NCBI GenBank assembly: GCA_030431635.1
Contig: JAUIIL010000007.1
Location: forward strand, 1-64,000
From: Bacteriovoracia bacterium
GTDB taxonomy: Bacteria; Bdellovibrionota; Bacteriovoracia; Bacteriovoracales; Bacteriovoracaceae
DNA: 64,000 bases
Reading direction: 5' to 3'
A model generated the notes under the pieces. The model ran no database searches. It saw only the letters and a list, made by a program, of their open reading frames with translations, and was not told the DNA's origin. The position numbers and the translations under genes were made by a program. Shown in pieces: positions 1 to 64,000 of this stretch. Every line of letters starts with the position of its first letter. Positions within the stretch are counted from its first letter, which is position 1.

Positions 1-52
1 TGTAAGCGCTGTGAGGCGTTGAGCTGACCAATACTAAATACCCTTTTGCTTT
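1..52 (+). rRNA. rrl: 23S ribosomal RNA, 3' end (partial)
   Basis: Bases 1-40 match the conserved 3' end of bacterial 23S rRNA: the TGTAAGCGC...GCGTTGAGCT segment, then the ACCAATACTAA stretch that corresponds to ACCGGTACTAA in Escherichia coli. The body of the gene lies left of the window and the exact 3' end is uncertain. I see no 5S rRNA in the 90 bases before the next gene, which is convergent, so 5S appears not to follow 23S directly here. Confidence 0.9.
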
Positions 53-143
53 TTTTTATAAAATGTCTTGTAGATAGAACTTAGGATTCTTGATTTTGTT
101 TGGTCCTGTTTTTTGATTGTGTAAGATGAACTTATCAAAAACT

Positions 144-1031
144 TTATTCAAAAAAACTCTGCTGCTTTTCTTGATACATTTTAAGCTTCGGTTTTTGTTG
201 AACTTCAAATGTGAATTTCTCTAAAAAATACTGTGCTAACTCAACTCCAAGATGTTCTTGGGGTTGATGAAAAAAGAAGTAGCATTCATTGATGTACTCA
301 AAAGATTTTTGAATAGATGAAATCCACTGATCGATTCTCTCATAATCAGTTTGATGAAGAGAGTTACCTGTAAAGCGGATAAAAATTTTATCACTGCTAA
401 CATAAGGGTGTAGAACGTCTCTTCTTCCTGAAGTATCGGTTAAAATAAACGTCGTTTGATGAGTGCTAAAAACATCAAACACTTTTTCTAAGTAACTATT
501 TTCTGAAAACCAATCAGGATGTCTTAGTTCAATCGCCAGAGGAATAGGTCGTTGATAACAGCGAATAAACTTATGAAGAAGCTCAAATGAATCAGGAGAA
601 AATTGAGGAGGTAGTTGAAGCCATAAAACCCCCACTTTATTCTCTAAAAGCTCAACAGCATCTAAAAATTCTTTGATGACATGTCTATTGCTGCCTAAGT
701 TTTCATTATGAGAAATAAACTTGGGAAATTTGAAACAAAATTTAAAATGCGAAGGAGTTTGCTCATCCCATTTTTTTATATTCTCTTTAGAAGGAGTGGC
801 GTAGAAAGAGGAGTTAAATTCAATAGCGTTAAATTGTCTTGAATAGTGATAGAGAAAATCAGAGGGAGAGCAATCTGGAGGATAAATTTTTCCTTTAAAA
901 CCAGGATCGTTCCAAACGGGGCATCCGAGAAAAAGTTTTTTATTATCCTTTGTTTTAATGAGTGAAGAGTAAATAAGAGAGGGAAGTTGATAATTTACTT
1001 CCTCAAAATTGTGAATTCTTCCAAAGTCCAT
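144..1031 (-). CDS. DUF72 (YecE-like) family protein
   Basis: This 295-residue protein has the hallmarks of the DUF72/YecE family, a TIM-barrel-like family of unknown biochemical role: an early GCPVW segment, the central IEFNSSFYATPS motif, FKFPKFISH, and ELRHPDWF near the middle. The length is close to the family norm. It lies convergent to the 23S rRNA gene and divergent from lspA. The start at 1031 has no Shine-Dalgarno sequence but lies 7 bases after a good -10 element, so the mRNA is probably leaderless. Family assignment is firm; function is unknown. Confidence 0.88.
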   Translation of the reverse strand: MDFGRIHNFEEVNYQLPSLIYSSLIKTKDNKKLFLGCPVWNDPGFKGKIYPPDCSPSDFLYHYSRQFNAIEFNSSFYATPSKENIKKWDEQTPSHFKFCFKFPKFISHNENLGSNRHVIKEFLDAVELLENKVGVLWLQLPPQFSPDSFELLHKFIRCYQRPIPLAIELRHPDWFSENSYLEKVFDVFSTHQTTFILTDTSGRRDVLHPYVSSDKIFIRFTGNSLHQTDYERIDQWISSIQKSFEYINECYFFFHQPQEHLGVELAQYFLEKFTFEVQQKPKLKMYQEKQQSFFE

Positions 1032-1037
1032 GAAAAA

Positions 1038-1066
1038 TACATACCTTTAGAGGTCTTTGATGACAA
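1038..1066 (-). promoter_or_regulatory. Sigma-70-type promoter of the DUF72 gene
   Basis: On the minus strand TTGTCA and TATGTA are separated by exactly 17 bases. The -10 element ends 7 bases before the A of the start codon at 1031, so the predicted transcript begins at the start codon. Confidence 0.55.
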
Positions 1067-1083
1067 TTAATTGCAACATCCAA

Positions 1084-1112
1084 TTGCAGTCCCAAGAAGG
1101 ATAACCTAGTAT
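1084..1112 (+). promoter_or_regulatory. Sigma-70-type promoter of lspA
   Basis: TTGCAG and TAGTAT are separated by 17 bases. The -10 element ends 7 bases before the ATG at 1119, which predicts a leaderless lspA transcript. It is back to back with the DUF72 promoter, with 17 bases between the two -35 elements. Confidence 0.55.
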
Positions 1113-1118
1113 TTTATT

Positions 1119-1628
1119 ATGAGTTTAAAGTTTCGTCTAAAAGTATTGAGTTTCATTTCTTTCATTATTATTGGAATCGATCAGCTCACTAAAAGATGGG
1201 CCTATAATGAACTAAAGTTTCAATCACCCATTTATTATCTCTCAGGACTTATTAAAATTATTTACGCTGAAAACAGAGGGGCTTGGGGAAGTATGGGTAG
1301 CGAGCTTGACCCAGTGTTTCATTTTTTTCTTCTCATCCTTATTCCTTGTATTGCTCTCGGTGCCTTTAGTGTTTACACACTTAGAAATAAAAAACTAACC
1401 TCACTAGAGCTATATGCATACGCTTTCATCATCAGTGGTGGTCTAGGGAATATTATCGATCGTATTTTGTATGGTTATGTTATTGATTTTTTGTATATCG
1501 GATACAAATCAATTGGAACCAATATATTTAATATTGCTGATGTCGCGATTATGTTCGGAGTTGGTGTTCTTGTTTGGCAATATTTTCAACAAAAACTCGC
1601 GGAAAAAAACTCCACACAAGAGAGCTAA
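1119..1628 (+). CDS. lspA: Lipoprotein signal peptidase (signal peptidase II)
   Basis: LspA is the inner-membrane aspartyl protease that cleaves prolipoproteins ahead of the lipidated cysteine. The 169-residue length and four membrane segments fit the family. The conserved blocks are DQLTKRW (21-27), ENRGAWGS (51-58), NIIDR with catalytic Asp114, and FNIADVAI with catalytic Asp141. Several lipoproteins with lipoboxes occur in this window (for example at 4464 and 45128) and would be substrates. An AAGGA lies 16 bases upstream of the ATG, too far to serve as a normal ribosome binding site. The promoter position predicts a leaderless message. Confidence 0.95.
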   Translation: MSLKFRLKVLSFISFIIIGIDQLTKRWAYNELKFQSPIYYLSGLIKIIYAENRGAWGSMGSELDPVFHFFLLILIPCIALGAFSVYTLRNKKLTSLELYAYAFIISGGLGNIIDRILYGYVIDFLYIGYKSIGTNIFNIADVAIMFGVGVLVWQYFQQKLAEKNSTQES

Positions 1629-1629
1629 G

Positions 1630-1658
1630 TTGCAATTGTGCATAAGGCCTTTTAAAAT
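1630..1658 (+). promoter_or_regulatory. Promoter of ftsK
   Basis: TTGCAA and TAAAAT (5 of 6 to consensus) are separated by 17 bases. Transcription should start near 1665, leaving a leader of about 20 bases that contains AAGGA before the GTG start of ftsK. Confidence 0.6.
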
Positions 1659-1683
1659 AGATTAGTAAGGTCAAGGATTTTTA

Positions 1684-4002
1684 GTGAGAGAGAAATTAAC
1701 TCGTTTGCAGTACAATTTTCTAAGTGTGATTTTTATCTCTTTCATACTTAATGCTCTTTTATCTGATTTCACATTAGATAGCTCTTTAAGAGTAAGCTCT
1801 TCTGGAAATTATTTTAGTTTTTTAACTTATTCTTTTAGTAGTTATTTGGCCTATATTGATTACTTAACTGGTGATTGGCTTGTTCTGTTTTTTCTTTTTT
1901 ATTCTTTTTTTTATTATTTTATTTTTCGCAAAAGAGAACACTGGAGTTCTCAAGCAAGTTTACTCATCACATCTTGTACCTTTATTGGGCTTTGTTTTAT
2001 TTTCTCTCCTAATCTTTTAGGAGATGGTCTTTACTACATTCTTAAAAAGCAAATTGAAGAGAACTATCTTATTCTTTCAACTATTTTTTTTACTCTTTTC
2101 TCCTTTTATATCTGTATAGGAGAATCTTTCAGTAAAAACATTGAAAAAATAAAAGAGGCCATAAATATTTTTTCAAAAGGATTAAATAGAAGTCTTGAAG
2201 TTGTTAATTCTGCATCTCAAACGGGAGCTCAGGTTGTTGGAAGATTTATTCCAGGTCGATTTTTAGAAAAGAATATCAGTGATATGTTAAGAGGTAAGAC
2301 CACCTCTGTTAGAGAAATTTCTTATGGTGGAATCGAAGAAGAAGAAGAAGAAGAAGAGATTGAGGAAGAAATTGAATCTCTTGATGAATCTGACGATGAG
2401 TTATCAATTGATGAACTCATTGAAGAGACAAAAGATTTAGTGCCAATGGGCATGACTCCAGCACCAGAGAAAAAAGTCGCGAAGAAAAAAACTGTCAAAA
2501 GAAAAGCTTCTTTTACCTCTGGAGATTTAATTGAATCGATTTCTCTTGGGTCTAAAAACAATAAAATTAAGACTCCAGAGAGTGAATACTTTGATGAGAT
2601 TATAGATTCCATTGAAAGCAAACTGGCAGAGTTTAAAATTGCAGGAAAAATTATTAATATTCTCAAAGGGCCAGTTGTTGATACGTTTGAGTTAGAGCTT
2701 GGAACAGGGGTCAAAGTTTCAAAGGTGAACTCTATCTCTAAAGATCTATCACTTGCTCTTTGTGGTGCTCCTATTAGAATTGTTTATCCAATGAAAGGAC
2801 GTTCAACAATTGGAATTGAAGTTCCAAGAAACCCTAGAGAAATTATCTATCTTGATGAAGTTTTAAAATCAAAAGAGTACGCCTCTTCTCATTATCGGCT
2901 TCCAATTGCGATGGGAAAAAATGCTTTTGGTGAACCAGCCATTGTTGACTTGGCTTCTATGCCTCATATGTTAGTTGCAGGTGCAACTGGGGCAGGTAAA
3001 TCTGTCTTTATTAACACGTTACTTGTTTCTTTGTTGATTAAACTACCACCAGAGAAGATGAAGTTAATACTTATCGACCCGAAGCAGTTGGAACTTGCTC
3101 TTTACGCCAATCTTCCTCATTTAATTCTTCCTGTTATGACTGATAGTAAGTCTGCGGCCATGAGTCTTCTTTGGGCCTGTCAGGAGATGGAGAGACGCTA
3201 TTCTATTTTAAAAGAAGTTGGGGTGAGAAATATTGAGTCCTTTAATAAAAAAATTCAAAGAGGCAATACTGAGGATCTCACCAAAATTCATCACCTTTAT
3301 GAAGAGTCGGACCCAGATACAAATGGATATGAACTTCCTTATATTGTTATTATTGTTGATGAGTTTGCCGATCTTATTTTAACCAAAATGGGTAAAGATA
3401 TTGAGAATAATATTTGTCGTTTGGCCGCTAAGGCCAGAGCTGCAGGTATTCACTTAGTTCTAGCAACTCAAAGACCATCAGTTGATGTCATCACTGGTCT
3501 TATCAAGGCCAATTTTCCAACTAGGGTTTCATTTCGTGTTACTTCTAATATTGATTCAAGAACGATTCTTAATGCTCAAGGAGCGGAGATGTTACTTGGG
3601 ATGGGAGATATGCTCTATAAGCATGGAATTGAAATGTTGAGGCTTCACTCTGGTTATGTTGACGAGGATGAAATTGAAGGCCTTGTTGAAAAGCTCGGAG
3701 AGATACCAAGTGAATTTGATCAATCGGCCATGGAGTTTGTGGAAAACGAAGGCAACCTTGATGAATCTCAGATTCCAGAAGGAGTAAGTTATACTCCAGT
3801 AGAGCCCACCGGAGATGCTCTCTATGATAAGGCCGTCCAAGTTGTTATGGAACATCGGCAGGCCAGTGCTTCCATGCTTCAGCGTCGTCTGCGTATTGGT
3901 TATAACCGAGCAGCCAACCTTATCGATCAACTAGAAGAAAGTGGTGTCGTAGGGCCTCAGCAAGGCTCTAAGCCACGGGAAGTTCTTGGTTCTGGGGAAT
4001 AA
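1684..4002 (+). CDS. ftsK: DNA translocase FtsK
   Basis: FtsK is a septal DNA pump that clears and resolves chromosomes at division. The order is an N-terminal membrane region with about four or five hydrophobic segments (residues 10-150), a linker with a run of Glu residues (about 218-232) and a Lys-rich patch, then the motor. The motor has Walker A GATGAGKS (433-440) and Walker B IIVDEF (Asp559-Glu560). A C-terminal winged-helix gamma domain (about 705-767, with RRLRIGYNRAANLID) reads KOPS sites. At 772 residues the linker is short, as in SpoIIIE. The start is GTG with AAGGA upstream; no nearer start precedes the first membrane segment. Confidence 0.96.
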   Translation: MREKLTRLQYNFLSVIFISFILNALLSDFTLDSSLRVSSSGNYFSFLTYSFSSYLAYIDYLTGDWLVLFFLFYSFFYYFIFRKREHWSSQASLLITSCTFIGLCFIFSPNLLGDGLYYILKKQIEENYLILSTIFFTLFSFYICIGESFSKNIEKIKEAINIFSKGLNRSLEVVNSASQTGAQVVGRFIPGRFLEKNISDMLRGKTTSVREISYGGIEEEEEEEEIEEEIESLDESDDELSIDELIEETKDLVPMGMTPAPEKKVAKKKTVKRKASFTSGDLIESISLGSKNNKIKTPESEYFDEIIDSIESKLAEFKIAGKIINILKGPVVDTFELELGTGVKVSKVNSISKDLSLALCGAPIRIVYPMKGRSTIGIEVPRNPREIIYLDEVLKSKEYASSHYRLPIAMGKNAFGEPAIVDLASMPHMLVAGATGAGKSVFINTLLVSLLIKLPPEKMKLILIDPKQLELALYANLPHLILPVMTDSKSAAMSLLWACQEMERRYSILKEVGVRNIESFNKKIQRGNTEDLTKIHHLYEESDPDTNGYELPYIVIIVDEFADLILTKMGKDIENNICRLAAKARAAGIHLVLATQRPSVDVITGLIKANFPTRVSFRVTSNIDSRTILNAQGAEMLLGMGDMLYKHGIEMLRLHSGYVDEDEIEGLVEKLGEIPSEFDQSAMEFVENEGNLDESQIPEGVSYTPVEPTGDALYDKAVQVVMEHRQASASMLQRRLRIGYNRAANLIDQLEESGVVGPQQGSKPREVLGSGE

Positions 4003-4006
4003 AAAA

Positions 4007-4027
4007 ATTGAACAATAGTTATTCAAT
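4007..4027. repeat. Inverted repeat upstream of a sigma-54 promoter
   Basis: ATTGAA at 4007-4012 and TTCAAT at 4022-4027 form a perfect 6-base inverted repeat with a 9-base spacer. It lies about 70 bp upstream of the -24 element, a distance usual for enhancer-binding-protein sites. The role is inferred from position only. Confidence 0.35.
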
Positions 4028-4092
4028 AGATAAGAAAATATCTTACTTTTAACCTTAAACTACTAAAAATACTCAATATAGAACTAAGTTTT

Positions 4093-4109
4093 TTGGCATA
4101 TTCTTTGCA
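4093..4109 (+). promoter_or_regulatory. Sigma-54 (-24/-12) promoter
   Basis: TTGGCATATTCTTTGCA has the GG and GC dinucleotides (4095-4096 and 4107-4108) exactly 10 bases apart. It fits TGGCA-N6-TTGCA of the sigma-54 consensus (TGGCAC-N5-TTGC) closely. Transcription should start near 4119-4120, only a few bases before the ATG at 4123. Confidence 0.7.
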
Positions 4110-4122
4110 AAAACTTTAACAT

Positions 4123-4467
4123 ATGAAAATATTGGTTCTCTTCTTTTTTTTAATCCAAGTAACTAGCTTAAGGGCTAATGAGAATTATAATTCCGCTATC
4201 TCTTATAAACTTAAAAGACAAGACCAAAGACTATCCATTGCTTATATGAATATTCAAAATATTATTCACCAACAGTCTCGTTCTGAATTTAAAGATCCGA
4301 TTATTAAAAAATATTTAGACTTGTTTGAAAAACTACCGCTAACCAAGAAGCAAAAAACAACAGTTAATGATTTAAGATTATTATTAAAAAAACAAGAATA
4401 CGGACAGCTATCGAAAAGTATTGATAAGTATATTTCTTTATATTTAAAAAATGGAGAACAAACATGA
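4123..4467 (+). CDS. Small secreted protein, unknown function
   Basis: This 114-residue protein has a typical signal peptide (MKILVLFFFLIQVTSLRA, cleavage probably after residue 18) and then a Lys- and Gln-rich, probably helical mature part with no cysteine. I do not recognise a family. It overlaps the next gene by 4 bases (ATGA), so the two are probably translated together, and both should be expressed from the sigma-54 promoter just upstream. There is no Shine-Dalgarno sequence before the ATG. The pairing with a lipoprotein suggests an envelope role induced by a specific signal. Confidence 0.7.
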   Translation: MKILVLFFFLIQVTSLRANENYNSAISYKLKRQDQRLSIAYMNIQNIIHQQSRSEFKDPIIKKYLDLFEKLPLTKKQKTTVNDLRLLLKKQEYGQLSKSIDKYISLYLKNGEQT

Positions 4468-5078
4468 ATAAATTAATTCCTTTATTTCTTTTATTTGGTC
4501 TTCTTCTATCGTGTGATGAGACGATGGAAGAGCTCGCTTCAGCTCAAGTTTCTTTCAATAGTATTAACGTTGATATTGATTACGAAGCTTTTTGTTCGAA
4601 TACAAAAGACTCCACAGATTACAAAATAACCGGTGTTCTTAATATTTTCTCAAACGGAGTATTGAGAACTGTTAATTTTGCGACAGAAAATGCAAGTCAA
4701 AATTCAGAAATGGCCGTTATTAACTGCCCTGCTTTTTCAGCCAAGTGGAAACAAGAAGGAAATGTGATAGCTCAAGATAGTAGTAACTGTAAGTTAAGTC
4801 GTTCGCAAACAACAGACGAGACAAAAAGAAATCATATTATCAAACTCTCAACAAATCTAAATCCTTCAAATGTGATTTATCCTGCTAGAGTATCAAATTC
4901 GTTTGATGTTTCGTCATTTAGTTATACGCCTGTAGGATTTGAAGCTGTAATTCAGTGTAGTATCTCAGGAAGTGCAGCTGCGGCGACATTTATTTTTGAG
5001 GGAGAGAGATTTAAAGTAGATTTAGATAAAAACAATCAAGGAAGCCAAAGTAGTGGAGCCCAAGCTCAGGGATTGTAA
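4464..5078 (+). CDS. Putative lipoprotein, unknown function
   Basis: This 204-residue protein begins with a lipoprotein signal peptide; the lipobox LLSC places the lipidated residue at Cys17. The mature part has four further cysteines (within EAFCSN, VINCPA, SNCKLS and IQCSIS), which could form two disulfides, in a probably beta-rich domain. The C-terminus is Gln/Ser/Gly-rich. It is translationally coupled to the preceding secreted protein and followed by a hairpin terminator at 5107. No family is recognised; the residue after the Cys is Asp, which in enterobacteria favours inner-membrane retention, but that rule may not apply here. Confidence 0.75.
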   Translation: MNKLIPLFLLFGLLLSCDETMEELASAQVSFNSINVDIDYEAFCSNTKDSTDYKITGVLNIFSNGVLRTVNFATENASQNSEMAVINCPAFSAKWKQEGNVIAQDSSNCKLSRSQTTDETKRNHIIKLSTNLNPSNVIYPARVSNSFDVSSFSYTPVGFEAVIQCSISGSAAAATFIFEGERFKVDLDKNNQGSQSSGAQAQGL

Positions 5079-5106
5079 AATTAAATAGTTACATATTAAT
5101 AAAACG

Positions 5107-5131
5107 AAGAGCAGACTATGTGTCTGCTCTT
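5107..5131 (+). terminator. Hairpin terminator after the lipoprotein gene
   Basis: A perfect 10-bp stem (AAGAGCAGAC / GTCTGCTCTT) with loop TATGT is followed by a weak T tract (TTCATTT). It separates the sigma-54-driven pair from rpsB. Confidence 0.7.
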
Positions 5132-5147
5132 TCATTTGAAAGAATTC

Positions 5148-5176
5148 TTGCCTCTTCTTATGCCTTGTGCTAGTTT
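5148..5176 (+). promoter_or_regulatory. Promoter of the rpsB operon
   Basis: TTGCCT and TAGTTT are separated by 17 bases, and TGC immediately precedes the -10, giving an extended -10 (TGCTAGTTT). The same TGC-TA layout occurs before tig and the psd-like gene. Transcription would start near 5183, leaving a leader of about 85 bases. Confidence 0.5.
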
Positions 5177-5199
5177 TCAGTCCACATATTAACGATATT

Positions 5200-5238
5200 C
5201 ACCCTTATTGGTTGGTCCGCTGCATTGCGGCTAGGGTG
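5200..5238 (+). promoter_or_regulatory. Structured rpsB leader (possible S2 autoregulatory element)
   Basis: CACCCT (5200-5205) pairs with AGGGTG (5233-5238), and CCGC (5217-5220) pairs with GCGG (5227-5230). This makes one stem with a large asymmetric internal loop (11 versus 2 bases) and a TGCATT apical loop. It lies in the rpsB leader just before the AAGGAG ribosome binding site. S2 is known to repress its own operon through the leader in other bacteria. That this element does so is inference. Confidence 0.5.
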
Positions 5239-5267
5239 ATTAGACAATAACCACCAAGGAGAAAATT

Positions 5268-6050
5268 ATGTCTAAGTTAGAACTCAAGAATCTACTTGAA
5301 TCAGGCGCGCACTTCGGTCACCAAACTCAAAAATGGAATCCAAAAATGAAGAAGTACGTTTATGGAGAAAGAAACGGTATTTACATTATCGATCTTCAGC
5401 AAACACTTCCTCTAGCTGAGAAAGCTTACAACTTTATTAAGCAAACAACTCAAGAAGGTAAGTCTGTATTATTTGTTGGAACAAAAAGACAAGCTTCACA
5501 TGTTGTTAAAGCAGCAGCTGAGAAATGTGGTGCTTACCACGTAACAAGTCGTTGGCTTGGTGGAATGCTTACTAACTATAAAACTATTGCTCTTTCTGTA
5601 GATAAACTTCGTAAAGTTGAAAAAATGAAAGAAAATGGTGACTACAAACTTTTAACAAAAAAAGAGCAATCTAAAGTTGAAAAAGAAGTGGCCAAGCTTG
5701 AAAAAAACCTTGGTGGGATTAAGAACATGAGAAAACTACCAGGAGTTGTTTTTGTTGTCGATCCTAACGCTGAAAGAATTGCTGTTAAAGAAGCTAAGTG
5801 TTTAGGGATTCCAGTTGTTGCTATTACAGATACAAACTGTGACCCAACAGACATTGATTATATTATCCCAGGAAACGATGATGCGATTAAATCAATAACG
5901 GCTTTTACTGATTATTTTGCTGATGCTGTTATTGCTGGTGCAAGTAAGGCCAGAAAATCAACAAAAGTTGATGCTGATAGAGATGTTTCTTTAGAAAAAG
6001 AAATCTTGGCCAAGTATGAAAAAGACATTGAATTAAAAGACGAAGAATAA
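5268..6050 (+). CDS. rpsB: 30S ribosomal protein S2
   Basis: S2 is a late-assembling protein of the small subunit. The 260-residue product has the family's N-terminal LLESGAHFGHQTQKWNPKM, the VGTKRQA block and WLGGMLTN. It also has the coiled-coil hairpin around residues 110-150 and VDPNAERIAVKEA plus DTNCDP in the C-terminal half. The ATG follows AAGGAGAAAATT, a strong ribosome binding site. It is the first gene of the rpsB-tsf pair, with a structured leader that may mediate autoregulation. Confidence 0.98.
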   Translation: MSKLELKNLLESGAHFGHQTQKWNPKMKKYVYGERNGIYIIDLQQTLPLAEKAYNFIKQTTQEGKSVLFVGTKRQASHVVKAAAEKCGAYHVTSRWLGGMLTNYKTIALSVDKLRKVEKMKENGDYKLLTKKEQSKVEKEVAKLEKNLGGIKNMRKLPGVVFVVDPNAERIAVKEAKCLGIPVVAITDTNCDPTDIDYIIPGNDDAIKSITAFTDYFADAVIAGASKARKSTKVDADRDVSLEKEILAKYEKDIELKDEE

Positions 6051-6073
6051 TTTAAAAGATTAGGGGTAGGAAA

Positions 6074-6994
6074 ATGGCAATCTCTGCAAGCGATGTAAAA
6101 AATCTACGTGAAACAACTGGAGCTGGAATGATGGCTTGTAAAAAAGCTCTCACTGAATGTGAAGGTGATTTCGAAAAAGCCGTGGATTATTTAAGAGCAA
6201 AAGGTTTAGCAGCAGCAGCAAAAAAACAAACACGAATTGCGGCCGAAGGAATTGTAGGTGCTGTTGTTGAAGGTAGCGTAGGTGTTCTAGTTGAAGTTAA
6301 CTGTGAAACAGACTTTGTTGCGAAAAATGATGATTTTAAAAACTTTGTTAATTCTGTAGCAAATCATATCATCAAAAATAATCCAGCAGATGTAGATTCT
6401 CTTAAGGAGCAAACTCTTGATGGAGCGAAGATTTCTGTTAGTGAAGCCATTAATGAAGCAACTCTTAAAATTGGTGAGAAAATTGATATCAGAAGATTTA
6501 CTCGTTATGAGTTAGCTGGAACAGGAAAGCTTGCTTCTTATACACATAACGGAAAAATTGGTGTTTTAGTTGAGTTAAAAACTGATTCGGACGTTAGTTC
6601 TAATGAGAAGTTCATTGATCTTGCTAATGATATCACTCTTCATATTGCAGCAGCTTCACCAGCTTTTATTAATGCTGATGATATTGATGAAGATTTCAAA
6701 AATAGAGAAGCAGAAGTTTATGCTGCTCAATTAAGAGAGCAAGGCAAGAAAGAAGAAATGATTCCAAATATCATTAAGGGGAAACTTAATAAATTGGCCC
6801 AAGAAGTCTGTTTACTTGAGCAGAAGTTTGTGAAAGACCCAGATCTTAGTGTTAAGGATTTAATGGCCAAGACAGCGAAAGAAATTGGAACCAATATTTC
6901 TGTCACAAGATTTGCTAAATTAAATCTTGGAGAAGGAATTGAGAAAAAGGTAGACAATCTTGCTGATGAAGTAGCAAAAATGACAAATAATTAA
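6074..6994 (+). CDS. tsf: Elongation factor Ts
   Basis: EF-Ts is the nucleotide exchange factor that recycles EF-Tu-GDP. The N-terminal UBA-like domain (VKNLRETTGAGMMACKKAL) is followed by TDFVAKN (79-85), the segment that inserts into EF-Tu, then two core subdomains and a C-terminal module. The 306-residue length is normal. It follows rpsB by 23 bases, the usual arrangement, and is followed by a strong terminator, so rpsB-tsf may be a separate transcription unit from pyrH onward. Confidence 0.98.
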   Translation: MAISASDVKNLRETTGAGMMACKKALTECEGDFEKAVDYLRAKGLAAAAKKQTRIAAEGIVGAVVEGSVGVLVEVNCETDFVAKNDDFKNFVNSVANHIIKNNPADVDSLKEQTLDGAKISVSEAINEATLKIGEKIDIRRFTRYELAGTGKLASYTHNGKIGVLVELKTDSDVSSNEKFIDLANDITLHIAAASPAFINADDIDEDFKNREAEVYAAQLREQGKKEEMIPNIIKGKLNKLAQEVCLLEQKFVKDPDLSVKDLMAKTAKEIGTNISVTRFAKLNLGEGIEKKVDNLADEVAKMTNN

Positions 6995-6995
6995 T

Positions 6996-7024
6996 AAAGG
7001 GCCCCTTGAGGGCCTTTTTTTTTT
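6996..7024 (+). terminator. Rho-independent terminator between tsf and pyrH
   Basis: AAAGG(G)CCC pairs with GGGCCTTT (one bulged G), with loop CTTGA, followed by ten T residues (7015-7024). The pyrH ribosome binding site GGAG starts only 3 bases after the T tract. Transcripts that read through, or that start in tsf, must therefore supply pyrH. Confidence 0.85.
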
Positions 7025-7036
7025 GTGGAGAATAAT

Positions 7037-7744
7037 ATGAAGTACGAAAGGGTATTGTTGAAGCTATCAGGTGAGGCCCTCGCTGGAGATAAAGGATATG
7101 GAATTGATGCTGATGTACTTAAAGATATAAGTGCTTCAATCGTTGAATGCCATAAGTTAGGAACGCAAATTGCTATTGTTGTTGGTGGAGGAAATATTCA
7201 CCGAGGAGTTGCTGGTGCAGTAGGAGGTTTAGATAGATCGACCTCTGACTATATGGGAATGATGGCCACAGTAATGAACTCTCTCGCTCTACAAGCGGCC
7301 ATAGAGGAAGCCGGAGTTCACACGAGAGTGATGTCGGCTATAGCCATGCAAGAAGTAGCGGAATCTTACATTAGACGCAGAGCAATAAGACACCTCGAGA
7401 AAAATCGAGTGGTTATTTTCGCCGCTGGTACCGGAAACCCTTACTTTACAACAGATACCACAGCTGCTCTTAGGGCCAATGAAATAGGGGCGAGCGTTAT
7501 TATGAAGGCCACAAAAGTTGATGGAATTTATGATAAAGACCCAATGGAGCATAGTAATGCGAAAAAATTTGATGCTCTTACCTATATTGATGTATTAAAT
7601 AGGGGAATTACAGTAATGGACTCAACGGCCATCACTCTTTGCATGGATAATGACATGGATATTATTGTTTTTAATATGTTCACCAAAGGCAATGTAAAGA
7701 AAGTGATTCAAGGTGAGGCCATAGGAACAAAAGTTTCAAAATAA
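7037..7744 (+). CDS. pyrH: Uridylate kinase
   Basis: PyrH phosphorylates UMP to UDP with ATP. It belongs to the amino-acid kinase fold, not to the P-loop NMP kinases. Visible blocks are [67 protein letters not shown] and [17 protein letters not shown] place the start at ATG 7037 (235 residues) because GGAG lies 6 bases upstream. An in-frame GTG at 7025 would add four residues but sits on the terminator T tract without a binding site. Confidence 0.97.
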
Positions 7745-7758
7745 AAAAGGATTTAAAT

Positions 7759-8316
7759 ATGATGAACGAAATTAAAAGCTCGATGCAAGAAGCGAGTTTA
7801 AAAGCAATTAAGAACCTTCAGTCTCAACTCTCAAAGGTAAGAACTGGAAGGGCCTCTGCCAATGTTCTAGATGGAATTGTTGTTGATTATTATGGAAGCC
7901 CAACTCCTATTGTTCAAGTTGGTCAGGTGAGTACTCCTGAAGCAAGACTTCTGCAGATTCAACCATTTGATAAATCACTTATTGCTGCCATTGAAAAAGC
8001 TATTTTAGGAGCTAATATAGGATTAACTCCATCTAATGATGGAAACCTGATTAGAATTCCTTTTCCAGCTTTAACTGAGGACAAAAGAAAAGATCTTGTC
8101 AAAGATGTGAAAAAACTTGGTGAAGAAGCCAAAATTGCCATTCGAAATCTAAGACGTGATCAAAACGATGCTGTAAAAAAAGCTGAGAAAGATAAAGCGA
8201 TTACAGAAGATGAATCAAAGAAATTTCAAAAAGAAGTTCAAGACTTAACAGATGCTCAAATTAAGAAAGTGGATGATGTTATTGCTGCAAAAGAAAAAGA
8301 GCTATTAACAGTTTAA
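7759..8316 (+). CDS. frr: Ribosome recycling factor
   Basis: RRF splits post-termination ribosomes with EF-G. The 185-residue protein shows the family order: N-terminal helix with SKVRTGRASANVLD, the inserted domain with VDYYGSPTPIVQVGQVSTPEARLLQIQP, then RIPFPALTEDKRKDLVK and a long C-terminal helix. AAGGA precedes the tandem ATGATG; the start could be 7759 or 7762. Its stop codon overlaps the uppS start by one base (TAATG), which indicates translational coupling. Confidence 0.98.
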   Translation: MMNEIKSSMQEASLKAIKNLQSQLSKVRTGRASANVLDGIVVDYYGSPTPIVQVGQVSTPEARLLQIQPFDKSLIAAIEKAILGANIGLTPSNDGNLIRIPFPALTEDKRKDLVKDVKKLGEEAKIAIRNLRRDQNDAVKKAEKDKAITEDESKKFQKEVQDLTDAQIKKVDDVIAAKEKELLTV

Positions 8317-9092
8317 TGGAGCAGTCTATAAAACATGTTGCTATTATTATGGACGGTAATGGCCGCTGGGCCAAATCCCGTTTTAGACCTCGTTTTTGGG
8401 GTCATGTCAGAGGCTCGCATGTTGTTAGTGAAATCGTTGAAGAAGCCAGTGATTTAGGTTTAGAATCATTAACCCTCTACGCTTTTTCAAATGAGAATTG
8501 GTCAAGGCCATCAACAGAGATAAAGACGCTATTTAAGCTTTTAGATAAATTTCTTAAAAAAGAAAAGCAGCGCATTTTGGCCAATCAGATTTGCTTCCGA
8601 GTCATTGGTGATATTTCAGATTTACCTCAATCAACCAAAAAGAAAATCGAAGAGCTTACACAATTGACGGCCAAGGCATCGGGTTTGAAGCTTAACTTCG
8701 CCTTTAGTTATGGCTCAAAACAAGAAATTATCCAAGCAGTTAACTCATTTATTCAAAAAAATCCAGGTTCTCTCATTGAGCAAGATTCATTAGAAGCAGA
8801 GTTATTTGCTCCGGATATACCGGCCATTGATCTTCTGATTCGAACAAGCGGTGAGCAGAGGCTTTCTAATTTTCTTCTGTGGCAAGTCGCTTACGCAGAG
8901 CTATTTTTCACTCAGACCTTTTGGCCAGACTTTTCTAAGACTGAATTTCGCAGTATTATTAATGAAGTCCTAAAAAGAGAGAGAAGGTATGGAAGTCTTG
9001 AGTCAAAAAGCACTCTTGATGATGTTTCTCAAAAAGCTCTTTTGGCACATGCGCAGTTTGGAAAAGAAGAGAACCTTGAAGAAAAACACTAA
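8316..9092 (+). CDS. uppS: Undecaprenyl diphosphate synthase
   Basis: This cis-prenyltransferase makes the C55 carrier lipid for peptidoglycan and other envelope polymers. The catalytic MDGNGRWAK motif has Asp13. It is followed by RGSHVVSEIVE, LYAFSNENWSRP, LNFAFSYGSKQEI, DLLIRTSGEQRLSNFLLWQVAYAELFF and WPDF, all in family order. The 258-residue length is normal. It overlaps frr by one base and continues into cdsA, the usual order in many bacteria. Confidence 0.97.
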   Translation: MEQSIKHVAIIMDGNGRWAKSRFRPRFWGHVRGSHVVSEIVEEASDLGLESLTLYAFSNENWSRPSTEIKTLFKLLDKFLKKEKQRILANQICFRVIGDISDLPQSTKKKIEELTQLTAKASGLKLNFAFSYGSKQEIIQAVNSFIQKNPGSLIEQDSLEAELFAPDIPAIDLLIRTSGEQRLSNFLLWQVAYAELFFTQTFWPDFSKTEFRSIINEVLKRERRYGSLESKSTLDDVSQKALLAHAQFGKEENLEEKH

Positions 9093-9912
9093 ATTACGAA
9101 TTATTTCAGCTTTTGCTCTTATTTCACTCTTCTCTCTTGCTATTTTTTTAGGCAAGCAGTCTCTTCTTATCTTTTTTCTTATTTTTTCTTGTTTGATTGT
9201 TGATGAAATTGTCCACAATTTTATAGAAACAGGGCGGGCTTCAAAAACATATATTTTTTCTCAATTGCTCTTTATTGCTCCTTTTGTGTATCTGCACTTT
9301 GTTTCGCCAACGCAAGAAGCTCTCTTTTATGTTCGTTTACTGGCCCATGCTCTTAATTTGTTCTTGCTTTTATATTTACTTAGCGAAAACAGGTTAAAAG
9401 GATTTTTAAAAAACTGTTTAAAGAAAGCTCCTTTCCTTATAGGTCTTTTTGTTTTGATACCTGTACTGACTTTTAGCTCTGTTGTTTATTTTGAAAAATG
9501 GGAAATACTTCTTTTTTTCGCCATTGTTCTTAATTTTAGTGTCGACGTCTTTGCGTGGTTTTTTGGAAGAAAAATGGGAAAACATAAACTTTGGGTTGAA
9601 GTAAGTCCTTCTAAAACTGTAGAGGGAACTATTGGCGGAGTTTTATGTTCAGTTATTTTAGCGAGTCTTTTTAGCTATTATTTTCTTAATTCACTAAACT
9701 CAGTCATTGTCATAGGCCTATTTGTTCTTGCTTGCTGTGCTCAAATTGGCGATTTAATTCAATCAAAGCTCAAGAGGCAATTTGATTTAAAAGATAGCTC
9801 AGGTTTAATTCCTGGACACGGAGGAGTCTACGATAGAGTCGATAGCCTTCTCTTTGTTGGGCCATTCTATATTTTTTTCTTAGTTTGTTTTAGTCATTAT
9901 TTAAAAATTTAA
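9076..9912 (+). CDS. cdsA: Phosphatidate cytidylyltransferase
   Basis: CdsA makes CDP-diacylglycerol from phosphatidate and CTP, the precursor used by PssA encoded at 12788. The protein has about seven or eight membrane segments. The C-terminal signature is intact: SPSKTVEGTIGG, then QIGDLIQSKLKRQFDLKDSSGLIPGHGGVYDRVDSL. I prefer the TTG at 9076 (278 residues) because it gives a family-like N-terminus (KKNTKLRIISAFALIS) with GAAGAG 4 bases upstream and a 17-base overlap with uppS. ATG at 9049 or 8989 in the same frame would lengthen the overlap to 44 or 104 bases. Confidence 0.92.
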   Translation: MKKNTKLRIISAFALISLFSLAIFLGKQSLLIFFLIFSCLIVDEIVHNFIETGRASKTYIFSQLLFIAPFVYLHFVSPTQEALFYVRLLAHALNLFLLLYLLSENRLKGFLKNCLKKAPFLIGLFVLIPVLTFSSVVYFEKWEILLFFAIVLNFSVDVFAWFFGRKMGKHKLWVEVSPSKTVEGTIGGVLCSVILASLFSYYFLNSLNSVIVIGLFVLACCAQIGDLIQSKLKRQFDLKDSSGLIPGHGGVYDRVDSLLFVGPFYIFFLVCFSHYLKI

Positions 9913-9921
9913 GGTGCATGT

Positions 9922-11478
9922 ATGTTTATTGAAAAAGTTATTATATTTTTTGTTTTCCTAGGACCGTTAGTCTTTTTTCATGAGTTAGGGCATTTTCTTT
10001 TCGCTCGTTTGTTTGGTGTCAGAGTCGAGGTTTTCTCATTAGGATTTGGCCCTAAATTATTTAAAAGAAAAAAGAATGATACAGAGTACGCTATTTCTCT
10101 TATTCCTCTTGGGGGATATGTGAAAATGTTCGGAGACGATCCGATGAAAAAAGATGAAGTTCCAGAAAACGAAAGAGAGCATGCTTTTACTCACAAGTCG
10201 AAGTGGGCCAAATTTTGGATTGTCTTTGGAGGCCCGTTGGCCAATTTTATTTTGGCCTATTTTATTTACTTTGCTCTTCTTGTTGGAGGAGAGAAAGTAC
10301 CTGAGCCGAAGCTTGGTTTTATTCCATCAACCTCTGCTTATTATCAAATGGGATTAAGAACAGCTGATGTTTTAACCAAAGTTAATGATAAAGAAATTCT
10401 TGGCTTTGACGATCTTAATCTAGTTGATACTCAAATCAACACTATAACTGTTAAAAGAGGACAGGAGGACGTTAAGGTTAATATCAACAAAGAGTCTTCC
10501 GAGTTCATTCAAGATATTATGAGTTTTGCTCCAAACTTAAGAGCTCCAGTTGTGACAAACTTAAAAGGGGAAACATTTATTCTTTCAACTAAAGAGAAGA
10601 GTTATTCTCTTTCAGATTCTCTAGAGGATTTTGCTCGATTAGAGAGAAAAGAGTTTTATCTCTATCCCTTTAATATTGAAAAAGAAGAAGAGGTGGGAGC
10701 TGATTATGAGAGGGAGCAAAAAATTGTTTTTGACTCTAACTTGTATGAAGAACTTATTAATAAATATCAACTTTATCCAGCGGACTTAATGGTAAGCAGT
10801 ATTGTGATGGGGTCTCCAGCGGATAAGAGCAAACTTAAGAAAGGAGACATCATTTTAAAAATCAATACAGAAACTTTGTTTGGGTTTAATCAATTAAGAA
10901 ATAAAATCCAAGAGCTAGGTAATGATGAAGAAGTTAAGATTGAGTACTACCGTGATTCTCAACTTTTACAACTTTCTCTAAAACCAGAAGTTCAAACAAT
11001 TCAAGAAAAAACGATTAAGACAATAGGTGTTTATAGCTCAGTTGTCCCTGCAAAACCTAGGATGGTTGAGAGTTCAAAGAAATCATTCTGGGATTCTCTT
11101 ATTTTGTCATACAAGAGAACGTCTGAAGCTATGGAGAAAACTGTTGCTGGTTTTTTTAAACTCTTCTCGGGAGAAGCCTCTTTAAAGAGTATTGGTGGGC
11201 CTGTGGCCATTGCAAAAGTTGCTGCAGATTCATTAAGCATAAGTCTTTCTTACTTTTTTAGATTAATGGCCATCATTTCTATTAACCTTGGAATTATTAA
11301 CTTATTCCCAATTCCTGTTTTAGATGGGGGACATATTGTTTTTCTTATTTTAGAAGTTATTAATAGAGGCCCATTGTCGCAAAGAAAAATGGAAATAGCG
11401 CAACAGTTTGGAGTTTCATTACTGCTACTTCTTATCACTTTTGCTCTCTATAATGATTTTTCAAGACTCTTTGGTTAA
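9922..11478 (+). CDS. rseP: Site-2 intramembrane zinc metalloprotease RseP
   Basis: This protease cleaves membrane-bound substrates such as anti-sigma factors and remnant signal peptides. Zinc-binding HELGH is at residues 20-24 in the first membrane segment. Then come GGYVKMFGDDP, a periplasmic region with at least one clear PDZ domain (SSIVMGSPADKSKLKKGDIILKIN), and the C-terminal NLFPIPVLDGGHIVF that supplies the third zinc ligand. At 518 residues it is longer than the usual ~450, owing to an enlarged PDZ region (about 150-270). It follows cdsA by 9 bases; the dxr gene usual at this position is absent. Confidence 0.96.
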   Translation: MFIEKVIIFFVFLGPLVFFHELGHFLFARLFGVRVEVFSLGFGPKLFKRKKNDTEYAISLIPLGGYVKMFGDDPMKKDEVPENEREHAFTHKSKWAKFWIVFGGPLANFILAYFIYFALLVGGEKVPEPKLGFIPSTSAYYQMGLRTADVLTKVNDKEILGFDDLNLVDTQINTITVKRGQEDVKVNINKESSEFIQDIMSFAPNLRAPVVTNLKGETFILSTKEKSYSLSDSLEDFARLERKEFYLYPFNIEKEEEVGADYEREQKIVFDSNLYEELINKYQLYPADLMVSSIVMGSPADKSKLKKGDIILKINTETLFGFNQLRNKIQELGNDEEVKIEYYRDSQLLQLSLKPEVQTIQEKTIKTIGVYSSVVPAKPRMVESSKKSFWDSLILSYKRTSEAMEKTVAGFFKLFSGEASLKSIGGPVAIAKVAADSLSISLSYFFRLMAIISINLGIINLFPIPVLDGGHIVFLILEVINRGPLSQRKMEIAQQFGVSLLLLLITFALYNDFSRLFG

Positions 11479-11481
11479 TCA

Positions 11482-12084
11482 GTGAGTTACCTTTTTCTTG
11501 ATACAACCTCTGGTGTTCGTATTGCCCTTTGGGAAGAAAAGAAAAACGTATTTGCCCATACCTTTACTCAAAATGCAAAAGGCTCGCAAGTCCTTCATTC
11601 TCAAGTCTATCAAATATTGAAAGAGAACAATCTTTCAATAGAAGATTTAAAAGGACTTATATATATAGCAGGTCCTGGTTCCTATACAGGAATGAGACTC
11701 TCTGTTGGTTTTGCTGATATTTTAAAATGGCAAGAGATGAGCGTTTATTCTTTCTACCACTTTGAAGTTCCTCATCTAGTTGGCGTTGATTCAGGTCAAT
11801 GGTTTTCAACAGCTTTCAAAGGAGAGTATTTTCTTTATGAGTGGGAAGGGGATAAAAGTGAAAAAGGTTTGTTTTCTCAAGAGGAGTTAATGAAGCGATT
11901 AACTCATAAAAATATTTATTCTCTTAATCAACTCTCTTCGCTATCAGATATTGAAAGTGAGTACACAAATGAACTTATTTTAAAAAAAGCTGAAGTGCTT
12001 TTTCCTTTGTTAATTTCTAAAAAATACAATAGAGAAGCTTTTTATTATAGAAATATTGATGAGGAGTTTAAAAAGCCCAAATGA
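11482..12084 (+). CDS. tsaB: tRNA threonylcarbamoyladenosine biosynthesis protein TsaB
   Basis: TsaB is the inactive-ASKHA partner of TsaD in making t6A37 on ANN-decoding tRNAs. The N-terminal LFLDTTSGVRIAL and the signature GLIYIAGPGSYTGMRLSVGFADIL match the family. The second half is divergent, as is common for TsaB. The start is GTG three bases after the rseP stop with no clear Shine-Dalgarno sequence, suggesting translational coupling to rseP. The 200-residue length is normal to slightly short. Confidence 0.85.
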   Translation: MSYLFLDTTSGVRIALWEEKKNVFAHTFTQNAKGSQVLHSQVYQILKENNLSIEDLKGLIYIAGPGSYTGMRLSVGFADILKWQEMSVYSFYHFEVPHLVGVDSGQWFSTAFKGEYFLYEWEGDKSEKGLFSQEELMKRLTHKNIYSLNQLSSLSDIESEYTNELILKKAEVLFPLLISKKYNREAFYYRNIDEEFKKPK

Positions 12085-12104
12085 TAGGTTTATTAAACAT
12101 TTTG

Positions 12105-12113
12105 TGCTAGTCT
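12105..12113 (+). promoter_or_regulatory. Extended -10 promoter of the psd-like gene
   Basis: TGCTAGTCT is an extended -10 element (TGC directly before TAGTCT) without a convincing -35. It ends 5 bases before the first ATG at 12119 and 8 before the second at 12122, so a leaderless transcript is likely; no Shine-Dalgarno sequence is present. Confidence 0.4.
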
Positions 12114-12118
12114 GAATT

Positions 12119-12769
12119 ATGATGAATAGAACTTTTATTCCTAAAAATATTCAATATTCGATACTCTTTTTTTTAGTAGTAAGTTTGTTTTTTTTTCCTT
12201 TTTCTTTTTTTCTTCTTTTCTCACTAATAAGCTCTTTAATTTTTATTGCTTTTAGAAAACCTAAACCTATTTATCGAGATAGGGTCAAAAAAAGTGCCGC
12301 TATTTTTCTGGCTCCGGTCAACGCAATCGTTGAAAGAGTAAGAGATGTTAGGATTGAAGAAAAAGAGTATAAAGAGATAACGATGTTGGTGGGTGTGTTT
12401 TCACAATGGGCCCTTCACCTACCCTTAAGTGCTGAGGTCGACGAAATTCTCTCCCATGAAGGAAAAAAGAAGTGGAGCCTTCTTTCTTTACCTACAGCGA
12501 TAGAGGATTTAAATGCATTGAAGCAAACCCAAGTTTTTTTACGCTCAAAGCATGATAAGAGAGTTATTTTGAAGTTCTTTCCCTCCATTCTCGGGATTTC
12601 TCCTGTGATTTGGCCTACTTCTGGGGATAGAGGAATTGCAGCTTCTTGTTTTGGTTTTTTTCCTTTAGGAGGCAAAGTTCAAATTCTGCTTCCTTCAGCA
12701 AGTAAGATATTCGTATCAGAAGGAGATATATTACTTGCTGGTGACAGTGTCGTGGCCAATTTACAATAA
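12119..12769 (+). CDS. Phosphatidylserine decarboxylase homologue with degenerate active site
   Basis: By alignment from memory with the short (about 210-230 residue) class of phosphatidylserine decarboxylases, this 216-residue protein has the family layout. It has two N-terminal membrane segments (about 11-45), then the block normally SPADGKV, then F...H, then the block normally RFGSR..V.LP. The key residues differ. The catalytic Asp of PADG is Asn68 in PVNA, and the pyruvoyl-forming Ser of FGSR is Gly185 in LGGK; only His100 remains. Without the Ser the proenzyme cannot form its pyruvoyl group, so decarboxylation is not expected. It sits directly before pssA, the gene for PS synthase, as true psd genes often do. 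Confidence 0.75.
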   Translation: MMNRTFIPKNIQYSILFFLVVSLFFFPFSFFLLFSLISSLIFIAFRKPKPIYRDRVKKSAAIFLAPVNAIVERVRDVRIEEKEYKEITMLVGVFSQWALHLPLSAEVDEILSHEGKKKWSLLSLPTAIEDLNALKQTQVFLRSKHDKRVILKFFPSILGISPVIWPTSGDRGIAASCFGFFPLGGKVQILLPSASKIFVSEGDILLAGDSVVANLQ

Positions 12770-12787
12770 AAATTATAGGAAGAGAGT

Positions 12788-13594
12788 ATGCAAGAGAGCA
12801 AAAGAATAGCTTATTTAATACCAAATTTATTCACGGCCCTGAATATGGGATGTGGTTTTACTGCCATTATGATGGCCTTGCGATTTGATTTTTATAAAGC
12901 TTGTATGTTTCTGGTACTGGGAGCTTTGTTTGATCTTGTTGATGGAAGAGTGGCCCGTATGATGGGGACTCAAAGCTCATTTGGAGAGCAGTTTGACTCT
13001 TTAAGTGATCTTATTTCTTTTGGAGTGGCTCCGGCCATCATTTATTACTTGCGCTTTCTCGATCATACAGGACGCTTAGGAATGGTCGCTTCTTTTCTCT
13101 TTCTGCTATGTGGAGCTTTAAGGCTTGCTCGCTTTAATGCAAACATTGATAAGATTTCTTCAGAGTTTTTTCAAGGTCTTCCAATTCCAGGTGCTTCAAT
13201 CGCTATTATTGGAAGTGTGCTCCTCTCCCTTGAGCTCTCTGTTGATACAACCGATCCAGCTATTCAAAGTGTGGCCATCGCTTATATTACTTTTTATTCA
13301 CTTTTAATGATTTCAAATATTGCTTTTCCTTCTTTTAAGAATTCTCCATGGCTCAAAAAAAGAAAAAAACAATTCTTAATGCTGGTTTTTGCTTTAGTTG
13401 GATCTTTATTTCTCTATGAAGAACTGATGGTTTTAGTGACTATTACTTCTTACGTTATCCTTTCGATGATTTATTTTTTCTTAAAAAGAGAGAAATTTGA
13501 AGGGGTGTTTGAATGGAAAAATGATGAATCTGATGAAGAAGATGAAATTTCAGCTAGTCTTCCTCATGAACAAACTCAAGACAGTACCCATTAA
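12788..13594 (+). CDS. pssA: CDP-diacylglycerol-serine O-phosphatidyltransferase
   Basis: This membrane enzyme makes phosphatidylserine from CDP-diacylglycerol and serine. The CDP-alcohol phosphatidyltransferase motif DG-x2-AR-x8-G-x3-D-x3-D is complete: Asp52, Gly53, Ala56, Arg57, Gly66, Asp70 and Asp74. Seven to eight membrane segments follow, then an acidic C-terminal tail (from about residue 240). The 268-residue length fits the Bacillus-type (type II) family. It follows the psd-like gene by 18 bases with AGGAAGAG before the ATG. CdsA upstream supplies its substrate. Confidence 0.93.
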   Translation: MQESKRIAYLIPNLFTALNMGCGFTAIMMALRFDFYKACMFLVLGALFDLVDGRVARMMGTQSSFGEQFDSLSDLISFGVAPAIIYYLRFLDHTGRLGMVASFLFLLCGALRLARFNANIDKISSEFFQGLPIPGASIAIIGSVLLSLELSVDTTDPAIQSVAIAYITFYSLLMISNIAFPSFKNSPWLKKRKKQFLMLVFALVGSLFLYEELMVLVTITSYVILSMIYFFLKREKFEGVFEWKNDESDEEDEISASLPHEQTQDSTH

Positions 13595-14349
13595 TGAATC
13601 ATTTTAAGATAAGTCTCGCTTATAAGGGGACAAATTATTTTGGATGGCAAGTTCAACCGAATCAAAGAACAATACAAGGGGAAATCAATCATGCCCTTGA
13701 AAAAATTCTGAAAAATAAAAACTTTAAAACTCTCGGTGCTGGAAGAACAGATGCTGGGGTTCATGCGAAAGCGCAAGTTTGCAAAATCTCAATTGATTTA
13801 ACAATTGAAGAAAGAGGTTTACTTAAGGGCCTCAATTCTTTTTTACCTCAAGACATTAGAGTTCTTAGCTGTGAAAAAATAAATGAAGCATTTATGCCAA
13901 CGGTCGATGCTATTTCTAAAAGATATGAGTACCTCTTCACAAATAATGAATACAGCCATCCTCTAACAGCAGATCTTATTTCTAATATAAGTTATGAGCT
14001 AGATGTTCAGTTGATGAAAGAAGCCTGTAAGCTCTTTATTGGTGAGTTTGATTTTGCTAACTTTCAAACAACCGGCACAGAAGTTAAATCCACAGTGAGA
14101 AGGGTTTTTGTTTGCGAACTTTATCAAGAAAACTCACAAGAGTTTGGAGAGTTCTTTAGGTTTAGTGTTGAGGGAGATGGCTTTTTGAAGCAAATGGTCA
14201 GACTCATGATGGGAGCTGTTTGGGAGATTGGACGAGGGAAATCAACCTTGGATGATTTGAGAGAAGCTCTAAGTATGCAAAAAACGATTCGTGTCGGCCC
14301 AGTGGCCCCTCCTCAAGGGCTTTATATGTGCGAAGTTCGGTATAAGTAG
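13594..14349 (+). CDS. truA: tRNA pseudouridine(38-40) synthase
   Basis: TruA isomerises uridines 38-40 in the anticodon arm. The catalytic motif GAGRTDAGVHA carries Asp53. Other family blocks are YKGTNYFGWQVQPNQRTIQGE at the N-terminus, KRYEYLF in the middle, and FLKQMVRLMMGAVWEIGRGK near the C-terminus. The 251-residue length is normal. Its ATG overlaps the pssA stop by one base (TAATG), indicating coupling. Confidence 0.96.
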   Translation: MNHFKISLAYKGTNYFGWQVQPNQRTIQGEINHALEKILKNKNFKTLGAGRTDAGVHAKAQVCKISIDLTIEERGLLKGLNSFLPQDIRVLSCEKINEAFMPTVDAISKRYEYLFTNNEYSHPLTADLISNISYELDVQLMKEACKLFIGEFDFANFQTTGTEVKSTVRRVFVCELYQENSQEFGEFFRFSVEGDGFLKQMVRLMMGAVWEIGRGKSTLDDLREALSMQKTIRVGPVAPPQGLYMCEVRYK

Positions 14350-14358
14350 AAGGAAATA

Positions 14359-14387
14359 TTGGACTTTTCGTTCTCTTATGCTATGTT
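14359..14387 (+). promoter_or_regulatory. Promoter of tig
   Basis: TTGGAC and TATGTT are separated by 17 bases, with TGC immediately before the -10 (extended -10). Transcription should start near 14394, giving a leader of about 28 bases with AAGGA before the ATG at 14422. Confidence 0.6.
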
Positions 14388-14421
14388 CTGCCAGCATTCA
14401 TTAACAAGATAAGGATAACAA

Positions 14422-15708
14422 ATGGCCTACGAAATTGAGTCTATTAACGGTTGTACAAAAAAATTCAAGTTTAACTTTGAGTCAGTAGATCTTTCAAAAG
14501 AAATCGATCATGCTTTGGCCAGAAAACGTGAAAGCGTAAACCTTAAGGGATTTAGAAAAGGAAAAGCTCCTCTTGAGATGGTGAGAAATCTCTATGGCCC
14601 TCAAGTTGAAAACGATGCTCTTTATCAATTTGTTTCAAAAGAGTATTTTGATGCTGTTCAAAAAGAAGGACTTCGTGCTGTTGGTTATCCAAAGTTTGGA
14701 AATACTGAATATAAATCTGATGTTAACCATGTTTCTTTTGAAGCAACTGTTGAAATTTTCCCGGAAGTCGAAATCAAAGATTACTCTTCATACGAATTTT
14801 CTGAAGACAAAGTTGAGGTGACAGACGAGGAAGTTCAAGAGCTAAGAAATAACTACCTAAATTCTAAATCAGAAATGCTTCCTATTGAAGATACATCAAC
14901 TGCTCTGGCCATTGGTCAACACGCAGTGATGAACTTTGAAGGTGAGAAAGAAGATGGAAGTAAACCAGAGAATATGGCCGGGAAGGAATTTGTTCTTGAG
15001 ATTGGTTCAAATCAGTTCATTCCAGGTTTTGAAGAGCAGATGGTGGGAATGAAAGCAGGAGAAAAGAAGACAATTGAAGTTACTTTTCCTGAAACTTACC
15101 ATGAGGAATCTCTAAAAGGGAGACCAGCAAAGTTTCACATAGAGCTTCTTGAAATAAAAGAAAAGAAGGTTCCTGAGCTTACAGATGAAATAGCAAAAGA
15201 ATTTGGATTTGAGTCTTCTGAAGAGATGAATACAAAGCTTAAAGAAAATCTTAAATTGCAAAAGCAAAGAGCTTCTCAGGAAAAACTTCAAGGAGAAATT
15301 CTTAACAAACTAATTGAAGAGAATAAGTTTGATGTTCCTCAAGCCTTAGTTGAGCAACAAAAAGATGCAATTAAAAAAGATCTGACTAATAACTTAAAAC
15401 AACAAGGCTTCACTGATGAGATGTGTGAGCAGTACTTTTCGAAGTGGAGTGATGATCTTAATCAAAAAGGTGAATTTCAAGTTCGTTCAGGACTAATCCT
15501 TGATAAAATAGCAAGAGATCTTGGGATTGAAGCGAAAGAGTCTGACCTTGATGAGAAACTTGAAGAGATGGCTTCTCAATCAGGAATGGAAAAGGGTCAA
15601 ATCGAGCAGTACTACAAGTCAAATGCAAACTTAAAACAAAATATGCTTTATGTGATTAGAGAAGAGAAAACTTTTGACGCTCTAAAAAGCAAAATGAAAG
15701 TTAAGTAG
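14422..15708 (+). CDS. tig: Trigger factor
   Basis: Trigger factor is the ribosome-bound chaperone and prolyl isomerase met first by nascent chains. The ribosome-docking signature GFRKGKAP is in the N-terminal domain. The FKBP-type isomerase domain follows (about 160-250, with LEIGSNQFIPGFEEQMVGMKAGEKKTI split over the family blocks), then a long helical C-terminal chaperone domain. The 428-residue length is typical. No clp genes follow; the next gene is convergent with only 7 bases between stops. Confidence 0.97.
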   Translation: MAYEIESINGCTKKFKFNFESVDLSKEIDHALARKRESVNLKGFRKGKAPLEMVRNLYGPQVENDALYQFVSKEYFDAVQKEGLRAVGYPKFGNTEYKSDVNHVSFEATVEIFPEVEIKDYSSYEFSEDKVEVTDEEVQELRNNYLNSKSEMLPIEDTSTALAIGQHAVMNFEGEKEDGSKPENMAGKEFVLEIGSNQFIPGFEEQMVGMKAGEKKTIEVTFPETYHEESLKGRPAKFHIELLEIKEKKVPELTDEIAKEFGFESSEEMNTKLKENLKLQKQRASQEKLQGEILNKLIEENKFDVPQALVEQQKDAIKKDLTNNLKQQGFTDEMCEQYFSKWSDDLNQKGEFQVRSGLILDKIARDLGIEAKESDLDEKLEEMASQSGMEKGQIEQYYKSNANLKQNMLYVIREEKTFDALKSKMKVK

Positions 15709-15715
15709 TCATTAC

Positions 15716-16726
15716 TTATTTCCTGCATTTGATAATCCAGATTTCGTTTTTGAGTTGATGGCGGCATTTATGAATGCCTCTGGGAGAATATATTCTTTGA
15801 GGAAGCTTTAGGGGAATATGTTTTCTTTTTTGAAAATTGACATCATGAACACTCAAAAGAATCAGCCCAATTGCCCATTTTCTTTTTCCAAATAAGAAAA
15901 GACCAAACCCCACAAGTAAAAACATATTCACCTGAATCAGAGGGAAAAAACCCACGACAAGTGAAGCTTTTTGAACAATGACCAAAAAAACTTCAACTAA
16001 GTATTTTGCCATTTGAAGCTGTAGAGAAAACAGGGGAAGGAAGTAAGTCAAAAGAAGAAAAGGAAAGAAGCAGACAAAGATAAAAGTGAGAAGAGGTGAA
16101 AGAAGAAAAGCGATAGGACTAATAGAGGTTTGAAAAAAGTAGTTAATCATTATTTGCCCCATAAAAAAATGAAGCCACATTCTAGGAGGCCTAAAAAAAA
16201 GAATGCCTAGAAACAGTAGGCTAAAGCAGAAACTGAGCGGTGAAGCCTGAAATCCTCCTCTTATAACATCTCCTATAAAAACAAAGAAAAGCCCTATCAA
16301 AGGAGATATTCCTCTAGGAAGAAAATGAAGGAGGACAATTCTTTTTAGAGAAAATAAATGAGGAAGAAAAAAAATACCCATAAAAACAAAAGAAAAAAAC
16401 CTCATAAGAAAAGTCATTCTAAGTAAACTCTTCAGTGGAGCGAGATGAATTCCAGATGGAGTCAAAAGGTGAATGAGCCCTAGTTTCTTGAGTTGTTCCT
16501 TGAGAACTCTTAGTCTTTTGGTGGAAAAAGATGTTGTTGTTTTTGAAAGAAAATTTGTCAGTTCACTATTTTTCCAAATTTTATCTATCTCGTTATTTCG
16601 TTGCCTGATAAAAGAAGGGGTTTTGTTTGAAAAGGAAAGAGTGGCCTTTAATGTCCTCTCCCTAAAAACAAGGGAGAAAAACAAAAAATTAAAGAAATAA
16701 AAGTAAAAAAGAGCGTTTTTAAGCAT
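15716..16726 (-). CDS. ComEC/Rec2-like competence-domain membrane protein, stand-alone
   Basis: This 336-residue protein has about eight hydrophobic segments. Near residue 84 it carries LIHLLTPSGIHL, which corresponds to the HLLAISGLH signature of the ComEC competence (channel) domain. The N-terminal OB-fold and C-terminal metallo-beta-lactamase domains of full-length ComEC (700-800 residues) are absent. The C-terminal ~45 residues are basic with two cysteines. It may be a minimal DNA-uptake channel or a diverged relative. There is no Shine-Dalgarno sequence at the ATG. It is convergent with tig and divergent from nadC. Confidence 0.65.
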   Translation of the reverse strand: MLKNALFYFYFFNFLFFSLVFRERTLKATLSFSNKTPSFIRQRNNEIDKIWKNSELTNFLSKTTTSFSTKRLRVLKEQLKKLGLIHLLTPSGIHLAPLKSLLRMTFLMRFFSFVFMGIFFLPHLFSLKRIVLLHFLPRGISPLIGLFFVFIGDVIRGGFQASPLSFCFSLLFLGILFFRPPRMWLHFFMGQIMINYFFQTSISPIAFLLSPLLTFIFVCFFPFLLLTYFLPLFSLQLQMAKYLVEVFLVIVQKASLVVGFFPLIQVNMFLLVGFGLFLFGKRKWAIGLILLSVHDVNFQKRKHIPLKLPQRIYSPRGIHKCRHQLKNEIWIIKCRK

Positions 16727-16873
16727 TTCAGAACTTTTGCAAGGAAGTAGACAAAAATCGCTCCTCCAAAGGGTCTAAATGAGGTCTTTTTTGGCCTTGG
16801 TTGAGCAAAAAATACTCTATGAGCTTGCAAAAAAAGGCTAAATTATCTACAACCTCAGATTGAGGTAAGTATC

Positions 16874-17728
16874 ATGAACCTAGAGCTTAAAAGCATCGAA
16901 AGCTCACTTCAAAAATTTTTTGAAGAAGACGACCTGAGCCGTCATTTTGCCTATATATCTAAACTTCCAGCTGATGAAGTGACCTGTTGTTTAAAATTTA
17001 AAAGCGATATGCTTGTTGCTGGACTTCCTTATTTTTTTGAAACTTTTAATTACCTCTTAACTCAGAAACGTGATTTTTCAGAATTAAAAAACCTTGAATC
17101 TCATGCTGTAAAAAAAGAAGATAAGGTTGAGTTAAAGTTTAAGCTTCCTTTTTGTATTGCCCTAACGGGGGAGAGAATTGCTCTGAACCTTCTTCAGCAC
17201 GCAAGCTCTATCGCTACTTATACTCATCAATTTGTAGAGAAAGCGAAAGAGAAAAAAATTAGCATTATTGATACGAGAAAAACTCTTCCAGGTCTTAGAA
17301 GTATCGAAAAATATGCAGTGACTATCGGTGGGGGACAAAACCACCGCTATGGCCAGACAGACATGTGGATGATTAAAGATAATCACAAAACTTTCTTTGG
17401 AGGGCTTAAAGAAGCCTTTGATTTTTTCCGCTCGTTAAATCAATTCTATACTCCAATCCTGGCCGAAATTCATGATTTGAATGAGCTAAAAGTGGCCGTC
17501 GAGCTTGGTATAAAACATGTTATGCTTGATAACTTTCTTCCCAAAGAGATTGAAGAAGCATTAAAAATAAAGCCTTCAGGGATGACCTTTGAAGTCTCAG
17601 GCGGAATTCGTTTAAGTACTATTGATAATTATTTAATTGAAGGGATTGATGCCATTAGTATTGGAGCATTAACATATGCAGCTCCTCAAGTTGATGTATC
17701 GATGAAGTTGGGCATTTATGAACGATAA
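16874..17728 (+). CDS. nadC: Nicotinate-nucleotide pyrophosphorylase (carboxylating)
   Basis: NadC converts quinolinate and PRPP to nicotinate mononucleotide in de novo NAD synthesis. The conserved blocks are ALTGERIALNLLQHASSIAT, DTRKTLPGLRSIEKYAVTIGGGQNHR (with the substrate-binding Arg and Lys residues), MIKDNH, and the C-terminal VMLDNF and FEVSGGI. The 284-residue length is normal. GAGGT precedes the ATG. It overlaps nadB by 11 bases. nadA is not in the window. Confidence 0.96.
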   Translation: MNLELKSIESSLQKFFEEDDLSRHFAYISKLPADEVTCCLKFKSDMLVAGLPYFFETFNYLLTQKRDFSELKNLESHAVKKEDKVELKFKLPFCIALTGERIALNLLQHASSIATYTHQFVEKAKEKKISIIDTRKTLPGLRSIEKYAVTIGGGQNHRYGQTDMWMIKDNHKTFFGGLKEAFDFFRSLNQFYTPILAEIHDLNELKVAVELGIKHVMLDNFLPKEIEEALKIKPSGMTFEVSGGIRLSTIDNYLIEGIDAISIGALTYAAPQVDVSMKLGIYER

Positions 17729-19295
17729 GAGTTTTGATGTTCTTATCATTGGAACTGGAGTGGCTGGGCTTTCAGCAGCTCTTAAACTCGCCAAAGAGAA
17801 TCTCTCTATTGCTATTGTCACAAGGCAAGAAAAACCCAAATACACGAACACTTTCTGGGCCCAAGGAGGGATTATTTATCCCCAAGAAAAAAATGCAGGG
17901 ATAGAGAGCTTAGTTCAAGATATCAATAATGCCAGTGCTCATACCTCTAATTTAGAAGCCGCCCATTTGCTTGCAACCCGTTCTGAGCAAATCTTAAAAG
18001 AAGTTTTATTAGAAGAAGCCAACACTCAGTTTGCTCGCTCTGAAACAGGAGAACTACTTTTTACGAAAGAGGCAGCTCATTCAATTGAGAGAATTATTTA
18101 TAATGGAGATCATACGGGTAAAGAAATTGAGCTCTCACTGTTAAACTTCATTTCTAATAAAGATCGCTTTCCTAACATCACTTTTCTGACAGCTCATACA
18201 GCCATTGATTTAATTACTCCTAATCATCATGGAGTAAGCATTAGGCAAAGATACGAAGAAAATAAAATTTTAGGGGCTTATCTTTTTGATCAGAAAAAAG
18301 CTGAGGTTATTAAAGTTCTCTCAAGAGTTACTGTTTTAGCAACCGGTGGAATCGCAGCCCTATATCAACACCATACAAACTCAGATGGTGCTAGAGGTGA
18401 TGGTCATGCCATGGCCTACAGAGCTGGGGCCCAAGTGATGAATATGGAGTTTATTCAATTTCACCCAACAAGTTTCTACCATCGTTCAACGCAAAGACGT
18501 TTTCTCATGTCTGAAGCAATGAGAGGAGAAGGGGCCATCCTTAAAAACTCAAGAGGTGAAGCTTTCATGGAGAAGTATCACCCTGACAAAGAGCTTGCGC
18601 CAAGAGATGTCGTTAGTCGTGCTATATGGTCAGAGTTGATTCGGTTAAAAGATGATTGTGTTTATTTGGATATGACTCATAAAGAAAAACAATGGCTTCA
18701 AGAAAGATTTCCAAGTATTTATGAATACTGTCTTAAAAAAGGTGTTGATATCTCACAAGAGCTGATTCCTGTTGTTCCAGCTGCTCACTACACTTGTGGT
18801 GGTGTGAAGGTTGATTTAGATGGAAGAACAACCTTAGGGAATTTGTACGCTGTTGGTGAAGTTGCTTGTAACGGACTTCACGGCGCTAACCGTTTAGCTT
18901 CGACTTCTCTTCTTGAAGGTCTCACTTTTGGTTATATCGCAGCCGAAGACATTATTAAAAAAATTGAAAGTTATCCTCTATATGAAGCCTCAAAAATTAA
19001 GGACTGGAGCTTATCTAAGCAAGCAACTGACATGGCACTAGTCGAACAAGACTGGCAAACTCTTAAACAAACGATGTGGAATTACCTTGGTATTATCCGT
19101 TCTAGAAATAGAATAGGCAGGGCCAGGGCCATGCTGAGAGAACTCTCATCTCAAGTTCAAAAATTTTATAAGGATGTAAAATTACATGATGAACTCATAG
19201 GCCTAAGAAACGCTGTGGAAGTTGCTTACATGGTCCAAAAGGCTTCTGAAAAAAATAATGAGTCCATTGGATGCTTCTATCGCCTTGATGAATAA
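17718..19295 (+). CDS. nadB: L-aspartate oxidase
   Basis: NadB oxidises aspartate to iminoaspartate, the first step toward quinolinate. The FAD-binding GTGVAGLSAALKLA lies at the N-terminus. Other blocks are FWAQGGI, the ATGG FAD segment, GDGHAMAYRAGAQVMNMEFIQFHPT, and active-site PVVPAAHYTCGGVKVD. The C-terminal FAD contact is HGANRLASTSLLEGL, followed by the helical succinate-dehydrogenase-like tail. The 525-residue length fits. It overlaps nadC, so quinolinate synthesis and use are co-expressed apart from NadA. Confidence 0.96.
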   Translation: MNDKSFDVLIIGTGVAGLSAALKLAKENLSIAIVTRQEKPKYTNTFWAQGGIIYPQEKNAGIESLVQDINNASAHTSNLEAAHLLATRSEQILKEVLLEEANTQFARSETGELLFTKEAAHSIERIIYNGDHTGKEIELSLLNFISNKDRFPNITFLTAHTAIDLITPNHHGVSIRQRYEENKILGAYLFDQKKAEVIKVLSRVTVLATGGIAALYQHHTNSDGARGDGHAMAYRAGAQVMNMEFIQFHPTSFYHRSTQRRFLMSEAMRGEGAILKNSRGEAFMEKYHPDKELAPRDVVSRAIWSELIRLKDDCVYLDMTHKEKQWLQERFPSIYEYCLKKGVDISQELIPVVPAAHYTCGGVKVDLDGRTTLGNLYAVGEVACNGLHGANRLASTSLLEGLTFGYIAAEDIIKKIESYPLYEASKIKDWSLSKQATDMALVEQDWQTLKQTMWNYLGIIRSRNRIGRARAMLRELSSQVQKFYKDVKLHDELIGLRNAVEVAYMVQKASEKNNESIGCFYRLDE

Positions 19296-19370
19296 TCACT
19301 ACTTAACTTTCTGCGTTTAAAAAAATTTCACGAATTTCTGCGTACGGCAAAGGCCTCTAACTAACAGTTT

Positions 19371-19431
19371 CTTACATCAGTTGTAAGGCGATAAGAAATC
19401 ATTACACTCTCAACTAATTCTTTTGTGAGAG
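19371..19431 (+). other. Two hairpins in the 177-bp gap before the giant AAA+ gene
   Basis: CTTACA (19371-19376) pairs perfectly with TGTAAG (19382-19387) over loop TCAGT, and CTCTCA (19407-19412) pairs with TGAGAG (19426-19431). A direct repeat TTTCTGCGT occurs at 19308 and 19335. No terminator T tract follows, so they may be leader structures of the gene at 19473. I see no convincing promoter. Confidence 0.35.
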
Positions 19432-19472
19432 GGAGAAGTTTTTACATTTTTAATTTTTTAAAAGGATGAGAT

Positions 19473-22400
19473 GTGAGAGTTTTTTCCCTATTCGCAGTTG
19501 CGTTGCTGTGCGCATTTTCTAGCTATTCAAGTGAACCGACTCCTAAGGAAATTGAGGTTATTAATCTTTTAAAGAAAACAGATTTTCTTTTGAAAGAAAC
19601 TGTCCAGTCTGATTTTGCCGTTAGAGTCTCTAAATTTAAAACTCCTCAGGAACTAATAAAGGTTCTAGATAGGGCCATTGAATATTTACAAGAAAACCTT
19701 CCTGCTGAATCTAAAGTTCATAACGACATCGTAGTAGGACGATTATATGCCAATACTATTTCGCTATTAATTGCAGGAAGAGGTAGAGAGCGTTTTCAAG
19801 ACCATAAAAACGTTTGGTATTTAAATAACAAAGAAGGCCATTCAGGATTTGATGAATTAATGGATGTTATTTCAAGGGGTAAACTGGATAAGACTCTTAA
19901 GAGAGGGATGATCGATATTGTTAAAAGAATCGATCCAAAAAACTTTAAAATAATGGGAGAGATCCCTAATAAGACAAGTGGATTTATCACTGCTTCTATT
20001 GTGGAGGATATTTTAGAGGCCCTAGAGCAGTCAAATGTTGTGCCAGAGTACACAAATCTTTACGAAGGTATTCACTACGATAAAAAAATGAAAAATGGCA
20101 TTGAAACAACTCGCGCCGTAACCAAGATAACGAACTTACCAACAAAACAAGAAAAAGAATTTAAAGAAAAACCATATTATAAAAATGCCCAAAGAAAGAA
20201 AAAAACATTTGAGCAAATACTTAAAGAAGCCAACTTTATTGACACACTTCCGGCCAATATTAATTTTTATAAAAGATCGGTTGAAATCTATAACAGTGAA
20301 GGTAAAAAGTTTCCACATCCTATTGGAAGAGAGGATTCTTTAAAAAGAATCGTGGATATTCTTGCTAGGCCTAATAAAGCTCATATTGTTCTGACTTCTA
20401 AAATAGGAGTGGATAGAGGAGGAGTTATTCAGCTTCTATCGGATGCATTAATTAATAGAACTTATGTTCTTGCTGATGAAATGACACCAATAGTACTTGA
20501 AATAGACCCATTATATTTAATGGCCCAAGGGGGACCAAGTAAAATCAATACAATTCTTAATAACCTTTCTAGTAAAACAAATAGAAGAGTGGTTGCGTAT
20601 TTTGATGAATCACAGGTAACCCCTGATGTGAATAAAGAAACAATGAAATCATTTCTATCAGAATCTGTTTTAAGCAGTGATGATTCAAAAGTTCAGTATA
20701 TTTTCTCTTTAACCTCAGCGGACTCTAGAAAATTTTTAGATGATGCTTCCTTTGCTTCAAGAATGGAAGAAGTTTACTTGAAAGAACTAGATAAGGATCA
20801 GAGTAAGCAATTAATAAGAGAAAACTTTGAACCAATGTGGAAAGCACATTTTAAGTTAGGAGATTTGAAGTTTAATCAACTTGAAGATGAAGCACTGGAA
20901 TTTGCTGCCAGAAATTTTAAATATGAAAATCCAAATACTGTTCGTTCAAAGGCCATGAGTGAACTTTTTGAAGGGGTTATTGCTCACAGAAGAAGAGTAC
21001 TTAGGGCGGAAGGATATGAAGGTAGTTTTGATATCTCTATTGATAATATAAGAGATTATTTTAGTGATAAATTTAATCAAGACTTAATTCCAGGGAGCGA
21101 AAAATTTAATAGTGCTTTTGAAAGACGCTGGGATGACTTTCAAGCTGTTTATGGTGGTAACGAAGGTTTTAAAGAAGAACTCAGAGAACTTCTTTATTTG
21201 CACTTTTCCGATCCTGATAAAAAACAAATGACTTCAACTATCGTTTTTGGGCCTCCTGGAGCAGGTAAATCTTATGGGGCCCAAAAAATTGCAGATGCTT
21301 ATTTTGATGGAGCCGTTTTGGAGTTAAATGGAGCAGATTTTAAAAAGCCATCGGATGTGAATAAAATTACTGGTTCACCTCCGGGATATGTGGGATCAGA
21401 ACAACAGCGCTCTGTCTTTACTAAGTTTATTAAAGAAAACCCAAATGGTGGAATCATACTGATAGAAGAAGCAGATTATATCCACCCAGACATTATGGAG
21501 CTTTTTACTAACATGATAACCAGTAAAGAGTTTAGGGATGCTCTTGGGAAAGATTATGATGTTGGTAAATATGTTCTTTGGTTAAACTCTAATATTGGGC
21601 AAGAGTATATGATCCCAACAGACTCAAAAAATAAGATGGATTGGTTTCAGTTTAATGTAAGACTCAACCAACTGACTCAAGAGAAGAAAATTAACGGCAG
21701 AGTCGTTCCAATGGTTAGATCTGATAAAAAAATGGAGATGATGAATAAATTTATGGCCGCCGTTGTAAATAACGGCAGAGTTGTGGGAAGTGCTAATAAC
21801 GAAGTCGATGAGAAAGTCTCTCAAGCTGCCCAAAAACAGAATAGAAGATACACTCCTTTATATACAATGCTCCCAAGTAAGGAAGAGCTAAATCAAGCAG
21901 CTCAAATGGTTTTCACTAGCTATAAAACAAAATTAAGCCTGGATTATAACATTGAGCTAGAGGTTTCAGAGAAAACACTTGAGCAGATTATTGATGTTGA
22001 GAATATGGAATTTGAAAAAGGTTACTCCTATGTTCAGGAAAGACTAGATACTTTTCTTTTTAATAAAGTCAATTTTCATAAATCAAAACAAGGAGCAAAA
22101 ATTTCTGTAGAGCTTAAACAAGAAAGAGCAGCTTCTCCTGTTGATAATAAAAACTTATTAGAGCTAACGATTGATAATAAACTCACTAAGTACGATCTTG
22201 GAAACATGCTTCCAGCTTTTGAAAATCAATGGGCAAAAAGTGATGAAATAAAAAACAATATCAAAAATCTTCCTAAGATATTAAGTCAGTATTTAATGGG
22301 AGATGAAGAGATCATTCTTGATATCCAGTCCCAATTAAAAAGACATGTTGTTGATTGGAATTCAAGACCTACAATCACTCTCTTAGGAACAACAGGAAAT

Positions 22401-24170
22401 GGTAAAACTCAAGCAGCGAAGGCCACGGCCAAAGCGGTTTTTGGTTCCTCAACTGCTTATAAAATTCTTCCAACGACAGATGTGGAAGAGTTTAACAGTT
22501 TTCTCAAAGGACAAGAGTTTAAAAACTGGATTGAATCTCGTATCCGCTCAGGTGGAGGAGTTATTGTTTTAGATGAGCTCTTATCAATTCAGCAGAATCC
22601 TCAAGCGAAACTCTATATGTTTAATAAGCTCTATAGTTTCCTTGATGAGGGATATATGACAATTCAAGGGAAGGAGTATGATTTAAGAGCTTTTATTCCA
22701 TTTATTACAGGAAATGCCATGCAAGAATTTTTTCAAGGCGTTCCAGATAACCCAGATGGTGAACAACTTGTTAAAAGAATAATTGAAAAGACTTCTAAAA
22801 AAGATATTGTTCAGTATTTTCAAAATTTTGGTTTTGATGCTCCTAAGATAGCAAGAATGGGGCTCATTAGACTTAAAGGACCTCTTGAGAAAGCAGTTGC
22901 CTATAAAATTGGAAACTTTCTTCTTCAAGACTCATTTGAAAGTATTCTCCATGGCTCTGGGATTTATGTTGATTTTACAGTAGAGCCTAAAGCTATTGAG
23001 CAAATAGTTGATAACTTCTCAACTATTTTACTTGGAATGAGAGACGTCAAAGAAGAGGCCCTTAATAAACTCATTCTCAATCCAATAGCGAGTATTATCA
23101 TTGATATGCCTCAAGTAAAAAAAGTAAAACTCGGCCTTGATAAGGAAGGTAAGTTCATTTGGTATGCAGATGAGAGAAGAATTATCCTTCAAAATGAACA
23201 AGTAACTGAAAAGTTAAATCAACAAAACTGGGTCTTTTTAAGTGAAGCTAAAAAAGAAGGCAATACAAAAGATTTTACTCTTCAGCTTGAAAATGTAAAA
23301 CCAAAAAGAAGAGAGATGACAAGGGCCATGAAAGAAACAACACGTATTCACGAGGTTGAAGGTCACTGGATGGTTGATTATCTTTTAAATGGAAAAAATG
23401 GGGCTGAGTCCATTAACCTTATTCCAGGGGAAGGTTACCTAGGTTATATGAGACCTAAGCCTAAAGCCCAAATTGATGTAAGCACTCTTTACACAGAAAT
23501 GAAAAACGTGATTATGCTTGAAGCTGGTCACCGTGCTGTTTTTCAAAGAGGAACCTTTGAATACGGAGGAGGCTCTAGTGGAAGACAGCGAGATCCAAAG
23601 TCTTCAGCGAGTGATGATTTAGGAAGAGTTGAAGAAGCCTTTAATCGTATTCTTTCTCAAAATATTTTTGAAGATTATGTTGAGTTTTCAAAACCAGCGA
23701 ATGTTTTTCTCTTTAAAGACACTCTTAGAATGATTGGGAAATACTCCGCTGACTATGTTATTGCCTATGGAAATGAAATAGGAGTTTCAGAGGGAATTAA
23801 TTCTGAGTTCACGAAAAAAATCCAAAGAGGTGAACAAGAGTTTCTCAACGAAGAAGAAATTGAGCTTTTTGTGAAGGAATTTCAACAAAAGCATAAAATG
23901 AAAAATCATGAAGAGCTTTTCTATGAAGCCATTATTTTTGCTATAGAAAAATATATGGATAGGGAAGACTTTGCTGATGAAGCTGCATTAAAAAAACTCA
24001 AGCTTCTTAAAGATTTTGCCTCTAGCCTTAGTGTTGAGATTAGAACAACAACGAGAAGACTTAACACTGCTTCTGCTGTTTATGAAAATCACAAGAGATT
24101 AGAGGAAAAATTACTCAAATCAAGAGCAAAATTTCTCCAAAATTCAGAGTGTAACAATCATTTCAAATAA
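19473..24170 (+). CDS. Giant exported ClpB-like AAA+ protein with C-terminal FtsH (M41)-like domain
   Basis: This 1565-residue protein starts (GTG, AAGGATGAG upstream) with a signal peptide, residues 1-20. Residues ~286-505 align with ClpB AAA-1, but the P-loop is destroyed (IGVDRGG where GVGKT is expected); an Asp-Glu remains at the Walker B site. Next is a ClpB AAA-2-like module: Walker A FGPPGAGKS (~593-600), pore loop GSPPGYVGSE and IILIEEAD. A third AAA+ module has GTTGNGKT (~972-979) and VIVLDEL. From ~1285 an FtsH-peptidase-like domain follows (KETTRIHEVEGHW, INLIPGEGYLG, SASDDLGRVEEA). Its zinc motif is HEVEGH, one residue longer than HEAGH. ClpB and FtsH are cytoplasm-facing, so a signal peptide is unexpected. 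Confidence 0.8.
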   Translation: MRVFSLFAVALLCAFSSYSSEPTPKEIEVINLLKKTDFLLKETVQSDFAVRVSKFKTPQELIKVLDRAIEYLQENLPAESKVHNDIVVGRLYANTISLLIAGRGRERFQDHKNVWYLNNKEGHSGFDELMDVISRGKLDKTLKRGMIDIVKRIDPKNFKIMGEIPNKTSGFITASIVEDILEALEQSNVVPEYTNLYEGIHYDKKMKNGIETTRAVTKITNLPTKQEKEFKEKPYYKNAQRKKKTFEQILKEANFIDTLPANINFYKRSVEIYNSEGKKFPHPIGREDSLKRIVDILARPNKAHIVLTSKIGVDRGGVIQLLSDALINRTYVLADEMTPIVLEIDPLYLMAQGGPSKINTILNNLSSKTNRRVVAYFDESQVTPDVNKETMKSFLSESVLSSDDSKVQYIFSLTSADSRKFLDDASFASRMEEVYLKELDKDQSKQLIRENFEPMWKAHFKLGDLKFNQLEDEALEFAARNFKYENPNTVRSKAMSELFEGVIAHRRRVLRAEGYEGSFDISIDNIRDYFSDKFNQDLIPGSEKFNSAFERRWDDFQAVYGGNEGFKEELRELLYLHFSDPDKKQMTSTIVFGPPGAGKSYGAQKIADAYFDGAVLELNGADFKKPSDVNKITGSPPGYVGSEQQRSVFTKFIKENPNGGIILIEEADYIHPDIMELFTNMITSKEFRDALGKDYDVGKYVLWLNSNIGQEYMIPTDSKNKMDWFQFNVRLNQLTQEKKINGRVVPMVRSDKKMEMMNKFMAAVVNNGRVVGSANNEVDEKVSQAAQKQNRRYTPLYTMLPSKEELNQAAQMVFTSYKTKLSLDYNIELEVSEKTLEQIIDVENMEFEKGYSYVQERLDTFLFNKVNFHKSKQGAKISVELKQERAASPVDNKNLLELTIDNKLTKYDLGNMLPAFENQWAKSDEIKNNIKNLPKILSQYLMGDEEIILDIQSQLKRHVVDWNSRPTITLLGTTGNGKTQAAKATAKAVFGSSTAYKILPTTDVEEFNSFLKGQEFKNWIESRIRSGGGVIVLDELLSIQQNPQAKLYMFNKLYSFLDEGYMTIQGKEYDLRAFIPFITGNAMQEFFQGVPDNPDGEQLVKRIIEKTSKKDIVQYFQNFGFDAPKIARMGLIRLKGPLEKAVAYKIGNFLLQDSFESILHGSGIYVDFTVEPKAIEQIVDNFSTILLGMRDVKEEALNKLILNPIASIIIDMPQVKKVKLGLDKEGKFIWYADERRIILQNEQVTEKLNQQNWVFLSEAKKEGNTKDFTLQLENVKPKRREMTRAMKETTRIHEVEGHWMVDYLLNGKNGAESINLIPGEGYLGYMRPKPKAQIDVSTLYTEMKNVIMLEAGHRAVFQRGTFEYGGGSSGRQRDPKSSASDDLGRVEEAFNRILSQNIFEDYVEFSKPANVFLFKDTLRMIGKYSADYVIAYGNEIGVSEGINSEFTKKIQRGEQEFLNEEEIELFVKEFQQKHKMKNHEELFYEAIIFAIEKYMDREDFADEAALKKLKLLKDFASSLSVEIRTTTRRLNTASAVYENHKRLEEKLLKSRAKFLQNSECNNHFK

Positions 24171-24221
24171 TAATAAGAGACTTAATTGTTGAGAATTCAA
24201 CATATTAGAGTCTTTTCAAAG

Positions 24222-24268
24222 ATTAGGATAAGTTTGACGGGGGGAGGACTTATCCTAATTTTCTTTTT
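24222..24268 (+). terminator. Rho-independent terminator after the giant AAA+ gene
   Basis: A perfect 12-bp stem (ATTAGGATAAGT / ACTTATCCTAAT) is followed by TTTCTTTTT. The 14-base loop contains GGGGGGAGG, a strong purine run resembling a Shine-Dalgarno sequence, which is unusual for a terminator loop. Confidence 0.85.
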
Positions 24269-24271
24269 CCA

Positions 24272-24301
24272 TTGGCCACACCGTGTTATCTAGAGTAAAT
24301 T
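24272..24301 (+). promoter_or_regulatory. Promoter of rimO
   Basis: TTGGCC and TAAATT are separated by 18 bases. The -10 ends 8 bases before the ATG at 24309, predicting a leaderless or nearly leaderless mRNA; no Shine-Dalgarno sequence is present. Confidence 0.4.
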
Positions 24302-24308
24302 CTCGCCT

Positions 24309-25700
24309 ATGCAAAATACGGTAAAATTTGAACACAAATCTCTTTATTTCAGCTCTCTAGGCTGCTCTAAAAACCTTGTCGATTCTCAGGTGATGTTAGG
24401 GCATTTAGGTTTGGATGGTTTTCAAATAACCCATGAACCAGAAACAGCAGAAGTTATTATCGTTAATACATGCTCTTTCATTGAAGCAGCTAAAATGGAG
24501 TCGATTGAAACTATTCTGGACTATGCAGATTATAAAAATCCTGAAATAGGTAATTGTAAAGCCCTTGTGATGTCTGGTTGTATGGCCCAAAGATACGCTC
24601 AAGATCTTGAAGACTCGATGCCTGAAGTCGATATGTTTATTGGAACTGGTGAGTACAACAAAATAGTTCCACTCTTAAAAGCTTTTGAAGAGGGAAGACT
24701 TGAGAAAAAATCTTTCGTTGAAATTCCTAAATTTATTCACACAGAGTTTGATCCCAGAGTCAACACCTCTCCTGGTTACATGGCATGGTTAAAAATTTCA
24801 GAAGGGTGTAACAGAAATTGCACTTTTTGTATTATACCAACGATAAGAGGGAGATTGCGCTCTCGAAGTATAGAGTCATTAGTTTCTGAGGCCAAGGTTT
24901 TGGCCGAATCAGGAGTTAAAGAGCTTAATCTTATTTCTCAAGACTTTTCTGACTATGGAGTTGATTTCTCTCGTGAGCAAAAAAAGAAAAATGGTGAAAA
25001 CCCTGAAATTTATAAACTCTTAAGTGCTTTATCAAATATTGATGAGATAGAGTGGTTGCGTATTTTTTATTTCTATCCTGATGATCTGACTGAAGATGTG
25101 ATGGATTTGATGGGGAAAAGTGAAAAAATTACGAAATACCTCGATATGCCTATTCAGCATTTTTCAGACAGTGTTTTAAAAAGAATGAATCGTAGAGCAA
25201 CCGGAGAGCTCATTAAACAAAAGATAAAAAAACTTCGTGAGAAAGTTCCAGGAATTATTTTAAGAACATCAGTTATCGTTGGTTTTCCAGGAGAGACTCA
25301 AGAGGACTTTGATTCTTTGTTGGATGGAATAAAAGAATCTCGTTTCAATCACCTTGGCGTTTTCAAGTATTCAGATGAAGAAGGAACTCCGGCTTTAAAG
25401 CTCGGCCCAAAAGTTGAACAAGATATTATTGATGAGCGTTTTGAAATTATTTATGAAGCTCAAAAGCAAATAGCAAGAGAACTCAACCAAGAGTATATTG
25501 GAAAAACGATTGATGTCCTTATTGAAGGGCCTCATGAGGAAACTGAGCTTCTGCTTCAAGGAAGGCACCAGGGACAGGCCCCAGACATTGATGGGAAAGT
25601 TATCATTAACGATGGCCAGGCCAGTGTAGGTGATATTGTGAAGGTTGAAATCACTGAAGTTCTAGACTACGACCTCTTAGGTCGAATTATTTCTCAATAA
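24309..25700 (+). CDS. rimO: Ribosomal protein uS12 methylthiotransferase RimO
   Basis: RimO is a radical-SAM enzyme with two iron-sulfur clusters that adds a methylthio group to an Asp of ribosomal protein S12. The auxiliary-cluster cysteines are Cys19 (SLGCSKNLVDSQ, the RimO-type start), Cys55 (NTCSFI) and Cys91. The radical-SAM cluster is Cys167-x3-Cys171-x2-Cys174. A C-terminal TRAM domain (about 395-460) completes the 463 residues. CSKNLVDS and the TRAM domain point to RimO, not MiaB. It sits between two giant exported proteins and has its own promoter, so a shared role with them is not implied. Confidence 0.94.
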   Translation: MQNTVKFEHKSLYFSSLGCSKNLVDSQVMLGHLGLDGFQITHEPETAEVIIVNTCSFIEAAKMESIETILDYADYKNPEIGNCKALVMSGCMAQRYAQDLEDSMPEVDMFIGTGEYNKIVPLLKAFEEGRLEKKSFVEIPKFIHTEFDPRVNTSPGYMAWLKISEGCNRNCTFCIIPTIRGRLRSRSIESLVSEAKVLAESGVKELNLISQDFSDYGVDFSREQKKKNGENPEIYKLLSALSNIDEIEWLRIFYFYPDDLTEDVMDLMGKSEKITKYLDMPIQHFSDSVLKRMNRRATGELIKQKIKKLREKVPGIILRTSVIVGFPGETQEDFDSLLDGIKESRFNHLGVFKYSDEEGTPALKLGPKVEQDIIDERFEIIYEAQKQIARELNQEYIGKTIDVLIEGPHEETELLLQGRHQGQAPDIDGKVIINDGQASVGDIVKVEITEVLDYDLLGRIISQ

Positions 25701-25858
25701 TTTCAAGCAGTTAAGCTGGTTAATGGGTATGTAAATTATACTCCAAAGACGTAGTTTTATTGAAAAATAACGCAATGCAGTGTATTCTTGGGCCAAGTTA
25801 TTTCAAATAATTAGAATTGATTTTAACAAAGTGATAAGTCTTTAAAGGTTTTTTAATA

Positions 25859-28800
25859 GTGGTGAGATTTTTACTATCTGCTTTTATTCTCTGTTGTATC
25901 CACCATAGTGCAATGGCCACTGATCCCTGTTACCCTGAAAGTGTAAATAAGTTTTCTCAAAGTCTATCAGAGCGAATCAACGAACTTTCAAAAGCGACTG
26001 ACTCTCTAGATAAACTCTCACAAAGTTTGGGTGTTTTTTATGCCAAAGAGCCCTCTGTCAGCGCCAATCAACTCCAGTACTTACTGGATGAAATGCTCCC
26101 AACGCTTAAAATACTTTTTAATGATTTAGAAATTTATAGTTTTATGAATCGTCATTTCTACGAGCAGTATTTAGAACAAGTGATGGTTTACTCAGCTCAG
26201 CTTATTGAAATTAAAGCTCGTATTTTTAATCTTTATTTTAAATTTTATCACTCCCCACTTCGCTATCATTCAAGTTTTTCAAAGCGCTTCTCAATGGATG
26301 AGTTAAGAAAGCTCAATTTGAAACTTTCTCCCAAGTTTGCTTTTGAACTAAGAGAAGCGATGTTTTCCGATGAGGGGAGAACTATTATTTTTAACGGGTT
26401 TCAAAGTAATAAAGCCAAGCATACTCAAGGAAAATGTGAACCAGCCGTTGTTGAATTTGAAACAAGTGAGCTTGAATTTATCGAGCATGAATTTAATGGC
26501 ATGGCGACTCCTGAGAGTTTAAAGGAATACGCTCTTCTTGTTCAGTTTGCTGCTGTTAATACTGGTGTCATTAATAGGGGATTTTTGGAGAGGATAAATA
26601 AAGAATCAATATCAAAAAAAGATATTCTTCAATGCTCAGAAGGAAGTCTTTATTATAGTGATGAGAGAAATAAACAAAAACTTATTAAAAACTTCCCTCT
26701 TCTCCAAGAAGAAGAGAAGAATATTATTTATTACGATAGGTTTTATTTTAATATTCCTCGTATTGTAGAGGATATTACTTCTTTTCACGCTCCTAAAGAA
26801 GAATTGGTTTATAAGACCATAAAAGAAATCATCAAGGATCCAAAAAATAAGAAACTCTTTCAAGCAAAATTTAGTGAATATCCCGGTGATACAGAATCCG
26901 TTGATTTTTGGATAGAAAGTTTATCCCAAGCTATTTACCAAAAATTAGCAGAAAAAATTAATTCAGAAATTAAATTTGCTGTCTTTACTGCTAATTATAA
27001 TGGAGACTCTCTTTCAGTAGAGAGCATTGCTAATAATATCCAAAACCAAATTCACTATACCTACGTAGACCTAATGAGGTTTTTACTAGAAATAGAGTTT
27101 TCAAATGTTGATACCTTACAAGATCTTAATAAATGGCAATATATTAATCTTGTTTTAGAAAAAGTAAAAAAAGAGAAAGAATTATGGACGACTGGAATTA
27201 GAGAAGTTGTCATCGAAAGATTAAAGCAAAACTATGATCCGAATGTGGATAAGAGCGATTATTATAGGAAAAAGAAAATTCATGAAATACTGACTGCGAT
27301 TGTAACGAAAGTTGATGCTATTTACTTAAAAGAAATTTTAGAAAACAAATTAGATGAAGAAAAAATTAACGAAGAAAGTGAGCAAAGTCTTCACGAGTTT
27401 GAAGTTCTTAAGTTTCCTGAATACAAAGGTCAAGCAAATCTATCTCCTTCAAATATGGAGCTTTTAGGAGAATTTTTCTCTTATAAACTTGAAAAAATTA
27501 AAACAAATCCACTGCTCTCAAAAAGATATATAAGATTATTTCATGGATTAAAATTCAATGGCCCATTAAAAGCGTTAGTAATGAAGTTCTTTGTAGAGCT
27601 AAACCAACGTTTTACAGAAAGGATTAGTAAAGAAGTTCAAATGGATCCTAATATTGATTTAACCCTTGGCCAACTAAGAGAGAGATTTGTTATAAATAAA
27701 ACAATTGTACAGAAAATTTTATGGCAAGAAGCGACTTTATTAGCTCAAGAAATGATGGCCCAATATTCTGAAAAAATCTCTGCTTCAAGGCCAGAATACC
27801 TAACTTATAAAGAGTTAAATAGTTATTTAGAATATGACAAACTTTCACAAAGGTGTTTGCTTTCAAGAGGATGTCGAGGATATAACTCGTATGCCAAAGA
27901 TATTGTCAATAAAATGGAGAATGTGACCTTACAGGAAAACCTAGATGAGAGCCAAGTCACGCGCTATGTTCAGGCGATAGATAACGGTGAGCAAATTCCG
28001 GTTGATTTAAGTGAAATAAAATCACCTCAAGGGATGCCTACTTATGGAAATGATAAAATAAACTATATTGAAGGGAGACCTTTTATCCCTATGTATAAAA
28101 AATTAGATGAAGCACTTTATGACTTTTTCTCCTTTGTTAATATTGTCCCTAGTTTAAGATATCCCAATAAACTGCTTCCAGAGAGCCCTGGATTTCTTCG
28201 TGATATCTATGAATATCAATTTATGCTAGATAAGTTTTTGTCAGATCTTTTGGTAAGAGAGCCTATTTTAAATATTCCTTTTGATAAAAAAGAAACTGCG
28301 ATTAAGAAAGTTAATGTATATGATCCTCAATATAAAAATAGATCAGTTTATTATGAAAAAGAAATAGAAACAGAAAAGAAAGCTCTTTATGCGCTACTGG
28401 ATGCTTATGACATAAAAACGAATGTTTTTAATTTGGACAAAGCTCGAGAAATAATTGAGAAGATTATTACTGTTGCTACCCAAAAAAGTGGGGAAACTTT
28501 AGAGAAATGGTGCTCTGCCAGTTATGCTAATTACAAAATTGATAATAATTTTAAGGAACTCTTTAGAAATTTAACTGGAGTAAGAAAAACACTACAAGCT
28601 CAAATTCAAGGTAAGATATTAAGTGGAGATGAAAGAATAATAGGAGATGGCCAACAAATTTTAGAAAGAATTTCTAAGTTTGATAGTATGCTTGAACAAG
28701 AAACCCAAACAAACTGGCAAAAGGCCCAAAGAGAAATTGTGGAGCCTGTTTCTCTTGTTGTTGGAGCTATTGTTGGTCTCTCTCTCATAGGTTCTATTTT

Positions 28801-30565
28801 TCTATTTGCTGGAGGAGCTCTCTCTACCGCGAGTACGTTGTTTGCTTTTGCAGGGAAAAATATTTTTCTTCTCATCTTCGCAGGTTCTTTTGGGTTAAGA
28901 ATGGTAACTCACTTTTACACGACTCCAACACAACTTCAAAAGCAAAAAAGTATTGGTCAGCTCTATCTTAAAGGACACTCTGCCGTTGACTGGGATAAGT
29001 ATGAAAAAGAAGTTAAAGAAAATTTTCATGAAAGAACAAATAAATGGTTAATACCTGAAGCCGTACTGAATATTTCTTTTTTACTCCCTATTTACCATAG
29101 TGCTAAAAGCTTTCTGGGACTAAAAATTCCTAAAATTCTAAAGAAGTGGGGCGTTCCTATTATCAATGAAGGAAATCTATATAACAAACCAAGAAAGATA
29201 AACCTTAAAGCGGTTTTTAAGTCTAAAACACCTAAAAGCTTTTTTTCGAATACTCAGTCTTATATTTCTTATCATTTAAGACTGTTAAAAAAAGTGAATG
29301 CGAGAAGATACCAACCCTACACGGGAGAGAATATCACTTTATTCTTCAAGAAGTATCTGGAACTTCTAGGAGGAAAGTATCTAAAAGATTCTTATGCTCC
29401 TAAAGCAGTTAAATGGCTAGAGGAGAAAATTGCCAAGATTAAAGGACAGCTTGAGTACGCTGAGTATCACTATCTTCCTAACCCAGTAGCTGAAGAAGGT
29501 GTTTTAAACGTTGTCGACGAATCCCAACGTTTTTATAAACTGAGGTTGGATAAATCAATGAAGCTCATTGAGTTTATTCAAAACCCAAAGCTTTCCAAAT
29601 GGTATTTTGAGCGCTTTACAGAGAAGAGGTTTATTCCTAAAGAGTTGATAAGAAGAGTTCGTGCAGGCGATAAGGCAGCTATTAAAGAGTATATGAAAGA
29701 GTATGGGGAACTCATTGAAAAATTTGAAATTTTAAGAGGACGTCAACGTTTTGAACTCATGAGATCTCTAGAATCTGTCCTAAAAAAGATAAAAGAGTTA
29801 CAGTTGGCGGCAAAAACATCAATTATTGATGATACTGAAGGTGCTATTGCAGCTGAAGGTATTTTTGAGCAGTTATTTAAGATGTCAGGTGATTCATCTA
29901 TTGAAATGCGCGAAATCCTTGCTCTTAGACAGTCAGGCTTCTTTAAGATTTTCCCAAAAGAAATCAAGGAAGTCTTTCATAATAGTTATAAAGACTACTT
30001 CGAGTTGCAATCTGTGAGATACCTCGATTTTATGGGGAAAAGTAAAGCTGCATGGGCCGCAGAGGAGTCAGGTGATACATTTTTTCTTAATGATAGCTTC
30101 TTTGATCCTAGAGAGTTTGGAAAGAGAAGGTATTTTGATTCAAAAAGTGCTACCATTTTTGGAGAGGAAACTGGGGAGAGTATTAAAAATGTACGAACCT
30201 TTAAAGGGATTAGTTTCAAAAAATTAACAGATGCCTCTGTTCCACTTGTTGTGGCTTCATCCTTCATCTATAAGCATTGGCAAAAATATAAAGAAAATAA
30301 AGATGAATCTCAATATGAAGAGGCCATTGAAAATGTTTTAAAAGAACTTCAGCAGTTAGAAAATAGTAAAATTTGGCAAAGCGATTTAGACCAAGAAGAA
30401 CTAAAGGAAATAGCAGATAGAGGTGTTTTGGAAGAGTTAAAGGCTTTTTATGCCATTATTCAATATGAATTGGACCTAGAGCTTGCGAATGATGTGGTAG
30501 ATGGAGCAAGCATTGATACTTTAGGGCAAGCTCTTGAGAAGATTGAGGAGTTAGAGAAAAAATGA
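25859..30565 (+). CDS. Giant exported helical protein with two internal membrane segments, unknown
   Basis: This 1568-residue protein has a GTG start with AAAGG upstream and a clear signal peptide (MVRFLLSAFILCCIHHSAMA, cleavage before TDPC). The mature part is overwhelmingly charged and helical, with many Lys/Glu-rich stretches that could form coiled coils. Two adjacent hydrophobic segments lie at about 964-986 and 1000-1016, so roughly 940 residues precede and 550 follow the membrane hairpin. I recognise no family or catalytic motif. Its near-equal length to the AAA+ protein at 19473 is probably coincidence. It is coupled by a 4-base overlap to the small gene at 30562. Confidence 0.75.
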   Translation: MVRFLLSAFILCCIHHSAMATDPCYPESVNKFSQSLSERINELSKATDSLDKLSQSLGVFYAKEPSVSANQLQYLLDEMLPTLKILFNDLEIYSFMNRHFYEQYLEQVMVYSAQLIEIKARIFNLYFKFYHSPLRYHSSFSKRFSMDELRKLNLKLSPKFAFELREAMFSDEGRTIIFNGFQSNKAKHTQGKCEPAVVEFETSELEFIEHEFNGMATPESLKEYALLVQFAAVNTGVINRGFLERINKESISKKDILQCSEGSLYYSDERNKQKLIKNFPLLQEEEKNIIYYDRFYFNIPRIVEDITSFHAPKEELVYKTIKEIIKDPKNKKLFQAKFSEYPGDTESVDFWIESLSQAIYQKLAEKINSEIKFAVFTANYNGDSLSVESIANNIQNQIHYTYVDLMRFLLEIEFSNVDTLQDLNKWQYINLVLEKVKKEKELWTTGIREVVIERLKQNYDPNVDKSDYYRKKKIHEILTAIVTKVDAIYLKEILENKLDEEKINEESEQSLHEFEVLKFPEYKGQANLSPSNMELLGEFFSYKLEKIKTNPLLSKRYIRLFHGLKFNGPLKALVMKFFVELNQRFTERISKEVQMDPNIDLTLGQLRERFVINKTIVQKILWQEATLLAQEMMAQYSEKISASRPEYLTYKELNSYLEYDKLSQRCLLSRGCRGYNSYAKDIVNKMENVTLQENLDESQVTRYVQAIDNGEQIPVDLSEIKSPQGMPTYGNDKINYIEGRPFIPMYKKLDEALYDFFSFVNIVPSLRYPNKLLPESPGFLRDIYEYQFMLDKFLSDLLVREPILNIPFDKKETAIKKVNVYDPQYKNRSVYYEKEIETEKKALYALLDAYDIKTNVFNLDKAREIIEKIITVATQKSGETLEKWCSASYANYKIDNNFKELFRNLTGVRKTLQAQIQGKILSGDERIIGDGQQILERISKFDSMLEQETQTNWQKAQREIVEPVSLVVGAIVGLSLIGSIFLFAGGALSTASTLFAFAGKNIFLLIFAGSFGLRMVTHFYTTPTQLQKQKSIGQLYLKGHSAVDWDKYEKEVKENFHERTNKWLIPEAVLNISFLLPIYHSAKSFLGLKIPKILKKWGVPIINEGNLYNKPRKINLKAVFKSKTPKSFFSNTQSYISYHLRLLKKVNARRYQPYTGENITLFFKKYLELLGGKYLKDSYAPKAVKWLEEKIAKIKGQLEYAEYHYLPNPVAEEGVLNVVDESQRFYKLRLDKSMKLIEFIQNPKLSKWYFERFTEKRFIPKELIRRVRAGDKAAIKEYMKEYGELIEKFEILRGRQRFELMRSLESVLKKIKELQLAAKTSIIDDTEGAIAAEGIFEQLFKMSGDSSIEMREILALRQSGFFKIFPKEIKEVFHNSYKDYFELQSVRYLDFMGKSKAAWAAEESGDTFFLNDSFFDPREFGKRRYFDSKSATIFGEETGESIKNVRTFKGISFKKLTDASVPLVVASSFIYKHWQKYKENKDESQYEEAIENVLKELQQLENSKIWQSDLDQEELKEIADRGVLEELKAFYAIIQYELDLELANDVVDGASIDTLGQALEKIEELEKK

Positions 30566-31047
30566 AATTGAGCATTCTTTTTTTTATTCTCTCTTTCTCT
30601 TTATTTGGCAAATACGATCCTTTTGTCACTCTTGTTTTCTTTGATGATGCTGATTTTAGAGTAAACCAGCAGTTAGAGTGTTCAACGAAAGGAGATTTTT
30701 ATGGTCTATTTAAGATGAAAAGACCACATTATTTTCACTTTCTACTTTCTGAAGATAAAGAGAAGTATAGCGAGGAATACGTAAAGCTAACAACTTTAGA
30801 TTTTTATTATCCGGTTGAAAAACAAATAGGAGTGGCCAATTTTTTACAAAAAGACTTCGAGCTATGTCAGAAGGTTTTAGTACATCTGCAAAGTTTAAAA
30901 CAACAAGGCAGGCACCGCTTTAGTACTCTTTTGCATGAGTTAAGAGAGGAAGGAATTTTTTATAAAGACGATAAATTTTGGAAAGAAGAGAATTATATTG
31001 GCCCTTCAAAAAGTTCGGCCTTGTTAAAATGGTCATTTAACCAATAA
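30562..31047 (+). CDS. Small exported protein, unknown function
   Basis: This 161-residue protein overlaps the giant gene upstream by 4 bases (ATGA), so it is translationally coupled and probably a partner of that protein. The first ~15 residues (MKLSILFFILSFSLFG) are a signal peptide or anchor. Two cysteines remain (LECSTK and FELCQK) and the rest is rich in aromatic and charged residues. No family is recognised. A perfect bidirectional terminator follows its stop. Confidence 0.65.
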   Translation: MKLSILFFILSFSLFGKYDPFVTLVFFDDADFRVNQQLECSTKGDFYGLFKMKRPHYFHFLLSEDKEKYSEEYVKLTTLDFYYPVEKQIGVANFLQKDFELCQKVLVHLQSLKQQGRHRFSTLLHELREEGIFYKDDKFWKEENYIGPSKSSALLKWSFNQ

Positions 31048-31075
31048 AAAAGCCTATCTTTCGATAGGCTTTTTT
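31046..31075. terminator. Bidirectional terminator between convergent genes
   Basis: AAAAAAGCCTATC and GATAGGCTTTTTT form a perfect 13-bp stem with loop TTTC. A and T runs on the two sides let it work in both directions, for the gene ending at 31047 and the minus-strand gene ending at 31099. Confidence 0.9.
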
Positions 31076-31098
31076 ATTTGAGCTTTATTTATTTGTTC

Positions 31099-32055
31099 TT
31101 AGAGAGAGCAAAGAACACCCGTGATGGCCGCAGATTTATCTGGACAACCTCCACACTGAATTTTTGTTTGTAGCTCTTCTCCCTTAATAAGGTCACCATT
31201 TGTAAGAGTTTCAGCGAAAGCCACATCATAAACACCTTGAGCTTCCTCAAGTGTTAAACTTCCCTTTGTCTTAAGCTTAGTTAGGTAGAGCTCATCAACT
31301 AAGCGAAGATTTTTCATTGAAGCAGCAGCTGTTACATCACAAACTCCAGAAGTTGTTGTCGTTGATGAATAGGGTACTGGCTTACCGATAGCAACATTCT
31401 GCACATTCGCAATTTCTACACGGGCTTGAGCAACCGCAGTAAGGTCTGATCTAAGATTTGGGTATTTAACAGCATGTTGTCCCATAGCTTGTAAGTGACC
31501 GTATAATCTCTCAACCTGTGGCTTTGGAAGACTTTTTATTTGAGCAGCCACAAACTGATTCACCTTTAAACTAAAACCAGTTCTTCTTGATGAAGTTGCT
31601 TTAGAAACTGAGCTAGTCATTGATATTCCTGCTTCAGACTTCATTTCTGCTGATAAACTTTTTGAGTCAGCTAGCATTTTTTCAAGTTGCTCAGATTGAA
31701 CTTTGTTTAAAAGAAGAGTGTTTTGTGAATAAACAGTTGCTTTGACACTTTCAATAAATTCTTTAGCTCTTGCTTCTCCAAGGGCCTCAACTAAAGCACC
31801 TTCTTCAGAAATATTTCCTACTTCTTTAAGAGCACTTATTTCGCTAGAAGTAAGTCTCATTCCTGTTAAACTGTTCTTTACTGCAAGAGAGAAAATTTGA
31901 GAAGCTGCAGCTTCAACTTCAACACTTGCTCTTGTTATTGAAGCGATCTCACTAATAGTTCTCACAACACTGATAGGGTTGTTCGCATAAGTAGCATGAG
32001 TGTAACTCAGGGTTAGACCTAAAACGCTTGTGTATAATATTCTTCTTAATTTCAT
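31099..32055 (-). CDS. Secreted protein, unknown function, in operon with the PrkA-like ATPase
   Basis: This 318-residue protein has a signal peptide (MKLRRILYTSVLGLTLSYTHATYA, cleavage before NNP) and GGAG 9 bases before the ATG. The mature protein is Ala/Ser/Glu-rich and probably helical. Four cysteines cluster in the last ~95 residues (GVCDV, IQCGGCP, VLCSL) and may bind metal or form disulfides. It lies 26 bases downstream of the exported PrkA-like gene on the same strand, so the two form an operon; it could be a substrate or adaptor of that ATPase. No family is recognised. Confidence 0.75.
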   Translation of the reverse strand: MKLRRILYTSVLGLTLSYTHATYANNPISVVRTISEIASITRASVEVEAAASQIFSLAVKNSLTGMRLTSSEISALKEVGNISEEGALVEALGEARAKEFIESVKATVYSQNTLLLNKVQSEQLEKMLADSKSLSAEMKSEAGISMTSSVSKATSSRRTGFSLKVNQFVAAQIKSLPKPQVERLYGHLQAMGQHAVKYPNLRSDLTAVAQARVEIANVQNVAIGKPVPYSSTTTTSGVCDVTAAASMKNLRLVDELYLTKLKTKGSLTLEEAQGVYDVAFAETLTNGDLIKGEELQTKIQCGGCPDKSAAITGVLCSL

Positions 32056-32081
32056 TGTTATTTCTCCTTAACTTTTATTTT

Positions 32082-34619
32082 TTATTGTTGTCTTGCGTTT
32101 TCTTCTCGGAACTTTTTATTTCTAAACTGTCTTACAATATTTAATGCTGATTGAATGGACTCTTCTGAGTAGCCTAATTCATCAATCATAACTCTTGAAA
32201 AGTTATCAAAAACTTGGGCAAAGTTTTCATCAACATTGCCGTTGTTTCTCGTATAACTCCAAAGCTTATCAATACTTGCTGAATTAACTTTTTCTTCAGA
32301 GAGGTATTCCAATATTGTTTGTCTTAACGGTTTCCAAAACTCACCATCTTGACCAGTTCCTTGCATACTAATGAGGTTATTGGCCGAAAGAGGTTGTCCA
32401 TTTCTTTTGTGAAATATCTCTTTGATACGGGCAAGTCTTTTATCATCAATAAGTTCAGGTGTTCCAGTTTGAGTATCATACGTCTTTGCATATGGATCAG
32501 CATTTCTAGCGAGTAAAGATTGCTTGATTTCATTGTAAATTGGAGCCACTTCGTCAGAGCCACTGTTATAAGCTAAAATAATATCTTCCTCTATTGAAGG
32601 AATAATCATTTGTAAGAAAACTCTTTCAGCAAGACCCAGCCACTGATTTCTAATGGTTGGACTATTCTTTGTTACCGCAATTTTCTTTTGCAAGAGACTG
32701 TCATTAAGGACGTGCAAAATTGAATCGTAGGTAATACTTGAAAAGTTTTTATTAACAGCATAATCAAAAAGTTTTCTAATCCAGTTACCAGCGGCATCCC
32801 TGTTAGAAATTCCTGTCAAGCCTTCTTTAAGAGCGTGGTGAAGTTGAAAAAGTTCTTGCTCGACGGAAGGTGGTACCTCATGATCTCCAATAAAGTATCT
32901 AATCCTTACGATAGGATCTCTGAAGACTGGTTTTGTTGGAGTATGCATGTGCCCTAAGCCTTCTTTGTTAACTTCGTTAAGGCTTGTCTTAATACGAGTT
33001 GCTGAAATGATGTAGCTAATAGCTTCAAGAGTATGGGGTGGGATATCAATTGTTTTTCCTCTGTACTCCATACTTAAAGCATAGTTTGATTCATGTGTTT
33101 GTAGTTTTTGCGATTTGGTTCCATTACTTTGAGGTATAGGGTATAGTTTATTAATATCAGCAGTTACCCACTTTTCCCCGCTTGTCTTAGGTCCAATTTT
33201 TTTCATTTTCAGTGACTGTTGAGTTGGTCTCATCATTAAGACCATTGTTCTCGCAATGTCTTGAGGAACGACTCCAAGGTTCATATCAACAGGAGTCATC
33301 CTATCAATAGTTGCCTTGAGTTGCCCCCCTTCAGCGATTGCTTTTTCAATAGACTCAGTGTTGGTAATAACAAGAGGTACGTAATCGAGTTGGATAACTT
33401 GCGAACCACCTAATTCAATTTTTCTTGATTCAAAGGATTCTAAAAGATAGTCGATAAGATCTTGAGGATTTCTCATGAACTCGTCAAATAAAACAACCCC
33501 TCCATGCCCTCTTAGAACCTTACCATTATAGTGGTAAGAATGAGCATCTTTGGGACCTTTTGTAATCTTTACGATAGGGTTATCACTAACAAATAAACCA
33601 GCAAGATCGACATCCTTACCTTGTGCACTTACAAGAGGGAAAATATCTTTTCCTTCCCTAATAATTCTTTTAACTTTAATGTGATTGTCCAAAATTTCGA
33701 TGACTTTTTCATCAGTAAGTTCACCATATTTTTGAGGATATTCTCTCTGATAGTGAGCGATAACTTTATTATAGATAGACTCAGTAATAGGGTCTTTCCC
33801 ATTGAAAACTTTTAATCCCGAAGTTATTTTCTCTTTTACGATGGGTTCAGCTTCTGTAATGATTTGCTCCTGTAAGCTTTTTGGAAGGAGAACAAATGGG
33901 GAGTCATCAATAGGAGCTTCAATTGGAGACATGTACTCCACTGTTTTATTCCCTTGCTTGTAAGAAACGAGCTGGCTTTGATAGTAGAAGCGTAAATCAG
34001 GAATATTTTCAAGACCAACCCATTCAAATGTATAGCGGTAGTAGAAAGGATGTGTTTTAGATAAATTAGATGAAAGTGCTGAGAAAACTCGAGGAAGCTC
34101 AGACTTACCAGTTCCAGAAGTTCCTGCAAGAAGAAGGGCTTTCCCTTTAACTTCGTTACCTTCAGCTTGAGCTTCAAAGTAAGCACCTATTTGTTCAAGG
34201 GCTTCGTAGTTTCCAACAATCATCAACCCATCAGTTAGTTCGGGTGCTCCCCCACTCAATGTAGGATAAATTTTTCTTGTACCGTTATTGTAAATAGGGT
34301 CTTTTACTTCATAAGCTGGAACAGCGTTAAGCCACGCAGCTGTTTTTTGACCGGAGTGCATTAAGTTAATAGGACTTTGAACTAAAAGTTTTTGTTCAAT
34401 CATTTCCTTCAAACTAAACCTTTTGTTCTCAATGTCTCTTTTTTCTGAAGTTGTGAGCTTAGTCACTTTACCACTATAACTTTCATCTACATTACAACCG
34501 GGCTTGGCGGCTGCTAGTAATTTACTTGGTGAAGTGGCAAATAAACTCGCTGCTAGTAAAAACAGTGGTAATTTTCTCATTTTTTTCCCGCTTTTCTTTT
34601 TTTGATTTGTTCCCTTCAT
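32082..34619 (-). CDS. Exported PrkA (YeaG)-like AAA+ ATPase
   Basis: This 845-residue protein starts at ATG 34619 (AAAGGG upstream; an in-frame ATG at 34658 lacks a site). A long basic n-region and hydrophobic core form a signal peptide ending near KLLAAA. Walker A GTSGTGKS is at 166-173. Downstream blocks follow the PrkA AAA domain: MSPIEAPIDDSPFVLLP (PrkA SPVNDHPFCLFNP), NGKVLRGHGGVVLFDEFMRNPQDLIDYLLESFE (PrkA SGALCRANQGIMEFVEMFKAP) and ITNTES then IDRMTPVDM (PrkA AHSNES and LDRVYIVKV). Known PrkA proteins are cytoplasmic AAA+ proteins reported as Ser kinases or proteases that work with YeaH and YcgB/SpoVR. Both partners occur fused at 41189. It is divergent from the giant AAA+ gene at 34901. 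Confidence 0.82.
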   Translation of the reverse strand: MKGTNQKKKSGKKMRKLPLFLLAASLFATSPSKLLAAAKPGCNVDESYSGKVTKLTTSEKRDIENKRFSLKEMIEQKLLVQSPINLMHSGQKTAAWLNAVPAYEVKDPIYNNGTRKIYPTLSGGAPELTDGLMIVGNYEALEQIGAYFEAQAEGNEVKGKALLLAGTSGTGKSELPRVFSALSSNLSKTHPFYYRYTFEWVGLENIPDLRFYYQSQLVSYKQGNKTVEYMSPIEAPIDDSPFVLLPKSLQEQIITEAEPIVKEKITSGLKVFNGKDPITESIYNKVIAHYQREYPQKYGELTDEKVIEILDNHIKVKRIIREGKDIFPLVSAQGKDVDLAGLFVSDNPIVKITKGPKDAHSYHYNGKVLRGHGGVVLFDEFMRNPQDLIDYLLESFESRKIELGGSQVIQLDYVPLVITNTESIEKAIAEGGQLKATIDRMTPVDMNLGVVPQDIARTMVLMMRPTQQSLKMKKIGPKTSGEKWVTADINKLYPIPQSNGTKSQKLQTHESNYALSMEYRGKTIDIPPHTLEAISYIISATRIKTSLNEVNKEGLGHMHTPTKPVFRDPIVRIRYFIGDHEVPPSVEQELFQLHHALKEGLTGISNRDAAGNWIRKLFDYAVNKNFSSITYDSILHVLNDSLLQKKIAVTKNSPTIRNQWLGLAERVFLQMIIPSIEEDIILAYNSGSDEVAPIYNEIKQSLLARNADPYAKTYDTQTGTPELIDDKRLARIKEIFHKRNGQPLSANNLISMQGTGQDGEFWKPLRQTILEYLSEEKVNSASIDKLWSYTRNNGNVDENFAQVFDNFSRVMIDELGYSEESIQSALNIVRQFRNKKFREENARQQ

Positions 34620-34733
34620 GAAGTCTACCCTTTGAAAAATTATAACAATCAATTGCAACAGAAATTGGCTGTAAAGATTTATCTAAAAATTAAATCCATT
34701 GCCGCGCTAATATAAATAAATAAATCTTGAAAA

Positions 34734-34831
34734 AAAGCCCCATTGTAAACTCTACCCAATTTCTTTTTATGACGCTTTGCGCAATCAGGAGTTTTTTAAT
34801 TATACCCTTATAGAGTTTACATAGGGGCTTT
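34734..34831. repeat. Long inverted repeat in the divergent promoter region
   Basis: AAAGCCCCATTGTAAACTCTA (34734-34754, 20 bases after the first) and TAGAGTTTACATAGGGGCTTT (34811-34831) are inverted repeats matching at 19 of 21 positions, with 56 bases between. They flank the candidate promoter of the gene at 34901 in the 281-bp region between it and the PrkA-like gene. They could be paired operator half-sites 77 bp apart, or a stem in a transcript from further upstream. Confidence 0.7.
34777..34806 (+). promoter_or_regulatory. Candidate promoter of the giant AAA+/SpoVR operon
   Basis: TTGCGC and TATACC are separated by 18 bases. The start would be near 34813, at the edge of the right arm of the inverted repeat, so a protein bound there would block it. 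The leader would be about 90 bases. Confidence 0.4.
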
Positions 34832-34900
34832 AAGGGTTGAGTCATTTTTGACTAATATCCAGGATGTTTTAGATCTAAATGGGAAAAAGGTTGCTCTTCT

Positions 34901-37900
34901 ATGAATACGGACAAAGCTCTACATTTTATAAAGAATACTCTCTTGGTGTGTTTGCTAAGTATCTTAGTTAATCAAAAGATAAGTTTTGCTAATACTGAGG
35001 TCATGTACAATATTGATGGCTCAACTCCTTACATGATTGTCTATAAGGATAATGTTGGTGCTTCTAAAAGAGCTCCTGGTATCTACAAAGCCGACGGATC
35101 AAACTGGATAGAAATTTTTCAAGGGAAGCTTCTCTCATTAAAAGGTAAGCACGGGGTTGCTCATCCATTGAAAGAAGTTAGTCGATTTACTTCTCTCTTT
35201 GACTCTATAATTGTTATTGATGGTGAACTTGTTTTGTTTAATTGGGATTCTGACCAAAAAAACCCTGAAAGTTTTACAAATTTTTCTAATTCAAGTGTAC
35301 TTAGAGACCCCTTGTCTAGGTTGCCAATAAAGCTGAATGAAATAACAAGCCTAGATCAAATTAGTGTTGTTGAAGTTGATTCTTTAGATGACTATCAAAC
35401 AATTCTCGTTTCAGTTAGTCAGGAGTCTTTGTATGGTAACGGGTTTACTTTTTTCGCCAACCTTTCTTTTAACTCAGAGGGACCTAGAATCATAGGTGTT
35501 CCCTATATTATTAATTATGATTTTTTAAAGTCTCATGAGTTAAAAAAACTCTATATTGAAGAGGAAGAAAGTGTTTTTTCTAAAAATATATTAAGAAATA
35601 TGATGGCACTACTGGAGGGTTCGAACAGCGTTCAGGCACAAAATTGGGTCTCTCAAATTTCCCTTTCTCTTCCAAACCTCACCTCGCCGAATGATTTGCC
35701 AGTACAAATAGAAAATCTTCCTCTTTTAAAAACGGAAACGGGAAAGGTTTTTGTGAAAGAACCTTTAACAGAAAACTTTAGTTCTTCTAGATATACGGTT
35801 TTAGATGAGAGTTTTAATCTTCTTAATGGTGAGAAGAAAGTTGTTTTTCAAAGCCATGTTACCCAGGGGAAGAAGACAGAAATCAAAGGAGAGTTTTCAA
35901 GAGGTAAAAAAAGTAAAGTATTCACCTCTTTTGATAGTCAATCAAGCTTGGCAGTGATTGATAGTGAAATTGTTTGGTTAGATGAAAGAATGATTTTAAA
36001 GAAGGTCGAAGATATTGAAGGGTTGAAAAACATATCCCATCGTCATTCTGATTCTTTTGATCAAAACGGAAGAGAAGTTAATATTATGGTTCTGTCGATG
36101 GAGTTTGAAGACAGTTCAGAAAATGTAACAGAGGCGTTTTACTATGAGGTTGAAGATGAAATCTCTAGGCTTACAAAAAGAGTAACTTTGGCGAACGAGT
36201 TTTTTGAAAAAGATGAATTAGAATACAGACTAGTAGAGCATGAAGGTACTCCTTTATTTGATAATATAACAAAAGTTCCCAAAGGAAAATCATATGGAGA
36301 GGTCGAAGATTCTCACACGGCAAGGGTCGACCTTACAACTTCTAATGATGGTGAATTAAAATACTTTTTCATGTACCCTATAGATGAAACACTATTATCT
36401 CGAGATGTATATTACATGAAATATAACTCAAAAGGTTTAAGCGAAAACCCTTCTGGTTTTTATCTGGGTGTTAAAAACTCAAGTGGATACGAAGAGAAAA
36501 AGTTAATAAAGAAAGCGGAACTTATATCTTACAAGACAGGAGAAGGGGAGCAAATTATTAACCTTCTCCCTGTATCAAAGTCAGAGATTAGCATAACTAA
36601 GAAAAACTCTCTTAAGGTTGTAGCAAATCTTTTTGCTCTAGATCCAAGTTTTAAAGCGGGGGAAGACGGAATAGAGCTGATGTTAAGGTTATTTCCAGAT
36701 GGAACTGATAATGTTGGTAAAGCTTACTCAAGTTCAATTGAGTACATTAACTTGAAAGGAATGAAGTTAAACCAATTGGATGGTGCTCAAGTTTTTTTTA
36801 ATCGAGCAACAAACGGAATTACGAAATTTTTCCTTGCATTAAACTTTGTTCAACAACAAGGGTCAAAGTTTTTTCCCAAAGGAGGAGTAAGAGTCTACTC
36901 TTTAAACCTAGAGGTTAATCCAAGCACTGGGAAATTGAGTATTGCAGAGGATTCTTATATTAATTTTGAAGGAGAGGAGTTAACTCAGGAAGAGGTAAGT
37001 ACCCGTGTTGTTTTTGACGAATCGCGCGGGGAGTTCTTCTGGATTATGGATCCTGATAAAGCGAGAGATTCAAGAGATTATGCTCTTAAGAACCTTGCAA
37101 ATAACTCCGTCATTTATCCAGCTGTTGATAAAAGATATAACATTAACTTTAATTACAACTCACAAAAACTAGAAGAGAGCATGGGGGGGGATAGTCTTTC
37201 TGCTGCATGGGGAAATCAGTCGAAATACGATGCCTCATGGTATCGCGCTGGTTTGAGTCGATATTCAAAATCTGAAGATGCTCCTGAAATTTTTGGTCAG
37301 TTTTCAGGTGAAGATTACTACAAATACTTTATTGCAAATTCAGTTCTTGATATTAAAGATGCAAATGGATACCGATTAACTCTAACAAAAGATACCCATG
37401 AAGAAATGCTAAACAAGTTATCTGAACAGATGGCGACTTTAATGACTTCTGAAACTCCCAAACATCTATTTTTTGTAGCGGATAGTCCGTTAGAGAAGGA
37501 AGTCATAAAAACGTTTTTAAGCTTTATTCATTTACATGGGCATGAAAAAGCGAAATGGGAGAGAAAATATAGCGACGATTTTTATTACGTTCGTCCAAAT
37601 AACTATGATGTGGCAGAGATTAGGGCCAATTATAAAGCAATTAGGGAGTCTAAAAAGAAGTATGTGTTTGCAGATCTTGCAAGCTTTTCCTTAAGTGAAC
37701 CTTTCTTACTTGATGATGAATCAAAAGAGACACCTGCTTGGGAATTACCTCTTGATAACGGGGTTCAAATGCCCCTGACTGTTCCATATTATCTATTAAC
37801 TGACGGTAGAGAGTTGACTCTCGATGAAATAAAAAAAGGGATAACGCCTCAAAATAATACAATTTTCATTGGAACAACGAGTGAGTTTCAAAAAATGCAG

Positions 37901-40900
37901 CAGAGTATCCAGCCAGCAATTGATGTTGGTTTAATGGATCACGTTGAAGTTATTTGGGATAATGTTTACGATAAATACCTTTTTAACAAAAGTTCAGAAC
38001 TGTATAAAAAAGTTTCTAGAAACATGGTTCGGGTATCTGAAAAGAATCTATTTGAAGATTTAGATAAGTTCTTGGAGAAAATCGCCTCAATAGATGAAAA
38101 AAATGGAAATTATATTATAGAGGTAGATTCTAGCATTAAAGAAACATTACAAGAGATCATTTTTACTTGGTATGCGTTCGACTTCAGAAACGATGAGGGT
38201 GAAACCAAATGGAATTTAAAAAACAAAGATTTAAACCTTGTTGTTCTCCCCTCTAGTGAATTAGGAGAGGATACAGACTTGTCAAAATTGAAATTCCAAC
38301 AAGGCTTGCAAACAGTTATGGAAGCAATGAAGGCCAGCGCTAAAAACAAGAAGGGAATTATTTTTGGAGATTTAAAGGATATCATTGATTACGGTCCTCT
38401 CAAAATGAAGAGTAGTAAAAAAGCTCTTAACTCAGAGGAGCTTAAAAAAGTTACACTTGTTGATGATAAACTAGATAAAGCTAGCCAAGAGAGTGTTGCT
38501 CACTACGCTTGGCATTTAGTTAGTGAAGAGGTTAATAACAATCCAAACGCGTTATCTAAAGCTGCAGATAAAAAGAAATTATCAACAGTCTTTATTGGGA
38601 CTAAAAAGGAAATAGAGCGCTTTTTGCAAGATACTAGTTTTGAAGGTCGTTTAGGTCTTCATGATGCTTTTGAGACAATCAGCTTGAGTGAACCATCAGT
38701 TGAGGACATGGTTTCTGTTATTTATGAGTATTTTGATAGTGAAGAGTTCAAAAGACTTGGTTACCGTTTTGCAATGAAAGGAAAGTCAGAAGAGAACGCT
38801 CGCTCAGGGATTATTGATTACTTTGCAAACAAGGTAATGAGCTACAGTAATATGGAGAAAAAATCCGTTGTTTTGATGTTCTCAAAAGCACTAGATGAAC
38901 TTTCATCAATTTGCTCTAGAGACATAAAACTTAGAAAACTTAAAGTTGTTAACGAAGGAATTATTGAAACCGTTATTACAAAAACTTTCAACCTCGCTAT
39001 TAATCCTAAAATATTACCACCAGAAGATCCTTTGGTTTTGATTAATAACTCAGATGAGTTTATTGAGAAATTAGGAGAGTTGAATAAGTTAAAAGCATAT
39101 GATGCTCCTTATGAATTAAAACAATTAGTTGCTGAGGTTCTAAAGTCTCAATCGACAAGCACTTCTTCAAGTATTGCCATACCTTCCTCTGTTGTTCTTT
39201 ATGGTGATTCATCTACCGGTAAAACATTTCTTTTTCACAAGATAGCAGATGTTCTAAATCTTGATTATTATGATTATACGAACCCGAATAAAGAAGGTGT
39301 TGGAGCTCTTGTTGTTGATGTTAATAAAATTGTACCCGATCCAAGTAATATGCCAGCTGATGAAAAAACGAGAAACACGGTAAAGCCTTTATATAAAGAA
39401 CAATTAACTATTTCTGAACAAATAGCCCATATTAATAATTTTTTAAGTCAGCCAAACGGTTACAGAGGCTTCATTCTTTTTGATGATGTTCATAAAGCAT
39501 CAGACTCCACAGTATTAAATGCCTTGATGGATTATATTAAATCGATATTTGAAGCGAAAGAGGGGGTATTCAAAGTTGGAACTTCTGACGGAATAAAAGA
39601 AATACCTGTAAGAAATCTAAACCTCTTTATGACTTTAAACCCATCTGAAGCTGTTATTGATGCTTTAGCAAAAGATCCAAATGCTTTTGATGATTATAGG
39701 GCGATTGCAAAGTCTTTAGAAAAAGAAAATGCTTCTTTTGAGCCTTCTATTTTTCAACGATGGGGAAGAATCATTAATTTAAGTGAGTTTCATTCCGAAG
39801 CGAAAGGCTCAGCTCTCTTAGGTGAGTTGAGAGGTGCTGCAAAAAACTCTTTTACTCAAAACAAAGGTGTTTTAATTCCAACTGCGGAAGCTGTTGAGGA
39901 TTTGGTTTCAAGTTTTCCTAAGGCCAATGCAAGAGAGTTCTTGGCCAATGCAACGATGGCCATATCTGAAAAAGCTTTTTTCGCAGAATCTCCTCTTGAG
40001 GAAACTGTAGCAACGGGGAAAATTTTAGTCCCCACTTCTAGCTTACATGTAATTAAACCAGAGGAAGAAACTATTGAGGGAGAAGGAGTTGTTAAGCCTG
40101 TTACAAGCTCTGGCCATAGATGGGATAGAAATTTCGAAGCTTCAGGTTCAGATAGAGGGAAAATAGTAAAATATGTAAATGAAAACTTTTCAGCGATCCC
40201 TATTAACTCAGAAGCAGTCGACTCGAAGGTTCTATTTACAGATTACCTTGTTAATAATTTTAGGAACTACTTTCATTCTGAATATTTAGGGTTTTTATTA
40301 AAAGATAAAAACTTTTCCGTTGGGAGTAATCGAAAATTTATCCTTAATCCTTTCATGCTAGCTCTAGAGGACCTCTATGTCGATGTTCCGGTTCTTCCTC
40401 GAGCAGCTTACTTAAAAGCACCTGGGAAACTAGGCGTTAGTACAATTTCTGGTAAAGGAAAGTTTCGCTCTCTTGTCAAAAGTGGAACAGCTGCAGATGA
40501 CATGCGCTACTTTATGCAAATCCCTATAAAGGGTTCAGGAGATGTTCAAAGTGAAAGCTTTTTATTTGAACCAGTCGTGAAACAACGTAATAGATTAAAT
40601 GTTTTCGCTGACTACTACAATAGAATTCAACATATCCTCAAAGAAGTTCAAAGTTACTATTTAAGAGTTGATAAAGTGAGAGATCTACCGAGCTCAGAGC
40701 AATGGGTAGATGGTTTGAAACAAAAAGAACAAACGTTTAAAGGTTTCACAGATAGTTTTGAACAAATAAAGCAGCTGTTTTTTGAATTCAACGTAGATAT
40801 GGTTGCTGATGATTTACATGAGGTTGTTGAAGGTTATCAAAACTACCCAGAGATAAATCAATTTGAAACTAGTCGTATTTTCCTCTCCCTTGTGGATCAG

Positions 40901-41185
40901 GCGATTGCTGGATTACCGAATGAAGATTTTTCTTATTTCATGATAAAGGTATTGGAAGAAATCTCAAGTGATGTAAGCCTTGTTCAAAAAGTAGATCTTC
41001 TAAATTACCTTTTTGAAAGTCAGGTGAGTTTGTTTCAAACAACAACACCTCAAAAACTTATGCAAACTCTTCACAGCTCAAAAATTTATAAAGATTATAG
41101 GAAAGAGAATTTGGATAAATTGTCGAAAGGTTTTAAGTCAAGATGTAGCAATAACGAGCTTTATAGTGGAAAGAATCAGGAATAG
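34901..41185 (+). CDS. Giant exported protein with two decayed ClpB-like modules and one intact AAA+ module
   Basis: This 2094-residue protein has a signal peptide (residues 1-31, ...NQKISFA). Residues ~32-800 look beta-rich and are unrecognised. At ~850-1040 a module matches a Clp AAA-1 layout without a P-loop: HLFFVADSPLEKEV at the Walker A place, KKYVFADLASF at Walker B, then IFIGTTSEFQKM (ClpB CIGATTLDEYRK). A second decayed copy at ~1113-1330 has GIIFGDLKDII, VFIGTKKEIERFL, then LSEPSVEDMVSVI (ClpB VEEPSVEDTIAIL). The third module is intact: Walker A GDSSTGKT (~1434-1441) and GFILFDDVHK (~1522). A ~430-residue helical C-terminus follows. It is in an operon with the SpoVR-DUF444 fusion 3 bases downstream. 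Confidence 0.8.
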   Translation: MNTDKALHFIKNTLLVCLLSILVNQKISFANTEVMYNIDGSTPYMIVYKDNVGASKRAPGIYKADGSNWIEIFQGKLLSLKGKHGVAHPLKEVSRFTSLFDSIIVIDGELVLFNWDSDQKNPESFTNFSNSSVLRDPLSRLPIKLNEITSLDQISVVEVDSLDDYQTILVSVSQESLYGNGFTFFANLSFNSEGPRIIGVPYIINYDFLKSHELKKLYIEEEESVFSKNILRNMMALLEGSNSVQAQNWVSQISLSLPNLTSPNDLPVQIENLPLLKTETGKVFVKEPLTENFSSSRYTVLDESFNLLNGEKKVVFQSHVTQGKKTEIKGEFSRGKKSKVFTSFDSQSSLAVIDSEIVWLDERMILKKVEDIEGLKNISHRHSDSFDQNGREVNIMVLSMEFEDSSENVTEAFYYEVEDEISRLTKRVTLANEFFEKDELEYRLVEHEGTPLFDNITKVPKGKSYGEVEDSHTARVDLTTSNDGELKYFFMYPIDETLLSRDVYYMKYNSKGLSENPSGFYLGVKNSSGYEEKKLIKKAELISYKTGEGEQIINLLPVSKSEISITKKNSLKVVANLFALDPSFKAGEDGIELMLRLFPDGTDNVGKAYSSSIEYINLKGMKLNQLDGAQVFFNRATNGITKFFLALNFVQQQGSKFFPKGGVRVYSLNLEVNPSTGKLSIAEDSYINFEGEELTQEEVSTRVVFDESRGEFFWIMDPDKARDSRDYALKNLANNSVIYPAVDKRYNINFNYNSQKLEESMGGDSLSAAWGNQSKYDASWYRAGLSRYSKSEDAPEIFGQFSGEDYYKYFIANSVLDIKDANGYRLTLTKDTHEEMLNKLSEQMATLMTSETPKHLFFVADSPLEKEVIKTFLSFIHLHGHEKAKWERKYSDDFYYVRPNNYDVAEIRANYKAIRESKKKYVFADLASFSLSEPFLLDDESKETPAWELPLDNGVQMPLTVPYYLLTDGRELTLDEIKKGITPQNNTIFIGTTSEFQKMQQSIQPAIDVGLMDHVEVIWDNVYDKYLFNKSSELYKKVSRNMVRVSEKNLFEDLDKFLEKIASIDEKNGNYIIEVDSSIKETLQEIIFTWYAFDFRNDEGETKWNLKNKDLNLVVLPSSELGEDTDLSKLKFQQGLQTVMEAMKASAKNKKGIIFGDLKDIIDYGPLKMKSSKKALNSEELKKVTLVDDKLDKASQESVAHYAWHLVSEEVNNNPNALSKAADKKKLSTVFIGTKKEIERFLQDTSFEGRLGLHDAFETISLSEPSVEDMVSVIYEYFDSEEFKRLGYRFAMKGKSEENARSGIIDYFANKVMSYSNMEKKSVVLMFSKALDELSSICSRDIKLRKLKVVNEGIIETVITKTFNLAINPKILPPEDPLVLINNSDEFIEKLGELNKLKAYDAPYELKQLVAEVLKSQSTSTSSSIAIPSSVVLYGDSSTGKTFLFHKIADVLNLDYYDYTNPNKEGVGALVVDVNKIVPDPSNMPADEKTRNTVKPLYKEQLTISEQIAHINNFLSQPNGYRGFILFDDVHKASDSTVLNALMDYIKSIFEAKEGVFKVGTSDGIKEIPVRNLNLFMTLNPSEAVIDALAKDPNAFDDYRAIAKSLEKENASFEPSIFQRWGRIINLSEFHSEAKGSALLGELRGAAKNSFTQNKGVLIPTAEAVEDLVSSFPKANAREFLANATMAISEKAFFAESPLEETVATGKILVPTSSLHVIKPEEETIEGEGVVKPVTSSGHRWDRNFEASGSDRGKIVKYVNENFSAIPINSEAVDSKVLFTDYLVNNFRNYFHSEYLGFLLKDKNFSVGSNRKFILNPFMLALEDLYVDVPVLPRAAYLKAPGKLGVSTISGKGKFRSLVKSGTAADDMRYFMQIPIKGSGDVQSESFLFEPVVKQRNRLNVFADYYNRIQHILKEVQSYYLRVDKVRDLPSSEQWVDGLKQKEQTFKGFTDSFEQIKQLFFEFNVDMVADDLHEVVEGYQNYPEINQFETSRIFLSLVDQAIAGLPNEDFSYFMIKVLEEISSDVSLVQKVDLLNYLFESQVSLFQTTTPQKLMQTLHSSKIYKDYRKENLDKLSKGFKSRCSNNELYSGKNQE

Positions 41186-41188
41186 GAA

Positions 41189-44100
41189 ATGAATATGTTA
41201 GTGAATAAATTGATAATATTGTTGGTGATACTTTTTTCTTTTCAAGCATTCTCATGCGGGAATAATGAACACTATAATGGGAGCAATTTTGATATTATTC
41301 TCCTGGATAGAGAAGGAAGCACAATTGTCCCAAGTGGTCGAGAAGGTCATGAGCTGGCAAAGATTAAAGAGGTTGCTAATGATTTTTATAAAAAAGGTGG
41401 ATTGGTTGAAAAACTTGGCCTAGCAAACCCTCCCCAAGAGTTCAATATACTTGCTTCTGCAAAGTTAGCGGCTCTTGCTTCTTTAGGACGCTATCCAATA
41501 CCTCATTGGATTGATGGGCAAACAGCTTTATCTAATTCAGCTCCAGGAGTTTTAGAGTTTTATTTGGCTTCATGTGATACTTGTCGTTCTTTTTACAGTG
41601 ATACAAATAATTTTTCTGGACAAGTTTCTATTCTCGCTCACGTGGCAGGACATACTGATTTCGGTTATCATTCTCCTTTTTATGCATCAAGAGGAGCTGA
41701 TAATGACATAGCTCACTCTTCTTTAAAGCTCGCTCAGATTGTTGAAAAATACTCAACAGTAGTAGGAGAAGAAGATGTAAGTCTTTTTTATCAATACATA
41801 AATAGTTTTACGATGAGTCAGGATATCGGAATAACAGGAGCATTTGAACATCCAGATAAATTCAAAGATGTGGCAAAAATTCTAAGGGATTCTAACGGAA
41901 AAAAGTTTCCTCGTACTCAAAACTTATTACAGTACCTGGTTAAAAACCTTGGTGCGGAAGTACCAGAGTGGCAACGTGAGGTCATTGAGTGGTTTGAGAA
42001 ATCTCATCGTTTTGTTGCTATTAACAAAACAATGAATGAAGGATGGGCAACCCTCATGCAAGAAATGCTTTTAAAGCATTACTCAAAACTGGATGACAAA
42101 CTTAATTTTGAGCAGTCCCAATTATTAGAAGGAGTAGCGTACCCGTCAATTCAAAATCCTTATTTTTTAGGTCGAGAAGCTTGGAGATCTTTATATCGTC
42201 AATTTAAAATGAAACCCGAAATAGCTAATATGACTGATGAACTTGAAATTGATAAAGCTTTTGTTAGTTGGGCTCACGAGAATTATATTGGAAATGGTGT
42301 ACCTGATACAATTTTCATTTATGATGCTTTCAAAGATGGTCACTGGATAGAAAAACATGGGCTTAACCTACAACGTAGAGTGAATTGGGGAGAGTTTGAT
42401 CATAACTTGCCTCCTTCTAGGGATCCAAGAGAAACAGATCAGAACGTTATTGTTACAAACAATCCTGAAAGGGTTGCACGTGTTATTTCAAGAAAAGCAG
42501 CTGATTTTACAACTTACTTTCCTCAAATTGAGGTCGTTGGAGAAAAAGGCTTCGGAAAGAACATGTTTATTCTTAAGCATAAACCCGTCAACTCCATACC
42601 AATGGTTTTTGATACAGCAGCACAAACACTATATGTATTAGCTCAGCTGAAGAAAAAAGCAACAAGTCTTATTACTATTAAAAATAAAATTCTTAAACCT
42701 TCTGAGCTTTCAAGAGGTGAGATAAGAAATATTTATGACAAAAATTTGGCAGGTGATTCTTGGTGGTTTCATGACTTTGAGGAATATTATGAATTTGTGA
42801 AATCAGGAGGACTTGATTTCATGACTGCAGGAAATAATTCTGGTTTTGGACCACCTTCTATATGGTTTCCTATGCCTCCAATGAGACCTTCGATCCCACC
42901 AGAGCTACTTAACATGTTAAAGAATTCTGGAAAAATCAGAATTGAGGTTGAACTTGGTGGAAAGGTTCAAGTTTATAACCTTGTGACTAAAAAAGAATTT
43001 GTGGAAGGAGAAAGTGAATTTGAAGAGTTTTATGATGAAAAACTTTCTGAAGAATTACAAGAAGCAGTAGATGTGTATAAAGAAGATATAGAAGCTTCTG
43101 TGAGTATGGAGCTTTTTCAAAGAGAAGTTCAATCCGTAGCCAAGATGGATGATTTTATTCTTAAAATACAAGACTCTCAGGTTGAAGGAGCTGTCAACTC
43201 TCTTGTTCAAGTTCCAGGAATGGCAGCAGCAATTGATAAATATACTCAGCTCATAGGAGATAGAATTTTAAGAGCTTTAAAGAAAGCGAGTTCGGGTAAA
43301 ACTAAGCCGAGAAGAACAAGACGTGGTGTTGCTATTAAGGCCATGCCGACGATACCTTCATTTCAACTCGACATGAAAGCTGCTAAAGAGATTGAAGAAG
43401 GAATGAGTCCTACTCCTGTTGATAAAATTGATTACATCGCTGAAGAATCAGTTAATAAAAGAAGAGCAAGTCCTGGAGCGAGAATTGATCTTTCAAATGG
43501 TTTTGGAGCTGTCCGTGTTTACGATCGTTTCCTCCTTGAGGAAGATGGTATTATTGTTGTGAAAGAAGAGCTAAACAGAAAGCATTCTTTAGAAATAAGC
43601 CAGCGATTTACAGAAATGTCATTAGATGAAGAGTATAAGTATACTTTAAGAAAAGAGAAAACTCTTCTTCAGTTTATGGCCAATTATCTTGATGAAGAAA
43701 TTGAAAAGAGTAATAGCTTACCACAAGAAAAGCTTCGAGAAATTGTTTCATCAAGGGCAGATGATAGAGATCTTGATATAGGGGTCGGAGACGGCTTACC
43801 AGGGGATAAAAAATGGACCAAGCCTAAGAACAATAATGGTGAAGGTGATGGAGACGGTGATGGTGATGGTGATGGTGATGGTGACGGAGACGGTGATGAA
43901 GATGGCAAAAGACCAGGTGGTGACGGTGCAGGTGATGATACTTTAGAACCTGGAGAGGTTGAGATACCACTTGAGTTATGGGGAGAACACCTTTCAAATG
44001 AAATAGAGCTTCCAAACCTTAAACCTAAAAGTGGACCGAGTGACATAAAAGAAGAGCGTAAACATGGTTCAATAAGAAAACCTAAAGGAGAAGCTCTCTA

Positions 44101-44812
44101 CACAAGAATGATGTCAGAAGCTTATGCTAAAGGTTATGCCTACTTTATTGCCATAGGAGAAAAAGAGAAGGCTAAAAATTATCATCTTTGTATTAATGAA
44201 GGGCTAAAATATCTTGCTCCTGAAGATAAAGTTGTTAAGGGCACAACATTAATCCCCACCCCAGATGTTAATGCTGTTGTGACATTTCTTGTGGATAAGT
44301 CGGGATCGATGCTGGGACAACCGATTAAAACGGCCTTGGATTTTGTATGGAACTTTAAAGCCCTCTTGCTTGCTAAGTACAAGAAAGTAGAATTTCGCTA
44401 TATATCAGTTGATACAAAGCCACATGTATACAAAAATGAAAGAAAGTTTTTTAGCACTTTTCAAGGTGGAGGAACTGATTATATTCCTGGAATTGCTAAG
44501 CAGGCTGAGGTTCTATCAGAATTTCCAGAAAGCAGTTGGGATAGATTTGCAGTTATCTTGGGAGACTCCGGACATGGAGGGGAAGCCCAGGGAGTTATCC
44601 AGGAAATTCAAAATAGTTTACAACCAGTAACAGAGCATATCTCTTACCTTCATATTGATAACGGTTGGAACCAACAAGAACCTTTAAATTTAGCTGTGAA
44701 AGCTTTTGCTGAAAACGAAGAGTTTGTTGACCACGCTGAAGCTGGCATGGGAGAAGATGCAGGACTTGAAGCTATTAGAAAACTTTACGGGAAAAATAAG
44801 CAGCAAAACTAA
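41189..44812 (+). CDS. Exported fusion of SpoVR/YcgB and DUF444/YeaH (von Willebrand A) domains
   Basis: This 1207-residue protein has a signal peptide (residues 1-22; AFSC makes Cys23 a possible but atypical lipidation site). The N-terminal half follows SpoVR/YcgB: YPIPHW (102-107, YcgB NYPHW), ILAHVAGHTDFGYHSPFY (~149-165, YcgB AHACYGHNSFF) and PEWQREVIEWF then NKTMNEGWAT (~259-288, YcgB ESWQREILRIV and QVMNEGWAT). After a linker comes a Gly-Asp repeat, then DUF444: IELPNLKPK (YeaH LALPNLKQN), a von Willebrand A domain with MIDAS DKSGS (1036-1040), VEFRYISVDTK and FQGGGTDYIPG. YcgB and YeaH are separate cytoplasmic proteins elsewhere; fusion and export are both unusual. Confidence 0.88.
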   Translation: MNMLVNKLIILLVILFSFQAFSCGNNEHYNGSNFDIILLDREGSTIVPSGREGHELAKIKEVANDFYKKGGLVEKLGLANPPQEFNILASAKLAALASLGRYPIPHWIDGQTALSNSAPGVLEFYLASCDTCRSFYSDTNNFSGQVSILAHVAGHTDFGYHSPFYASRGADNDIAHSSLKLAQIVEKYSTVVGEEDVSLFYQYINSFTMSQDIGITGAFEHPDKFKDVAKILRDSNGKKFPRTQNLLQYLVKNLGAEVPEWQREVIEWFEKSHRFVAINKTMNEGWATLMQEMLLKHYSKLDDKLNFEQSQLLEGVAYPSIQNPYFLGREAWRSLYRQFKMKPEIANMTDELEIDKAFVSWAHENYIGNGVPDTIFIYDAFKDGHWIEKHGLNLQRRVNWGEFDHNLPPSRDPRETDQNVIVTNNPERVARVISRKAADFTTYFPQIEVVGEKGFGKNMFILKHKPVNSIPMVFDTAAQTLYVLAQLKKKATSLITIKNKILKPSELSRGEIRNIYDKNLAGDSWWFHDFEEYYEFVKSGGLDFMTAGNNSGFGPPSIWFPMPPMRPSIPPELLNMLKNSGKIRIEVELGGKVQVYNLVTKKEFVEGESEFEEFYDEKLSEELQEAVDVYKEDIEASVSMELFQREVQSVAKMDDFILKIQDSQVEGAVNSLVQVPGMAAAIDKYTQLIGDRILRALKKASSGKTKPRRTRRGVAIKAMPTIPSFQLDMKAAKEIEEGMSPTPVDKIDYIAEESVNKRRASPGARIDLSNGFGAVRVYDRFLLEEDGIIVVKEELNRKHSLEISQRFTEMSLDEEYKYTLRKEKTLLQFMANYLDEEIEKSNSLPQEKLREIVSSRADDRDLDIGVGDGLPGDKKWTKPKNNNGEGDGDGDGDGDGDGDGDGDEDGKRPGGDGAGDDTLEPGEVEIPLELWGEHLSNEIELPNLKPKSGPSDIKEERKHGSIRKPKGEALYTRMMSEAYAKGYAYFIAIGEKEKAKNYHLCINEGLKYLAPEDKVVKGTTLIPTPDVNAVVTFLVDKSGSMLGQPIKTALDFVWNFKALLLAKYKKVEFRYISVDTKPHVYKNERKFFSTFQGGGTDYIPGIAKQAEVLSEFPESSWDRFAVILGDSGHGGEAQGVIQEIQNSLQPVTEHISYLHIDNGWNQQEPLNLAVKAFAENEEFVDHAEAGMGEDAGLEAIRKLYGKNKQQN
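43838..43906 (+). repeat. GGTGAT hexanucleotide repeat coding a Gly-Asp run
   Basis: Imperfect 6-base repeats (GGTGAT with GGAGAC, GGTGAC and GGTGAA variants) encode an alternating Gly/Asp stretch from about residue 884 of the SpoVR-DUF444 fusion. The position matches the Gly-rich linker of YeaH ahead of LALPNLK. The central five GGTGAT units are identical, so the tract could vary in length by slippage. Confidence 0.85.
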
Positions 44813-45042
44813 TCTGCTTTCTTCTTAGGCTTCACTTCATGTAATTTGTAGTGAAGCATTCCATACATCTGTTTATCTTTCAGATCTTTAGTGAAAAGTT
44901 TATTATCCAACTCTTGAATCGAGAGTTGGTTTTCTTTTATAAGAGCTTTAAGCTCTTTGAAGCTATTGTCGATTTCAAGTTTCATCTGCTGAAGGTACTT
45001 GATAGTTTCGCTCTGCTTTTGTCTTTTTCTTCTGAAAAACAT
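44809..45042 (-). CDS. Small basic coiled-coil protein, unknown function
   Basis: This 77-residue protein starts at ATG 45042, chosen because AAGGAG lies 5 bases upstream; an in-frame ATG at 45087 lacks a site. It begins FFRRKRQKQ, continues as a probable coiled coil (leucine and lysine heptads, ~15-55) and ends in a Lys-rich tail. It has no signal peptide and so is likely cytoplasmic or DNA/RNA-associated. Its stop codon overlaps the end of the SpoVR-DUF444 gene by 4 bases from the opposite strand. No family is recognised. Confidence 0.65.
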   Translation of the reverse strand: MFFRRKRQKQSETIKYLQQMKLEIDNSFKELKALIKENQLSIQELDNKLFTKDLKDKQMYGMLHYKLHEVKPKKKAD

Positions 45043-45127
45043 AACAACTCCTTTTATAATCCTCTCATAGCTTTTAAAATTATTCATGCAGGCAAAATAA
45101 ACAGGGATTCATTTTCAAAGGGTTACA

Positions 45128-45865
45128 ATGCTTAAAATAGTACTTATTTCAATTCTACTGACTTCTTGCGTGGAGAAAATAAAAAATCTATTGATTGGGC
45201 CTAAAAAAGAAAACCAAGAGACTATTGAAATAACAATGCCTCCAGTTGGCCAGATTCTTCAAGAAGCATTAAAAGAACCTCAGCAAATTGAATTTAATGA
45301 GTTTGATAAACTTTCAAGAGCGCAACAACTCAAATTTGATGGTGCTTATATCCAAGAGATTTTCTTGGTCACAAGAAGAATAAAAATAAGTGAAGATGAA
45401 TACTCTAACTGGATGAATGTTCTGCTTCAGGGGGGAACCAGGGAAGGAATTTATAGAGGGATGACTGTTGATAGTTACTATAGAGAGTTAGAAAATAGTC
45501 AGTCAAAGGTCATTAAAGCTTCTGTTTTTTATACTCAAAAGTACATGAATCAATTTTTATTTCAAAAATTTGATGAACAATTATTAGAAAAAACAAATAT
45601 CTATAAATTAAAAAGAATTGTTTGCGAAAAAACACTCGATTTGATTGATAAATTAAGTTTTAACAGAGAGTTTCTTGCTAGCTGGTATGCTCTTTTAAGT
45701 GAAGATATGGCCCTTAATTTTCCAGGACTGTTTCAAAGCGATTTAAGAAAAAAACAAGATAAGATGACACACTTTTTATGGGCCTCGCGAATGCCTCTAG
45801 GACATATTAAGTCCGAAGTCTTAGTGAAGTTACATAAAATTTATAATCTTCTTAATCAAATCTAA
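45128..45865 (+). CDS. Putative lipoprotein, unknown function
   Basis: This 245-residue protein has a lipoprotein signal peptide with lipobox LTSC, lipidation at Cys14, and Val and Glu following. The mature part is mostly helical, with a basic start (KIKNLLIGPKKEN) and one further cysteine (VCEKTLD). AAAGGG lies shortly before the ATG. It is convergent with epmA, the two stops overlapping by 4 bases, and has no visible terminator. No family is recognised. Confidence 0.75.
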   Translation: MLKIVLISILLTSCVEKIKNLLIGPKKENQETIEITMPPVGQILQEALKEPQQIEFNEFDKLSRAQQLKFDGAYIQEIFLVTRRIKISEDEYSNWMNVLLQGGTREGIYRGMTVDSYYRELENSQSKVIKASVFYTQKYMNQFLFQKFDEQLLEKTNIYKLKRIVCEKTLDLIDKLSFNREFLASWYALLSEDMALNFPGLFQSDLRKKQDKMTHFLWASRMPLGHIKSEVLVKLHKIYNLLNQI

Positions 45866-46815
45866 GAAAAGAACGGGTTCTCAGTCTTAATTAAGGCAGC
45901 AAAAAGTCTTTCAACTCCAACAGCTATTCCTGCAGAGATTGGATATCCTCTTTGCATTGTTTCTAAAAAATCTTTAGGCCGATTAAGCTGGTAAGAATAA
46001 AGTTGCTTCTTCATTAATTCTTGATATTGAAAACGCTTTTCAATAACAGAGAAGCTAGGCTCTTCATTAAAGCAATTTCCGATTTCAACGCCATTAATAT
46101 AAGCTTCAAAGCGCTCACAGACACGACGATCCTCTTTTTTAATAGTAGAGAGGGCTGCTAACTCACTGGGATACTCATAGAGAAAAAGAAAAGGGTAGTG
46201 CTTGAGCTTAGGTTCAATTTTATTTAAAAAAAGCAGAAAGTAGTAATCCTCCCACTCAAGTGAAGATTCAGGTAGGGGAACATCTTTAAAATTTTTTTGA
46301 ATAAGATTTTTTAATTCATCTTTCTCAAGAAATTGCAGAATATCAATCTGGCAAAATTCATGAAAGATTTCTTGAACGGTGACGGCCACTGGCTTTGGTA
46401 GTTTTTTCTTCTGAGGCATATGAGTTGTTTTTTGAAAAACAAATTCAACAAGCTCTTCAAAATCACTCATTATCTTTTCATACCGCTCATTTTTTCGATA
46501 CCACTCCAGCATTAAAAACTGTGGCCTATGCTCTGGAGATACTGGCTCATCTCTAAAACAGTATGAAACTTGAAAAATACGTTCGAGTTTTTCTTCTTTG
46601 AGAGAAAGAAGTTTCTTCATCATAAACTCAGGAGAAGTATGAAGATAGTTTCCATTCGACTCATTTTTAATCGTATGAAAAACTTGAAAAGGGTGGATGT
46701 GAACTTCCATTCCAGGGTTTTCAACCATGGGAGGAGTAATAACATCGACGAAATCGGAACTGGTAAAAAAGTCTCTTATGGCCTGAATAAATTCAAATTG
46801 GTATCTTAATCGCAT
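45862..46815 (-). CDS. epmA: EF-P lysine (beta-lysyl) ligase, EpmA/GenX type
   Basis: EpmA is a lysyl-tRNA synthetase paralogue without the anticodon-binding domain that attaches beta-lysine to elongation factor P. The class II core is visible: FVDVITPPMVENPGMEVHI, YLHTSPEFMMKKLLS (motif 1 to 2 region), FQVSYCFRDEPVSPEHRPQFLMLEWY (motif 2), ELAALSTIKK, FEAYINGVEIGNCFNE and the motif 3 GIAVGVERL. At 317 residues from the ATG at 46815 it matches the family. That ATG abuts the Nudix start on the other strand (CATATG), with no room for a leader. efp, epmB and the modified EF-P itself are not in the window. Confidence 0.9.
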   Translation of the reverse strand: MRLRYQFEFIQAIRDFFTSSDFVDVITPPMVENPGMEVHIHPFQVFHTIKNESNGNYLHTSPEFMMKKLLSLKEEKLERIFQVSYCFRDEPVSPEHRPQFLMLEWYRKNERYEKIMSDFEELVEFVFQKTTHMPQKKKLPKPVAVTVQEIFHEFCQIDILQFLEKDELKNLIQKNFKDVPLPESSLEWEDYYFLLFLNKIEPKLKHYPFLFLYEYPSELAALSTIKKEDRRVCERFEAYINGVEIGNCFNEEPSFSVIEKRFQYQELMKKQLYSYQLNRPKDFLETMQRGYPISAGIAVGVERLFAALIKTENPFFS

Positions 46816-46833
46816 ATGAAATTGGATACCAAT
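46797..46833. promoter_or_regulatory. Inverted repeat centred on the head-to-head start codons of epmA and the Nudix gene
   Basis: ATTGGTATC (46797-46805) and GATACCAAT (46825-46833) form a perfect 9-base inverted repeat centred on CATATG (46813-46818), which contains both start codons. Each arm includes a TATC that could be a -10 element for a leaderless transcript on its strand, or the whole could be an operator for both genes. Confidence 0.5.
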
Positions 46834-47418
46834 AAACTTAAAGAACATCTAGTTGATTCTAGTGAGAATATAAATTTCAATTGGGGTGGAGTCACATTGT
46901 GTTTGATCGTTGAAGATTCCTTGTTGTTTATTGAGCGAAGTGAAACGATGCCATCACATAAGGGGCAAATTGCTTTTATAGGTGGGCACAAAAAAGAGGG
47001 AGAATCTCCCTATGATGCTGCAAAAAGGGAGTTTGAAGAAGAGAGCTCGTTTAATGCTGAAATTCTTGAATTTTTGGGTGTTTCCACTCCTGTCTATACA
47101 TCGTTTGATACTCAAGTCGTACCAGTTATAGGAAAAATTGAGATGGATAAAAAAACTTTCCTACGACAGGTAAAAAGCAATGGAGAATGGGATGAGGTAT
47201 TCTTTGTTCGTTTAACAGACTTATTAGATTTATCAACCTGGCACCACGCATGGCGTAGAGGGATAAAATCTGAAAACTCTCTCTTGTTTCGACCTCTTCT
47301 AGGTGGTAGTTATATTTCCAGAGGGGATAATTCCAAACACAGGCTTCTTTGGGGAGCAACTGCTAGAATGGTTTGGAATTTTTTAAGATTAATTAAAAAG
47401 GATGCATTAAATGAATAA
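46816..47418 (+). CDS. Nudix hydrolase, probable CoA pyrophosphatase type
   Basis: This 200-residue Nudix protein carries IAFIGGHKKEGESPYDAAKREFEEESSF (~50-77), the Nudix box with the REFEEES catalytic helix. Placement of the box after MPSHKGQIAFIGGH resembles the NudL/CoA-pyrophosphatase group (SHAGQVAFPGG), which hydrolyses CoA and acyl-CoA diphosphates. Substrate is inferred from that resemblance only. The ATG has no Shine-Dalgarno sequence and abuts the epmA start. It overlaps ftsY by 8 bases. Confidence 0.82.
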   Translation: MKLDTNKLKEHLVDSSENINFNWGGVTLCLIVEDSLLFIERSETMPSHKGQIAFIGGHKKEGESPYDAAKREFEEESSFNAEILEFLGVSTPVYTSFDTQVVPVIGKIEMDKKTFLRQVKSNGEWDEVFFVRLTDLLDLSTWHHAWRRGIKSENSLLFRPLLGGSYISRGDNSKHRLLWGATARMVWNFLRLIKKDALNE

Positions 47419-48484
47419 CGGACAATTATGGGCCTTAGTTGCGATTAGTTTCATATTAGCTCTGGCCATCATTAATCTTGTCATTGCAATTGTCACTGCT
47501 CCAACTCCACCTAAGCTTATTCAACAAGAAAAGCCTCAAAGAAAGGAATCAGTTTCTTGGTCACAAAGGTTAAAGTTGGGACTTGAAAAATCGAGAAATG
47601 ACGTTTGGGGTAAACTGAGCTCTATTATTTCCCAAGGGGGACTTAATGAGGACAGTAGAGAGAAAGTCGAAGAATTGCTCTATTCAGCAGACATGGGAGC
47701 AGAGTTAATAGACGAGCTTCTTGAAAATATTAGTAAGCAATCAAGTGGTAAAGAACTGAATTCAGATCAAGAATTGAAAAAAATTATTTTCGATTTTTTG
47801 AAATCAAAACTTGTTCCTGTTCAAGAAAAAGCCTCTCAGCAACTTTTTCAATACTCTGCTGGTGCTGGACTAAAAGTCATCATGATAGTTGGGGTGAACG
47901 GTGCGGGCAAGACGACGACAATCGGTAAACTTGCTACAAAATTAAAAGCTCAAGGAGCAAAAGTCGTTGTTGGAGCTTGTGACACCTTCAGGGCCGCTGC
48001 CGTCGAACAGCTTCAAGTGTGGTGCGATAGAGCAGGTGTTGAAATGGTAAGGGCAAGTGAAGGTCACGATCCTAGTGGCGTAGCTTATGACGCTCTTGCT
48101 AAAGCTGCTTCATTAAAAGCAGATTACTGCTTATTGGATACAGCTGGGAGATTACATACTGCAAAAAATTTGATGGAAGAGCTCAAAAAAACCAAAAGGG
48201 TTCTCTCAAAAATAGACGCAAACGCACCTCATGAAGTTTTACTTGTTCTTGATGCCATCACTGGACAAAATGCTTTGCGTCAAGCACAAGAGTTTAATGA
48301 GGCCCTAGATCTCACAGGTCTTATTTTCACTAAATGTGACGGCTCATCAAAAGCTGGAAATGCCGTGGGGATTGCGAGCAAGCTTGGTGCTCCTGTTGTT
48401 TATGTGGGAGTGGGTGAGAGCGTTGAGGATTTAGATGTCTTTGAAACAGACTCCTATCTCAAGGCCTTGATTGGGCTTTCATAA
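47411..48484 (+). CDS. ftsY: Signal recognition particle receptor FtsY
   Basis: FtsY is the SRP receptor GTPase that hands ribosomes to the Sec translocon. The NG domain is complete: P-loop GVNGAGKTT (161-169), DTFRAAAVEQLQVW, DTAGRLHTAKNLMEEL, TKCDGSSKAG and GVGESVEDLDVF near the C-terminus. Instead of the acidic A domain of Escherichia coli FtsY, the N-terminus has a true membrane segment (about 6-29) and a short basic linker, as in some other bacteria. The 357-residue length fits. Confidence 0.97.
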   Translation: MNNGQLWALVAISFILALAIINLVIAIVTAPTPPKLIQQEKPQRKESVSWSQRLKLGLEKSRNDVWGKLSSIISQGGLNEDSREKVEELLYSADMGAELIDELLENISKQSSGKELNSDQELKKIIFDFLKSKLVPVQEKASQQLFQYSAGAGLKVIMIVGVNGAGKTTTIGKLATKLKAQGAKVVVGACDTFRAAAVEQLQVWCDRAGVEMVRASEGHDPSGVAYDALAKAASLKADYCLLDTAGRLHTAKNLMEELKKTKRVLSKIDANAPHEVLLVLDAITGQNALRQAQEFNEALDLTGLIFTKCDGSSKAGNAVGIASKLGAPVVYVGVGESVEDLDVFETDSYLKALIGLS

Positions 48485-48507
48485 GGACAGCTATCTACTG
48501 GATTAGA

Positions 48508-48536
48508 TTGACTAAAATCCATACCTGACGTAATGT
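48508..48536 (+). promoter_or_regulatory. Promoter of zapA
   Basis: TTGACT (5 of 6) and TAATGT are separated by exactly 17 bases. The predicted start, near 48543, is the base before the zapA ATG (48544), so the transcript is probably leaderless even though AAAAAGG lies just upstream in the DNA. Confidence 0.65.
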
Positions 48537-48543
48537 AAAAAGG

Positions 48544-48843
48544 ATGAGTAGAACTGAAGAGTTTGAATTTGAAATATTGGGATGTCGGATTAGATTTAAT
48601 CCGGATGCTGATGGAAATCTTGATCCTAAAAAGGTGATAGGGCTTGTTTTAAACGAAATACAAGAAATAAAAAAGGCAGCGCCGAATCGTTCGGATACGG
48701 AAATTGCGGTCTTAGTGGCGTTAAAGTTTGCCTCAGATAAAATGGACATAGAGTCAGAGTACAGAGAGAATATAAATAAGCTTGAAAACTCTGTTTCGGA
48801 TGCCCTTGATTGTATTGAACAAGTTTCCTCCTCAGCAGTTTAA
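48544..48843 (+). CDS. zapA: Cell division protein ZapA
   Basis: This 99-residue protein fits ZapA, the small FtsZ-ring bundling factor. The N-terminal strand FEFEILGCRIRFNPD resembles the family's VEILGREYRIR. NRSDTEIAVLVALKFASDKMD corresponds to the conserved IAVLAALNIADEL, and a C-terminal dimerisation coiled coil follows (~70-95). The context, upstream of the 5-formyl-THF cyclo-ligase gene, is the conserved zapA-(ssrS)-ygfA arrangement. 6S RNA is absent from the 28-base gap. Confidence 0.85.
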   Translation: MSRTEEFEFEILGCRIRFNPDADGNLDPKKVIGLVLNEIQEIKKAAPNRSDTEIAVLVALKFASDKMDIESEYRENINKLENSVSDALDCIEQVSSSAV

Positions 48844-48871
48844 TCCTACTTACATATGATAGTGGTAGGAA

Positions 48872-49447
48872 GTGAAAACAAAACCTCAATGGCGCCAGTT
48901 CGCAAAAGATATTTTAGAGCAAATCTCACTAATTGAGAGAGATAAGCTAAGTAAGCAAATATCGAATCAATTGGCCCAAGTTTTAAATCAAATTCATTCA
49001 ACTCAGTTTATGGAACAAGAATTTCTGCGAATTGGAGCTTTTGCTCCGATTCAAAAAGAAGTTTTATGGTTCAAAAGCAAGTTGTTGGAAAAGCATTGTT
49101 TTTCTTTTCCGAAACTCAGCAAAGAGGACCATTCGATGGTGTTTTATGAAGCACCAATAAAGAGTTTACAAGATGAACTCTGGGGAATTTCGGTACCTGA
49201 GCAATATTGCCAAAAACCGAAAGATGAACATGACGTGCTTCTTATTCCAGGTCTTTTGTTTACACCAAGAGGACAAAGACTTGGTAGAGGAGCCGGCTAT
49301 TACGATAGGTACTTAGAAAAATCCAAGGCCATTAGAATAGCTGTATGTTTTGAAAAACAAATTGTTAATGAATTAGAGACGCAAAAACATGATGAATTAA
49401 TGGATTTTGTTGTCACTGAAGAAAATATTTATACAAGGGGAAAATAA
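48872..49447 (+). CDS. 5-formyltetrahydrofolate cyclo-ligase
   Basis: This ATP-dependent enzyme (MTHFS, YgfA/Fau) converts 5-formyl-THF to 5,10-methenyl-THF. The signature LLIPGLLFTPRGQRLGRGAGYYDRYLEK is intact, and the N-terminal WRQFAKDILEQIS helix with an RIGAFAPIQKEV-type substrate loop is present. At 191 residues it is of normal length. The GTG start lies very close to AGGA; no in-frame alternative is near. A small hairpin (CCTAC / GTAGG) overlaps this site. It follows zapA by 28 bases, and its stop overlaps the rny start by one base. Confidence 0.9.
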   Translation: MKTKPQWRQFAKDILEQISLIERDKLSKQISNQLAQVLNQIHSTQFMEQEFLRIGAFAPIQKEVLWFKSKLLEKHCFSFPKLSKEDHSMVFYEAPIKSLQDELWGISVPEQYCQKPKDEHDVLLIPGLLFTPRGQRLGRGAGYYDRYLEKSKAIRIAVCFEKQIVNELETQKHDELMDFVVTEENIYTRGK

Positions 49448-50997
49448 TGGGAATGGAAGTAGTTCTCGCATCTATTTTAGCTATTGTAGTTGGTGCTATT
49501 ATTGGTTTTGTCATTAAAGGTAGTGTTGCTAAGAAAGAGCTTGAAAAACATGGCGAACTTATCATTAGAAATGCAAAAAACGATGCTCAAGACATTAAAA
49601 AACAAGCAAAGTATGAAGCAAAGCAAATTGTTAAAGAAGAGAGAGTTGAACTTGAGCAAGAGTTTGAAAATCGCAAAAAGAAACTTGCTGAGCTTGAAAG
49701 AGGTCTAACGAAAAAAGAAGTGGCCTTGGATACAAAAATTGAACTTAAAGAGCAAGAGATTCAAAAATTAAAAGAAAAAGAGGAAGCTTTAGAAGAAGCA
49801 AGAAGAAAAGCTCAACAAGAAATTGAAAAGTTTAAAATTAGACAAGAAGACATAGCAATTAAGCTCACTGAAGTTGCAGGAATGAGCAAAGACCAAGCCA
49901 AAGAAGAGCTCATGAACCAGTATACAGAAGAAGCTAAGGTTGACGCTGCTAAAATGATTGCTCGAATTGAAGAAGAAGCAGAGGAAGAAGCAGAGAAAAA
50001 AGCAAAAAGAATTATTGGAATTGCTTGCCAAAGGTTTGCTGGGGAATATGTAGCAGAGCAAACAATAACCTCAGTTGAACTTCCTTCTGATGAAATTAAA
50101 GGAAGGATTATTGGACGTGAAGGAAGAAATATTAGAGCTTTCGAGCAAATTTGTGGGATCGATCTTGTCATCGATGATACTCCTGGGCTTGTTGTTATTT
50201 CAGCTTTTAACGTAGTGAGAAAGCAAATCGCTAAAATGACTCTTGAAAGACTTATTGCTGATGGAAGAATTCACCCTGCAAAAATCGAAGAGTTCTATGA
50301 GAAATCAAAAACAGAGTTTGAAAGTACATTAAGAGAGTTAGGTGAAAAAGCACAAATGGAAATTGGTGTTCATGGAATTCACCCAGAAGTCTTAAAAATG
50401 ATTGGTGCGCTTAACTGGAGAACGTCTTACACCCAAAACCAATACCAACACTCTCTTGAAGTGGCTTTTCTTTGTGGGGCCATGGCCGCTGAGCTTGGCT
50501 TAAATGTCAAACAAGCAAGAAGAGCAGGACTATTACATGATGTAGGAAAAGTAATGGATGCTTCAGCAGAGGGCTCCCATGCGGTTGTAGGGGCTGACTT
50601 TATTAAGAAATTTGGAGAAGCTCCTGATATCGTTCATGCAGTGAGAGCTCACCACGAAGACGTGAAACCTGAATCTATTCTCGCTCATTTAGTGATGGCC
50701 GCTGATGCTCTTTCTGGTGGTAGACCAGGAATCAGAAAAGCCCTCAAGGAGAGCTACGTATCAAGACTTTCTGATATAGAGTCGATTGTGAATAGTTTTG
50801 ATGGAGTGGCCAGAAGCTATGCTATTTCAGCTGGTCGTGAGATTAGAGTTATCGTAGAAAACGATAAAATTAATGATGAACAAACTGTTATTCTCTCAAG
50901 AGATATCGCTAAAAAAATAGAGTCAGAGCTCTCATATCCTGGAAGTATTAAAGTGAATGTGATTAGAGAGACAAGGGCGATTGGAGTTGCTAGATAA
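49447..50997 (+). CDS. rny: Ribonuclease Y
   Basis: RNase Y is a membrane-anchored endoribonuclease that starts mRNA decay. The order is an N-terminal anchor (about 3-24), a long Lys/Glu-rich coiled coil (~30-200), a KH domain (KGRIIGREGRNIRAFE), and an HD metal-dependent domain (LLHDVGKVMD, with HAVVGADF and VRAHHED). The 516 residues fit the family. The start may be 49447 or the second ATG at 49453; the first overlaps the preceding stop (TAATG). It is followed by a terminator-like hairpin at 51063. Confidence 0.96.
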   Translation: MGMEVVLASILAIVVGAIIGFVIKGSVAKKELEKHGELIIRNAKNDAQDIKKQAKYEAKQIVKEERVELEQEFENRKKKLAELERGLTKKEVALDTKIELKEQEIQKLKEKEEALEEARRKAQQEIEKFKIRQEDIAIKLTEVAGMSKDQAKEELMNQYTEEAKVDAAKMIARIEEEAEEEAEKKAKRIIGIACQRFAGEYVAEQTITSVELPSDEIKGRIIGREGRNIRAFEQICGIDLVIDDTPGLVVISAFNVVRKQIAKMTLERLIADGRIHPAKIEEFYEKSKTEFESTLRELGEKAQMEIGVHGIHPEVLKMIGALNWRTSYTQNQYQHSLEVAFLCGAMAAELGLNVKQARRAGLLHDVGKVMDASAEGSHAVVGADFIKKFGEAPDIVHAVRAHHEDVKPESILAHLVMAADALSGGRPGIRKALKESYVSRLSDIESIVNSFDGVARSYAISAGREIRVIVENDKINDEQTVILSRDIAKKIESELSYPGSIKVNVIRETRAIGVAR

Positions 50998-51062
50998 ATC
51001 TGGTAATTTCAGTAGCTTGGGCTATTTCAAGAAAGAACTGGATATAGAGTGAATTTTACGTT

Positions 51063-51087
51063 AAAACCCCTGTTCAAAGGGGTTTTT
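51063..51087 (+). terminator. Terminator after rny, overlapping the ribosome binding site of the next gene
   Basis: AAAACCCC (51063-51070) and GGGGTTTT (51079-51086) form a perfect 8-bp stem with loop TGTTCAAA and a five-T tract. The 3' arm AAGGGG (51077-51082) is also the only Shine-Dalgarno-like sequence for the TTG start at 51089, so the hairpin would hide it. Confidence 0.7.
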
Positions 51088-51088
51088 C

Positions 51089-51982
51089 TTGTTTGTAAAA
51101 GTTATACTTACACTTATTTTTTCTTTTTATGCTTATTCGGGTGACCCTGTTTATCAAATTACTGATGGTGGAATTTTCTCAGTTAAAGTTTACCCGGATA
51201 CGGATGAGCAGAATCGTTTGGGATTAGGTGAGGAAACTTATATTCTCTATTCTTTTAAAAAGGGGCTGAGAAAAAACTATGATCATGGAACAAAAAAAAT
51301 AGAGACTTATTCACGTCTTTACATGGCCATTCATTTTTGTTCCCAAAACGTATGTGTCAACATCCTCGACCATAGAAAACAAACCCCGTCTTTGACGGCC
51401 AATTTTTACAACCTCTATGATATTATTCACTCAAGTGCTTTCGATGATTTCAAAACTCATTCTTTTATTTCAAATGCTCTTATTAATACGATTAGGGGGG
51501 CGAAGAGTTTGTACGAAGTGGCCATGATAGTTCATTCGTTTGGACTCGCAAGAGTTGTTTCTTCTGGTGTCTATGGCTGGGCCACTGCAAAAGCACTTGG
51601 TCTTTCTATGGCCCGAGCTTTTACTCACTTATCTTATCATACAACAGTTTTTACGACAGTCTCAGCTATTACTATTTTTGAGGGGGCTATTCATCCTCAA
51701 AACTTTTGGGATTCTTATTATAGGAGAAATCCATTTTCAGAGTTGAATTTACTTTTAGAACAAAATAAAGATTACCTGAAATCAGAAAATTTTTATAAAT
51801 CAAAACAAAATATTTCAACTTTTAATACTTTGGTCAGGGCTTCCGATGGTTCAAGAGCAAATTGGAATGGAAGGTCATACAACCGCAAATACTGGAGAGC
51901 TCAGAAGAAAACGATGAATTTTTCTTTGAAAAAGAAAGAAATTGTTTTTAAATTTTATGATTTAATGAAATCTAGTCATTAA
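51089..51982 (+). CDS. Exported protein, unknown function
   Basis: This 297-residue protein begins with a short signal peptide (FVKVILTLIFSFYAYS, cleavage near Gly18-Asp). The start is TTG, six bases after AAGGGG; the in-frame stop at 51062 rules out anything longer. Two cysteines lie close together (HFCSQNVCVN). A hydrophobic stretch at about 150-200 could be a membrane hairpin. The C-terminal third is basic and Asn/Ser-rich. No family is recognised. The overlap of its binding site with a terminator suggests low or conditional translation. Confidence 0.65.
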   Translation: MFVKVILTLIFSFYAYSGDPVYQITDGGIFSVKVYPDTDEQNRLGLGEETYILYSFKKGLRKNYDHGTKKIETYSRLYMAIHFCSQNVCVNILDHRKQTPSLTANFYNLYDIIHSSAFDDFKTHSFISNALINTIRGAKSLYEVAMIVHSFGLARVVSSGVYGWATAKALGLSMARAFTHLSYHTTVFTTVSAITIFEGAIHPQNFWDSYYRRNPFSELNLLLEQNKDYLKSENFYKSKQNISTFNTLVRASDGSRANWNGRSYNRKYWRAQKKTMNFSLKKKEIVFKFYDLMKSSH

Positions 51983-52007
51983 CGAACGCTCAGATTTATC
52001 GTAAAAT
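51979..52007 (+). promoter_or_regulatory. Promoter of the SDR gene
   Basis: TTAACG and TAAAAT (5 of 6) are separated by exactly 17 bases. The -10 ends 7 bases before the ATG at 52014, and no Shine-Dalgarno sequence exists, so the transcript is probably leaderless. Confidence 0.5.
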
Positions 52008-52013
52008 ACCTCT

Positions 52014-52688
52014 ATGTATGCAATCGTCACGGGCTCTTCTTCTGGTTTAGGAGATAGCATAAGTAGGTATCTTTTAGATAGGGATTACACCGTTTTTGGG
52101 GGAAGTCGTTCTCCTTCTGAAATTGAGCATCCCCAATTCATTGATATTGAACTTGATGTTTCTCAAGAAGATTCCGTCGAGCTTTTTTACGAAGAAATTG
52201 CGAAAAGCACAGATGAAATTCATCTTTTTATTAATAATGCTGGCATTTGCGAGATGAGCTCTTTGGGTGAAACAGAAAGTGAAGATTTTATGAAGCACTT
52301 TCAGGTCAATACTCTCGGTGTTTTTCACATGCTAAAGTATTTAGAAGATTTTCTTGTTCAAGATGAAACTCATATTGTAACGATACTTTCTACAGCCGCT
52401 AAATATGCTTATCCTAACGTCGGAGGCTATGTTTCATCAAAGTTTGCTCTTCAAGGTCTCATCGAAACTTGTAAACAAGAGTGGAAGGATTACGAGGTTC
52501 GATTTTCAAATTTCTATCCAGGGGCCATTGATACACCTCTTTGGCAAAAAATTGGGTTAGAGTTTGGTCAGGACAAAATGCTTACTGTGGATGAATTTAT
52601 GGATGTTTTTTCCATGGTCGTTGAATCAAGCCCTGCTATACAATTTCCCGATATCACTTTTTTACATAAAAATGGTTATCTTTCATGA
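52014..52688 (+). CDS. Short-chain dehydrogenase/reductase family protein
   Basis: This 224-residue SDR has the nucleotide-binding VTGSSSGLGDSISRYL at the N-terminus (TGxxxGxG), the NNAG motif (INNAGICEMSS), active-site Ser in TILSTAAKYA, and YVSSK where catalytic Tyr and Lys of YxxxK fall. All catalytic positions are present. The substrate cannot be told from sequence. It is slightly short for the family (about 250), with a reduced C-terminus. It overlaps the next gene by 4 bases. Confidence 0.9.
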   Translation: MYAIVTGSSSGLGDSISRYLLDRDYTVFGGSRSPSEIEHPQFIDIELDVSQEDSVELFYEEIAKSTDEIHLFINNAGICEMSSLGETESEDFMKHFQVNTLGVFHMLKYLEDFLVQDETHIVTILSTAAKYAYPNVGGYVSSKFALQGLIETCKQEWKDYEVRFSNFYPGAIDTPLWQKIGLEFGQDKMLTVDEFMDVFSMVVESSPAIQFPDITFLHKNGYLS

Positions 52689-53077
52689 GGCAAGAGTATA
52701 AGCAACTACCTTTTTTGGTTTGTTTTTTACTATTATCTTTTACGATAACCCAAGAAATACAAAACATTATTTTTTTAAGTATTGGTCTTTTTTGGAATTG
52801 GGCAAAAGAGTCGAATTCTTTGAGAGAAAAATCTCAAACAAAAAAATACTCTTTTTCTTTAGTAAGGTTTTTTTTCTTTTACATAGATCTTTTTCCCAAA
52901 AGCAAAGGTTCTATTCAGTGGTTTATAAATATTTTACCTGCTAGTTTTTTTATTGGAGGAATTTCACTTCTTCTTGAAAGCAAAGCTCCTTTTTATTATT
53001 CCTTTCTAGGCTCTTTAGTTTTTGAAGTCTTCTATTTATGTTGGAAACAATGGATAACGAAAAAAGTAGCAAACTAA
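52685..53077 (+). CDS. Small membrane protein, unknown function
   Basis: This 130-residue protein has about four hydrophobic segments (roughly 8-25, 28-40, 78-96 and 98-117) separated by short basic stretches (NSLREKSQTKKYS). It overlaps the SDR gene by 4 bases at its start (ATGA) and the Nudix gene at its end, so it belongs to the same operon. I do not recognise a family. Confidence 0.6.
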   Translation: MRQEYKQLPFLVCFLLLSFTITQEIQNIIFLSIGLFWNWAKESNSLREKSQTKKYSFSLVRFFFFYIDLFPKSKGSIQWFINILPASFFIGGISLLLESKAPFYYSFLGSLVFEVFYLCWKQWITKKVAN

Positions 53078-53463
53078 TTTCTCTTGTTGTCCCTGTTTCA
53101 AAAAAGGGGAATGAGTATTTGTGTTGGATGCAAACTCGCAGAGAAGAGGGAAGACTAAATGGAAAGCTAGAGTTTCCAGGAGGAAAAATTGAAAACAGTG
53201 AATCTCCTAAATCTGCAGCAATAAGAGAGTTTCAAGAAGAAGTTGGAGTTGAATTGAGAGAAGAAGATTTAGAGCTTTTTAAAATATATCCATTTGAATA
53301 CGTGGATAGAAAAGTTATCCTTTATGTTTTTACCCTTTTTAAGGACTTTGTTTTCTCTCAAGGAAATTGGTATAAGTTAAGTGAGCAAGATTTAATGAAC
53401 CAAATACCAGATGCCAATATTGAAATATTTGAGGATCTGAAAAGATATTTGAAGAATGAATGA
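53050..53463 (+). CDS. Nudix hydrolase, MutT-like
   Basis: This protein of about 137 residues has the Nudix box GGKIENSESPKSAAIREFQEEVGV (G-x5-E-x7-REFQEEVGV), complete with catalytic glutamates. LEFPGGKIE, just ahead, is typical of MutT 8-oxo-dGTP diphosphatases and related sanitation enzymes. CWMQTRREEGRLNGKLEFPGG also fits MutT. I use the ATG at 53050 (GGAAA upstream); the ATG at 53038 would add four residues. It overlaps the genes on both sides. The substrate is inferred. Confidence 0.82.
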   Translation: MDNEKSSKLISLVVPVSKKGNEYLCWMQTRREEGRLNGKLEFPGGKIENSESPKSAAIREFQEEVGVELREEDLELFKIYPFEYVDRKVILYVFTLFKDFVFSQGNWYKLSEQDLMNQIPDANIEIFEDLKRYLKNE

Positions 53464-54217
53464 AATAAAACAAATGAGTGAATATTTTTTGCTAGCTTTA
53501 AGCCTCGGTTTGAGTGGCTTTTCAATTCTTGTTTCAACCAATTTAACTGGAGCTGGTTTTTTTAGATTACTTCAAAGTATCGTCCTTTCTTCCCTTGTGA
53601 TCTTAGGAGTCATTGAGTTTTTTTCTCACACTTTTAGCTTAGTTTTTCTTCTTTATCTAGTTTGTCTTTTACTTATTTTATTAAGCTATCGTTATCATCT
53701 TGATGAAAAATCAAAATTCATGTGGCTTATTTATTTTTTACAATTTTTCTTTATCACTTATATAAGTTATTTGATTTATTCTAAACTAGATCTTTTTGTT
53801 TATTACCTCATAACAACAGGTCTTGTGGGTATTACAATGTATACAATGGTTTTGGGCCATTATTATCTTGTTGTTCCTAAGCTTTCAGAAAAGCCCTTAC
53901 TAAATGCAACGGAGATCCTTTGGGTTATGCTTGTTCTAAAAATAGGGGCTTCTTATATTGGGTGGTTGAAAGGAAGTCACTATTTTGAAGAGGGAACAAT
54001 GCTTGGTGCAGGTTATTCGTTTAATTGGATGATTCTGCTCATGCGAGTTCTATGGGGGTATTTGGCCCTTTTTATTTTAAGTTTATTTGCATGGAAGCTT
54101 TGTCGGATAAGATCTATTCAGAGCGCGACAGGATTATTTTACGTAATGGTCTTCTTTATGTTAGTAGGAGAACTGATTTCTAGTTATCTCTATTTTAACT
54201 TTGGGTTAATGCTATGA
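53456..54217 (+). CDS. Polytopic membrane protein, unknown function
   Basis: This 253-residue protein consists of about seven or eight hydrophobic segments. A conserved-looking histidine patch, MVLGHYYLVVPKL (~127-139), sits between segments four and five, and FSHTF is in the second. Such placement could ligate heme or another metal, but I recognise no family. It overlaps the Nudix gene by 8 bases and the zinc-ribbon gene by 4, so it is in their operon. Confidence 0.65.
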   Translation: MNEIKQMSEYFLLALSLGLSGFSILVSTNLTGAGFFRLLQSIVLSSLVILGVIEFFSHTFSLVFLLYLVCLLLILLSYRYHLDEKSKFMWLIYFLQFFFITYISYLIYSKLDLFVYYLITTGLVGITMYTMVLGHYYLVVPKLSEKPLLNATEILWVMLVLKIGASYIGWLKGSHYFEEGTMLGAGYSFNWMILLMRVLWGYLALFILSLFAWKLCRIRSIQSATGLFYVMVFFMLVGELISSYLYFNFGLML

Positions 54218-54678
54218 TGGAAGTGCAAATTACTTGTTCAGAGTGTGGTTCAGGGATTAATGTCTACGCAACCAAAGAAGCCAATGCAGCTCAGTGTGCA
54301 GTTTGCCATCATATTCAAGAAGTAGAGTTTCATGAGGGGCATGAAAAAGGGATTCTTACAGATTGCCCAGTTTGCCAAAGGAGAGATTTTTATCAGCAGA
54401 AAGATTTCAATCGAAAAATAGGAGTCTTTCTCTTCATTCTGGCCAGTATTCTTACAGTGCTGACCTTTGAATATACTTATGGTTCAATTTTCTTTCTTTT
54501 TTACCTAATAGACTCTTTTCTTTTTAGGCGTCTTAACACCATTGCCATATGCTATAAATGCAAAACGATTTTTAGAAAAGTGAGTAATATTAAAGAGATA
54601 GCTGAATACGATCATGAAATGAATGATAGAATTGTCTATTCAGATCATGATTTCAAAGGAGAATCTCTTCATCATTAA
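54214..54678 (+). CDS. Zinc-ribbon membrane protein, unknown function
   Basis: This 154-residue protein has four CxxC knuckles: CSEC, CAVC, CPVC and CYKC. The first three are in the N-terminal ~65 residues and the fourth follows two adjacent membrane segments (about 75-110), so both ends probably face the cytoplasm and bind zinc. No specific family is recognised. It overlaps the upstream membrane protein by 4 bases and is the last gene of the SDR operon. Confidence 0.7.
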   Translation: MMEVQITCSECGSGINVYATKEANAAQCAVCHHIQEVEFHEGHEKGILTDCPVCQRRDFYQQKDFNRKIGVFLFILASILTVLTFEYTYGSIFFLFYLIDSFLFRRLNTIAICYKCKTIFRKVSNIKEIAEYDHEMNDRIVYSDHDFKGESLHH

Positions 54679-54827
54679 AATAAAAAATATTTAATTTAAT
54701 CTTAATTTTTTTTGTCCGATAGGTTATCATAGGATTTATTTAAGGAGTTTGATCATAGAGCCCCCGTCTGAACCTTATTTTTTTGATTTTCAAGTAATTC
54801 GTATTTTGAGTCTAAGGAGAGTACACA

Positions 54828-56189
54828 GTGGAAGCTGAGCCTTCTGAGGTTGTCTTCTTTGTTCTCAGTTTAATTCTCTCTGGCTTTTTTTCTGGCTCAG
54901 AAGCTGCGCTCATGTCTATTTCTGTTGATAGAACAAAACAGCTTATTGAAGATGGTGGGGCAAGAGGGAGGGCCCTTGATTTCTTGGCCCAAAGGCCAAA
55001 TGAAATGCTCACGACGATTTTGGTTTGGAATAACCTGGTCAATATTTTCGCGGCTTCTTTAACGACAGCAATTGCTCAAAGGGTTTTTGATGAACAGGCC
55101 ATTGCTTACAGTGTTGGTGTGACTACAATTCTGGTTCTTTTATTTGGAGAGATTATCCCTAAAACGTTTGCACGAAGTAGGGCAGAAGCCTTGGTTGTTC
55201 CTATTATTCGAATCCTTCAGGCTTTTTATTATATTTCTCTACCGGCCATTAAGTTATTTACTTTTATTATTGAGAAAGTTTTGGGGAAAAATGCTCAATT
55301 AAGAGGAAGGCTTGTATCTAAAAAAGATATCGAATATTTGGTTGAAAGAGCTGAAAAAGAGAAAACAATAGATTCCAAACAAATTGATTTATTAAACTCC
55401 ATACTGGAATTTCCTACCATAAAAGTAAAAGATATTATGGTAACCAGACAAGAGGTATGTGGGATTAGTTATAATACATCTTTTGAAGATGTGATTAAAA
55501 TTATTAGAGAACAAGGTCATAGCCGCTACCCTGTTTACAATGAAGATATTGATTCAACAATTGGTTTTCTTCATGTTAAAAACCTTGCCTTTGTTGAAGA
55601 TCTGGAAAGAGAGACCTTTAATATTAAAAATTATTTAAGACCTACATTTTTTGTCTATGAACATATGAAAATTCAAGCGGTTTTTGATCATATGAATCGA
55701 AAGAAAGTTCACCTGGCTTTAGTTAAAGACGAAAATGGTTTGGTTGTAGGGATTGTAACTCTTGAAGATATTATGGAAGAGATCTTTGGTGAGATTCAAG
55801 ATGAACATGATGATGAAGAGAATATAGTTCCTGATTATGAATCAGAAAAACTCTATGAAGAAGGTGTCGTTGTTGAGGCTGGAGCTTCTTTGAGAGATCT
55901 TTACAATGATTATGATATAGAAATTCCTTTGAACGATAACTACTCTACTATTGCTGGGTTTATTCTTGATAAACTTGGAAATAGTTTTCCAGCACAGGGA
56001 AATATTATTTTTTGGGAAGGGTATACGTTTGAACTTTTAAAAGTGGCCAATCACGAAATAGTTAAAGTGCGAATTAAAAATACAAGAGGCCAAGAAGAGG
56101 ATGAGTCTCAAAAAACAAGCCATGCTGAAATAGATAGAGGCGACAGAACAAGGTTTAACCAAACTCATCCAAGTAAGATAAAATCTTAA
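54828..56189 (+). CDS. CorC/HlyC-type (CNNM, DUF21) transporter with CBS domains
   Basis: This 453-residue protein has the CNNM order. The DUF21 transmembrane domain (~1-180) has the FFSGSEAALMSISVDR and TTILVWNNLVNI signatures. A CBS pair follows (~205-330; VKDIMVTRQEV, GHSRYPVY, LVVGIVTLEDIMEEIFGEIQDEHD). Last comes the CorC/HlyC transporter-associated domain (~345-425, with YSTIAGFILDKLGNSFPAQG). The family exports Mg2+ or Co2+ in characterised members. The start is GTG with AAGGAGAG upstream. The C-terminal ~25 residues are hydrophilic and not conserved. Confidence 0.92.
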   Translation: MEAEPSEVVFFVLSLILSGFFSGSEAALMSISVDRTKQLIEDGGARGRALDFLAQRPNEMLTTILVWNNLVNIFAASLTTAIAQRVFDEQAIAYSVGVTTILVLLFGEIIPKTFARSRAEALVVPIIRILQAFYYISLPAIKLFTFIIEKVLGKNAQLRGRLVSKKDIEYLVERAEKEKTIDSKQIDLLNSILEFPTIKVKDIMVTRQEVCGISYNTSFEDVIKIIREQGHSRYPVYNEDIDSTIGFLHVKNLAFVEDLERETFNIKNYLRPTFFVYEHMKIQAVFDHMNRKKVHLALVKDENGLVVGIVTLEDIMEEIFGEIQDEHDDEENIVPDYESEKLYEEGVVVEAGASLRDLYNDYDIEIPLNDNYSTIAGFILDKLGNSFPAQGNIIFWEGYTFELLKVANHEIVKVRIKNTRGQEEDESQKTSHAEIDRGDRTRFNQTHPSKIKS

Positions 56190-56206
56190 GAAATAAGGAA
56201 TAAGTT

Positions 56207-57205
56207 ATGAACAAGGTTTACCCTATCGCAGTTATTGGCGGAGGTGCCGCTGGCACAATGGCAACAATAAGAAGCGTGCTCAATAATGATGAAACAATAC
56301 TTTTTCCAGGAAGTCCTAAAAATAAAAAAAGATCTCGTGCTTTATGGGTCAGCAAGGTTGAAAACATGCCAGGGCACTTAGGTTACAAAAAAGGCATTGA
56401 AGAGCCTAATCGAGAGTCCCTTGAATGGTTAGAGAAAGGAAATTTTTCAGATAAATTTCATTGGATGAAAAATAAAGGAATAGATTCAATTATAAAAACA
56501 AAAGAAGGCTTGTTCGAGCTCACAGATAATAAGGGAGAAAAGTATCTCTGCCATTTTGTTATTCTGGCCACGGGAGTAATGGATGTGCAGCCTAAAATCA
56601 ATGGAGAGATTTCAGACTTTTTCCCCTATGCTAATCTTCAAACAATTGATTACTGCCTTAGATGTGACGGGCATCATGTATTAGGAAAAGAGCTTGCTGT
56701 TATCGGACACACATCAGAAGCCGTTTGGGTTGGGGCCATTTTACATGAGCGCTACCATCTTCCCAATGTTTCTATTTTAACCAATGGTGAAAAATCGCAA
56801 TTTGATGAACAGGCCAATAAACTCATTGAAGCTTATCACTTTGATGTTTTTTACGACAAAATAGAACAAATTATTGGTGATCCTAAAGAGGGTGTTTTAG
56901 AGGGCTTTAGTATGTGTTGTGGAGAATTGGTTGCAAGATGTGAAATGGCCTTCGTCTCACTTGGTATGATTGTTTATAATGAGCTTGCTGTTTCTCTAGG
57001 AGCGAAAACAGATGAGCGTGGTTTTGTTATTGGAGATCATAAAACAGGTTTAACCAATATTGATAATCTTTATGTGTGTGGTGATTTAAAGGCCAATACG
57101 AAAAAGCAAATTTATACAGGTTGGGATAATGCTGTTGATGCAGCCGATGCCATCAATAGAATCATTCGTTCTCAAAGAAGAGAGAAAGTCTTTTCTTCAT
57201 ATTAA
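56207..57205 (+). CDS. Thioredoxin-reductase-like FAD/NAD(P) oxidoreductase
   Basis: This 332-residue flavoprotein has FAD-binding VIGGGAAGTMATI at the N-terminus and the thioredoxin-reductase-type CLRCDGHH, matching the CATCDG redox pair. The NAD(P) site is AVIGHTSEAVWVGAIL, a weakened GxGxxA. The final GLTNIDNLYVCGDLKANTKKQIYTGWDNAVDAADAI binds FAD. The conserved CxxC suggests disulfide reduction, though the weakened NAD(P) motif leaves room for a ferredoxin-dependent enzyme; a 2Fe-2S ferredoxin gene is convergent and overlapping by 9 bases. AAGGAA precedes the ATG. Confidence 0.85.
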   Translation: MNKVYPIAVIGGGAAGTMATIRSVLNNDETILFPGSPKNKKRSRALWVSKVENMPGHLGYKKGIEEPNRESLEWLEKGNFSDKFHWMKNKGIDSIIKTKEGLFELTDNKGEKYLCHFVILATGVMDVQPKINGEISDFFPYANLQTIDYCLRCDGHHVLGKELAVIGHTSEAVWVGAILHERYHLPNVSILTNGEKSQFDEQANKLIEAYHFDVFYDKIEQIIGDPKEGVLEGFSMCCGELVARCEMAFVSLGMIVYNELAVSLGAKTDERGFVIGDHKTGLTNIDNLYVCGDLKANTKKQIYTGWDNAVDAADAINRIIRSQRREKVFSSY

Positions 57206-57511
57206 AATTTTAAATGTAAAACTACCTTTAATTTTTGCTCTGCAAGACAAACGGATGTGCTCTAATGGAACTTCTTGATTTTTGTTTTGTAAGTTTTTAT
57301 GAATAGATTCAACTGTATTTTTCTCAATAACACCTGGTGGCTCTAAAGACTCTGGTTTATCTAAAATGTGCACTCTACAAGCTCCACATGAACCGGACAG
57401 GCATCCGCTTGGTAATTTGTATCCTTGTTTTTCTAAAGCGTTGTAGAGGGTTTCTCCAGACTCTAAATCAAAGCTTTTTTCACCTTCTAATGACACAATG
57501 GGCATAAGCAT
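57197..57511 (-). CDS. 2Fe-2S ferredoxin (plant type)
   Basis: This 104-residue protein has the plant-type ferredoxin cluster motif C-x4-C-x2-C ... C: Cys37, Cys42, Cys45 and Cys90, within SGCLSGSCGACRVHI and RLSCRAKI. The isc-type adrenodoxin spacing (C-x5-C) is not seen. The ATG could be 57511 or 57505; AAGGAA upstream fits the second better. It is convergent with the thioredoxin-reductase-like flavoprotein, which could be its electron partner (inference from position). Confidence 0.88.
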   Translation of the reverse strand: MLMPIVSLEGEKSFDLESGETLYNALEKQGYKLPSGCLSGSCGACRVHILDKPESLEPPGVIEKNTVESIHKNLQNKNQEVPLEHIRLSCRAKIKGSFTFKILI

Positions 57512-57596
57512 GATTCCTTGTATTTTTAATCACTCCAATCTATAAGATGTTAACAAAAAGAAAGAAAAAAACAAAATATATCCAGGAGCGAGTGAA

Positions 57597-58715
57597 ATGG
57601 CGTTTAGTTTTGAAAAGTTGTATTCCATGGGGCATGAAGAAGTGATTTTTTTAAGCGATCCTTCCTGCGGTTTGAAAGCGATTATCGCTATCCATGATAC
57701 AACTCTTGGACCAGCTTTAGGTGGAACAAGAATGTGGCCTTATGCTAACGAAGAAGAGGCTTTAGAGGATGTTCTTCGTCTTTCAAAAGGTATGACTTAT
57801 AAAGCAGCGGTTTCTGGACTTAATCTAGGTGGAGGAAAAGCTGTTATTATTGGAGATCCTAAAATTGATAAATCTGAAGCCCTATTTCGTTCATACGGAC
57901 GCTATATTGAATCACTTAATGGACGCTACATAACAGCAGAAGACGTTAATATTACAGTAGAAGATATCGAGCATACTTATACAGAAACAAGCTTTGCAGT
58001 AGGTGTTGCAAAGATTCACGGGGGATCGGGTAATCCTGCTCCATACACAGCTCTTGGTGTTTTTAGAGGAATGGAAGCAAGTTGTACTAAAGTTTTTGGT
58101 GATCGATCTTTAAGAGGGAAAACTGTTGCACTTCAAGGTGTTGGTTCAGTTGGGTTTGAGCTTGCTAAAATTTTAGATAGAAGTGGGGCCAATATTATCT
58201 TCACTGATATTGGTGAAAGAAATATCGAAAGAATGAAAGAAGAGATTCCACAGGCCAAGTTTGTTGGGGCCAATGATATTTTTGATGTTGATTGTGATAT
58301 TTATGCTCCTTGTGCTCTTGGTGCTTCCATTAATGATGAAACCATTGGAAGACTTAAGTGCAAGATTGTTAACGGAGCTGCCAATAACCAATTAAAAGAA
58401 GATCGCCACGGACAAGAGTTAAAAGATAGAGGAATTCTTTATGCTCCTGACTATCTTATCAATGCTGGTGGGCTTATGAACGTTTCAATTGAGTTTGAAG
58501 GATGGAATGATTCAAAATCCAGAAGAATGATTGATACTATTTATGATACTACTCTTAAAATCTTCTCTATTTCTGATGAAGAAAATATTCCTGTAAATAA
58601 AGCAGCAGATACTTTAGCAGAAAGAAGAATTCGCTCAATTAGAAAGATTTCTAAGTCGTACCTGGGAAATGTTGGTCACAGATTCCCTGGACGAAAAAAT
58701 AGGCATGCTCAATAA
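57597..58715 (+). CDS. Leucine (branched-chain amino acid) dehydrogenase
   Basis: This NAD-dependent oxidative deaminase of leucine, valine and related amino acids has 372 residues. GPALGGTRMWPY and DVLRLSKGMTYKAAVSGLNLGGGKAVI contain the substrate-binding and catalytic Lys residues. The Rossmann motif VALQGVGSVGFELAKIL is followed by YAPCALGASIND and YAPDYLINAGGLMNV. The Leu/Phe/Val dehydrogenase pattern is clear. Its 2-oxo acid products are the substrates of the E1 encoded at 61666. CAGGAG precedes the ATG. Confidence 0.93.
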   Translation: MAFSFEKLYSMGHEEVIFLSDPSCGLKAIIAIHDTTLGPALGGTRMWPYANEEEALEDVLRLSKGMTYKAAVSGLNLGGGKAVIIGDPKIDKSEALFRSYGRYIESLNGRYITAEDVNITVEDIEHTYTETSFAVGVAKIHGGSGNPAPYTALGVFRGMEASCTKVFGDRSLRGKTVALQGVGSVGFELAKILDRSGANIIFTDIGERNIERMKEEIPQAKFVGANDIFDVDCDIYAPCALGASINDETIGRLKCKIVNGAANNQLKEDRHGQELKDRGILYAPDYLINAGGLMNVSIEFEGWNDSKSRRMIDTIYDTTLKIFSISDEENIPVNKAADTLAERRIRSIRKISKSYLGNVGHRFPGRKNRHAQ

Positions 58716-58756
58716 ATTGTAATTCTAACGACTTAACTTGAGTCTTGAAGATTTGA

Positions 58757-58785
58757 TTGACACTCATCCTTGGTGTTGATATCCC
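58757..58785 (+). promoter_or_regulatory. Promoter of the B12/radical-SAM gene
   Basis: TTGACA (perfect -35) and TATCCC (3 of 6) are separated by 17 bases. The start would be near 58792, leaving a leader of about 60 bases that contains the hairpin and palindrome described next. Confidence 0.45.
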
Positions 58786-58801
58786 TACTTTCAACTATTT
58801 A

Positions 58802-58834
58802 GAGGGTTCAAATCCCTCCAGATTCAGATCTGAA
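58802..58834 (+). promoter_or_regulatory. Leader with tRNA T-arm-like hairpin and palindrome
   Basis: GAGGG-TTCAAAT-CCCTC (58802-58818) is a perfect 5-bp stem with a 7-base loop that matches the canonical tRNA T arm. A 12-bp perfect palindrome, TTCAGATCTGAA, follows at 58823-58834, just before the CAGGAG ribosome binding site. No complete tRNA can be folded here. Confidence 0.55.
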
Positions 58835-58851
58835 ACAAACAGGAGATACTA

Positions 58852-61569
58852 ATGGGTAAACGTAACCCTTACGCCTCATTTCTTGAGAGCGTTCAAAAAC
58901 CCGCACGCTATATTGGTGGAGAAAAGTACGAAATCAAAAAAGATTGGAATGAGTGTATTGGTAAAATGGCTTTATGTTTTCCTGATACTTATGAAATAGG
59001 GATGAGCCATTTGGGTTTCAAAATTCTCTATGAAGAAATCAATAAACATGACTCTTTACTGGCCGAGCGAGTTTTTTGTCCTTGGGTTGATATGGAAGAG
59101 CAGATGAGAAAAAGAGAGCTCCCTCTTGTTTCTCTTGAGTCTTTCACCCCTTTAAAAGATTTTGATGTGGTTGGTTTCTCTCTCCAATATGAGATGAGCT
59201 ATACTAATATTTTAAATATGCTTGATTTAGGGGGAATCCCTGTTCTGCAAAAAGATAGAAAGGAAAGCGATCCTTTCGTTACTTGTGGTGGCCCTTGTGC
59301 GACTCACCCTGAACCTCTTGCGATGTTTATGGATTTTATTGTTGTTGGTGATGGTGAGAAGCTAAGCTCTCGCATTGTTCACTTTATTGGTGAAGCAAAA
59401 GCACAAGGATGGTCTCGGTTAAAAATTCTAGAGCATTTGGCCACATGGACTGGAATTTATGTTCCGAGTTTTTATGAAACAGAAATTTGCGATAAGACTG
59501 AACTTCAATACGTCTCCGGTCCCAAGCCAGAATACTTAGGAGTCATCCCGGAAAGAGTCTCTCGTCATATGATCGACTCCCTTGTGAATTATCCTTTTCC
59601 AACCAAATCTCCTATTCCTCATTTGACGGCTATTTTTGATCGCTTCTCAGTTGAACTCGCGAGAGGTTGCACTGAGGGGTGTCGTTTTTGTCAGGCGGGT
59701 ATGATCTATAGACCAGTAAGAGAGCGTGACCCTCGTCAGGTTATTGATATGGTAATGGATGGAATTAAAGCAGGAGGCTTTGATGAAGCTTCGCTAACTT
59801 GTCTTTCAACAGCTGATTATTCTGCAGTCACGCCTTTAGTGGTTGAGTTACTAGATAAACTCGCAGCCGATGGTTCAACTTTGGGAATTAGCTCTCTTCG
59901 TGCCTATGGGCTTGATAAGAGAATTTTAGATAAACTGGCTTCTGTTAAAAACTCTTCTTTAACCTTTGCTCCAGAAGCTGGAACGCAAAAGATGAGAGAT
60001 GTGATTAACAAAAACGTTTCTGAAGAGGATATGCTTCAAACAGCGAGGGATGTTTTCTCACGAGGTTGGAAGAAGATGAAGCTTTATTTTATGATTGGTC
60101 TTCCAACTGAAACAATGGAAGATGTTCACGGAATTATGGATACGGCCAGAAAAGCCAGAGAAGAGGCCAAGAAGGTTGGTTGTAAAAACCCAACTGTCAC
60201 AGTTTCTGTTTCATCTTTTGTTCCTAAACCTCACACTCCTTTTCAATGGGCATCAATGATTACTCTTGATGAAATTATTGATAAGCAAAATAAACTTCAA
60301 AATTGGGCCAATGAATATAAGTTGTCATTTAGGAAGCACTATTCGAAAATATCTTATCTGGAAGGAATTGTTTCGAGGGGAGATAGACGTGTCGGAAATC
60401 TTATCTATACTGCTTGGTCTAAAGGAGCCCGATTTGATGGTTGGCATGACACTTTTGACTATGACTTGTGGATGGATTGTATCCAAATCAGTGGAATTAA
60501 GCCTGCAATTTATCTTAGCACTATTAGATTAGATGGAAAACTTCCTTGGGATCATATTGATGTTGGCCTAAAAGAGAAGTTTTTAGAAAGAGAGTGGTTA
60601 AAGGCCACGAAAGAAAGACTCTCTCCTCCTTGTGGAAAAATTGCCGGACATATTATTCATCATTCAAGCTTAGATAAGCTTGCTCAAGACTTTGATATCG
60701 ATAAAAAGAAACTTGTTTGTTATCACTGTGGAATTGCTTGTGATCTGAAAGGAATGGTTGAGGAGCGCCGTGATTTTCTAGAAGTCATGAATGCACAAAC
60801 TAGTGAAGACTATGTTGAACCAGAAGTTCTTAAAAAGGATATCGCTGCTTTAAGAGAAAAAAGAGGGCAGTTTCTTGGTTTCAAATACAGAATTGAATTT
60901 TCTAAAATAGGGGCCCTGAGTTTTATTTCTCATCTTGATTTACAAAAAGTCATTGCTCGTATTTTTAAAAGAGCAGAAATAGAACTCCTTCACACTGAAG
61001 GATATAAGAGAAGACCTTTGATTTCTTTTGGCCCAGCTTTAACATTAGGAATTAGTTCTCTCTCTGAATACTTTGATGTGAGAGTACCTGCTCCTTGGGA
61101 AAACAAAGAAGAGATCCTTCAAAAGCTATCAGAGGCTTCAGAAGAGGGGCTTTTATTTAAAAGGATTTTTGAAGTAGAAAAAAAATCAACATCCATTCAA
61201 CATGCTGCTTTAAACTTTGAATATTTTCTTCCTGTTACAAATGAGATTAATTACGATGAAGTTTTAAAGAAAATTCAAAATGAAGAGAAAATTGAAATTC
61301 AGTCTTTTTCTAAAAAAAGACAAACTTACATCCCTAAGGATATTAAACCCTTTATTAGCTCTGTTTCCGAGTACGAACTTGATTTACCTCGTGAGCTCAT
61401 TGATGTGATTGACGAAGTCTCTCCTTGCAAGGGAATGAAAGGCATCATGATGAAGACAGTTGTTGATGAGGGAGTCTCCATTAGACCTAGTGAAATCGTG
61501 GATTATCTTAACGGTATAGGGGTTGAAGTCTCTAGACCGATTAAAGTGGCCACTCACTTGTGCGAATGA
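58852..61569 (+). CDS. B12-binding radical SAM protein fused to a TIGR03936 (DUF2344) domain
   Basis: This 905-residue protein joins two parts usually found as neighbours or fusions. The N-terminal part (~1-640) has a B12-binding-like domain (CFPDTYEIGMSHLGFKILYEEIN) and a radical-SAM domain with Cys273-x3-Cys277-x2-Cys280 (ELARGCTEGCRFC). A CGIACDL motif near 635 may bind a second cluster. The C-terminal part (~680-905) starts YRIEFSKIGALSFISHLDL, the DUF2344 pattern. The family is TIGR03960 plus TIGR03936. In many bacteria the pair lies beside rng or rplU. Its substrate is unknown to me; neither rng nor rplU is in the window. Confidence 0.88.
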   Translation: MGKRNPYASFLESVQKPARYIGGEKYEIKKDWNECIGKMALCFPDTYEIGMSHLGFKILYEEINKHDSLLAERVFCPWVDMEEQMRKRELPLVSLESFTPLKDFDVVGFSLQYEMSYTNILNMLDLGGIPVLQKDRKESDPFVTCGGPCATHPEPLAMFMDFIVVGDGEKLSSRIVHFIGEAKAQGWSRLKILEHLATWTGIYVPSFYETEICDKTELQYVSGPKPEYLGVIPERVSRHMIDSLVNYPFPTKSPIPHLTAIFDRFSVELARGCTEGCRFCQAGMIYRPVRERDPRQVIDMVMDGIKAGGFDEASLTCLSTADYSAVTPLVVELLDKLAADGSTLGISSLRAYGLDKRILDKLASVKNSSLTFAPEAGTQKMRDVINKNVSEEDMLQTARDVFSRGWKKMKLYFMIGLPTETMEDVHGIMDTARKAREEAKKVGCKNPTVTVSVSSFVPKPHTPFQWASMITLDEIIDKQNKLQNWANEYKLSFRKHYSKISYLEGIVSRGDRRVGNLIYTAWSKGARFDGWHDTFDYDLWMDCIQISGIKPAIYLSTIRLDGKLPWDHIDVGLKEKFLEREWLKATKERLSPPCGKIAGHIIHHSSLDKLAQDFDIDKKKLVCYHCGIACDLKGMVEERRDFLEVMNAQTSEDYVEPEVLKKDIAALREKRGQFLGFKYRIEFSKIGALSFISHLDLQKVIARIFKRAEIELLHTEGYKRRPLISFGPALTLGISSLSEYFDVRVPAPWENKEEILQKLSEASEEGLLFKRIFEVEKKSTSIQHAALNFEYFLPVTNEINYDEVLKKIQNEEKIEIQSFSKKRQTYIPKDIKPFISSVSEYELDLPRELIDVIDEVSPCKGMKGIMMKTVVDEGVSIRPSEIVDYLNGIGVEVSRPIKVATHLCE

Positions 61570-61665
61570 GTCAATTTTCTTTAGTGCGCATTGCTTCAAA
61601 TTGGATTTTTTAGAGGAAAAATCATATAGTTTTTGCTCAACATTAAGAGATGAATGGGAGTATTC

Positions 61666-63873
61666 ATGGCAGTTCAGGCCCAAACTCGAGCAAAGAAAAA
61701 TATAAAGCCAGCGCCTAAATTAAATAAGAAAAAAGTGGCCACTAAAAAAGTTTCAAGTAAACAAAAAAAGAAACTTGATATCATCAAAAAATATAAATTA
61801 AGTTCTGATGACTTGAAGAAAATGCTTCACAATATTTTCACTTCAAGAAAGCTGGATGACACAGAAATTCAAATGAAAAAACAATCAAAAGCATTTTTTC
61901 AAATCTCTGGTGCTGGCCATGAAGGTATCTTAACTGCCGTTTCAAGCATTCTTAAGCCTCGTTATGATTATTTTATCCCTTACTATAGGGATAGAGCTCT
62001 ATGTACGGGACTTGGTGTGACTCCTTATGAAATGCTTTGTCAGGCCAATGGTAATATTGGGGATTCTGCTTCTCATGGAAGACAAATGCCTGCTCATTGG
62101 GGAAATGTAAAACTCAACATTATTAATAAATCCTCATGTACGGGGACTCAGTTTTTACAAGCTGTAGGGATCTCAGAGGCCGGAAAGTTTTTGGCTTCTC
62201 TAAGTCTAAAAGATTCCCCAGTCTATCATGGTGATGAAATTGTTTATACTTCCTGTGGAGACGGGACAACTTCTCAAGGAGAGTTTTGGGAAGGATTAAC
62301 TACGGCATGCGTGAATAAGCTTCCAGTTTTATTTATGGTTGAAGATAACGGGTACGCTATCTCTGTCCCTGTTGAAGTTCAAACACCTGCGGGCTCTATT
62401 TCTAAAGCACTAGAAAATTTTCCCGGATTAAAAATTTTTGAAGTCGATGGGAATTGCCCTATTGAAAGCTATGAAGTGATTAAAGAAGCAGAGAAATATC
62501 TAAGAGCGGGACATGGTCCTGTTCTCGTTCACGCTCATGTTACAAGACCTTATTCTCACTCTCTTTCTGATGATCACTCCATGTATAGAACTCAAGAAGA
62601 GCTCCAAAAAGAAAAACAAGAAGATGTCATTAATTCATTTCCTCAATTTCTAATGGAAACAGATCTTTTATCAGAAGAAGAAATTGAAGGTTTAAAAAAT
62701 CAGGTTACAAAAGAAGTGAAAGAAGCACTCAAACAAGCGCTGGAAACTTCATGGCCTGAGAAATCAACTTATGCTGATCATCTCTATTCTGAAGAGGTCG
62801 ATCCTACTTCATCTGAGTTTGAAGCAGAAGCAAACTTCTCTGGAAAAAACGATATTCCGATGGCTAGTGCCATTAATATGACTTTGAAAGCTGAACTTAA
62901 GCGTAATCCTCTTATGAGAATGTTTGGAGAGGATGTAGCGGACTTTACTCAAGAAGAAAAATTAAAGTCTGATCTCAAAGGAAAAGGAGGAGTTTTTAAG
63001 GTAACGAGTGGTTGCCAGCGCTCCTCAATTGATGGCCAAGTTTTTAATTCTCCACTGGCCGAAGCTAATATTATTGGCCGAGCGATTGGACAGGCCATGC
63101 GTGGTCTCAAACCAGTGGTTGAAATTCAGTTTTTTGATTATATTTGGACTGCTTATATGCAGCTAAAAAATGAAATGGCGACGACTCGTTACCGCTCTGG
63201 CGGAGATTTTAAATGTCCTATGGTGGTGAGAGTTCCTATTGGTGGATATTTAAGAGGTGGCTCAATTTACCACTCTCAGTCTGGAGAGTCCCTTTTTACC
63301 CACATACCAGGAATAAGAGTTGTTTTTCCTTCAAACGCCTTAGATGCGATTGGGCTTTTAAGAACAGCAATTAGATGTGATGACCCTGTGATGTTTTTAG
63401 AACATAAACATTTGTACTATCAAGGTTATAATAGGACAGCAGACCCAGGAGAGGATTATATGATTCCTTTTGGTAAGGCCCGTTTGGCCAGAGAGGGAAG
63501 TGATGCCACTATTGTATGTTGGGGAGCACTTGTTCAGAAATCAATTGATGCTGCTAAAGAGTTGGAGTCTCAAGGTTACTCGATTGAAGTACTCGATTTA
63601 AGAACTTTGGCCCCATTTGATATGGAATCTATTAAGAAGTCGTTGTCAAAAACAAATAGAATCCTCATTGCTCATGAGGAGCATAAAACCTCAGGTTTTG
63701 CCGGTGAAATAGCGGCCAGAATTAACGAAGAGTGTTTTGATTTACTGGATGCTCCTATTCTTAGAGTTGCTTCAAAAGATACTCATGTGGCCTATTGTCC
63801 TGACTTAGAAGAAGTTATTTTGCCACAGGTAAGTGATGTGAAACAAAAACTCACGGAGCTATTATCTTTTTAA
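61666..63873 (+). CDS. Fused alpha-beta branched-chain 2-oxoacid dehydrogenase E1
   Basis: This thiamine-diphosphate enzyme (735 residues) joins E1-alpha (~60-360) and E1-beta (~400-735), separate chains in most bacteria. The alpha part has SGAGHEGI, YRDRAL and the TPP motif SCGDGTTSQGEFWEGL...EDNGYAIS. The beta part has MFGEDVADF, NSPLAEANIIGRAIGQAMRG, EIQFFDYIWTA and HEEHKTSGFAGEIAA. Start at ATG 61666 (GGGAG upstream) is preferred over 61654. A Lys-rich stretch (~10-50) precedes the catalytic domain and may bind E2. With leucine dehydrogenase nearby, branched-chain 2-oxo acids are the likely substrates. E2 and E3 are not in the window. Confidence 0.9.
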   Translation: MAVQAQTRAKKNIKPAPKLNKKKVATKKVSSKQKKKLDIIKKYKLSSDDLKKMLHNIFTSRKLDDTEIQMKKQSKAFFQISGAGHEGILTAVSSILKPRYDYFIPYYRDRALCTGLGVTPYEMLCQANGNIGDSASHGRQMPAHWGNVKLNIINKSSCTGTQFLQAVGISEAGKFLASLSLKDSPVYHGDEIVYTSCGDGTTSQGEFWEGLTTACVNKLPVLFMVEDNGYAISVPVEVQTPAGSISKALENFPGLKIFEVDGNCPIESYEVIKEAEKYLRAGHGPVLVHAHVTRPYSHSLSDDHSMYRTQEELQKEKQEDVINSFPQFLMETDLLSEEEIEGLKNQVTKEVKEALKQALETSWPEKSTYADHLYSEEVDPTSSEFEAEANFSGKNDIPMASAINMTLKAELKRNPLMRMFGEDVADFTQEEKLKSDLKGKGGVFKVTSGCQRSSIDGQVFNSPLAEANIIGRAIGQAMRGLKPVVEIQFFDYIWTAYMQLKNEMATTRYRSGGDFKCPMVVRVPIGGYLRGGSIYHSQSGESLFTHIPGIRVVFPSNALDAIGLLRTAIRCDDPVMFLEHKHLYYQGYNRTADPGEDYMIPFGKARLAREGSDATIVCWGALVQKSIDAAKELESQGYSIEVLDLRTLAPFDMESIKKSLSKTNRILIAHEEHKTSGFAGEIAARINEECFDLLDAPILRVASKDTHVAYCPDLEEVILPQVSDVKQKLTELLSF

Positions 63874-63900
63874 TTCTTTGTTGGAAAAAAGTGCAAAAAA

Positions 63901-63947
63901 AAAGAGAGTGGGGAACATAAGATTAAAAAACTCTCTCCACTCTCTTT
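63901..63947 (-). terminator. Hairpin terminator, better suited to a minus-strand gene from the right
   Basis: AAAGAGAGTGG (63901-63911) and CCACTCTCTTT (63937-63947) are perfect 11-base arms with a 25-base loop. Read on the minus strand the stem continues into a run of T (the A run at 63892-63903), so it fits a minus-strand gene beyond the window, and may also end the E1 transcript. Confidence 0.6.
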
Positions 63948-64000
63948 AACAAAAACATCTCGAACCTACTCTCTACTTTAGGTCCAGCTTCTCTCTGTAC

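Follow-up and report, generated by a model that had tools for sequence, protein, structure and literature searches.

A predicted exported ClpB-FtsH hybrid protease of Bdellovibrionota carrying a conserved C-terminal cysteine

Introduction

Clp and FtsH machines assemble into hexameric rings in which pore loops thread the substrate in an ATP-driven manner, with degradation taking place in a zinc chamber. Textbook AAA+ proteases work where ATP is found, in the cytosol or an organelle matrix, or facing it. In FtsH, AFG3L2 and YME1 the M41 peptidase lies C-terminal to an AAA module; ClpB, ClpA and ClpV are built from AAA modules with a GYVG pore loop and Walker and sensor motifs, and these Hsp100 proteins have a partner peptidase or none. 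Torsins are eukaryotic, Clp-related AAA ATPases located outside the cytosol, in the ER lumen, with a single AAA and no peptidase.

The protein described here is encoded in the 64,000-nucleotide stretch of a Bacteriovoracia genome that was analysed (the window). With FtsH-type proteases it shares the position, zinc ligands and fold of the M41 domain, but its family differs from FtsH in having ClpB-type AAA modules, up to three in number, a cleavable-type signal peptide without transmembrane segments and a lone C-terminal cysteine; the window clade, which unites the window protein with its nearest three relatives (L035, L046 and L047), additionally has HExxGH as its zinc motif. The AAA modules, GYVG loop, Walker and sensor motifs are shared with ClpB, ClpA and ClpV, from which the protein departs in its fused peptidase, dead AAA-1, third AAA and export signal. 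It also resembles Torsins in being a Clp-related AAA protein predicted to lie outside the cytosol, with weak similarity in Pfam. The hexapeptide HEXXGH is likewise found in M49 dipeptidyl peptidases (DPP III), a family in which the motif likewise varies between six and five residues (PMC5805324); M49 enzymes have no AAA, and the third ligand of the window protein is an Asp aligned with that of FtsH, not the Glu of the second M49 motif. A search of the open-access literature found no report of a ClpB-FtsH fusion, an exported PrkA or SpoVR, or a terminal cysteine tag, and the exported ClpB-FtsH hybrid is apparently an unreported protein family of Bdellovibrionota.

Gene and domain architecture

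The gene begins with a GTG codon at 19473, and its GC content (34.7%) is similar to that of the window.

19462..19466, + strand: ribosome-binding site AAGGA, 6 nt 5' of the GTG start (sequence)
19473..24170, + strand: exported AAA-AAA-AAA-M41 protein, 1565 aa (ORF, domain and profile searches)
19473..19532, + strand: Sec-type signal peptide, residues 1-20 (sequence; common to complete relatives)

The encoded protein comprises, in order, the signal peptide, a helical N-region, AAA-1, AAA-2, AAA-3 and M41. Residues 1-20 (MRVFSLFAVALLCAFSSYSS, followed by EPT) have the appearance of a Sec signal peptide, and relatives carry one at the same position; the sequence contains no transmembrane segment, in which it differs from the membrane-anchored FtsH. 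The original prediction had described this reading frame as a signal-peptide-bearing fusion of ClpB-like AAA modules and an FtsH-like peptidase, and profile searches, about 40 relatives and control proteins bear it out: the ORF is real, and its start codon opens the signal-peptide segment instead of lying downstream of the hydrophobic stretch.

The AAA modules

20325..21107, + strand: AAA-1, degenerate Walker A (TSKIGVDRGGV, residues 308-318); end approximate (ClpA-type match 245-713, motifs)
21150..22022, + strand: AAA-2, Walker A GPPGAGKS, pore loop GSPPGYVGS, Walker B IEEAD; end approximate (PF07724, E 1.6e-17)
22293..23042, + strand: AAA-3, Walker A GTTGNGKT, Walker B VIVLDEL, pore loop deleted; end approximate (family alignments; ClpB match of the family profile, E 6e-53)

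Residues ~245-713 match ClpA, ClpB and ClpV models across two modules, AAA-1 and AAA-2. The window protein thus has the two modules typical of ClpB/Hsp100 and a third besides; no Clp_N domain was matched in it, and it scores 74.7 bits against an NCBIfam ClpB equivalog cut-off of 1232. When a 40-row family profile was compared with the PDB, ClpB chains aligned to columns 3-304 (E 6e-53) and FtsH chains to columns 353-523 (E 2.5e-32). The AAA modules match ClpB and ClpC chains, while FtsH chains match solely over the M41 columns, so the single AAA module of the FtsH type is absent.

As anticipated from the sequence, AAA-1 is dead, its Walker A being replaced by TSKIGVDRGGV (its Walker B reads VVAYFDES); in the relatives L036 and L046 this Walker A is intact. 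AAA-2, predicted to be a ClpB module with a GYVG pore loop, retains both that loop and its Walker motifs. The predicted third AAA is also present, with intact Walker motifs and Pfam matches that are weak in the window protein and clear in relatives, but it needs one correction: family alignments place no pore-loop segment in the window protein, although relatives keep it. With AAA-1 dead and no pore loop in AAA-3, the main motor is likely AAA-2.

The M41 domain and its zinc motif

23265..23972, + strand: M41 (FtsH-type) peptidase domain; ends approximate (profile, alignment and structure searches)
23349..23366, + strand: zinc motif HEVEGH, residues 1293-1298, one residue longer (alignments)
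23616..23618, + strand: third zinc ligand Asp1382 in SASDDLG (invariant column in 40 members and FtsH)

Searched alone against Pfam and NCBIfam, the window protein yields no M41 match, and family-level profiles were needed to place the domain. Among relatives, PF01434 scores 71.4 bits in the G019 protein (best E 1e-19) and 55.7, 44.9, 29.4 and 25.9 bits in others. A profile of the four-member window clade aligned to an FtsH profile with an hhalign probability of 95% (E 2.6e-8), and in the PDB the clade alone matched only FtsH up to E 10 (0.038). Conversely, the family M41 profile retrieves ordinary FtsH proteins of many phyla at 60-90 bits. Together with the FtsH match of the 40-row profile, these searches uphold the M41 assignment. 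An AlphaFold model of the domain, built from 12 family and 27 FtsH rows, reached a pLDDT of 84-93 over residues 20-90, the region outside the core being modelled poorly, and its best Foldseek matches in the PDB were FtsH, AFG3L2, YME1 and FtsHi; because FtsH rows stood in the alignment, this fold match is supportive, not independent. An earlier model from 13 family rows (mean pLDDT 48) was discarded.

Across the 40 rows, the catalytic Glu and the zinc ligands (both His and the Asp) never vary, nor do the AAA-3 Walker B Asp and sensor-1 T/N; conservation exceeds 90% for Walker A, the arginine finger and the sensor-2 Arg. The window protein has the zinc-site residues of FtsH, but their HExGH spacing is not kept: in place of a standard HExxH motif stands HEVEGH. 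L035, L046 and L047 read HETEGH, HEVYGH and HEVYGH, nearly all other members have HExGH, and the insertion was seen in none of the FtsH proteins examined here.

With its expanded motif, the window clade might be catalytically weak or dead. An exported unfoldase whose M41 is dead or regulatory in this clade, acting, in the manner of the FtsHi pseudoproteases of plastids, as a scaffold or chaperone, is in our judgement unlikely, though it is the alternative that survives best. HExxGH does replace HExGH in all four clade members, and the dead AAA-1 and lost AAA-3 pore loop mark a branch that tolerates loss. Against this, the four members, only 27-37% identical, all retain both His, the Glu, the Gly and the third Asp, none of which a dead site would need. 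Moreover, M49 enzymes use HEXXGH, natural members being shortened to HEXXH with an almost unchanged zinc site (PMC5805324), so a site with the extra residue may still be functional. The comparison concerns spacing only, as neither Pfam nor the PDB gave M49 similarity for the window protein, whose ligand Asp and core fold are those of M41.

Distribution of the family

Members occur in about 39 of 369 Bdellovibrionota genomes, most genomes examined being drafts. To follow the taxonomic spread more widely, a 14-row family alignment was scanned against 85,000 species genomes; among the matches listed, the full-length architecture was confined to Bdellovibrionota, the carriers being Bdellovibrionales, Oligoflexia and two groundwater 'Deltaproteobacteria' bins assigned to Bdellovibrionota. 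The remaining matches listed were conventional FtsH or Clp proteins. The number of AAA modules before M41 ranges from one to three among members, and the window's own genome encodes a second AAA-M41 protein of 1073 aa on contig C4. In Bdellovibrio (G154, which we take to be HD100), no AAA-M41 member was found, only ClpB. In G048, an in-frame TAG (L039, 4055-4751) separates a signal-peptide ORF from a 2327-aa AAA-M41 ORF, and may be an assembly error, a pseudogene or a split gene; the same AAA-M41 chain is fused to an FGE-sulfatase-looking domain.

Neighbouring exported machines

25859..30565, + strand: large exported protein, 1568 aa, with two transmembrane segments and no known domain; its gene separates those for AAA-M41 and the PrkA-like protein
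32082..34658, - strand: exported PrkA-like AAA ATPase, sole Cys in KPGCNVDE after the signal peptide (PF08298; relatives)
34901..41185, + strand: exported 2094-aa protein with an AAA domain and the tail SRCSNNELY (sequence)
41189..44812, + strand: exported SpoVR-DUF444 fusion, FSCGNNEHY at the end of the signal peptide (PF04293, PF04285; relatives)

Positions 32082-44812 form a conserved cluster whose products are exported counterparts of the cytosolic PrkA-YeaH-SpoVR set; each of the three proteins combines a signal peptide with a terminal cysteine. Relatives of the PrkA-like protein, found in 24 of 358 genomes, keep both features, and nine of these 24 genomes also encode AAA-M41 (p 2.7e-4, hypergeometric, phylogeny ignored). 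The order PrkA-like, 2.1-kaa AAA, SpoVR-DUF444 is conserved in G268 and G151, and in G268 one 26-kb stretch contains the cluster together with two AAA-M41 genes. Exported SpoVR-DUF444 proteins (L233-L257) often have an additional CxxC ~100 residues past the tag Cys.

Other exported proteins of normally cytosolic type are encoded near AAA-M41 genes. The second AAA-M41 gene of the window's own genome adjoins a gene for a MutS domain III/V protein (contig C4, L034, 4884-6512, - strand) whose signal peptide is followed by FSCNTLLMS. Close to AAA-M41 genes lie also those for a PIN_4-PhoH protein, which carries MSCPGSLLPE besides its signal peptide (L096, 665-2236, - strand), and for exported proteins that resemble LigT/2'-5' RNA ligase and have a terminal Cys (L094, 13119-15077; L096, 12404-14338), and exported ~1000-aa proteins with a C-terminal FGE-sulfatase domain adjoin them at L080 (10323-13631), L081 (10459-13629) and L098 (3049-6195). 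A defence assignment by PADLOC was discarded, the matches being of generic AAA to candidate defence models.

The neighbours also bear on whether the protein could be a delivered digestive enzyme, leaving via Sec and ending up in the bdelloplast or the cytoplasm of the prey, whose ATP would power the digestion of prey proteins. There are predators among Bdellovibrionota, ATP is present in prey and the exported chains are poor in cysteine; the co-clustered PrkA, SpoVR, MutS and PhoH types, however, are not digestive enzymes, and the sole ClpB of the Bdellovibrio genome speaks against the same idea, which we regard as improbable.

Export and cysteine depletion

Every member whose N-terminus lies on the contig has a signal-peptide-like start, called in 28 cases by an in-house heuristic script (not SignalP) and by eye in L083 and L103, compared with 0 of 22 cytosolic Clp ATPase controls of the same phylum; ten other members are without a call, their N-terminus being lost to contig ends, ends of the retrieved segment or frameshifts. 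The cysteine density of the member core is 0.04 per 100 aa, tenfold lower than in the Clp controls (0.49). That the hydrophobic N-terminus is an uncleaved anchor holding AAA and M41 in the cytoplasm, as the N-terminal transmembrane helices do in FtsH, is very improbable even with cleavage here being a prediction, given a basic residue before the hydrophobic stretch and none right after it (an export topology), cleavage sites of the A-x-A kind in most relatives, the depletion of cysteine and neighbours of the same kind that are exported too.

The C-terminal cysteine

24150..24152, + strand: only Cys in the mature protein, in the tail SECNNHFK, 5 residues before its end

A single Cys follows M41 in all 40 scored members, at a distance of 1-28 residues from the end of the chain, where the core rate would place one by chance in 1.3% of proteins, the members being related and hence not 40 independent events. 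The scoring excluded L049, which is a plain FtsH, and L039, whose C-terminus has a fused extension; ordinary FtsH tails have no terminal Cys. The context is mostly C-x-x-[LIF]-[LFY], more loosely C-x-x-[hydrophobic]-[L/F/Y]. At L081, the tail NRCADLLSGKL is repeated in the product of the next gene, close to its mature N-terminus (NRCADLLSGRDV). The repeat keeps the residues but mostly not the codons, which points to selection on the peptide itself; DNA duplication as the source of the shared NRCADLLSG was rejected for this reason.

In unbiased samples of exported proteins, the lone Cys lies at a terminus in 9 of 12 cases in the window genome (expected 2.1), 9 of 10 in G151 (expected 2.5; two are possibly lipoproteins) and 2 of 6 in Bdellovibrio (expected 0.8). 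The strict form C-x-x-hydrophobic-[LIFMY] is matched by just three lone terminal Cys in each genome and is less enriched than position, so the genome-wide claim of a tag rests on position, not motif. For most neighbour families, a reading of the N-terminal Cys as a lipoprotein Cys was rejected, as it lies several residues past the cleavage site without a lipobox. An exported pitrilysin-type M16 protease of the window's own genome (L109, 9966-12824, - strand; 952 aa) has its sole Cys in the tail DCNKKFQ.

Proposed mechanism and implications

From its sequence features, we consider the window gene product to be an extracytoplasmic single-chain AAA+ protease, probably active and tethered via its terminal cysteine, with a probability of about 60%, and we infer a self-contained unfoldase-protease outside the cytoplasm, as originally suggested. 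After Sec export and cleavage by signal peptidase I, the chains would form a hexameric ring in which AAA-2 pulls the substrate through its GYVG loop, AAA-3 hands it on and the M41 ring beneath cuts it; AAA-1 would have a structural role, and the HExxGH site would still bind zinc, as in M49 enzymes. The cysteine tail may tether the enzyme, through a disulphide or other thiol bond, to an envelope partner common to the other tagged machines. The site of action would be the periplasm or, for predators, the prey remnant with its released ATP. The periplasm is not known to contain an ATP pool, which counts against an extracytoplasmic AAA+ protease, and prey ATP as its energy source is only a possibility.

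More tentatively, and with less than even confidence, some Bdellovibrionota may run an exported ATP-dependent protein-maintenance system comprising AAA-M41, the PrkA-like AAA, the 2,100-aa AAA, SpoVR-DUF444 and, at some loci, ATPases of the MutS and PhoH types. Its components would carry Sec signals and an undescribed tag, C-x-x-[hydrophobic]-[L/F/Y], that binds a common envelope partner, and would draw on a dedicated extracytoplasmic ATP supply.

The M41 domain of the window clade provides a natural six-residue variant of the zinc motif and with it a direct test of the spacing that the FtsH active site tolerates. The exported family as a whole raises the question of how such machines are supplied with energy outside the cell interior; if the proposed system is real, some bacteria would maintain both ATP and the machines that it drives outside the cytoplasm.
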